Position numbers and translations under genes: made by a program
Part shown: positions 1-20,716 of the stretch, in pieces
How the letters are laid out: each line of letters begins with the position of its first letter
Position numbering within the stretch: position 1 is the first letter of the stretch
DNA from: a virus
Strand: one strand, 5' to 3'
IMG/VR virus record: IMGVR_UViG_3300009494_000025
Coordinates: 1 to 20,716 of that record
DNA: 20,716 bases
The notes under the pieces: model-generated
The model's database searches: none
The model's input: only the letters and a program-made list of their open reading frames with translations
What the model was told of the DNA's origin: nothing

Positions 1-828
1 TATGTACGACCGGATTTATTTAAGTCATTTTGGAAATTTGTTGATAAGTATTGTTTTATCGATACTCACGGTAGATATGGATGGGTAATTGGTGATATCC
101 GCATAGCTGGAGTATTATATGAGGATACACAGAATATTATACTTAGGCGATGTAAGGATGAAGTTTTAGATTTACCTACTAAAACACGTCATGCTGTATT
201 AACAACGCTAACTGATAAGGAACGTATAACATACTTTAATTTAGTAGAAAATAAAATTACTAAATGGGAACAAGATATTATATTTGCATGGAGTGATGCG
301 TCAGCCCGTAGTATAGCTAGACATTTAATTAGTGGTGGGCGTGGTATGACTTCTAAAGTACAGGCGGCACGAGAACTTATTGATTCCTTAGTTGAACAAG
401 GTCATCAAGTAGTAGTATTTTCTGCGTTTTTCAAAACCTTATGTACATTATTTCAAACAGATACTAAATGGGTGGAACATTTATTAGAAGCAGGAGCACC
501 AAATAGCAATCAACGCATGATACAAGAATTTCAAAATGGTGAAGCTAAAGTATTAGGTAGTACTATTACTTTAGGTGGGTCAGGCATTACTTTAACTGCA
601 GCTAATCATGTAGTATTTCTTGATGCATCTTGGGTTCCAGCAGATAATGTGCAAGCTGAAGATAGATTACATAGGCGTGGACAAACTAAACCTGTAGTGT
701 GCCATTATATTATTGGTGTGAACACCATAGATGAAGAAATATTAGACGCTGTGGAACAAAAAAGTCGTACCATATCTAAAAGTTGGGGAGAAAATCTTAT
801 AGACTGGTTTCATCAGGAGAGTGTATGA
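1..828 (+). CDS. SNF2-family helicase, C-terminal part (5' end outside window)
   Basis: The frame is open from base 1, so at least 275 residues are present and the N-terminal ATP-binding lobe lies upstream. The visible part begins near the linker of SNF2-type superfamily 2 helicases: LRRCKDEVLDLPTK (about residues 51-64) is the usual linker motif. It continues into the second RecA lobe with VVVFSAFF, GSTITLGGSGITLTAANHV (motif V) and DRLHRRGQTKPV (motif VI with its arginines). Phage members of this family act as DNA translocases or branch-migration helicases in replication and recombination, which fits the nuclease and recombination genes that follow. The first internal ATG (346) would cut the linker motif, so it is not the start. 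The family call is firm; the substrate is unknown. Confidence 0.88.
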   Translation, partial: YVRPDLFKSFWKFVDKYCFIDTHGRYGWVIGDIRIAGVLYEDTQNIILRRCKDEVLDLPTKTRHAVLTTLTDKERITYFNLVENKITKWEQDIIFAWSDASARSIARHLISGGRGMTSKVQAARELIDSLVEQGHQVVVFSAFFKTLCTLFQTDTKWVEHLLEAGAPNSNQRMIQEFQNGEAKVLGSTITLGGSGITLTAANHVVFLDASWVPADNVQAEDRLHRRGQTKPVVCHYIIGVNTIDEEILDAVEQKSRTISKSWGENLIDWFHQESV

Positions 829-829
829 T

Positions 830-970
830 ATGTATAAAAATGTAAGTCCAGGTGTGTGTATTCTTCTAATAATAATGCTTGGTATTGCATTAATATTGTG
901 CCACAGTATAGCTATAAATATGCAATGGATACAAGAACCTATTAAAACGCATTCAGAGGAAAGAAGATGA
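830..970 (+). CDS. Small single-pass membrane protein (46 aa)
   Basis: This 46-residue frame starts 2 bases after the helicase stop, with AGGAGA ten bases upstream. The protein has one hydrophobic segment (about residues 8-26, rich in Ile and Leu) followed by a short polar tail ending in EERR. It resembles the many tiny inner-membrane proteins of phage early regions, but no family is recognised. Spacing and ribosome binding site support it as real; the function is unknown. An even shorter frame (967-1005, 12 codons) overlaps its end and is probably not a gene. Confidence 0.6.
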   Translation: MYKNVSPGVCILLIIMLGIALILCHSIAINMQWIQEPIKTHSEERR

Positions 971-1008
971 ATAACGAAATAGATTTTACTACTGTAAGGA
1001 GTTGACTT

Positions 1009-1311
1009 ATGGATCTAGGTAAAGATCTAAACCGATTTTTTCGAGATCTTATTAAGAGAGCTATCTTAGGTTTTGTTGCAATTAAAACCAAGCTCTCTTA
1101 TAATCAGGCTGAGATAGTATGGGATACCACATCTCGTTTGGTTAAAGAGGCTGCGCAATTCTCGGATAAATCCGGTGCCCAGAAACGCGAGTGGGTGTGT
1201 GAAAATCTCCGACAACTCGCGGCTACGGCTATGGAACAGGGTATTATCGATAGTTTAACTGACAGGGATGTCAATTGGATTATTGAAACTGTTTTAGAAG
1301 TTGTTCTTTAA
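1009..1311 (+). CDS. Hypothetical alpha-helical protein (100 aa)
   Basis: A 100-residue protein with AAGGAG well placed before the ATG. It appears wholly helical. The C-terminal half (SGAQKREWVCENL followed by VNWIIETVLEVV) is loosely reminiscent of the C-terminal domain of LLH-type phage holins, but there is no convincing N-terminal membrane span, so it is not called a holin. Its codons are somewhat more GC-rich than those of its neighbours, and a strong RNA hairpin follows immediately. The coding call is good; the function is unknown. Confidence 0.7.
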   Translation: MDLGKDLNRFFRDLIKRAILGFVAIKTKLSYNQAEIVWDTTSRLVKEAAQFSDKSGAQKREWVCENLRQLAATAMEQGIIDSLTDRDVNWIIETVLEVVL

Positions 1312-1319
1312 TTAACTGT

Positions 1320-1347
1320 GGGGGCTGGGGCGTCAACCCCAGCCCCC
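1320..1347 (+). other. Perfect 11-bp GC-rich RNA hairpin between genes
   Basis: GGGGGCTGGGG (1320-1330) pairs perfectly with CCCCAGCCCCC (1337-1347) around a 6-base loop (CGTCAA). No T-tract follows (the next bases are AGCAAAGG), so it is not a standard intrinsic terminator. It lies 8 bases after the stop of the upstream gene and 16 bases before the next ATG. It may be an RNA-processing or 3'-end-protecting element, or a partial terminator. Confidence 0.7.
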
Positions 1348-1363
1348 AGCAAAGGATATAAAC

Positions 1364-1564
1364 ATGTTACAACCAAACAAATATCAAAAGCCTATACGCC
1401 GTAAAACACGTTCTACTATCAATAAAGCATCCTCCAAATTAAAACGATCTTCCGGTCAGAAACAACAATTACTTCTACCTGACATTGATTTACCGTTACC
1501 CAATACTGGAGATATAGAAGAAGACTGGATAATAGAAGAGGAGGAAGATCATGAGTGGGACTAG
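1364..1564 (+). CDS. Hypothetical charged protein (66 aa)
   Basis: The protein is sharply bipartite: the first 33 residues are rich in Lys and Arg, and the last 16 are almost all acidic (IEEDWIIEEEEDHEWD). AAAGGA lies upstream of the ATG. The reading frame overlaps the start of the next gene by 14 bases, a typical translational-coupling arrangement. The dipolar charge suggests an adaptor or nucleic-acid-associated peptide, but no family is recognised. Confidence 0.6.
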   Translation: MLQPNKYQKPIRRKTRSTINKASSKLKRSSGQKQQLLLPDIDLPLPNTGDIEEDWIIEEEEDHEWD

Positions 1565-1793
1565 AGCACCTAATTTTCGAGTGGATATTGCTAAAATTAC
1601 TTTTGAATTGCGTGATGGTGGGAAGTGGCAAGTATATCGCTATGTTAAATCTAAATACGGTACAGGGTACATTACTGAGACTATTGATCAAGATGAGAGA
1701 AATATGTTAATAACTAAATTAAGAAATCGAACGGATTTTGATGAAATAGATAATGATGCCGGATTTATTTATAACGGAATAATGGGTGAATAA
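1551..1793 (+). CDS. Hypothetical protein (80 aa)
   Basis: Starts at an ATG preceded by GAGGAGGAAGATC, a strong ribosome binding site made from the acidic tail codons of the upstream gene. The protein mixes beta-like segments (ITFELRDGGKWQVYRYV) with an acidic C-terminus. No domain is recognised. Its stop shares one base with the start of the PLD-type gene (TAATG), so the two are translationally coupled. Confidence 0.65.
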   Translation: MSGTRAPNFRVDIAKITFELRDGGKWQVYRYVKSKYGTGYITETIDQDERNMLITKLRNRTDFDEIDNDAGFIYNGIMGE

Positions 1794-2515
1794 TGGGTAA
1801 ACATTTTGATTTTAGCGGCTTTTATTATAGATCTACTGACACGACTACGATATATAGTAGTGGTACTAAATTATATAATAAATTAAAAAATTGTATAAAA
1901 CAGGCCACCCGTAGTATACTGATAGTGTCTCCGTACATCAGTATAAGTGATGATATATGTAATCTGTTGCGCGATGCGGCTGACAGAGGAATACTTATAA
2001 TTATATACATTCGTACGTCTGATAAACATTTTAAACGGGGTGAGTGGTTAGAATCCATCAAGCTTATTAATAGTATAGAAGGAGTTAACATTTTTGCTGT
2101 TGACGGATTACATGCTAAACTATACATATTTGATTCCGAAACTAGCATTGTGGGTTCTGTGAATCTAATTGAACATTCTTTAGAATTTGGTGGAGAATTA
2201 GCGTTGTATTTAGAGCAATATAGTATTATAACTGGTTTAATTGAATATGTGAACACTCAAATCATACCACACGCACAACCAATTACGGAATTAGTAAGCT
2301 CCATTACAATACAAGAACAACGTACATTACCGCTTAAGGATATAATATTTACATTTGGTGTACATAAAAATACTAAATTACGGCAAATCCCAAATTCTTA
2401 CTTGGAGTGGTGTGTGGCTGAACAGGTTAAAGTTATAATACGTGGTAAACCTGCGTGGCGATTAGCTCAACAAGAACTAAAGTATAGAACAAGGAATAAA
2501 CTAATCATAACATGA
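1793..2515 (+). CDS. Phospholipase D-superfamily nuclease with ExoX-C-like tail
   Basis: One clear HKD motif is visible: H107-x-K109-x4-D114-x6-GS-x-N124, the signature of the phospholipase D superfamily. A single copy in a 240-residue protein is the pattern of the nuclease branch (Nuc and BfiI type), where two subunits build one active site. The N-terminal beta strand SILIVSPYIS fits the fold. After about residue 180, FTFGVHKNTKLRQIPNSYL and the WCVAEQ...AWRLAQQELKYR segment resemble the small ExoX C-terminal / DUF3820-like module found on phage DNA-processing enzymes. The gene is coupled on both sides (1-base and 4-base overlaps). A role in phage recombination or host DNA breakdown is inferred. 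Confidence 0.8.
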   Translation: MGKHFDFSGFYYRSTDTTTIYSSGTKLYNKLKNCIKQATRSILIVSPYISISDDICNLLRDAADRGILIIIYIRTSDKHFKRGEWLESIKLINSIEGVNIFAVDGLHAKLYIFDSETSIVGSVNLIEHSLEFGGELALYLEQYSIITGLIEYVNTQIIPHAQPITELVSSITIQEQRTLPLKDIIFTFGVHKNTKLRQIPNSYLEWCVAEQVKVIIRGKPAWRLAQQELKYRTRNKLIIT

Positions 2516-3132
2516 TGCGTTATGTTGTAATTGGTACGAACATGCTACAAGGAACCATAATACTAGTAACACGTACAGGACGATTGTTAAAATCACATCC
2601 GCCAGAACATGTAGCTAGTGCTAGGCGATTTTGTGATAAATACTGGTATGTATTTGCATTAAATAATGTTATGGCAGTACAATTAGTACAAGCTAAAACA
2701 GATGGACAACGAGACGTTAAATACGGTATTTTAACAGATTCAGATCGTCTACGTTATTTACAGTCTGGATATCCGAACGTTAAAAAATCTGGATATATTG
2801 ATATAGATAATTCTGATACGTATGTTAAGTGCCATGTACCTGGGTGTAATTATAAGGCTCGATGTTTGATATCCCATTTGAAAGCTGTACACAGTATGAC
2901 AGGAACTGAGTATAAACGTCAATACGGTGGAGAATTATTCTGTAAAGAATCTTTAACTGCTATGAGTGCTGCCGGTAAAACTGGTGCCAGTCATGATTTT
3001 AATCGAATTGTACAAAAAGTACGAATTCTTAGTAGAGAGCAACGAGAACGGATATTACATAACATCGATAAAGAAATAGAGCGCGGAGACTGGCGAGAAA
3101 AATACAAGGAGCCAAGAGAAGATGACACCTAA
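2512..3132 (+). CDS. Ros/MucR-like zinc-finger protein, paralogue 1
   Basis: The 206-residue protein carries a Ros/MucR-type finger: C107-x4-C112 and H122-x4-H127, followed by MTGTEYKRQYGG, the usual helix after this finger (H-x-x-T-x-x-EY-x-x-x-Y-G). The C-terminal stretch GKTGASHDFNRIVQKV is shared with the minus-strand paralogue at 18322-18855 (GKTGAANDWNHFCRLF) and, more loosely, with 16107-16508. About 100 N-terminal residues are unique to this copy and resemble no domain I recognise. Ros/MucR proteins bind AT-rich DNA and act as regulators or H-NS-like chromatin proteins. The finger has C-x4-C where the two paralogues have C-x2-C. It overlaps the PLD gene by ATGA. Confidence 0.8.
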   Translation: MMRYVVIGTNMLQGTIILVTRTGRLLKSHPPEHVASARRFCDKYWYVFALNNVMAVQLVQAKTDGQRDVKYGILTDSDRLRYLQSGYPNVKKSGYIDIDNSDTYVKCHVPGCNYKARCLISHLKAVHSMTGTEYKRQYGGELFCKESLTAMSAAGKTGASHDFNRIVQKVRILSREQRERILHNIDKEIERGDWREKYKEPREDDT

Positions 3133-4126
3133 CGTACACATATCGGAAATTAAAACTTTTAAACGATGTCCAATGCGGCACTATTATGATTATGTGCAAG
3201 GACTGGAACCATTAAAAGAGTCTGATCCGCTCCGTCGTGGCACGTTTCTTCACAAGCTACTGGAGCACCACTACAACCCAAAGCTTAAAGTACGCGCAAC
3301 GCGTGAAGCGGTTGAGGACGCTTTTGATGAACACTGGCGACTGCTGGTAGAGCGGGCTGATGAAGATCCAGAACGATTACAGGACGCTGAGGATGAAATT
3401 TTAATGTTGCGCCGCATATGGATAGCCCACGAACGTTTCATGGCAATACATGATGTTGGTTGGAAAGTATTGGCTGTAGAACAAGAATTTGAAGTACCTA
3501 TTCCAGGCCTCAGTGAGACATTAGGAGGAGTTATTGATCTTATTATAGAGTATAAGAAAGCAACATGGATTGTAGAGCATAAAACAGGTGCTCAACCTAT
3601 CAATCCAGCCATGTTGAACTTAGACAGTCAATTCAGCGATTATTTTTACGCAGGGTATAAGATTTTAGGGAAAGCTCCGGCTGGTGTTATTTATGATTAT
3701 ATACGTACTAAACCACCATCATATCCAAAGATTAATCAGGATGGTACAGTAAGTAAAGCCAAGTGTGATACAGATAAACATACCTTCATTCAAACCCTTA
3801 AAGCTAACAACTTATCCTTGGATGATTATCAAGATCGTATTAATATGTTACCAGATCATCTAGTATCATTACGACATCCGGTATCACGAACTAAGGCTCA
3901 ATTGACCACATTTCTACAGGAATTAATAGAATGTACTTCAGCTATGCAGTTATTCACAGGTAAATACCGTAATGATACAAGAGATTGTACTTGGGATTGT
4001 GCTTTTTTTGACGTATGTACTGCTGAATACTTAGGGGGTAATTCCGATAACGCTAGAAAGGCAAATTTCAGAATAAGACAAAAAGATGAGGTGCACCATG
4101 GTCCGCGTAAAGGGCAAACCGGCTAA
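3122..4126 (+). CDS. PD-(D/E)XK nuclease, Cas4/RecB-like with Fe-S cysteines
   Basis: The 334-residue protein has the RecB/Cas4 nuclease layout: an N-terminal Cys (C16 in FKRCPMRHYYDYV), G40-x3-H44 (RRGTFLHKLLEHH), core D139 (GGVIDLII) and E152-H-K154 (WIVEHKTGA), then Q170 and Y174 (DSQFSDYFYAGY). Three further cysteines near the end (C289, C293, C299) would complete a 4Fe-4S cluster with C16, as in Cas4 and AddB. Such phage nucleases resect DNA ends for recombination and lie beside Sak4-type ATPases and DUF669 proteins, as here. It overlaps the upstream gene by 11 bases. There are no CRISPR or cas1/cas2 genes nearby, so a recombination role is more likely than adaptation. Confidence 0.88.
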   Translation: MTPNVHISEIKTFKRCPMRHYYDYVQGLEPLKESDPLRRGTFLHKLLEHHYNPKLKVRATREAVEDAFDEHWRLLVERADEDPERLQDAEDEILMLRRIWIAHERFMAIHDVGWKVLAVEQEFEVPIPGLSETLGGVIDLIIEYKKATWIVEHKTGAQPINPAMLNLDSQFSDYFYAGYKILGKAPAGVIYDYIRTKPPSYPKINQDGTVSKAKCDTDKHTFIQTLKANNLSLDDYQDRINMLPDHLVSLRHPVSRTKAQLTTFLQELIECTSAMQLFTGKYRNDTRDCTWDCAFFDVCTAEYLGGNSDNARKANFRIRQKDEVHHGPRKGQTG

Positions 4127-4997
4127 AAAATCTACCAAGAAACGTAAAATTAAGGAAGAGGAGCCTGTGGATGTGATGGCTGTACCAGGATTAGAAGAGG
4201 TAGAAGAGGTAGAAGAGGTAGAAGAGGTAGAAGAGGTAGAAGAAACAATTGATATTGGTGCGATTATACAGGATTTAAGTCAATTTGAAGTTGAACCACA
4301 TTTAAAATTTGGGTTATTTGGAGAACCAGGGGCCGGTAAAACTACATTAGCTTGTCAGTTTCCCCGCCCTATTATCTTAGATGTGGATCATGGATACTTA
4401 TCTGTAGTAGGGTTAGATGTTAGACGTATTCCAATTACTACATGTGACCATTTATTAGCGGCATATGTGTGGTTGATGGAACATGTGGATGAGTACGATA
4501 CTGTTATCATAGATACTCTTACTGAATTGCAGTATATGAGTCTCGCTGAAATTACTAAAAATGCTTTTATGCGGGATACGACCGGTAAACGCATAGATGA
4601 TCTTGATGCTAGCTTAAAAGATTGGGGTAAAAACACTGAATGGATGCGACGTGTTATCAGAGCATTCCGGGGGTTGGATAAACACGTAATTTTCATTTGT
4701 CAAGAGTTAGAGGCCCAAGATGAGGATACAAAAATATGGCATGTTAGGGCCGCATTAACTCCTAAGTTAGCCATCAGCTATATTGGAGCTTGTGATTTGG
4801 TGGGGTATTTATCCGTAGATGTAGAAGACGTACAGGAAAACGGTGAATATGTTAGGGTGTTACATATAGCCCCCGGTGAACATTTAAAAACTAAATGTCG
4901 TATTCGTCGACATGAGAGTTTACCGACCCCCAATGAATTAAGAGATCCAACTTACAATGATATTATCGGGACATTGTTTCCCGAATTTGTTAAATAA
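4098..4997 (+). CDS. Sak4-like RecA-fold ATPase (recombination)
   Basis: Phage AAA_24/Sak4-type protein: Walker A GEPGAGKTT (residues 75-83), Walker B TVIIDT (about 135-140), and a later ...HVIFICQE strand. Sak4 proteins are minimal RecA-like ATPases that promote single-strand annealing together with an SSB, here probably the DUF669 protein directly downstream. The start at 4098 is chosen because TGAGGT precedes it; the in-frame ATG at 4086 has no ribosome binding site and would lie deeper inside the nuclease gene. The first 50 residues are a Lys-rich stretch and then a Glu-Glu-Val repeat encoded by a 9-bp tandem repeat, unlike the rest of the family. Confidence 0.85.
   Translation: MVRVKGKPAKKSTKKRKIKEEEPVDVMAVPGLEEVEEVEEVEEVEEVEETIDIGAIIQDLSQFEVEPHLKFGLFGEPGAGKTTLACQFPRPIILDVDHGYLSVVGLDVRRIPITTCDHLLAAYVWLMEHVDEYDTVIIDTLTELQYMSLAEITKNAFMRDTTGKRIDDLDASLKDWGKNTEWMRRVIRAFRGLDKHVIFICQELEAQDEDTKIWHVRAALTPKLAISYIGACDLVGYLSVDVEDVQENGEYVRVLHIAPGEHLKTKCRIRRHESLPTPNELRDPTYNDIIGTLFPEFVK
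4194..4238 (+). repeat. In-frame 9-bp tandem repeat (five perfect units)
   Basis: Five perfect copies of GAAGAGGTA, then a decayed sixth (GAAGAAACA), inside the Sak4-like gene. Each unit encodes Glu-Glu-Val, so copy-number change would lengthen or shorten an acidic linker between the basic N-terminus and the ATPase core without breaking the frame. Confidence 0.95.
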
Positions 4998-5015
4998 TAA
5001 AAAAGGAGGCAACTC

Positions 5016-5450
5016 ATGGCACAAAAGTCTAAGGGTCGCGTTATTGATCTTTCGAGTGTAGACAGTCTAGAAGCATTACCCGATGGTCGTTATTCGGTTA
5101 TTGTATCTGAGGTTGAAGAGAGAATTAGTGACACTTCTCAACAGCCCTATCTTGCTTGGACATTTGAAGTTGTAGCTGGAGAATATAAAGGGCGTAAGCT
5201 CTGGAATAATACTTCTCTACAGCCTCATGCACTTTGGAAACTCAAAGAGACCTTTGAAGCTCTTGGTATGGACACTACCAAGAAGATTACTTTTGTGGAG
5301 AAGAATCTGTGTGGTCTTCGTTGCGATGTTATATTAGGCCAACGTGAATGGGAAGGCCAGACACGTAACGAAGTTAAACAAGTTCTTCCTCTACAAGGTG
5401 GTACTTCCACCGGTCGTAAAGGTGGTAAGAAGAAGAAGTCGGGGTTTTAA
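5016..5450 (+). CDS. DUF669-type ssDNA-binding protein candidate
   Basis: The 144-residue protein matches the phage DUF669 pattern: LPDGRYSVIVSEVEERIS near the start, AWTFEVVAGEYKGRKLWNN in the middle, then ALWKLKETFEALGM, and a flexible Gly/Lys tail (GRKGGKKKKSGF). DUF669 genes sit beside Sak4-type ATPases and Cas4-like nucleases in phage recombination modules and are thought to bind single-stranded DNA with an OB-like fold. The ribosome binding site AAAAGGAGG is the best in this region, and codons (CTT, TCT, GAG, AAG) differ from AT-rich neighbours, both suggesting high expression as expected for an SSB. The basic tail, instead of the acidic one of cellular SSBs, is notable. Confidence 0.78.
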   Translation: MAQKSKGRVIDLSSVDSLEALPDGRYSVIVSEVEERISDTSQQPYLAWTFEVVAGEYKGRKLWNNTSLQPHALWKLKETFEALGMDTTKKITFVEKNLCGLRCDVILGQREWEGQTRNEVKQVLPLQGGTSTGRKGGKKKKSGF

Positions 5451-5800
5451 TGCCTTGTCTTTGTAATTATGCTCATTGTAATAAAACTCGTTGTGACACT
5501 GATTGTCGCACATGCCAGTATTATGTAGCTGGTAGGGGTAGTAGAGCATACGATTGTGGGCTACCGGCGGATGAGGATTGTATAGACCTCTTTCGTCGGT
5601 GCCCCGAATGTATTTGGCATATCCCCGATCGTAGATTCGTTGAGGATGATGATCCACGTACTAAACAAAAACGTTATCGTGATAATCACCCCCGTAGAGA
5701 AAACAAACGTAAAAAACTATGGCGTAATAAACTAAAAAATAAGCAAAAATTAGCTGAAAAAGCTAGATTACGCAGGGCACAAAAATGGATCAAGAATTAG
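5450..5800 (+). CDS. Cys-rich, basic-tailed zinc-binding protein
   Basis: The first 54 residues hold ten cysteines (C3, C5, C10, C15, C19, C22, C36, C44, C51, C54), enough for two zinc clusters. The rest (about residues 66-116) is a strongly basic helical tail. The layout suggests a nucleic-acid-binding accessory protein. It is coupled to the DUF669 gene (TAATG) and overlaps the primase-helicase start by 16 bases, so a replication role is plausible. No named family is recognised. Confidence 0.7.
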   Translation: MPCLCNYAHCNKTRCDTDCRTCQYYVAGRGSRAYDCGLPADEDCIDLFRRCPECIWHIPDRRFVEDDDPRTKQKRYRDNHPRRENKRKKLWRNKLKNKQKLAEKARLRRAQKWIKN

Positions 5801-8616
5801 ATTATATAAAGATATACAGTCGTTGGTTTCCAGATATTAGTTCTTTGACTCCAAATGATTTAAATAACGTATTAGTTATATGCCCTTTCCCAGACCACGA
5901 TGATACAGAACCTTCATTGTCTATTAATATATACACTGGATTATGGAAATGTTTTGGGTGTGATTCGGCAGGCGATATATTTACATTTATAATGAAAATA
6001 GAAAATGTAGACTTTCGTCGGGCAGAAAATATAGCTAGAAGTATGTCATTACCTTTTATTCCACCGGCAGAAATAACTAGATGGAAACGTGCTTTACTTA
6101 AATCGACGAAATGGATGTTATTTTTACGAGAACAACGAGGATTAACAAAAAGTACTATTAATGAATATGATTTAGGCTGGGACGGTAGTCGCATTACTAT
6201 TCCCGTATATGATATTGATGGTAATTGTGTTAACATACGTAGGTATAGCAAAACTGCATCAGGTAAAAATAAAGTATTAAATTACAAACAAGGTTATGGT
6301 AGCCCAATACGTATTTTTGGGTTATCAGTTCTAAAGCACGATACTATATGGGTTGTTGAAGGTGAATTAGATTGTATTTTAGCTAATCAATTAGGTTTAT
6401 ACGCGGTAACATCTACAGGTGGCGCATTAGCGTGGAATCCTGATTGGGCAGATAAATTTCAGGATAAAACAATTTGTATTTGTTATGATGTAGATAAGTC
6501 AGGTAAAGTAGGGGCTGAAAGAACAGCTAGACATCTTGCTACTACAGCTACCGAAGTTAAAATTATCGCTTTACCAATGGTAGATCAAGTTGGGGCGGAT
6601 GTAACAGATTATATAGTAGCAAACGGTGCTACCTTGGAAGATTTTTACACTTTAAGTAAACAAACTACTATATGGGAATTACCTACAGTGGCGGATAATG
6701 CAGAAAGTACAGATAAGGATGAAACTGTTTATGAAGTACATTTAAGTCAGGCTACTCAAGCTAGATATTTTAAAAAGCGAGTAAGTGTAACAGGTATCGT
6801 AGCTGGAAAAACTTTAGCGCCATATATGGTACCTAAAAAGGTAGAATTTCAATGTTCAGCGGATATGGATGCATGTATTAATTGTCCTATGATACATGCT
6901 GCCGGGGTTGCCAAAACGATGGTAGTTAGCAGTAAAACTAAATGGTTGTTAGACTTAATTGGTGTAGCAGATAACACTCAACGCAATACATTATTAGCTA
7001 TGGTGGGTGCTGGACGGTGTAAACATTTAAGTATGAAAGTAATGTCTATGCAGAATGTAGAAGAAATATCAGTCATTCCTGATTTAGACTTTACTACTAG
7101 TACCGAAGAATATTGTATTAGGCGTTGTTTCTTTGTTGGTAATGGTTTACGCAGTAATCAACCATATGTATTTACTGGATTATCATTACCAGACCCTAAA
7201 AATCAGATAGCTACTTTATTATTTAATAAAGCTGATAATACTCAGGGAGATATATTTTCCTTTAAAATGACACCTGAGATATTTAAACAATTGCGTATAT
7301 TTCAACCTAAGAAACACCAATCTATTACAAATAAGTTTAAACATATATACACAGATTTAAGCGCTAATGTTACTGGTATTGTTGGGCGACATGATCTTAT
7401 TACAGCAGCTGATTTAGCGTGGCATTCAGCATTATCCTTTATCTTTCAAAAGCGAAAAGTAATGCGCGGATGGGTAGAAGTTTTAATCATTGGGGATCCT
7501 AGAACCGGTAAAACTGAGACGGTTTCTAACTTACAACAACACTATCGTTTAGGCGAATTTCTAACAGGGGAGAATACATCATATGCAGGACTTATTGGTG
7601 GATTACAACAAAACAATAAAGTATGGCAAATTACTTGGGGAAAACTCCCGCTTAATAATGGCAGATTGGTTGCTATCGATGAAATTAGCGCCCTTAGCGT
7701 TGAGGAAATTGGCCAAATGTCTGGGGTACGATCTACAGGCATCGCTGAAATCACTAAAATTCAAACTGAACGTACTTTCGCTAGAACAAGAGCTATCTGG
7801 ATGTCTAATCCGCGGTCAGCCAGAACCCTTGCTACATATACTTATGGGGTGTTAGCAGTCAAAGAACTCATTGGACGACCTGAAGATATTGCTAGATTTG
7901 ACTTGGCGATGTCGGTGGCTAATAATGAAGTCGATGTGGAACTTATTAATACAGAAAATATACCAAAAGTAAAGCATACATACACTAGTGAATTATGTCG
8001 TACATTATTATTATGGGCGTGGTCTAGAACGCATGAACAAATTAATTTTACTTCAGATGCAGTATCGGCTATTTTAAGAGCGGCTATAGATATGGGTAAT
8101 ACTTATTCACCTAAAATTCCATTTGTAGAGGCCGCAGATCAACGGATTAAATTAGCTAGATTAGCTACAGCTGCGGCTATTAGAACTTTTTCTACTGAGG
8201 ATGGAGATACAGTATTAGTTACTAAAGATCATGTTCAATTTATAGTAGAATATTTAACAGCTGTGTATTCTAAACCGTCATTTGGATATATGCAGTTTAG
8301 TGAAATGGAAAATCAGGATGATCGGGCATTAGAACAAAATAAAGACGAAATTGAAACTTTTTTAACTGAACAACGAGAATTTGCACATCTATTAATGCGT
8401 ACGCATCAATTCAGAGCAAGAGAATTGGGAGAGATGTTAAATGTCGATGGATTTGAGATACAAAACTATGTTAGTTTCTTAATGAAATTTGGGTTATTGA
8501 TTAGAACGCCTAATGGTTATATTAAAAGTCCAGCATTAATTCAGAAATTACATGAATATTTACCGCATATACCTATAGAGAATAAACCGCAGAAAAGAAC
8601 TAAAAGCCGTTTCTAA
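5785..8616 (+). CDS. Primase-helicase: CHC2 zinc finger, TOPRIM and MCM-like AAA+ domain
   Basis: The 943-residue protein starts with a CHC2 primase zinc finger (C33, H38, C56, C59 in CPFPDH and WKCFGC). A TOPRIM domain follows, with VVEGELD (E192) and CYDVDKSG (D235, D237). A linker with cysteines (about 350-370) may be the OB/zinc part of an MCM-like N-terminus. The helicase core has Walker A GDPRTGKTE (570-578), Walker B LVAIDEIS (DE at 632-633), a sensor asparagine in WMSNPRSART and an arginine-finger-like DIARFDL. These resemble MCM AAA+ proteins rather than DnaB/gp4 RecA-fold helicases. The C-terminus (from about 870) looks like a winged helix. It should prime and unwind at the phage fork with the polymerase downstream. 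Confidence 0.88.
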   Translation: MDQELDYIKIYSRWFPDISSLTPNDLNNVLVICPFPDHDDTEPSLSINIYTGLWKCFGCDSAGDIFTFIMKIENVDFRRAENIARSMSLPFIPPAEITRWKRALLKSTKWMLFLREQRGLTKSTINEYDLGWDGSRITIPVYDIDGNCVNIRRYSKTASGKNKVLNYKQGYGSPIRIFGLSVLKHDTIWVVEGELDCILANQLGLYAVTSTGGALAWNPDWADKFQDKTICICYDVDKSGKVGAERTARHLATTATEVKIIALPMVDQVGADVTDYIVANGATLEDFYTLSKQTTIWELPTVADNAESTDKDETVYEVHLSQATQARYFKKRVSVTGIVAGKTLAPYMVPKKVEFQCSADMDACINCPMIHAAGVAKTMVVSSKTKWLLDLIGVADNTQRNTLLAMVGAGRCKHLSMKVMSMQNVEEISVIPDLDFTTSTEEYCIRRCFFVGNGLRSNQPYVFTGLSLPDPKNQIATLLFNKADNTQGDIFSFKMTPEIFKQLRIFQPKKHQSITNKFKHIYTDLSANVTGIVGRHDLITAADLAWHSALSFIFQKRKVMRGWVEVLIIGDPRTGKTETVSNLQQHYRLGEFLTGENTSYAGLIGGLQQNNKVWQITWGKLPLNNGRLVAIDEISALSVEEIGQMSGVRSTGIAEITKIQTERTFARTRAIWMSNPRSARTLATYTYGVLAVKELIGRPEDIARFDLAMSVANNEVDVELINTENIPKVKHTYTSELCRTLLLWAWSRTHEQINFTSDAVSAILRAAIDMGNTYSPKIPFVEAADQRIKLARLATAAAIRTFSTEDGDTVLVTKDHVQFIVEYLTAVYSKPSFGYMQFSEMENQDDRALEQNKDEIETFLTEQREFAHLLMRTHQFRARELGEMLNVDGFEIQNYVSFLMKFGLLIRTPNGYIKSPALIQKLHEYLPHIPIENKPQKRTKSRF

Positions 8617-8631
8617 TGTTAAAGGCTAAAG
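8593..8631 (+). repeat. 39-bp direct repeat, copy 1
   Basis: Identical over 39 bases to 8896-8934. This copy spans the last seven codons and the stop of the primase-helicase gene, and leads into the ribosome binding site (GGAG) of the next small gene. Confidence 0.97.
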
Positions 8632-8641
8632 GAGAAATACC

Positions 8642-8809
8642 ATGAGTAAAAAGAATCCAAGTGGTGGTAAAAGACCACAGGATGGTAAAGGAAAAGGTAA
8701 AGGTATGCCAGAAGGTCAGGGTGATAACGTAAATACTAATCCATGCCCTGACGATGGCCCTGGATATGGTAAGGGTGGTGGAAAGGGTAAAGGCAAAAAA
8801 CGAAAGTGA
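8642..8809 (+). CDS. Small Gly/Lys-rich basic protein (55 aa)
   Basis: A 55-residue frame preceded by AAAGGAGAAATACC. Almost half the residues are Gly or Lys, arranged as repeats (GKGKGKG and GGGKGKGKKRK), with a central N-T-N-P-C-P-D-D turn. Low-complexity basic peptides of this kind often coat nucleic acid, but no family is recognised. The gene lies exactly between the two 39-bp direct repeats, so it may have arrived as a cassette. The ribosome binding site and frame support translation. Confidence 0.65.
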   Translation: MSKKNPSGGKRPQDGKGKGKGMPEGQGDNVNTNPCPDDGPGYGKGGGKGKGKKRK

Positions 8810-8834
8810 TCTATTGTTTTTTCTAATTTTAGGG

Positions 8835-8854
8835 GAGTGCAGGGAAGGGCACTC
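8835..8854 (+). terminator. Weak hairpin after the small basic gene
   Basis: GAGTGC (8835-8840) pairs with GCACTC (8849-8854) around AGGGAAGG; the sequence that follows (AATTAT) is AT-rich without a T-run. It could be a weak terminator before the promoter at 8936. The rest of 8810-8895 holds no gene that I can support. Confidence 0.35.
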
Positions 8855-8895
8855 AATTATCTGACTAATGTTTACAGCGACATTTGTGTAAGATA

Positions 8896-8934
8896 AAAAG
8901 AACTAAAAGCCGTTTCTAATGTTAAAGGCTAAAG
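8896..8934 (+). repeat. 39-bp direct repeat, copy 2
   Basis: Exact copy of 8593-8631, but here outside any gene. It ends one base before the -35 box of the promoter at 8936, so promoter and small gene together look like an insertion or duplication next to the primase-helicase 3' end. Confidence 0.97.
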
Positions 8935-8935
8935 C

Positions 8936-8964
8936 TTGACGCGAAGCGCGCGCTGTGGTATAAT
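8936..8964 (+). promoter_or_regulatory. Strong sigma70-type promoter for the polymerase/Z gene cluster
   Basis: TTGACG (8936-8941), a 17-base spacer, then TATAAT (8959-8964) with an extended -10 (TGGTATAAT). The spacer carries a GCGCGCGC run and ends in GCTGTGG, and GAAAGCGAGAAC follows the -10. The promoter at 16029 shares GCTGTGGTATAAT and the AAAGCGA element. It precedes the membrane protein and polymerase genes. Confidence 0.85.
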
Positions 8965-9012
8965 GGTGATGAAAGCGAGAACATTTTAAAGTATAATTAA
9001 AAGGATAGTATA

Positions 9013-9321
9013 ATGGCTTATTTTACAGTATTTACAGCTTTAGCAGGGGCTTTTTTAACTGCTCAAAAAACTAATCGTATGAGGCGACATGGTTTTATAG
9101 TTTGGATTTATACTAATGGTTTTTGGATTTGGTATAACTGGGGCGATTGGGCAATGGTAGCGCAATTCAGTTTATTTTTCTTCTTGTGTTTTTTAGGTAT
9201 ATGGAACAATCAAGATGTTATCGGTGGACTTATTAAAAACGTCAAACACGGAGCACCATATCCAACACGCCCATATAGTAAAGAGGAACTTGATGAAAAT
9301 CTCAGAATCAATAAACCATGA
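9013..9321 (+). CDS. Small multi-pass membrane protein, PnuC-like half
   Basis: The 102-residue protein has two to three hydrophobic spans (about residues 1-18, 26-42, 47-65), rich in Trp and Phe (FIVWIYTNGFWIWYNWGDW). This pattern of a short span, a basic loop and Trp-rich spans recalls small phage membrane proteins related to one repeat of PnuC or semiSWEET transporters; that similarity is by eye only. The tail is polar and overlaps the polymerase start by 29 bases. AAAAGGATAGTATA precedes the ATG, and it is the first gene after the strong promoter. Confidence 0.65.
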   Translation: MAYFTVFTALAGAFLTAQKTNRMRRHGFIVWIYTNGFWIWYNWGDWAMVAQFSLFFFLCFLGIWNNQDVIGGLIKNVKHGAPYPTRPYSKEELDENLRINKP

Positions 9322-11218
9322 AGTCCCTACACTGGCACAGTTAATTCACGGCATTGATGAAGATGCTGAAATGCGAGAACAATTTTTTATGGGTGACGTA
9401 ATTAACATTGAATTATTAGAACCGGCACATAAAAAAGATCGGGTATATTTAGACCTTGAAACTACAGGTCTAGAGCCGTTCTTTGGTGATACTATACTTG
9501 GTATAGCATTGGGCGTGACTGATGTTTATGGTACTAGTTTCCATTCACGTTATTATCCATTTAGACACGATAATGGAAAAAATTTGAGATTAACCCATCA
9601 GCATCAAGTCATGTCTCATCTATTAACTTTAGACGAAACAGTAACGTGGGTATTCCACAATGCACGATTTGATTTACACTTTTTACGACGCATATTCCCT
9701 AAATTTGGTAAACGCATTTGGGATACATTAATGGCAGCCCATATAGCAAATGAGCACCATAAAAGTTTTGGTTTAAAGGCTTTAGGCGTAGAATACTTCG
9801 GGGAAAGTGCTACCGAAGAAGAAAGAGCTTTAGAGTTATTAGCCAGTAAAGGTAACATGCGTACACTTACTCCAGAAGAAGTGGCTCCTTATGCGTGTAA
9901 AGACGTTGAACTTACTTACTTATTAGATGATCAGTTCAATAAAGAACTAGCAGAACAAGGACTCACTGATTACGCACGTCGCCAAATGTCCTTGGTGGAT
10001 TTAGCTGAACAATTAGAAATGAAAGGATTACCACTCAAGATTAAACGTATGGAAAGGTTTGATAAAGAGGCACGAAAAGAAAAAATTCGATTACAGGCAA
10101 AAATTGCACGTATTACTGGTATTAGTGATTTTAATCCTAATTCTCCTGTACAAATTAAAAAGTTTACCGGGTGGAAAAGTACGGCTCAAGACATAGTGGA
10201 TGAAAGAATAGCTTTGGGTCAAGTGGAACCGGAATTTGTGGATTTTTTTGAAACACTTTTAGAATTCCGACACTGGACTAAGGTTAGTGGTACGTATTAC
10301 GCTAAATTCCGAGAACGTATGGATAAAGAAGAACGTGTACATCCCAATCTTAATCCAACCGGAACTGGAACTGGTAGATTTAGTTGTAGTAAGCCTAATA
10401 TGCAGTCTCTTCCTAGAGCGCGTTCAGCCGATGAAAAAATATATAAGGTACGTCAAACTATCGGGCCACGTAAAGATAATATATTAGTATTTATTGATTA
10501 TAAACAAGCTGAAATGCGTATTGCGGCCCATTTTGCAGAAGAAGAAACTGTACTAAAACTATTATGTGATGGACATGATTTACATTCATGGGTAGCTGAA
10601 GAAATATTTGGATCAGATGAACCATATATGCGCTGGATCGCTAAACGTATTAATTTTGGTACGGTATATGGTATTGGTGCTAAAGCATTATCAATTGATA
10701 AAGATTTACGTAAAATGTTGCGAGTAGTTCCTGATTTTACATGGAATCGTCAAATGGCATCTAAATTTTTAGCGATGTATCATAGAACCTTTCCGGGTTT
10801 TGGGCGATTACTTGCTATAGCACAAAATACAGCTAAACGTAGAGGACATATTTATTTATTTACTGGACGTTATAGACGGTATCCAGATAAAAGTGATCGG
10901 GCTACTCGTAAAGCCAGCAGTAATTTAGTACAAGGTACTGTAGCCGAAATTGTTAACGAAGCTATGTTACGTTGTGATATAGTATGTAAAAATGCCAAAA
11001 TTGAGCCGGGATTAATCTTCCAAGTACATGATGAACTTGTTTTCGAAATGCCTCGTAATCAAGCAATTAATATTGTACCAACATTGGTGGAACAGTGTGA
11101 AGATTGGGATTTTACTGTACCAATGCCTGTGGATGTGGCGGTTGGGATAGACAGTTGGGGTAAAAAGATAGACTTTGACAAGTTTGTTAAAAGTGAACAA
11201 AGGCGGATTAAAAAATGA
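9293..11218 (+). CDS. Family A DNA polymerase with 3'-5' exonuclease (DpoZ candidate)
   Basis: The 641-residue protein has all three exonuclease motifs: DLETTG (D54, E56), HNARFD and YACKD. The polymerase motifs are complete: TGRFSCSKPNMQSLPR, motif A DYKQAEMR (catalytic D402), motif B RWIAKRINFGTVYG and motif C VHDELVFE (D580, E581). There is no 5'-nuclease domain, as expected for phage family A enzymes. Motif B has Phe at the sugar-selection position. The start at 9293 is chosen because AAGAGGAACTTG precedes it; an upstream ATG at 9215 lies deep inside the previous gene. Its place just before the MazG-like, PurZ and HD genes matches the DpoZ polymerases of aminoadenine phages, but no residue visible here proves a preference for diaminopurine. 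Confidence 0.93.
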   Translation: MKISESINHEVPTLAQLIHGIDEDAEMREQFFMGDVINIELLEPAHKKDRVYLDLETTGLEPFFGDTILGIALGVTDVYGTSFHSRYYPFRHDNGKNLRLTHQHQVMSHLLTLDETVTWVFHNARFDLHFLRRIFPKFGKRIWDTLMAAHIANEHHKSFGLKALGVEYFGESATEEERALELLASKGNMRTLTPEEVAPYACKDVELTYLLDDQFNKELAEQGLTDYARRQMSLVDLAEQLEMKGLPLKIKRMERFDKEARKEKIRLQAKIARITGISDFNPNSPVQIKKFTGWKSTAQDIVDERIALGQVEPEFVDFFETLLEFRHWTKVSGTYYAKFRERMDKEERVHPNLNPTGTGTGRFSCSKPNMQSLPRARSADEKIYKVRQTIGPRKDNILVFIDYKQAEMRIAAHFAEEETVLKLLCDGHDLHSWVAEEIFGSDEPYMRWIAKRINFGTVYGIGAKALSIDKDLRKMLRVVPDFTWNRQMASKFLAMYHRTFPGFGRLLAIAQNTAKRRGHIYLFTGRYRRYPDKSDRATRKASSNLVQGTVAEIVNEAMLRCDIVCKNAKIEPGLIFQVHDELVFEMPRNQAINIVPTLVEQCEDWDFTVPMPVDVAVGIDSWGKKIDFDKFVKSEQRRIKK

Positions 11219-11442
11219 ACATAGGAATATGGGTAATTTTGGTGGTTGTAAGCTATATTTTAGGGTATCTATGTGGGCGTAAAGTGCATCAGATATATGC
11301 GTATTATCAAGGACGTGCAGATACTTTAGATAAGTGGAGTGATGTTTTACTGGATTGGCATCATGTTCAGGATATTCCGGATCCAAGAATTAACGATCCT
11401 GATATATTTTATGTAAAAAATCATCCACATATGCGCAGTTAG
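11215..11442 (+). CDS. Small membrane-anchored protein (75 aa)
   Basis: One N-terminal hydrophobic span (about residues 4-20, IWVILVVVSYILGYLCG) is followed by a basic, then polar cytoplasmic-type tail with HH and DPRINDPD motifs. The start overlaps the polymerase stop by ATGA. No family is recognised. Similar tiny anchored proteins in this window (16761, 17049, 17893) show this phage carries many of them. Confidence 0.65.
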   Translation: MNIGIWVILVVVSYILGYLCGRKVHQIYAYYQGRADTLDKWSDVLLDWHHVQDIPDPRINDPDIFYVKNHPHMRS

Positions 11443-11459
11443 AAAAAGGAACGATCGTT

Positions 11460-11876
11460 ATGAGATGGTATCGAATTAGTATAGCTATTGAACGCCAAGT
11501 CGGAGATGTTATGGCGACTGATGTAATTAATATGGATTCTATAGAGCCTGTACAATGGCAATGTGCGTTTGATGCATCTGGACAGACTTTATGGTTTTTT
11601 AAGCGAATGATTAGTTTATATCGTCAATTCATTCGTAAGAATGCCGACTATGCCACAGATCTTTCAAATTGGTATGAAGGATTCATGGAAAGTGGACTTC
11701 AAGGCATATATAATCGTACCACTGACAAGATGAATCGCATTAAAAATCATCTTCGTGGACAAAAGCTACATAATGAAAGTTTTTCAGATTCCTGTGGTGA
11801 TGCGGCAACTTATTTATTAATGTTAGACGAAGCCAATAATGAAGATGTACCTATACAAGGTACTAACTGGAGTTAA
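11460..11876 (+). CDS. MazG-like / DUF1599-type nucleotide pyrophosphohydrolase (MazZ candidate)
   Basis: The 138-residue helical protein carries the pattern of DUF1599 (Nmad1) and related MazG-like enzymes: RKNADYATDLSNW in the middle, then TTDKMNRIKNHL and a last acidic helix NESFSDSCGDAATYLLML, equivalent to the ES-x-x-DT-x-x-D-x-x-x-Y signature. MazG-like enzymes release pyrophosphate from (d)NTPs through clustered acidic residues binding Mg2+. In aminoadenine phages the MazZ enzyme turns dGTP into dGMP, the PurZ substrate; PurZ lies 0.4 kb downstream, which makes this gene the natural candidate. AAAAGGAACG precedes the ATG. The family call is by motif only, the dGTP role is inferred, and it may differ from MazZ of cyanophage S-2L. 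Confidence 0.62.
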   Translation: MRWYRISIAIERQVGDVMATDVINMDSIEPVQWQCAFDASGQTLWFFKRMISLYRQFIRKNADYATDLSNWYEGFMESGLQGIYNRTTDKMNRIKNHLRGQKLHNESFSDSCGDAATYLLMLDEANNEDVPIQGTNWS

Positions 11877-11879
11877 CTG

Positions 11880-12056
11880 GTGGTTAGAACACGAAAACCA
11901 ATTCCGTGTGCGATGTGTAATAAAATTTTTACACCTACTAAAGCTGCACAGTATCATTGTACACGATGTGATGTATTTCCTAAGAAAACTAAGTTTAATA
12001 GTTTTTATCGAAAACGGCTGGGGAAAAAAGGAGTAGAATTTCAATTTTTACATTAA
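11880..12056 (+). CDS. Short zinc-ribbon protein with GTG start (58 aa)
   Basis: A GTG codon seven bases after GGAG opens a 58-codon frame whose product has a classic zinc ribbon, C10-x2-C13 and C27-x2-C30 (PCAMCNKIF, HCTRCDVF), and a Lys/Arg-rich tail. The gene fills the gap between two well-supported genes, starting 4 bases after one stop and ending 12 bases before the next ATG. It is easily missed because of the GTG start. A nucleic-acid-binding role is inferred from the ribbon and basic tail. Confidence 0.75.
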   Translation: MVRTRKPIPCAMCNKIFTPTKAAQYHCTRCDVFPKKTKFNSFYRKRLGKKGVEFQFLH

Positions 12057-12067
12057 GGAGTTAACAG

Positions 12068-12289
12068 ATGGCAGCTATAGGAAAATACCGACGTACTTGT
12101 TTATCATGTCCTATGTGGCAAATGGATGAATCCGTTTCACCACATACGTGGGGCATATGTAAACGTATTGGAGAGCCTACTCAAGGTGATGGGAGTTGTA
12201 CACATCATCCGTGGAAAGATACTCCCAATTCCCCCAAAATAGCATATTCAAGGAGAAAGAAATCATGCAACGTGGACGTATCAATTTAA
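12068..12289 (+). CDS. Cys-rich small protein overlapping purZ (73 aa)
   Basis: TTAAGGAGTTAACAG precedes the ATG. Four cysteines, C11-x2-C14, C31 and C44, with Trp after them (CLSCPMW, GICKR, CTHHPW), form a pattern seen in small phage zinc-binding proteins. The last 25 bases overlap purZ, so the two genes are coupled. The function is unknown; the conserved neighbourhood in other purZ phages would show whether it belongs to the Z pathway. Confidence 0.65.
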   Translation: MAAIGKYRRTCLSCPMWQMDESVSPHTWGICKRIGEPTQGDGSCTHHPWKDTPNSPKIAYSRRKKSCNVDVSI

Positions 12290-13401
12290 CAATGGGATTG
12301 CAGTTTGGCAGTGAGGGCAAAGGATTACTTAGTGGTCACTTAGCTCTATTAGCTGCTGTAGATGTTGCAGTATGTGACTTTGGTCCTAATACTGGACATA
12401 CTTTTGTTGATGTTCGGGATGAAAAAACTATAGTTACACAATTACCGATGGCTGTAGTTAATCCCATGACCCAATTAGTAATAAGTAGTGGTGCCATTAT
12501 TCACCCACCAACATTACTTAAAGAAATTGAAGAAAATAATTGTGGACATCGGGTTACTATTGATCCCAATGCTGCTATAGTAACCGAAGAATGTCGGCAA
12601 TGGGAACAAAAACACTTGCCAAGAATTAGTTCTACCAAGAAAGGGGCCGGAGCAGCATTAGCATGGAAAGTTATGCGTCATCCAGATGCAAAGATTGCCG
12701 GAATGATTGATGAGCTTAAACCCTTTTTAGGTGAAGTTACTCCGTTGTTATGGAAAGCATGTTTGTCTAACAAAATGATTTTAGGGGAGCAAGGACAAGG
12801 ATTTTGGTTATCGAGAGATCACAGCAATATGTGGCCTTATTGCACTGGTCGCAATGTTACATCTATGGCATTTATGGACGGTTGTGGGCTTCCTAGTACA
12901 TTATTAGGCAATGTTTATGGGGCCCTGCGTACGTTTCCCATTCGTGTAGGCAATGATAAAGATAGTGATGGTACAGACATCGGATATAGCGGTAATGCCT
13001 TTGAAGGATCTAAGGAATTATCATGGGAAGATATTACCGTACAAAGTCGTTCTTCAAAGCCTATTCAAGAGACTACTACTGTTACTGGGAAAATACGACG
13101 AGTATTTACATTTTCGATGGATCAAGTAATACGTGCCATTAATATCAACGGAGTTACTGACATCTTTGTAAATTTCTTAAATTACTTAGATGATAAGGAT
13201 AGTAATGCCAGAGATATTAAAACATTGTCATCACCATCTTTACAATTCTTAGGTACTCTACAGATGACATTAAATCAACAATGCGTACGTATTGATGGGC
13301 GACCGTTACCCGTTATTACATTTGGTGGGGTAGGCCCGACGCATAAACACGTTATTGACATCAGCCCACAACATCTAGCGTTACATCTCCAGACACGATA
13401 A
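12265..13401 (+). CDS. purZ: PurZ: adenylosuccinate synthetase homologue for 2-aminoadenine
   Basis: The 378-residue protein belongs to the adenylosuccinate synthetase family: GLQFGSEGKG (11-20) is the P-loop-like motif, FGPNTGHT (39-46) holds the catalytic His45, GEQGQG and YCTGRNVTS follow, then RTFPIRVGN and TVTGKIRRVFTFS. PurA enzymes have GDEGKG; here Ser16 replaces the catalytic Asp. That Asp-to-Ser change marks PurZ enzymes, which use dGMP rather than IMP and join it to aspartate with ATP, giving the precursor of 2-amino-dAMP. The length (shorter than the roughly 430 residues of PurA) and the segments around YCTGRN and RRVFTFS also match phage PurZ. The start at 12265 follows AAGGAGAAAGAAATC. 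I am confident of PurZ rather than PurA; enzymatic activity is inferred. Confidence 0.92.
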   Translation: MQRGRINLTMGLQFGSEGKGLLSGHLALLAAVDVAVCDFGPNTGHTFVDVRDEKTIVTQLPMAVVNPMTQLVISSGAIIHPPTLLKEIEENNCGHRVTIDPNAAIVTEECRQWEQKHLPRISSTKKGAGAALAWKVMRHPDAKIAGMIDELKPFLGEVTPLLWKACLSNKMILGEQGQGFWLSRDHSNMWPYCTGRNVTSMAFMDGCGLPSTLLGNVYGALRTFPIRVGNDKDSDGTDIGYSGNAFEGSKELSWEDITVQSRSSKPIQETTTVTGKIRRVFTFSMDQVIRAININGVTDIFVNFLNYLDDKDSNARDIKTLSSPSLQFLGTLQMTLNQQCVRIDGRPLPVITFGGVGPTHKHVIDISPQHLALHLQTR

Positions 13402-13422
13402 AGATCGGATAAGTGTGATAAA

Positions 13423-14019
13423 ATGAATATCGGTCAAAAAAGTTTATTATTTGGGGCCCACCAGTTAATCCTACATTCGATACTGGTGGGCGTGGCATGG
13501 CGTAGATTATACTTACGCTGGCCTTTACCGTGGGAATGGGCATGTATTTTTATACATGACATTGGTTATTGGCATACTAATGATTTTACTAGTTTGGAGG
13601 CTCGAAATCACCCATTTTTGGGTGCACGAATAGCTAGACGATGGTTTGGTACTAAAGGTTTTGATTTAGTAGTTGGACATTCATCAAGGGCCGCTAAAAT
13701 CCATAAATTACCAATATCTAAAATGTGTGCAGCGGATAAAATGGCTAGTTTATTAATGCCACGACGGTTATATTTATGGTTAACACATAACACAGGGGAA
13801 TTACAACAATATCGAATATGGGCTGCTACCAATGGGTATACTTGGTATAACGATTTACATTTTTCGGGTGCACACAATTGGTATTATGGGTGTCTAATAC
13901 CTGAGTGTATAGCTAAAGCTAAAAAACATCTAGTATATATTAATATTATTCAATTTAATACAGCCCATGAGTACATACAAGGGGTGGCTAAACATGTATA
14001 CGCCGGAAGACATTGCTAA
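13423..14019 (+). CDS. HD-domain phosphohydrolase (DatZ candidate)
   Basis: The 198-residue protein has an HD metal site: H13 or H18, H45-D46 (FIHDIGYW), H63 (RNHPFLGARIARRWFG), H86 (VVGHSSRAAK) and D105 (CAADKMA). Two extra histidines between the HD pair and the last Asp suggest a two-metal site, closer to the YqeK and HD-GYP type than to the simpler arrangement reported for the S-2L dATPase. In purZ phages an HD enzyme (DatZ) next to purZ strips the triphosphate from dATP, so adenine is kept out of the DNA. Position 21 bases after purZ suggests this role, but substrate cannot be read from the sequence. The ribosome binding site is weak. Confidence 0.8.
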   Translation: MNIGQKSLLFGAHQLILHSILVGVAWRRLYLRWPLPWEWACIFIHDIGYWHTNDFTSLEARNHPFLGARIARRWFGTKGFDLVVGHSSRAAKIHKLPISKMCAADKMASLLMPRRLYLWLTHNTGELQQYRIWAATNGYTWYNDLHFSGAHNWYYGCLIPECIAKAKKHLVYINIIQFNTAHEYIQGVAKHVYAGRHC

Positions 14020-14263
14020 AGAATTACCGTCGTCGCTTAAACGCTTGGCAGATTTACCGGAGTTTAAACGTTTTGTAATTCGTTTAAATGATTTTATTGA
14101 TAACACCAATGATGATTTTGGTATATACGGTGTATCTATGTTATTTATGGCGGGACTTTTATTACATAATCAAGCCGAAGAAGAGCTTTATTGTAGTGAA
14201 TTAGCAACAATTAGTGTTACTGATCTGTTAGAAGAAGGTGATTTCGATGAAGATTATGATTAA
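13994..14263 (+). CDS. Hypothetical acidic protein (89 aa)
   Basis: Starts at 13994, where AAGGGGTGGCTAAAC precedes the ATG, rather than at the in-frame ATG at 13967, which lacks a ribosome binding site. It overlaps the HD gene by 26 bases and the next gene by 17. The protein is helical, with a short hydrophobic stretch (YGVSMLFMAGLLL) and an acidic tail (LLEEGDFDEDYD). No family is recognised. Confidence 0.65.
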   Translation: MYTPEDIAKELPSSLKRLADLPEFKRFVIRLNDFIDNTNDDFGIYGVSMLFMAGLLLHNQAEEELYCSELATISVTDLLEEGDFDEDYD

Positions 14264-14612
14264 TTTTATTCAAGAGCAAGATGAAACCAATCAGCAAGTT
14301 ATCTCCATGCTTCAAGCTTTGTTCGCCGTTGGCCTAAATTTAGGGCGTGAAACTGTAGATAACGATTTACATTTATTCCAGCTTAATGAATTCCGTTATT
14401 GTGGGCCGCATAGATTTATATCAGATTATGAAACACCATCACAACAACAGCATACATTTACGGAAAAAGTACACGTGTTATCCTGTCCGTTATGTGGTGC
14501 AGAAGTGCTAATTACTGATCATGAATACGCACGCGGGACTATTGTTACATGTAAATGTGAGTTACACTTCCGGTACGATGCTGGATTTAAATGGATATTG
14601 GTGTCATTATGA
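14247..14612 (+). CDS. Hypothetical zinc-ribbon protein (121 aa)
   Basis: Start chosen at 14247 with GAAGGTGATTTCG before it; a GTG at 14238 in frame is less likely. The N-terminal half is helical; the C-terminal half has a zinc ribbon with C80-x2-C83 and C102-x-C104 (SCPLCGAEV, VTCKCELHF). Ends in an ATGA overlap with the resolvase gene, so probably co-translated with it. The function is unknown, but the position between Z-pathway and recombination genes suggests DNA metabolism. Confidence 0.68.
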   Translation: MKIMINFIQEQDETNQQVISMLQALFAVGLNLGRETVDNDLHLFQLNEFRYCGPHRFISDYETPSQQQHTFTEKVHVLSCPLCGAEVLITDHEYARGTIVTCKCELHFRYDAGFKWILVSL

Positions 14613-15094
14613 TTATACACGCGTTTGATCCTGGGGAAACTACTGGAACGGTAACTGTAGATATACAACAAATGGATGATGGATATGTTATGCACCCTAT
14701 ATTATTTGGTGAAATAGAGTATACTAAAATGGCAAGTTATCTATCTGTTCAAATATTGCCGTTACTGGAACCTACACATATTATTGCTGTAGAACAATTT
14801 ATAATATATCCAGGTGGTAGGGCTTCAGGATGGGATCAAGCTAAAACTTCACAATTAATAGGGCAAATTAAAGCATTGGCACAACAGCAACAATGTGGGT
14901 ATGTTGAATATATGCCTGCTATTACTAAACGTACTACTAATACCCTAATTAATACTCTAATGTGTTCAGATGTAATTATTCCTAAATCTCGACATATTAG
15001 AGATGCATTCCGAGTAGCTATCACACATGTCCGTAAAACTGATATAAATTTTCATCAATGGCTAATTAGGGAAGAAGCTAAAAGGATACTGTAA
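14609..15094 (+). CDS. RuvC-like Holliday junction resolvase
   Basis: The 161-residue protein shows the RNase H-fold resolvase acidic set: D7 in IIHAFDPGETTG, E62 in IIAVEQF, and H129 plus D132 in RHIRDAFRVAITH. The order of these motifs and the length match phage RuvC-like proteins, which cut four-way junctions and clear branched DNA before packaging. The ATG at 14609 forms an ATGA overlap with the upstream gene and places the first strand directly at the N-terminus; an alternative start at 14591 adds six residues. Confidence 0.82.
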   Translation: MIIHAFDPGETTGTVTVDIQQMDDGYVMHPILFGEIEYTKMASYLSVQILPLLEPTHIIAVEQFIIYPGGRASGWDQAKTSQLIGQIKALAQQQQCGYVEYMPAITKRTTNTLINTLMCSDVIIPKSRHIRDAFRVAITHVRKTDINFHQWLIREEAKRIL

Positions 15095-15103
15095 AGATTA
15101 ATC

Positions 15104-15955
15104 ATGGCGAGATTACGAAGTCCAATAACGTGCTTTGGTGGTAAAAGTCGAATGGCAACTAGATTAATATCTTACTTTCCAGAACACAAGACTTATGTAG
15201 AAGTGTTTGGTGGCGGGGGTTCGGTACTCTTTGCTAAAGAGCCATCATTAGCAGATATTTATAACGATATTGATAGCACATTAGTGTCCTTTTTTAGGGT
15301 GTTAAGGGACGAAGAACAGTTTAAGGAATTTCATAAACTTGTAGAATTAACACCGTATTCACGTGAAGAATTTTACTTTTGTCGGGACCATTGGAAAGAC
15401 ACCCAAGATATGGTTACAAGAGTATTCCGATGGTTTGTGGTAGCCAGAATGAGTTTTGCGGGGGAAGTAGGCGGTTCTTGGAGTCATTCGGTAACAACAT
15501 CACGCCGTGGGATGTCTAAGGCAGTATCGGCATGGCTTTCGATAGTTGAGATGTTACCAGAAATACATGAAAGACTATCGAAGGTACAAATAGAACATCA
15601 AGATTTTCGAAGTTTAATTAAAGCATATGATAGAGTACAAACGTTTTTTTATTGTGATCCACCTTATTTATTAGAGACAAGACGTAGTGGTGGGTATGAT
15701 CATGAAATGTCAGACGCGGATCACATTGATTTATTGACGATTCTCAAACAAGTAAAAGGAATGGTATTAATTAGTGGGTATCCATCTGAACTATACTCTA
15801 AGATACTTGATGGTTGGGATTATAAAGAATGGGATAGAGTATGTAGCGCAGCGGGAAATACGGTAGGAACTGGAATATTGGGAGAAGGATCAGGAAAAGA
15901 GAAACAATCACGAATAGAAGCAGTATGGGCAAATTATACGCTGCCTAAAGATTGA
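15104..15955 (+). CDS. D12-class DNA N6-adenine methyltransferase (Dam-like)
   Basis: The 283-residue enzyme has the complete D12/Dam layout: N-terminal SPITCFGGKSRMA, S-adenosylmethionine loop EVFGGGGSVLFA (motif I, about 33-44), YNDID (53-57) and catalytic DPPY (185-188). The family transfers methyl from S-adenosylmethionine to N6 of adenine, often in GATC. In a phage it usually protects against restriction. Next to a Z-DNA gene set this is odd, because a fully substituted genome would have no adenine for it. It may act on 2-aminoadenine, on residual adenine, or on host DNA. The ribosome binding site is weak (AAAGGA about 18 bases upstream). Confidence 0.9.
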   Translation: MARLRSPITCFGGKSRMATRLISYFPEHKTYVEVFGGGGSVLFAKEPSLADIYNDIDSTLVSFFRVLRDEEQFKEFHKLVELTPYSREEFYFCRDHWKDTQDMVTRVFRWFVVARMSFAGEVGGSWSHSVTTSRRGMSKAVSAWLSIVEMLPEIHERLSKVQIEHQDFRSLIKAYDRVQTFFYCDPPYLLETRRSGGYDHEMSDADHIDLLTILKQVKGMVLISGYPSELYSKILDGWDYKEWDRVCSAAGNTVGTGILGEGSGKEKQSRIEAVWANYTLPKD

Positions 15956-16028
15956 TCTTTTTTATTGTTCCTTTTTCCTTTTTTTCTTCGCGCGAGGAAT
16001 ATCGACACAGAATAATTTAGAGAGAAAC

Positions 16029-16058
16029 TTGACACGAAATATGCAGCTGTGGTATAAT
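16029..16058 (+). promoter_or_regulatory. Consensus sigma70 promoter for Ros/MucR-like gene 2
   Basis: TTGACA (16029-16034), an 18-base spacer, TATAAT (16053-16058) with an extended -10 (TGGTATAAT). It shares GCTGTGGTATAAT with the promoter at 8936, and aligns almost end to end with the minus-strand promoter at 18925-18896. Upstream, 15956-16028 is T-rich with a short CGCGCG element and no gene. Confidence 0.9.
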
Positions 16059-16076
16059 TTTGGTATCAAAGCGAAA

Positions 16077-16092
16077 ACGCCGAATACGGCGT
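16077..16092 (+). promoter_or_regulatory. 5' leader hairpin before the ribosome binding site
   Basis: ACGCCG (16077-16082) and CGGCGT (16087-16092) form a perfect 6-bp stem with loop AATA, just before GAAGGAGAATCAC and the ATG. It could stabilise the mRNA 5' end or serve as an operator for autoregulation by the zinc-finger product. Confidence 0.55.
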
Positions 16093-16106
16093 GAAGGAGA
16101 ATCACA

Positions 16107-16508
16107 ATGGCACGTAAGAAATCCAAGGGGAAAGCCCCCACCCCGAAGCCCCCGACTAAGGCGGCTGCACCTAAGGCCCCTAAGGCCAAGAAGAAAAAGC
16201 AACTTGATCCGAATCTTCCAGTAGTCAAGTGTGTGATCTGCGGTCACGAGGCTCGGTGTCTAACCAGCCATCTCAAACATGAACATGACATGAAGGGAGC
16301 CGAGTACAAAGCGAAGTACGATAACGCTCCCGTGTTTGCCCCAGATATCTTGGAGAATCTCAAGAATCAGGGCAAGGACAGTTCCAGCAATCAGTGGAAC
16401 GGCATGATGAAATTACTCAAACATGCCGATGAACCCACTCGCAACGACATCATTGAGATGTTGGAAGAGGTCACTGGTATGACTATGGATGAGGCCATGA
16501 GTGCCTGA
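16107..16508 (+). CDS. Ros/MucR-like zinc-finger protein with basic tail, paralogue 2
   Basis: The first 37 residues are almost entirely Lys, Pro and Ala, like a histone H1 tail. Then comes a Ros/MucR finger, C42-x2-C45 with H55-x4-H60 (KCVICGHEARCLTSHLKHEH), and the MKGAEYKAKY helix. A C-terminal segment (APVFAPDILENLKNQGK onward) is shared with the minus-strand paralogue. The gene has a consensus promoter and GC-ending codons unlike its neighbours, which suggests strong expression or a foreign origin. Members bind AT-rich DNA as repressors or H-NS-like proteins; a high-abundance genome-binding role is inferred. Confidence 0.85.
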   Translation: MARKKSKGKAPTPKPPTKAAAPKAPKAKKKKQLDPNLPVVKCVICGHEARCLTSHLKHEHDMKGAEYKAKYDNAPVFAPDILENLKNQGKDSSSNQWNGMMKLLKHADEPTRNDIIEMLEEVTGMTMDEAMSA

Positions 16509-16566
16509 TGTCTATGGCTTGAAGTAACATTATTACCGTATCAAATAATATAAGGAGACCTTAATC

Positions 16567-16764
16567 ATGGATGAAAAATTCCAACCGCTTAATGACCATG
16601 TTCAATTCCGCGTTCAAGACAATGAATTGACATTGACAATGCCATTGACGGTACGAGGACAGTCCAAGAGTGGTAAAACCAATACCATCGTCAACTGCCA
16701 CGAGAAGATTCCTGGGACTAACTATACAGTCGGTCTCAACATCAATTCGCTAAAGGACACATGA
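16567..16764 (+). CDS. Hypothetical beta-rich protein (65 aa)
   Basis: ATAAGGAGACCTTAATC precedes the ATG. The 65-residue product alternates hydrophobic and polar residues (HVQFRVQDNELTLTMPLTV), suggesting a small beta sheet; SGKTNT is not a real P-loop. The stop overlaps the next start (ATGA). The GGAGACC ribosome binding site resembles those of the minus-strand genes. No family is recognised. Confidence 0.62.
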   Translation: MDEKFQPLNDHVQFRVQDNELTLTMPLTVRGQSKSGKTNTIVNCHEKIPGTNYTVGLNINSLKDT

Positions 16765-16997
16765 TTTTATGGCTGATTATTCTGGGGACAGTGATTGTAA
16801 TCATAATAATACTCTTCATAGCTATTGAAGCGTGGATAAGTCCAATAATGATGATGCAACCACCAAAACAGAATAAATCGACACAAGCCTATGAAACATG
16901 TACCTTATGTGGTGGATCTCGTGCAAAGACTGTCAAATCAAGTATTGGCCCGATATGCACAAAGTGTTTAAAGCAGCATGCCATTAAGGGCACATAG
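16761..16997 (+). CDS. Membrane-anchored zinc-ribbon protein (78 aa)
   Basis: An N-terminal run of about 20 hydrophobic residues (ILWLIILGTVIVIIIILFIA) anchors the protein; after a linker comes a zinc ribbon, C47-x2-C50 and C66-x2-C69 (CTLCGGSRAK, CTKCLKQH). The gene is coupled to the previous one by ATGA and ends just before a terminator. An anchored ribbon may tie phage DNA or a host protein to the membrane; this is inference. Confidence 0.68.
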   Translation: MILWLIILGTVIVIIIILFIAIEAWISPIMMMQPPKQNKSTQAYETCTLCGGSRAKTVKSSIGPICTKCLKQHAIKGT

Positions 16998-17001
16998 TAA
17001 A

Positions 17002-17029
17002 GTGGCCCCCTGTATGGGGGCCACATTTT
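17002..17029 (+). terminator. Intrinsic terminator (rightward)
   Basis: GTGGCCCCC (17002-17010) pairs with GGGGGCCAC (17016-17024) around TGTAT, followed by ATTTTC. The T-run is short but the stem is strong. It lies 5 bases after the stop at 16997. Confidence 0.75.
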
Positions 17030-17048
17030 CCCACTAGGAGACATGACA

Positions 17049-17156
17049 ATGGAAATCTTAAAAACAACTACTATAATTTTACTAATGGTTGGGGTATGTG
17101 CAATACCCGTGTTTTCCGTTGGAGCAATAATCTTATACGCACTAAAAGTAAGGTGA
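17049..17156 (+). CDS. Tiny membrane protein (35 aa)
   Basis: AGGAGACATGACA places the ATG at 17049 at good spacing; an ATG at 17043 in frame is only two bases from the AGGAG. The product is a single hydrophobic span (TTTIILLMVGVCAIPVF and onward) with a basic end (LKVR). Its translation start region is repeated 119 bases downstream at the next gene. It may be an antiholin or spanin-like accessory next to the transglycosylase, but that is a guess from position. Confidence 0.55.
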   Translation: MEILKTTTIILLMVGVCAIPVFSVGAIILYALKVR

Positions 17157-17161
17157 CTGAC

Positions 17162-17815
17162 ATGACAATGAAAATCTTAAAACCACAGATCTTATTTAAT
17201 CGTATGATTGCTGGATGTATGCTGTCTTTACTCATATTGTTGGCAATGGAACACTTAAATAACAGACTATTCCCAGTTGCGCCGACCGTGGTTATATTAA
17301 ATCACAGCATACACGCCAATGACATAATACCAGATGAAGCTGAATCTCTGGTTGAATGTACAAGTTGGATCGTGTATAACTTAATGACACCTACAGCCAA
17401 TGATCACCCGTATATTACTCCAGAGGAAGCATACACCGTAGCTAATGAGACAATTTATTGGATGCTCGAATATGATATCCCCTTGGATGATCTACATTAC
17501 GTATTATCCCTGTATTATGCTGAATCCAATTTCGATCCGTTAGCTAAAAACAGTAAATCAACCGCGTCTGGTATTGGACAATTATTATCCACGCATTGGG
17601 TGGAAGTTGGTGATCCTTTCGAGATTGAATTCAATATAAGTAAGTCATTTGAGCTTATCAATGCTGCCTATGCGCATAGTGAAGGTAGCCAATATGACAA
17701 ATGGATGACAGTGTACCTACAGTATTGTGGTACACGACAGGGTGCACGTAACGCAATGTATCAATATAACCGATTTGAACAGTTAATTGAGGATTGTCAA
17801 ATAGGACTTCCATAA
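17162..17815 (+). CDS. Signal-anchored lytic transglycosylase (SLT domain)
   Basis: The 217-residue protein starts MTMKILKPQ and has one N-terminal hydrophobic span (about residues 13-31, IAGCMLSLLILLAMEHL) acting as signal anchor. The SLT fold shows catalytic E121 in YYAESNFDP, then KSTASGIGQLL (about 131-141) and NAAYAH, the usual motif order of soluble lytic transglycosylases. It would cleave peptidoglycan in the periplasm or cell wall zone during lysis or entry. AAGGTGA precedes the start; an earlier ATG at 17096 lies inside the previous gene and is ignored. A rightward terminator follows. Confidence 0.85.
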   Translation: MTMKILKPQILFNRMIAGCMLSLLILLAMEHLNNRLFPVAPTVVILNHSIHANDIIPDEAESLVECTSWIVYNLMTPTANDHPYITPEEAYTVANETIYWMLEYDIPLDDLHYVLSLYYAESNFDPLAKNSKSTASGIGQLLSTHWVEVGDPFEIEFNISKSFELINAAYAHSEGSQYDKWMTVYLQYCGTRQGARNAMYQYNRFEQLIEDCQIGLP

Positions 17816-17839
17816 TCCTTGCATCTCCTCCTAGAGAGG

Positions 17840-17874
17840 CAGGCCGGGTCGTTCCACCCGGCCTGTTTATTTTA
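17840..17874 (+). terminator. Intrinsic terminator (rightward)
   Basis: CAGGCCGGGT (17840-17849) pairs with ACCCGGCCTG (17856-17865) around CGTTCC, followed by the T-rich TTTATTTT. It ends the transglycosylase transcript, yet a small gene with a good ribosome binding site follows. Confidence 0.85.
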
Positions 17875-17892
17875 CTTACAAGGAGAAACATC

Positions 17893-18021
17893 ATGGATTT
17901 AATCAAGATAGGTTGTAATAGTATGTTAATAATGTACATTGTGTTGGCGACATTTCTTACTGTAGCTTTGTTAAAATGTCTGTGGATACTAATACCGTGG
18001 GTAGCACGTTTAATATTTTAA
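17893..18021 (+). CDS. Tiny membrane protein (42 aa)
   Basis: AAGGAGAAACATC precedes the ATG. The product is nearly all hydrophobic (LIMYIVLATFLTVALLKCLWILIPWVA) and would span the membrane once or twice. It is the last rightward gene; only read-through of the terminator just upstream, or an unseen promoter, would express it. The function is unknown. Confidence 0.55.
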   Translation: MDLIKIGCNSMLIMYIVLATFLTVALLKCLWILIPWVARLIF

Positions 18022-18261
18022 TAACTTTGGCATTCTTTTTTCGCATTTTTAGGGTACCAATCTGTCGGGGTAAAGGTCTCCATCCTAGTCGGCTATAAAT
18101 AAGGCTCATCGCGTCCGTTAAGCGCGGTACGGTCGTCGCTGTTGAAAGCCGCAAGAACGCGACGACGGGCGCGGGACGTAACGCGTGATGCGCGTTGATA
18201 CGCGCGTCGGGCCTCGAGCACGCGGCATGGCGGTCAAAGGATATCAGATCCATACATATAT
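18022..18261. other. CpG-rich non-coding gap between convergent gene sets
   Basis: No convincing gene on either strand. From about 18110 to 18232 there are about 28 CpG steps in 123 bases. Inverted repeats are present: GTCGTCGC (from 18132) with GCGACGAC about 19 bases on, and AACGCG with CGCGTT near 18179-18195. It may be an origin, a protein-binding region or a structured RNA (tRNA-like features were looked for and not found). Confidence 0.6.
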
Positions 18262-18291
18262 AAAAAAGTTCCCCGCTGGTCGGCGGGGAAC
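18262..18291 (-). terminator. Intrinsic terminator (leftward)
   Basis: Read on the minus strand, GTTCCCCGC (18291-18283) pairs with GCGGGGAAC (18276-18268) around CGACCA, followed by six T (18267-18262). It ends the leftward transcript of the Ros/MucR-like gene at 18322. Confidence 0.92.
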
Positions 18292-18321
18292 GGCTAAGAA
18301 AGGTAGTTGGCGTCCGTCGGT

Positions 18322-18855
18322 CTATTGGACGGGTTGGTCTAACACTCCCTCTTTCACTTGAAGAAGCGTAAAACCGGTTTCTTTTTCGAGGGTCTTAATG
18401 GTGGCCTTGCGTTCTTCTTCACCGGCCCAGTTAAAGAGACGACAGAAGTGATTCCAGTCGTTGGCTGCCCCGGTTTTCCCTGAGTTTTTAAAGTTTTCCA
18501 ATAGATCAGGGGCGAAAACGGGGGCACCGTTGTAGGCGGCCTTGTACTCGGCCCCCTTCATGCTGTGTGCGTTCTTCAAGTGAGTAGTTAGGCATCGGGC
18601 CTCGTGTCCACAGATCTCGCACTTGACTAATGGTAAACCGTCGTTCCGCTTGGCGGCTCTTCGGTCTCTCTTGCGGGTGGCTTTGGTGCCGGTCTTGGAA
18701 GCGGCTACTGCCTTCTTCATTTCGGTGGCTGAGACTACATCTGCCAGAGTAGTCTCAGGGGCCGGTTCTGATCCCGGAATATCTTTATTACTCCGAGGGC
18801 GAGAAGGTGTCGGCTTTGCCTTTTTCTTTGATGAACGAATTTTTGTATCTGTCAT
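18322..18855 (-). CDS. Ros/MucR-like zinc-finger protein with long basic tail, paralogue 3
   Basis: The 177-residue protein has a Lys/Arg/Pro-rich N-terminal tail (about residues 5-24), a second basic stretch (RKRDRRAAKR) and then the finger C79-x2-C82, H92-x4-H97 (KCEICGHEARCLTTHLKNAH) with MKGAEYKAAY. The C-terminal part (APVFAPDLLENFKNSGKTG and onward) closely matches the copy at 16107-16508. It has its own consensus promoter, nearly identical to that of the plus-strand copy, and a strong terminator, so it is a self-contained unit. CAGGAGACCGACC precedes the ATG. Confidence 0.87.
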   Translation of the reverse strand: MTDTKIRSSKKKAKPTPSRPRSNKDIPGSEPAPETTLADVVSATEMKKAVAASKTGTKATRKRDRRAAKRNDGLPLVKCEICGHEARCLTTHLKNAHSMKGAEYKAAYNGAPVFAPDLLENFKNSGKTGAANDWNHFCRLFNWAGEEERKATIKTLEKETGFTLLQVKEGVLDQPVQ

Positions 18856-18895
18856 GGTCGGTCTCCTGCGCGCGTAGCGCGTGTTTGATATTAAA

Positions 18896-18925
18896 ATTAT
18901 AACATACGACGCATATTTCTGTCAA
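18896..18925 (-). promoter_or_regulatory. Consensus sigma70 promoter (leftward) for Ros/MucR-like gene 3
   Basis: On the minus strand TTGACA (18925-18920), an 18-base spacer and TATAAT (18901-18896). GAAATATGC in the spacer and TATAATTTT..TATCAAA after it are shared with the promoter at 16029. Between start site and ribosome binding site lies a GCGCG-rich inverted element (CGCGCTACGCGCG). Confidence 0.9.
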
Positions 18926-18960
18926 GTGTTTATTTGCCAATCCCTACACTACACTCCAAA

Positions 18961-19323
18961 TTATCCTTCTTGTGAGTCGGCATGTAGGTCGGCTTCATGA
19001 CGAAATTGCCGTTGTAACGTCTTGACGGCCCCGAATGGGTCACTATTGTCGTTCCAATCGTCATCTTCCAAGAAGGATGAAACGACTAATAATGATTCGG
19101 TCAAGGTGTCCATCCATATTGTGAATAAATCAACTTGATCTTTGATTAATGCGGCCCCGGCATTACCGATGCATGCCCATGCGGCCCATAGTTTACCCTC
19201 AATGACGGCTTGTGCGTCGGCACAATAGTCATCTTTGGCGGTCACATAGTCGTACGTGATCAAAGATAACCGCTTGTATTCATCTGTAAGCAATGAGTGT
19301 AACACTTCAAAGTTATTATCCAT
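18961..19323 (-). CDS. Hypothetical helical acidic protein (120 aa)
   Basis: Start chosen at 19323, where AAGGATGCCAACG gives a ribosome binding site; an ATG nine bases upstream sits directly on the AAGG. The product is helical with an acidic loop (FLEDDDWNDNSDPFG) and a Trp/Ala-rich core (GKLWAAWACIGNAGAAL). It overlaps the upstream gene by 8 bases and is followed by the promoter of the zinc-finger gene. No family is recognised. Confidence 0.68.
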   Translation of the reverse strand: MDNNFEVLHSLLTDEYKRLSLITYDYVTAKDDYCADAQAVIEGKLWAAWACIGNAGAALIKDQVDLFTIWMDTLTESLLVVSSFLEDDDWNDNSDPFGAVKTLQRQFRHEADLHADSQEG

Positions 19324-19885
19324 CGTTGGCATCCTTGTCGATCGTGATTAATTTAGTAATGAAATCCGAACGTGATACCTGTTCGTCTAATTCCTTATAC
19401 GCTATCACGTCGGCGGAATCAAGGGTATTGTGGGCGGCTGCGCGGGCGGCTAATGGGGTAACCTTACGGTCTCCACCACAAGTCCAACATAGCGCGTGGA
19501 GGTTGTCGGCCCCTTTACAGGGTAATTCTCCTTTACCGTCACACGTTGGGCAAGTTTCAATTGCGTCGGCCCGATTGTCTACCCACACGTCCATGATGAT
19601 AACTCCATCATCGGTTTCACGGTGGGTTATAATTATTTCTATCCCATAGTCGGCACTCATTTTTCGTAGCCACTCCTGCATGTCGTCGGCTATTAATTCT
19701 GCGAAGTCGCGATTCATCATTGGGATGATGAAATGTGCTGGTTGGTCCTTGTGTATTACGGCTCCAAGGGCGGCTGAGATGATTTGTGCGTGGTCGCTGT
19801 CAGTCCATTCATGCCCTTCTTTTTGAGTGATGATAACAGTGTTCCTAGTGACCATTGTAAATAGGTCCTGATTGGTAATCTCCAT
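19316..19885 (-). CDS. Hypothetical protein with DnaJ-type zinc cluster (189 aa)
   Basis: CAAGGAGACCGACAA precedes the ATG at 19885; an in-frame ATG at 19969 has no such site. The C-terminal half carries five cysteines, C112-x2-C115, C123, C133-x2-C136 (CPTCDGKGELPC, CWTCGG), like the C-x-x-C-x-G-x-G repeats of the DnaJ zinc domain. There is no J domain. The N-terminal part is mixed alpha/beta. Such stand-alone clusters occur in phages and may bind unfolded protein or RNA; the function is unknown. Confidence 0.72.
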   Translation of the reverse strand: MEITNQDLFTMVTRNTVIITQKEGHEWTDSDHAQIISAALGAVIHKDQPAHFIIPMMNRDFAELIADDMQEWLRKMSADYGIEIIITHRETDDGVIIMDVWVDNRADAIETCPTCDGKGELPCKGADNLHALCWTCGGDRKVTPLAARAAAHNTLDSADVIAYKELDEQVSRSDFITKLITIDKDANDG

Positions 19886-19935
19886 TTGTCGGTCTCCTTG
19901 TTTTGATTTGTAATGTGTAATGTGACGCTCATGTG

Positions 19936-20046
19936 TTACATTCCCCAGTCGCTTACGCGGTCGGCGCAAGCGTTGATTGTGAAAAGGGCGGCTATAGCTT
20001 CGTGTACATGTACTGCTGCCATAGCTTGATCATTCTTGTCGTCCAT
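19936..20046 (-). CDS. Tiny hypothetical protein (36 aa)
   Basis: AAAGGAGGAAACCCAT, one of the best ribosome binding sites here, precedes an ATG opening a 36-residue frame, mostly Ala, Asp and Val with one Cys (MDDKNDQAMAAVHVHEAIAA). The stop is 50 bases before the next start. It is too short to assign. The strong site and the clean spacing argue that it is translated. Confidence 0.6.
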   Translation of the reverse strand: MDDKNDQAMAAVHVHEAIAALFTINACADRVSDWGM

Positions 20047-20185
20047 ATGGGTTTCCTCCTTTGGGCTTTTAAGCCCTATTTTTAGGGTGCTAGTTAATCG
20101 GTTTCCTTGACTGCCCCAGTATAGGTGGAACAGTCGGCGAAGTCGTTCCTTGGAAGATCGGCCTATTGGTCGGTCAATCGGTTAG
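20047..20185. other. Intergenic leader with repeated GTCGG and CCGATTAACTAG-like sequence
   Basis: No gene is supported. On the plus strand it holds GTCGG at 20133 and 20169 (two more follow at 20193 and 20201, inside the adjoining gene), related AGTTAATCGG / GGTTAGTTAACTAG elements near 20091 and 20180, and the hairpin at 20063. Confidence 0.5.
20063..20083 (+). terminator. Rightward-facing terminator-like hairpin upstream of a leftward gene
   Basis: GGGCTT (20063-20068) pairs with AAGCCC (20071-20076), followed by TATTTTT. Read leftward it sits just before the AAAGGAGG of the 36-aa gene, where CCCTA-AAAA-TAGGG can form an alternative stem. Confidence 0.5.
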
Positions 20186-20611
20186 TTAACTAGTCGGATC
20201 GTCGGCGGTTTCAAGAAGGGCTGATACGAACTCTAATAAGACGGCTTCGGCGATCTCTGTGTATGCGGCATCAAAGCGTTCTTGGAAGACGGTTATCGCG
20301 TGGTCGTTGGCATCTTCAATAGCTGCCATGATGTTGGCAGCTTTTTTGACGGCTGCCTGAGCTTTCTTGTAGCTGTTGGTAGCGGCGGCGATTGTGTTAC
20401 TACTGCCGTAGCCATCGTGGTCACCAGCTCGAAAGGTGTGGGTCTCGGCGGCTTGAGCGTGTGTTACGAGGGCAGCTCGGTCTGTTTCGATGTCGGCTGT
20501 GATGTCCTCTTTCAAGGTAGCAATCATGTCGGCTAATCGATCGCATGCTGCATCGGCCTGATTGGCGGCCTGGGCGGCGTGCCATGTTCCTTGTCGTTCG
20601 TTGCGTTTCAT
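20186..20611 (-). CDS. Ala-rich helical protein (141 aa)
   Basis: TAAGGAGACCGAC directly precedes the ATG. About a quarter of the residues are Ala (34 of 141) and the heptad-like spacing (AAQAANQADAACDRLADMIA, then KKAQAAVKKAANIMAAI) suggests a long coiled coil or helical bundle. No membrane span or catalytic motif is visible. It is the first leftward gene in the window and may share a transcript with the following ones. GC-ending codons (GCC, GAC, GTC) differ from the rightward genes. Confidence 0.72.
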   Translation of the reverse strand: MKRNERQGTWHAAQAANQADAACDRLADMIATLKEDITADIETDRAALVTHAQAAETHTFRAGDHDGYGSSNTIAAATNSYKKAQAAVKKAANIMAAIEDANDHAITVFQERFDAAYTEIAEAVLLEFVSALLETADDPTS

Positions 20612-20625
20612 GTCGGTCTCCTTAT

Positions 20626-20648
20626 GCCCATTGTGGGCGGTTTTTTTT
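20626..20648 (+). terminator. Rightward-facing terminator-like hairpin in the leader
   Basis: GCCCA (20626-20630) pairs with TGGGC (20634-20638) around TTG, then GG and eight T (20641-20648). A second GGGCGGTTTTTT element without a stem occurs at about 20674-20685. Both face against the adjoining leftward gene. Confidence 0.55.
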
Positions 20649-20716
20649 GGTTGTGATGCTTTGGCCTTCTTAGGGCGGTTTTTTAAGGTGCCTGTGTGTC
20701 GGCTTTTCGGTCGGCC

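What the first reader, a model, noticed from the sequence alone, without database searches (positions are those of the whole stretch)
9293..14019. A complete candidate 2-aminoadenine (Z) DNA pathway in one block
Within 4.7 kb lie a family A polymerase, a MazG/DUF1599-like enzyme, PurZ and an HD phosphohydrolase. Known aminoadenine phages encode the same four activities (DpoZ, MazZ, PurZ, DatZ). The PurZ call is strong from sequence; the other three roles follow from family and position. If right, virion DNA has diaminopurine in place of adenine, with three hydrogen bonds to thymine and resistance to many restriction enzymes.
Basis: partly seen in the sequence, partly recalled or inferred. Interest (0 to 1): 0.92.

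Follow-up and report, generated by a model that had tools for sequence, protein, structure and literature searches.

The report
PurZ phage with a mismatched helper set
This viral fragment carries a convincing gene for the enzyme that makes the alternative DNA letter 2-aminoadenine ("Z"), but the three genes beside it are not the standard Z helper enzymes; they look like different enzymes filling the same places, so a Z genome is likely but unproven.

Summary
PurZ (12265-13401) is firm: Ser for PurA Asp13, Asn for the GTP-reading Asp333, a match to phiVC8 PurZ at the other positions checked, and a place in the Ser13 clade (100/100). It falls outside the classical PurZ subclade (99/97), whose members mostly carry DatZ, MazZ and DpoZ-2.

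The polymerase is PolA with an exonuclease domain but keeps the motif-B Tyr that both DpoZ clades replace with Phe. The "MazG" is DUF1599, with no detectable relation to MazZ or DUF5664. The HD protein is not YfbR-like DatZ: its family is uncharacterised and mostly lies in phages without PurZ. That family is, however, near PurZ in three other viral contigs, none with DatZ.

None of 20 non-classical viral PurZ records plus vB_BpsS-140 has DatZ in the sequence held; both positive controls matched.

Most likely this is a Z-DNA phage of a deep PurZ lineage that fills the dATP-removal, dGMP-supply and polymerase places with different proteins. A fragment cannot show that DatZ, MazZ or DpoZ are absent elsewhere.

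The parts
12265..13401 (+). purZ: (2-amino)adenylosuccinate synthetase, 378 aa, GSEGKG P-loop
9293..11218 (+). family A DNA polymerase with 3'-5' exonuclease domain, 641 aa; motif B RWIAKRINFGTVYGIG (Tyr kept)
11460..11876 (+). DUF1599 / Nmad1-like small protein, 138 aa; positional candidate for dGTP pyrophosphohydrolase
13423..14019 (+). HD-domain protein, 198 aa, H18-H45D46-H63-H86-D105, non-DatZ family; positional candidate for dATP hydrolase
5016..5450 (+). DUF669 protein; its family also precedes PolA-PurZ-HD in L017 and L047
15104..15955 (+). D12-class N6-adenine DNA methyltransferase (DPPY), 283 aa; its target N6 is present in Z as well as A

Best explanation
The block is a 2-aminoadenine (Z) synthesis module of a phage from a deep-branching PurZ lineage. 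PurZ joins aspartate to dGMP using ATP; host PurB and kinases finish dZTP (inferred from characterised PurZ systems). The dGMP-supply place is filled by a DUF1599 protein and the dATP-removal place by an HD protein of a non-DatZ family, and the DNA is copied by a PolA that lacks the known DpoZ signature, so A is excluded mainly by depleting dATP rather than by the polymerase, as proposed for S-2L. Supported by sequence: PurZ identity and lineage, PolA motif B, the HD family and its recurrence near PurZ. Inferred: all substrate specificities and the Z content of the DNA.
For: PurZ residues: Ser at Asp13, Asn at Asp333, TTVT, Lys at Arg303, as in phiVC8 PurZ. Ser13 clade 100/100, broad PurZ clade 100/92, outside the classical 62-row clade 99/97. 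Across PurZ loci where a motif-B residue could be read, every DatZ-bearing locus has Phe (57 of 57) while loci without DatZ have 13 Tyr and 6 Phe (Fisher p 2e-10, rows not independent by descent); the window has Tyr. No DatZ in 20 non-classical viral PurZ records (three pairs of them near-identical) or vB_BpsS-140, most searched at 30-185 kb, with both positive controls matching. HD family near PurZ in L017, L027 and L047, in 0 of 15 classical PurZ records. L017 and L047 share DUF669, PolA, PurZ and HD in the same order and carry DUF5664 (dATP/dGTP diphosphohydrolase) between PurZ and HD. Known Z clusters run PolA-PurZ-MazZ-DatZ.
Against: No activity is shown for the HD or DUF1599 family. Most HD relatives lie in records with no PurZ (24 of 24 searched), and all 80 DUF1599 loci fetched lack PurZ nearby. 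Fold searches gave no significant match for either protein and profile comparison with DatZ, MazZ and DUF5664 found no relation. An N6-adenine methylase in the same fragment would fit A-containing DNA more simply. The window is a fragment, so standard DatZ/MazZ/DpoZ could lie outside it.
Confidence: 0.55

Rival explanations
1. Standard Z phage: the missing DatZ, MazZ and/or DpoZ lie outside the 20.7-kb fragment, and the DUF1599 and HD genes are incidental neighbours.
For: The record is a linear fragment; the HD and DUF1599 families are mostly found in phages without PurZ.
Against: No other non-classical PurZ record searched carries DatZ, and in known Z phages the helpers sit next to purZ; the fragment's PolA is not DpoZ-2.
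Confidence: 0.2
2. Partial or mixed A/Z genome: PurZ raises dZTP, but an unselective polymerase and no true dATPase leave substantial adenine, which the adenine methylase modifies.
For: Motif-B Tyr kept; D12 adenine methylase 15104-15955; MT-A70 beside PurZ in L047.
Against: HD recurs near PurZ as a candidate dATPase; N6 is also present in Z, so a methylase does not prove A; motif B is not a proven determinant of selectivity (PMC8599892).
Confidence: 0.15
3. The Ser13 protein makes another purine nucleotide and the DNA is normal; Ser13 PurA-like proteins also occur in bacterial and archaeal genomes, some without phage genes near them in the stretch read.
For: Ser13 proteins in Paenibacillus, Heliobacterium, Acidobacteriota and DPANN archaeal genomes.
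Against: The window protein has Asn at Asp333 and groups with viral PurZ, while the two such genomic proteins checked at that position (L136, L140) keep Asp and most genomic ones group apart; Heliobacterium is the exception.
Confidence: 0.1

Closest known systems
Classical PurZ cluster of phiVC8, SH-Ab 15497 and S-2L (PurZ + DatZ + MazZ, with DpoZ-2 or PrimPol)
   Same: PurZ with the same diagnostic residues; a block of polymerase, purZ, a small protein and an HD protein
   Different: PurZ outside the classical subclade; polymerase motif-B Tyr; DUF1599 instead of MazZ; HD protein not YfbR-like
PurZ0 cluster of Arthrobacter/Gordonia phages (PurZ0, DpoZ-1, DutZ/DmtZ, DUF5664), PMC12884076
   Same: Different accessory enzymes around a PurZ-type core; the window PolA falls in a 7-row clade with DpoZ-1 (99/97)
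   Different: PurZ0 groups outside the window's PurZ clade; no dUTPase or DUF5664 seen in this fragment; Tyr not Phe in motif B
Bacillus phage vB_BpsS-140 (top-ranked annotated PurZ hit, 34.9% identity)
   Same: Deep PurZ lineage, GSEGKG, no DatZ in its 55-kb record
   Different: No DUF1599, PolA or HD homologue found near its PurZ

Membership tests
PurZ | Catalytic Asp13 of PurA replaced (Ser) | tested here: met
   QFGSEGKG
PurZ | Asn/Gln at the guanine-reading Asp333, TTVT in place of GATT | tested here: met
   NFLNY and ETTTVT
PurZ | Groups apart from Asp13 PurA | tested here: met
   100/100; archaeal Asp-type short PurA not included in the tree
PurZ | Uses dGMP, Asp and ATP | not testable with these tools
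   needs enzyme assay
Classical PurZ subclade | Inside the DatZ/DpoZ-2-linked clade | tested here: not met
   window outside the 62-row clade (99/97)
[quoted passage not shown]
DpoZ | Motif-B Tyr to Phe, shared by both DpoZ clades (PMC8599892) | tested here: not met
   NFGTVYG
DpoZ | NCBIfam DpoZ model cut-offs | tested here: not met
   170.3 vs 500 and 72.7 vs 350 bits
DpoZ-2 | Falls in DpoZ-2 clade | tested here: not met
DpoZ-1 | Falls in DpoZ-1 clade | tested here: inconclusive
   same 7-row clade (99/97) with polymerases not linked to PurZ; grouping with DpoZ-1 alone not rejected, p-AU 0.316
DatZ | YfbR-like (PF12917) HD family | tested here: not met
   no hit for P0004; phiVC8 and S-2L DatZ hit it; hhalign probability 0.3%
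DatZ | dATP-specific triphosphohydrolase | not testable with these tools
   needs enzyme assay
MazZ / DUF550 / DUF5664 | Detectable homology | tested here: not met
   no hit for P0002; hhalign
DUF1599 (Nmad1) | Homology to DUF1599 proteins | tested here: met
   P0002 itself has no Pfam hit; its relatives score 33.7-35.9 bits over the cut-off of 25

The most novel reading that the evidence does not exclude
A third kind of Z-DNA module in which none of the known helper families is used: a Tyr-type PolA copies the DNA, a new HD family removes dATP, and a DUF1599 protein supplies dGMP; possibly the phage also methylates 2-aminoadenine at N6.
Probability: 0.25. Interest if true: 0.65.

Novelty: new variant of a known kind. 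Interest (0 to 1): 0.5.

Why it matters
Published Z phages fall into two sets of helper genes (PurZ with DatZ/MazZ/DpoZ-2, or PurZ0 with DutZ/DmtZ/DpoZ-1; PMC12884076). This fragment and about twenty other metagenomic records have PurZ without DatZ, pointing to further ways of excluding adenine and naming two uncharacterised families (this HD family, DUF1599) as testable candidates. If confirmed, it would show that a Z genome can be made with a polymerase lacking the signature shared by the known Z-selective ones.

Tried and rejected
Naming the HD gene DatZ: rejected. Naming the DUF1599 gene MazZ: rejected as a family call. Naming the polymerase DpoZ: rejected on motif B and model cut-offs; relation to DpoZ-1 left open. 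AlphaFold models: HD core confident (mean pLDDT 78.6) but no significant PDB match, YfbR only at E 9.3; DUF1599 model poor (58.1), with MazG-like pyrophosphatases (YpjD, dCTPase, RS21-C6) among its insignificant hits. First single-protein viral-contig scans with P0003 and P0004 found nothing; alignment queries worked. Megablast of the window against the phage collection: no match. The HD tree has long branches meeting at the window, so no conclusion was drawn from its branching.

Full report
The window is a 20,716-base linear virus record from IMG/VR. Nothing in the phage collection matches the window at the DNA level.

PurZ. The 378-aa protein at 12265-13401 matches adenylosuccinate synthetases (E 1e-30), the PHROG of aminoadenine-type synthetases (6.8e-52) and, best of all PDB entries, S-2L PurZ (3.8e-38). 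At the positions checked it reads as phiVC8 PurZ: Ser at Asp13, TTVT where PurA has GATT, Lys at Arg303, Asn at Asp333. In a tree of 104 sequences the Ser13 proteins separate from Asp13 PurA with 100/100 support; the window lies in an 80-row clade (100/92) but outside the 62-row classical PurZ clade (99/97), among deep branches whose order is poorly resolved.

Helpers in other PurZ phages. I built profiles of known helpers and scanned 80 IMG/VR PurZ loci, with reference phages. DatZ was detected in 65 of 94 PurZ loci. Where a motif-B residue could be read, DatZ-bearing loci all have Phe (57 of 57) and loci without DatZ have 13 Tyr and 6 Phe (p 2e-10; related sequences inflate this). The window has Tyr. 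Searching the whole records of 20 non-classical viral PurZ contigs plus vB_BpsS-140 for DatZ found none, while two classical controls matched; these records may be incomplete, and three pairs of them are near-identical. Near PurZ in some of them are dUTPase, DUF5664 or nucleotide-kinase genes.

Polymerase. P0001 has polymerase and exonuclease domains and motif B RWIAKRINFGTVYGIG. Both DpoZ clades carry Phe at the Tyr position, though the authors do not regard any single residue as explaining Z selectivity (PMC8599892). In the tree the window polymerase lies with L017 and L047 (PurZ-linked), DpoZ-1 and two phage polymerases not linked to PurZ in the stretch read (99/97), and outside DpoZ-2; a clade with DpoZ-1 alone is neither supported nor rejected.

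DUF1599. P0002 resembles small proteins of Streptococcus and Lactococcus phages that score as DUF1599. None of 80 DUF1599 loci has PurZ in the stretch held. No relation to MazZ or DUF5664 was detected.

HD protein. P0004 is related to an HD protein of a Manatee Spring podovirus with no PurZ and to 36 IMG/VR loci. Of those 36, three (L017, L027, L047) also encode PurZ; a rough binomial estimate for three or more by chance is 6e-6, using an assumed background. HD is absent from 15 classical PurZ records, and PurZ is absent from 24 HD records (that search had no positive control inside it). The family keeps H-HD-H-H-D, a richer metal-ligand set than the H34-H66-D67-D119 reported for S-2L DatZ (PMC8065100).

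Conclusion. The sequence evidence makes PurZ activity likely and a Z genome plausible. The better description is a deep PurZ lineage whose helper places are filled by different families; their activities are inferred from position and, for the HD protein, recurrence. Papers used: PMC12884076, PMC8065100, PMC8599892, PMC8342488.

Noticed in passing
window 15104-15955; L047:9459-10001: N6-adenine DNA methyltransferases in or beside PurZ modules (D12 class in the window, MT-A70 in L047); if the DNA is Z, the product would be N6-methyl-2-aminoadenine. DPPY-type ORFs also occur in L096 and L126.
   Followed up: partly
L136, L137, L139, L140, L141, L142, L143, L145: Ser13 PurA-like genes in bacterial and archaeal genomes with no polymerase, DatZ or HD profile hit nearby; two DPANN genomes searched gave PurA-family matches at that one place only.
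   Followed up: partly
window 2512-3132, 16107-16508, 18322-18855: Three proteins with ROS/MucR-like zinc-finger stretches, one on the opposite strand.
   Followed up: no
window 5785-8616: Primase-helicase with CHC2 zinc finger, Toprim and an MCM-like P-loop domain.
   Followed up: no
window 14247-14612: Weak match to restriction alleviation protein Lar (E 0.00055, below cut-off).
   Followed up: no
window about 8602-8632 and 8904-8934: The sequence aaaagccgtttctaatgttaaaggctaaag appears twice, about 300 bases apart.
   Followed up: no

Follow-up and report, generated by a model that had tools for sequence, protein, structure and literature searches.

PurZ is the first enzyme toward 2-aminoadenine (Z), the natural replacement of adenine in viral DNA. 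In the adenylosuccinate synthetase PurA, the guanine of GTP is recognised by a donor-site Asp. Published work divides the phage enzymes into PurZ and PurZ0, which have separate sets of partners. PurZ of phiVC8 and S-2L (PDB 6fm1 and 7odx) belongs to a Z-cluster of purZ, datZ and mazZ, has Ser followed by Thr where PurA has Asp, and presents Asn or Gln to the base of the phosphate donor. PurZ0 (Gordonia phage Ghobes / Arthrobacter-phage type, 7vf6) combines a GSEAKG loop with a donor-base Asp and has DutZ/DmtZ as partners (PMC12884076). Further relatives considered here are the PurZ of Bacillus phage vB_BpsS-140 (annotated purA, MH884512), chromosomal paralogues with a GSEGKG loop (Nostoc, Bradyrhizobium, Halobacteria, Nitrosomonas and others), and the short Pyrococcus PurA PH0438 (5k7x), whose structure was solved with IMP and GTP.

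The stretch of DNA analysed here, hereafter the window, is the linear virus fragment IMGVR_UViG_3300009494_000025 of 20,716 bases, and it contains one PurZ match, an ORF that by profiles, site residues and tree is a PurZ-type enzyme (Table 1). Like phiVC8/S-2L PurZ (33% identity over the alignment), the protein has Ser at the Asp position, the catalytic His, Arg, Val and Gln of the dGMP site, a TTVT loop and Asn or Gln facing the donor base, but it carries Glu instead of Thr after the Ser, lies outside their clade, and has no detected DatZ, MazZ or DpoZ partner. Its best match in the phage collection, vB_BpsS-140 PurZ (35% identity, E 6e-51), shares the GSEGKG loop and the Asn donor residue, but has no PolA or HD gene annotated beside purZ and is not a supported sister of the window. 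PurZ0 shares the Ser-Glu loop and the fold, yet differs in GSEAKG, in the donor-base Asp and in forming a separate clade. The chromosomal paralogues share the loop and a short architecture of 340–390 aa, but lie in a cellular operon alongside exonuclease-kinase and DCD-like genes and mostly carry the donor Asp. PH0438 is similar in fold and length, and the aligned archaeal short PurA rows read GDEGKG with a donor-site Asp.

Table 1. Features of the window, in window coordinates
Feature	Position	Strand	Remarks
Primase-helicase	5785-8616		CHC2 zinc finger, Toprim and an MCM-like P-loop domain in one protein
Family A DNA polymerase (PolA) with 3'-5' exonuclease	9215..11218	+	helix O INFGTVYG keeps Tyr
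DUF1599-like (nucleotide modification associated domain 1) protein	11460..11876	+	PHROG_1485 E 1e-11; upstream of purZ
AGGAG, probable purZ ribosome-binding site	12251..12255	+	9 bases 5' of ATG
purZ, deep-branching phage PurZ, 378 aa	12265..13401	+	PurZ/PurA profiles, site residues, tree, AlphaFold model
Active-site loop GLQFGSEGKG	12295..12324	+	DNA GGATTGCAGTTTGGCAGTGAGGGCAAAGGA; in frame of the ORF ending 13401
Ser16 at the PurA Asp position	12310-12312	+
Glu17	12313-12315	+
FGPNTGHT motif	12379..12402	+	catalytic His45 at 12397-12399
NFLNYL donor-base motif	13171..13188	+	contains Asn306
HD-like protein, 198 aa, uncharacterised	13423..14019	+	immediately 3' of purZ; candidate hydrolase acting on nucleotide pools
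Dam-type adenine methyltransferase	15104..15955	+	downstream of the cluster; MethyltransfD12 E 7e-24

Family assignment and tree position

The purZ translation opens MQRGRINLTMGLQFGSEGKG and likely begins at the ATG at 12265; the alternative listed start, TTG 12196, overlaps the preceding ORF. The protein matches PHROG_1211 ('2-aminooxy adenylosuccinate synthetase') at E 7e-52 and the NCBIfam PurZ model NF038379 at E 7e-60, while its best solved relatives by sequence search are 7odx (S-2L PurZ, E 4e-38) and 6fm1. Because it is a full-length relative of PHROG_1211, NF038379 and 7odx, a chance origin of the loop is excluded. The NF038379 score of 202.8 bits does not reach the curated cut-off of 300 bits, so the claim made here is that of a deep-branching PurZ-type enzyme and not of an NF038379 member. 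PADLOC returned no result for PurZ or for the neighbouring HD protein, and when viral contigs were scanned with the single protein, no close relative came up for the window PurZ; its relatives in viral contigs came from an alignment-based scan.

The AlphaFold model (mean pLDDT 93.7) resembles both PurZ and PurA structures. Foldseek ranks S-2L PurZ, phiVC8 PurZ and then Pyrococcus PurA, with 7odx and 6tnh as top matches, and VIA-align gives its highest Z score to Pyrococcus PurA 5k7x (45.1), against 43.8 for phiVC8 PurZ and 41.0 for PurZ0 7vf6. Since PurA and PurZ fall in the same Z range (41–45), the fold indicates superfamily membership only and was not used for classification.

Careful IQ-TREE phylogenies of 77 rows were computed with all columns (run A) and on a fixed alignment from which the loop and donor columns had been dropped (run B). 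In both runs, PurA is split from all Ser-bearing rows with support of 100/99. The window lies inside a 44-row phage PurZ clade (100/98 with all columns, 100/97 with columns dropped) and is excluded from a 26-row crown that includes phiVC8, S-2L, Barton, Bm1 and OH (98/98 and 99/98, respectively). Placement within PurA, which the sequence-only reading had named as the outcome that would speak against PurZ, was imposed on the phylogeny and rejected (AU p = 0.020, lnL difference 48); the window as sister of the crown was not rejected (AU p 0.278). The window PurZ also does not group with Ghobes/Olihed/Hiyaa, the placement that, together with the donor Asp, marks PurZ0. On the tree the Asp-to-Ser replacement is one event, and exchanges between Glu and Thr, Cys or Ser number 3 to 5, reaching 8 in a quick tree with the loop masked, so that Glu is no clean one-step marker. 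That quick tree, made with the loop overwritten by X and the rows realigned, did not recover the crown as one clade, and it was not relied on because the fixed-alignment tree with columns dropped restored the crown. By these phylogenies the window PurZ is an old side branch, outside the crown that holds phiVC8, S-2L and the DatZ phages.

Residues of the nucleotide and donor sites

The site residues of S-2L PurZ (listed in PMC8342488) were mapped onto the alignment with the window PurZ. Ser16 aligns with S-2L Ser23 and the catalytic Asp of PurA (Asp13), and His45 aligns with S-2L His52, which bears out the sequence-only reading of the loop as one with Ser for the PurA Asp and the catalytic His retained. 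Specifically, the S-2L contacts kept in the window enzyme are Ser16, Asn42, His45, Thr46, Ser123, Thr124, Arg138, Gln178, Tyr192-Cys193-Thr194, Arg227-Val228, the TTVT loop 271–274, Arg278, Asn303-Phe304 and Gly357-Pro358 (window PurZ numbering), while the nucleotide site differs at three positions (window/S-2L: Glu17/Thr24, Thr43/Ala50 and Ser122/Gly130). Asp occupies the Ser16 position in all 33 PurA rows and Ser in none of them. The same reading took Ser as the hallmark of PurZ, in agreement with its presence in all 147 phage sequences of the published PurZ group (PMC12884076), a count independent of the scans made here, and Ser in the window PurZ is therefore expected. That this Ser permits dGMP binding is a published inference; in the S-2L structure 3.7 Å separate the Ser hydroxyl and the 2-amino group, which is more than the hydrogen bond that had been postulated would allow (PMC8342488). 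Moreover, the cellular paralogues share the dGMP-site Ser, Arg and Val, so these residues alone are no proof of dGMP use.

At the donor-base position, Asn306 of the window corresponds to phiVC8 Asn297 and S-2L Gln308, and Asp is found there in every PurA and PurZ0 row and in 70 of the 77 cellular paralogues in the alignment. The S-2L study argues that an amide at the donor site clashes with 2-amino bases (PMC8342488), an argument that, applied to Asn306, predicts ATP or dATP as the phosphate donor of the window enzyme. Section 24 of PMC12884076 states that PurZ0 and PurZ prefer ATP and GTP 'respectively'; the reverse order is suggested by the introduction of that paper, and also by the S-2L/phiVC8 structures and the aligned Asp/Asn.

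Taken at the sites of Ser16, Glu17 and Asn306, the states are Asp/Glu/Asp in PurA, Ser/Glu/Asp in PurZ0 and most cellular rows, Ser/Thr/Asn or Gln in phiVC8 and S-2L, and Ser/Glu/Asn in the window. The window state recurs in the early branches vB_BpsS-140, L016, L017 and L083 (L numbers denote loci), other early branches having Ser/Glu/Asp (L020, L021) or Ser/Thr/Asp (L024); the aligned states thus yield no single order of changes. The residue after Ser is Thr in 74, Glu in 9, Cys in 5 and Ser in 3 of the 91 phage rows, and Glu in 73/77 cellular rows, counts that depend on retrieval: the genome scan pattern required Ser, which makes cellular Ser 77/77 by construction, and the viral scan also admitted rows through the TTVT motif. 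The sequence-only reading gave the phiVC8 loop as GSTGKG, which the alignment confirms, but the Ser-Glu pair with which it was contrasted is not special, being present as GSEAKG in PurZ0 and as GSEGKG in vB_BpsS-140, other early phages and bacterial and archaeal chromosomal paralogues. Aligned rows outside the crown commonly carry the pair, and the unusual feature is the mix of Ser, Glu and Asn306. The proposal of an intermediate type stands in so far as the enzyme branches outside the phiVC8/S-2L crown and mixes the PurZ residues Ser and Asn306 with Glu; judged from alignment and tree, it is a mosaic active site on an early branch, not a proven ancestor.

Replication genes and candidate pool enzymes

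The replication genes of the window comprise PolA, a Sak4-like gene and the primase-helicase. Profiles built from 7 DatZ and 3 MazZ references (threshold E 1e-3) match no ORF of this 20.7-kb fragment, and both proteins are likewise absent by profile from L015, L017, L020, L022, L024, L040 and L074; among crown loci, a DatZ match is present in nearly all and MazZ in most. The window PolA lacks the Tyr-to-Phe change of DpoZ and misses the NCBIfam DpoZ cut-offs (170 bits vs 500, 72 vs 350). The helix-O Phe, the only change common to both DpoZ clades (PMC8599892), occurs in 50/54 DatZ-bearing loci with PolA, and polymerases of early-branch loci have Tyr, Asn or Ser at this position. With DatZ, MazZ and the DpoZ change all undetected, the usual Z-DNA companions are missing from the fragment, which counts against a Z-DNA role. 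S-2L, however, achieves full Z replacement despite a non-selective polymerase, dATP being removed (PMC8065100, PMC8342488), so DpoZ is not required. Elsewhere in the window, ROS/MucR-like zinc-finger segments 'C.ICGHEARCLTSHLK..H.M.GAEYK' occur in the genes at 2512-3132, 16107-16508 and 18322-18855, the second matching Pfam ROS_MUCR at E 2e-8 and the other two recognised by weak score or by eye.

The HD-like protein matches Pfam HD at E 0.005 with 17.5 bits, below the cut-off of 22. Across 30 aligned sequences of its family, H18, H45, D46, H63, H86 and D105 are invariant, a set that to our reading resembles two-metal HD proteins. For its model (pLDDT 81.7), the VIA-align rows are mostly HD-superfamily chains with Z at most 6.7 and Foldseek gives no significant match in PDB or BFVD; DatZ is missing from the VIA-align rows, an absence that excludes nothing. 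The protein has no DatZ-profile match and, as a single-protein query, no PDB sequence match. The family occurs in 36 viral contigs, three of which encode PurZ with the two genes touching or at most 1 kb apart, in the orders PolA-PurZ-dUTPase-PF18909-HD (L230), PolA-PurZ-PF18909-MT-A70-HD (L260) and PolA ... HD-PurZ-kinase-like (L240), PF18909 being a dATP/dGTP diphosphohydrolase domain. Because PurZ is rare (at least about 600 pattern matches in 2.9 million viral contigs), this co-occurrence looks far above independence, L230 and L260 being related to each other. In a FastTree phylogeny the window PolA has the PolA of L230/L260 as its sister (96), and the PurZ of these two loci is of a different, PurZ0-like type with a donor-site Asp. 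Thirty-three of the contigs, and also Manatee Spring podoviruses, carry the HD family with no PurZ match, so the family is not confined to PurZ loci. One 344-aa gene close to the Manatee Spring phage HD gene, considered as a possible PurZ, proved not to be one. At L240:66-2534, a PurZ locus, a family A polymerase is fused to an N-terminal uracil-DNA-glycosylase-superfamily domain.

The DUF1599-like protein has no Pfam match of its own, and Streptococcus phage relatives of this PHROG_1485 protein pass the Pfam DUF1599 cut-off; by this relationship it is a possible nucleotide-pool enzyme. In early-branch loci, fusions of a kinase-like P-loop domain with dUTPase or dUTPase_2 lie directly 3' of purZ (L015:7391-8362, L017:7109-8113, L022:7011-8150, L024:7134-8687). 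PurZ is followed by separate kinase-like and dUTPase-type genes in L083, by a kinase-like gene alone in L074, by dUTPase_2 alone in L016 and by a dATP/dGTP diphosphohydrolase domain in L021. Pool enzymes thus do accompany early PurZ, drawn from other families.

The chromosomal GSEGKG PurZ-like genes of bacteria and archaea (L116:5995-7161 and equivalents in L133, L103, L145 and L114) belong to a conserved gene group that has the same ingredients as the early phage loci: an RNase_H_2 exonuclease lies upstream, carrying DUF429 and a kinase-like domain in several cases, and in L133, L103 and L114 a gene of the DCD/dUTPase fold follows downstream. A full-length PurA with GDEGKG stands beside the PurZ-like paralogue in 12 of the 14 genomes checked (G001–G014). 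In Terriglobus roseus, the 539-aa protein at L121:5419-7038 joins a P-loop-like domain at its N terminus to a PurZ-like one, and a DUF7002 gene comes next. The 168-kb Flavobacterium phage MaF61 encodes a divergent PurZ-like protein with GSSGKG (L006:3983-5326) between scaffold and terminase genes and near a ribonucleotide reductase gene. A literature search found no adenylosuccinate synthetase paralogues in anti-phage defence.

Proposed role and alternatives

We read the window gene, at a probability of roughly 0.7, as a dGMP-using phage PurZ of an early-branching lineage with a role in Z-DNA; substrate, donor, product and DNA incorporation are what we infer from sequence, and the literature consulted contains no enzyme assay of an early-branch PurZ. 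The enzyme would couple dGMP and L-aspartate, using ATP or dATP to supply the phosphate, giving N6-succino-2-amino-dAMP, which host PurB and then host kinases would convert to dZTP for 2-aminoadenine DNA. Ser16 in place of the PurA Asp would offer room for, or suitable polarity toward, the guanine 2-amino group, His45 would retain its catalytic role and Asn306 would select the adenine donor, Glu17 presumably representing the state common to PurA, PurZ0 and cellular paralogues where most crown PurZ have Thr. The dATP pool may be adjusted by enzymes other than DatZ and MazZ, candidates being the DUF1599-like protein and the adjacent HD protein, the latter as a hypothetical DatZ substitute, and an ordinary, probably non-selective phage PolA would replicate the DNA and incorporate Z.

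The lack of DatZ, MazZ and DpoZ in early-branch phages, together with the Dam-type methylase in the window, would suit an enzyme that uses dGMP or a close relative for a purpose other than full A-to-Z replacement. It might put Z in place of only part of the A, supply the precursor of another modified purine or act like the chromosomal PurZ-like operons, whose GSEGKG paralogues stand beside PurA where full Z replacement is implausible. We regard this as rather unlikely, as S-2L replaces adenine fully with a non-selective polymerase (PMC8065100, PMC8342488) and related loci have other pool enzymes near PurZ. Far less credible is an auxiliary gene of host origin for an adenylosuccinate synthetase of PurA type, working on IMP and GTP, whose catalytic Asp has changed: although the protein matches Pfam PF00709 (E 1e-30) and its fold score against 5k7x is comparable to that against phiVC8 PurZ, the uniform Asp of the PurA rows, the donor Asn where PurA has Asp, and the rejected placement in PurA all argue against it. 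Equally improbable is a PurZ0-type enzyme with GTP as donor and DutZ/DmtZ partners, to which the Glu after Ser and the PurZ0-like loci L230/L260, with their HD gene and PolA related to the window PolA, would point; the donor-site Asn stands against the PurZ0 Asp, the tree groups the window with phage PurZ, and no dUTPase-like gene is found among the scanned window proteins.

Measured against the published groups, the new element, as far as sequence can tell, is a PurZ variant below the NF038379 cut-off and without known partners, the Ser-Glu pair and the PurZ Ser being already known. The loci collected here point toward several older phage branches that have PurZ without the partners of either group and with other nucleotide enzymes beside it. 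It is possible, though we hold this only tentatively, that the early PurZ branches including the window form a third Z-DNA or modified-purine system, with a non-selective PolA, other pool enzymes and the HD family of 13423-14019 in the place of DatZ, and that they preserve a state between the cellular GSEGKG operons and phiVC8/S-2L. The early loci supply concrete gene candidates, namely the HD family, the kinase-dUTPase fusions and the DUF1599-like protein, and the mosaic active site could help to separate the effects of Glu, Thr, Asn and Asp on the selection of dGMP and of the donor. If the early branches make Z-DNA, PurZ would have come first, and control of the pool and choice of polymerase would be later additions, made repeatedly.

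Follow-up and report, generated by a model that had tools for sequence, protein, structure and literature searches.

The window analysed here, 20716 bases in length, spans an entire linear IMG/VR record, a contig of an uncultured phage. Its last part (18064-20714) differs from the rest in both composition and gene direction: G+C lies at about 0.49-0.52, against 0.36-0.42 in the rest of the window, third-position G+C is 0.52 against 0.27, and all clear genes of the region point leftward (Table 1). This GTCGG-rich module reaches the end of the contig, and the array that we describe below is still running where the record stops. Three of the leftward start codons are preceded by an exactly repeated AGGAGACCGAC, a conserved and asymmetric word that can be classed as a start-associated sequence. 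Comparison of the small leftward proteins with Pfam and PHROGs returned the zinc finger and otherwise weak hits only, and no p6-like protein was seen in what is an incomplete contig. A single-sequence AlphaFold2 model of the product of 20186-20611 is a two-helix hairpin (mean pLDDT 75), for which a fold search gave nothing at E <= 0.001.

The record encodes two clear members of the Ros/MucR type of zinc-finger protein (16107+ and 18322-) and a weaker one (2512+). The products of 18322-18855 (-) and 16107-16508 (+) are paralogues, 60% identical over 91 aa, and the latter passes the PF05443 cut-off with 35.0 bits. A second perfect TTGACA-18-TATAAT promoter, also with TG before the -10, is located at 16029-16058 (+), and its flanks resemble those of 18896-18925 (-). 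The two perfect promoters drive the two paralogues on opposite strands, and this pairing suggests a duplicated, self-regulated gene.

Table 1. Features of the leftward module and of the lattice that runs through it.
Feature	Coordinates	Strand	Remarks
First lattice	18064..19966	+	16/17 GTCGG within ±1 of one phase (CGG position mod 12 = 6 ±1)
Two GTCGG copies beyond the terminator, phase 6	18064..18092	+	same phase as copies at 18316-18332 before the terminator
Intrinsic terminator of the leftward unit	18268..18291	-	GTCGG at 18279 is part of the loop
Ros/MucR-type zinc-finger gene	18322..18855	-	PF05443 E=2.8e-5, 24.6 bits, just below the 25.4 cut-off
AGGAGACCGAC leader	18857..18867	-	before 18322-18855; exact repeat
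Promoter TTGACA-18-TATAAT of the zinc-finger gene	18896..18925	-	12/12 consensus, TG before -10
ORF, 123 aa	18961..19332	-	no family match
ORF, 189 aa, with CxxC...CxxC stretch	19316..19885	-	
AGGAGACCGAC leader	19888..19898	-	before 19316-19885; exact repeat
ORF, 36 aa, with AAAGGAGG leader	19936..20046	-	contains GCC-GAC at 19960
Nine consecutive in-register 12-mers, phase 11, noncoding run	20095..20199	+	rows-of-12 display
ORF, 141 aa, Ala-rich	20186..20611	-	no family match
Lattice block, phase 10, through ORF 20186-20611 and its leader	20202..20645	+	block phases, rows-of-12 display, codon test
AGGAGACCGAC leader	20612..20622	-	directly before ATG of 20186-20611; on lattice; exact repeat
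Lattice block, phase 0, running off the contig end	20672..20716	+	block phases; 20676, 20700, 20712

On the + strand of 18064-20714, GTCGG occurs 26 times and CCGAC not once, while the remainder of the window (1-18063) holds eight copies of each; these exact counts agree with those of the sequence-only reading, which had put the remainder at fewer than ten. Dinucleotide shuffles of the region gave 5.5±2.3 copies in the enriched orientation (at most 16 in 1000 shuffles) and 1.2±1.1 in the other. The excess of GTCGG is therefore real, whereas the absence of CCGAC is unremarkable and not in itself significant. Among 489 comparison windows of 2651 bp, taken from two Microbacterium phages and from contigs of other phages with PurZ, a 5-mer strand difference of at least 26 was found in six, and in none of the 158 with a G+C of 0.45-0.55. 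Against these windows of other phages, the GTCGG skew is exceptional for its G+C. A separate skew, among the largest for 5-mers outside the module, is found at 13251-15900, where TTATT numbers 21 vs 1 on the + strand.

The 26 copies are spread over coding and noncoding DNA. Twelve are GCC-GAC (Ala-Asp) codon pairs, eleven of them in four ORFs and one in the 36-aa ORF, and two more (18809 and 20193) are coding in another frame; the identical AGGAGACCGAC leaders supply only three, and nine fall in other noncoding DNA, including the one in the terminator loop. Coding copies thus number 14, against 8.7 in synonymous shuffles, and noncoding copies 12, against 1.8 in dinucleotide shuffles. The most over-represented 5-mer of the noncoding DNA is CCGAC.

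The copies are also regularly spaced. Of the 25 intervals between neighbouring copies, 14 are exactly divisible by 12, where 2.1 would be expected, and GTCGG can be placed together with its degenerate forms (GACGG, GGCGG and GTC alone) on a 12-bp lattice. In the first lattice (18064-19962) the best period is 12.008, with an R of 14.99 out of a possible 17; 2000 relocations over periods 5-40, with coding copies kept in their frame and ORF, reached at most 12.00. The phase count of 16/17, sustained over 1.9 kb, compares with a maximum of 13/17 in 20000 relocations that kept ORF and frame. One phase jump occurs between 19962 and 20099, after which a second lattice (phases 10, 11 and 0) accommodates eight of the final nine copies to within 1 bp. 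Five 12-mers of the 20095-20199 run contain CGG (at 20099, 20135, 20159, 20171 and 20195), and the run adjoins and slightly overlaps gene 20186-20611. Overall, the lattice passes through five leftward ORFs, the three start leaders and noncoding DNA.

Words other than GTCGG follow the same register. CGG pairs no more than 150 bp apart are separated by multiples of 12 in 114 cases, against 51.6±9.2 and a maximum of 86 in 1000 synonymous-plus-dinucleotide shuffles, and a look-elsewhere test that took in every 3- to 5-mer and periods 5-40 gave a z of 8.5, against 4.6±0.7 (maximum 7.0) in 60 shuffles. In noncoding DNA only, 8 of 21 TCGG pairs are in phase (random relocation mean 1.9, P=0.0019). GTC without GG, which was not used in setting the phase, is in phase in 18 of 40 cases (3.3 expected); CCG, the opposite-strand word, is not in phase with the lattice. 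A leave-one-block-out profile recovers the chosen register in all nine blocks, and in six of eight transitions the phases of neighbouring blocks are within 1 bp of each other. The block phases were picked on CGG, and their significance rests on the shuffles, relocations, leave-one-block-out tests and unused words. Among in-phase units, 64/134 match GTCGGC at four or more of the six positions, and 6 of the 12 columns per unit are informative, the other six being at background. The repeated unit is a degenerate hexamer (GTCGGC on +, GCCGAC on -) with a single orientation, and its 12-bp lattice extends through 2.6 kb or more of coding and noncoding DNA. This lattice is not free of irregularities: it has gaps of ~100 bp and wobbles of 1 bp, and it is incoherent at 18100-18300. 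Within that stretch, 18100-18230 is noncoding and rich in CG dinucleotides, with a G+C of about 0.6; a search of 18030-18262 for structured RNA or tRNA gave no Rfam or ARAGORN match, and folding was no better than in shuffles.

The register can also be followed in the choice of codons. With the amino acids fixed, C-ending synonymous codons cluster in two of the four codon-index classes in all four longer leftward genes (P of 0.022, <3e-4, <3e-4 and 7e-4; for ORF 20186-20611, P=0.0007). This periodicity is present at modulus 4 and absent at 2, 3, 5 and 6; modulus 8 contains 4, and at modulus 7 two of the genes reach a P of about 0.03. The same test on 12 rightward genes produced one P of 0.044 and otherwise values >0.3, none of them convincing. 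In 19316-19885 the positions of Ala and Asp are themselves 4-periodic (P=2.5e-4 and 7.5e-4), which we read as a DNA signal pressing on the protein. The strength of the lattice is such that it shifts the use of synonymous codons and, in a single gene, that of amino acids as well.

Single orientation, six read and six free bases in every 12, and coherence over kilobases suggest a polar protein array on DNA. We tentatively propose, at a probability of roughly 0.4, that the lattice is a polar array of putative sites at 12-bp steps for a DNA-coating or DNA-wrapping protein, comparable to phi29 p6 but encoded in the sequence, which would form a filament or wrap of kilobase length on the leftward module. 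Each 12-bp unit, with 6 bp read and 6 bp free, would then be the step of one protomer, and the module would be assembled into an extended nucleoprotein array through which its transcription or early replication is controlled. A step of 12 bp is longer than the 10.5 bp of a helical turn, so that successive contacts would shift round the helix and produce a right-handed wrap like that of phi29 p6. Codons, and even residues, may have been chosen to keep the docking sites in register through the phage's own genes.

The phi29 p6 protein offers the nearest likeness, as its monomers touch DNA every 12 bp in a long regular array on phage DNA that is linked to early transcription and replication (PMC10899789). 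However, p6 binding has been described in terms of minor-groove bendability, with no fixed motif and no sequence lattice cut into genes. Here the 12.008-bp lattice is a feature of the sequence, and a protomer step of that length is putative. Head-to-tail filaments of winged-helix proteins (BldC, lambda Xis, RdfS) likewise use polar direct repeats, BldC placing about one protomer per helical turn (PMC11963761), but these arrays are short, with a spacing near one B-DNA turn, and do not extend for kilobases through ORFs; RdfS has no consensus. Mycobacteriophage stoperators and start-associated sequences are asymmetric repeats, mostly in one orientation, and the start-associated copies adjoin start codons (PMC3203893, PMC9283540), but they are isolated sites without a fixed-step lattice within coding sequence. 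Candidates for the lattice-binding protein are the three Ros/MucR-type zinc fingers (16107+, 18322- and the weaker 2512+). DNA-organising zinc-finger proteins of this family are encoded at the lattice itself, and family members assemble into DNA-organising rings, most commonly with 12 or 10 protomers (PMC11662661). Characterised members favour AT-rich DNA, whereas the lattice core is GC-rich, and the literature consulted describes no 12-bp site lattice for them.

Relatives of the module were sought by several routes. Protein and profile scans of viral contigs (zinc-finger protein, PurZ, DNA polymerase and primase) and scans of genome contigs with the zinc-finger pair found no locus that shares it; blastn and tblastn against annotated phages gave no relative with the leftward module, and among the matches listed in a scan for the leader AAGGAGACCGACATG, no contig had two copies. 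A pattern scan for four RTCGG at 12-bp steps returned at least 120 matches, and those examined closely were within-gene repeats, except for IMG/VR contig IMGVR_UViG_3300028569_000044 (L111). At 300-1740 this contig has a noncoding 12-bp array of TAATTGA+N5 (71 copies in the locus vs 7 on its other strand), which resembles the present lattice in step, single orientation and the combination of a conserved and a variable part, but is noncoding and almost perfectly tandem, has a different core and, found as it was via a 12-bp-step pattern search, is not an unbiased parallel. The same contig has an ORF at 4910-6079 that reads as TnpB-like from its sequence. When 326 loci (3.66 Mb) were scanned for any dispersed k-mer period of 7-30, the only clear 12-bp cases were the present window and L111. 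In Microbacterium phages the tape measure region (L088:1326-5300 and L089:2651-5300) has TGGA with a period of 33 bp, which reflects an 11-residue protein repeat and is suited as a positive control for the period scan.

Points against the array reading are that these scans turned up no relative with the array, that the lattice has gaps, wobbles and a jump, and that the characterised members of the Ros/MucR family have a preference for AT-rich DNA. The usual view of phage genome-organising proteins is that they recognise the shape of DNA in a loose way. If the array reading is true, a fixed-step word over several genes would amount to a second code, with visible selection at synonymous sites. 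An open-access literature search of limited coverage found no known site array overlaid on genes, and the claim of novelty is provisional. The lattice gives a directly testable binding pattern, with a defined hexamer, step, polarity and boundaries, and it illustrates that a plain k-mer skew can conceal a signal in the register which goes unnoticed by standard repeat finders.

The signal could instead act in RNA, where GCCGAC at every 12 nt of the leftward transcripts would be read by an RNA-binding protein or ring, for instance in the regulation of translation, decay or termination. Every copy has the orientation of the transcript, and the array covers the start leaders and ends near the 3' end of the leftward unit. 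We nonetheless consider this unlikely. The two copies beyond the terminator match the phase of the earlier ones, and this agreement points to DNA, more than to RNA, as what is recognised. A flexible RNA, for its part, would not require a spacing of exactly 12.0 nt kept up for 1.9 kb.

Rather improbable is also a lattice that records history instead of function, as the relic of a long, decayed 12-bp tandem repeat. Such an origin would fit the exact 12-bp steps, and 12-bp tandem arrays do occur in phages, as in L111. However, in the non-core columns neighbouring units are 0.284 alike, against 0.268 for all pairs, and columns at background in which neighbours are no closer than distant units argue against a decayed repeat; moreover, Tandem Repeats Finder detects no 12-bp array here, and one of the genes under the lattice, that of the zinc-finger protein, has a clear paralogue. 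The class of tandem repeats and iterons was rejected on similar grounds, as units are not alike over their whole length (6/12 informative columns, no Tandem Repeats Finder array).

Ordinary composition, by which a GC-richer module, GCC and GAC codons, Ala- and Asp-rich proteins and a common ribosome-binding leader would raise CCGAC unaided, is very unlikely to suffice. The codon bias is considerable, GCC making up 65% of leftward Ala codons against 17% in rightward genes, and GAC 62% of Asp codons against 19%. The synonymous-codon shuffle that had been put forward as a check recovers 8.4±2.0 of the 13 copies in the four larger leftward ORFs, and with them most of the coding share, but reproduces neither the noncoding share nor the 12-bp register. 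Composition yields no such register in synonymous positions, in noncoding DNA or in genes in different frames, and as a full explanation it is refuted by the CGG-pair, codon, noncoding and relocation tests, although it still contributes. The sequence-only reading was hence right to regard codon use alone as insufficient, and also to see a contribution from GCC-GAC codons and GGAGACCGAC leaders, which account for 12 codon pairs and 3 leader copies. Codon use, Ala-Asp dipeptides and leaders are contributors to the excess without being its cause, because the lattice spans ORFs, leaders and noncoding DNA and because synonymous codons are periodic in the leftward genes.

A spacing imposed by the proteins, as Ala-rich helices with a 4-residue repeat, is highly improbable: gene 19316-19885 does show 4-periodic Ala and Asp, and part of the 12-bp excess survives synonymous shuffles, but synonymous positions are periodic with the amino acids fixed, leaders and gaps share the lattice, and the synonymous-codon and noncoding tests refute protein periodicity as the sole cause. 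An orientation-biased recognition word (Type III restriction evasion, as in T7/EcoP15I, or a Chi-like, packaging or DNA-uptake word) is scarcely credible: GTCGG is 5 bp long and asymmetric, with A on one strand only and one orientation in the module, but the rest of the window has it eight times in each orientation, its zero on the other strand is expected by chance, and no such word predicts enrichment on a 12-bp grid. Restriction evasion was rejected as the single orientation is not genome-wide, Chi-like or KOPS-like polar words as the copies are confined to a grid at 18.06-20.7 kb and not spread unspaced over the replicon, and a packaging signal as it predicts no strict 12-bp grid. Among the four functions guessed at earlier, a protein-binding motif is therefore the best, while Chi-like, packaging and replication-polarity roles are unsupported, as a strict 12-bp grid limited to a single leftward module of 2.7 kb would follow from none of them.

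Elsewhere in the contig, 12271-14019 (+) and 9332-11218 (+) encode a PurZ-like 2-aminooxy adenylosuccinate synthetase (phrog_1211, E=6.7e-52), an HD-domain protein and a family A DNA polymerase, on which grounds the phage probably makes 2-aminoadenine (Z) DNA. A D12-class adenine-specific DNA methyltransferase is encoded at 15104-15955 (+) in this phage, which probably swaps adenine for 2-aminoadenine. A PD-(D/E)XK nuclease and an AAA_24 ATPase (3122-4997, +) lie ahead of a primase-helicase with an MCM-like P-loop (5785-8616, +), and this order of nuclease, ATPase and primase-helicase resembles that of Microbacterium Krampusvirus phages.
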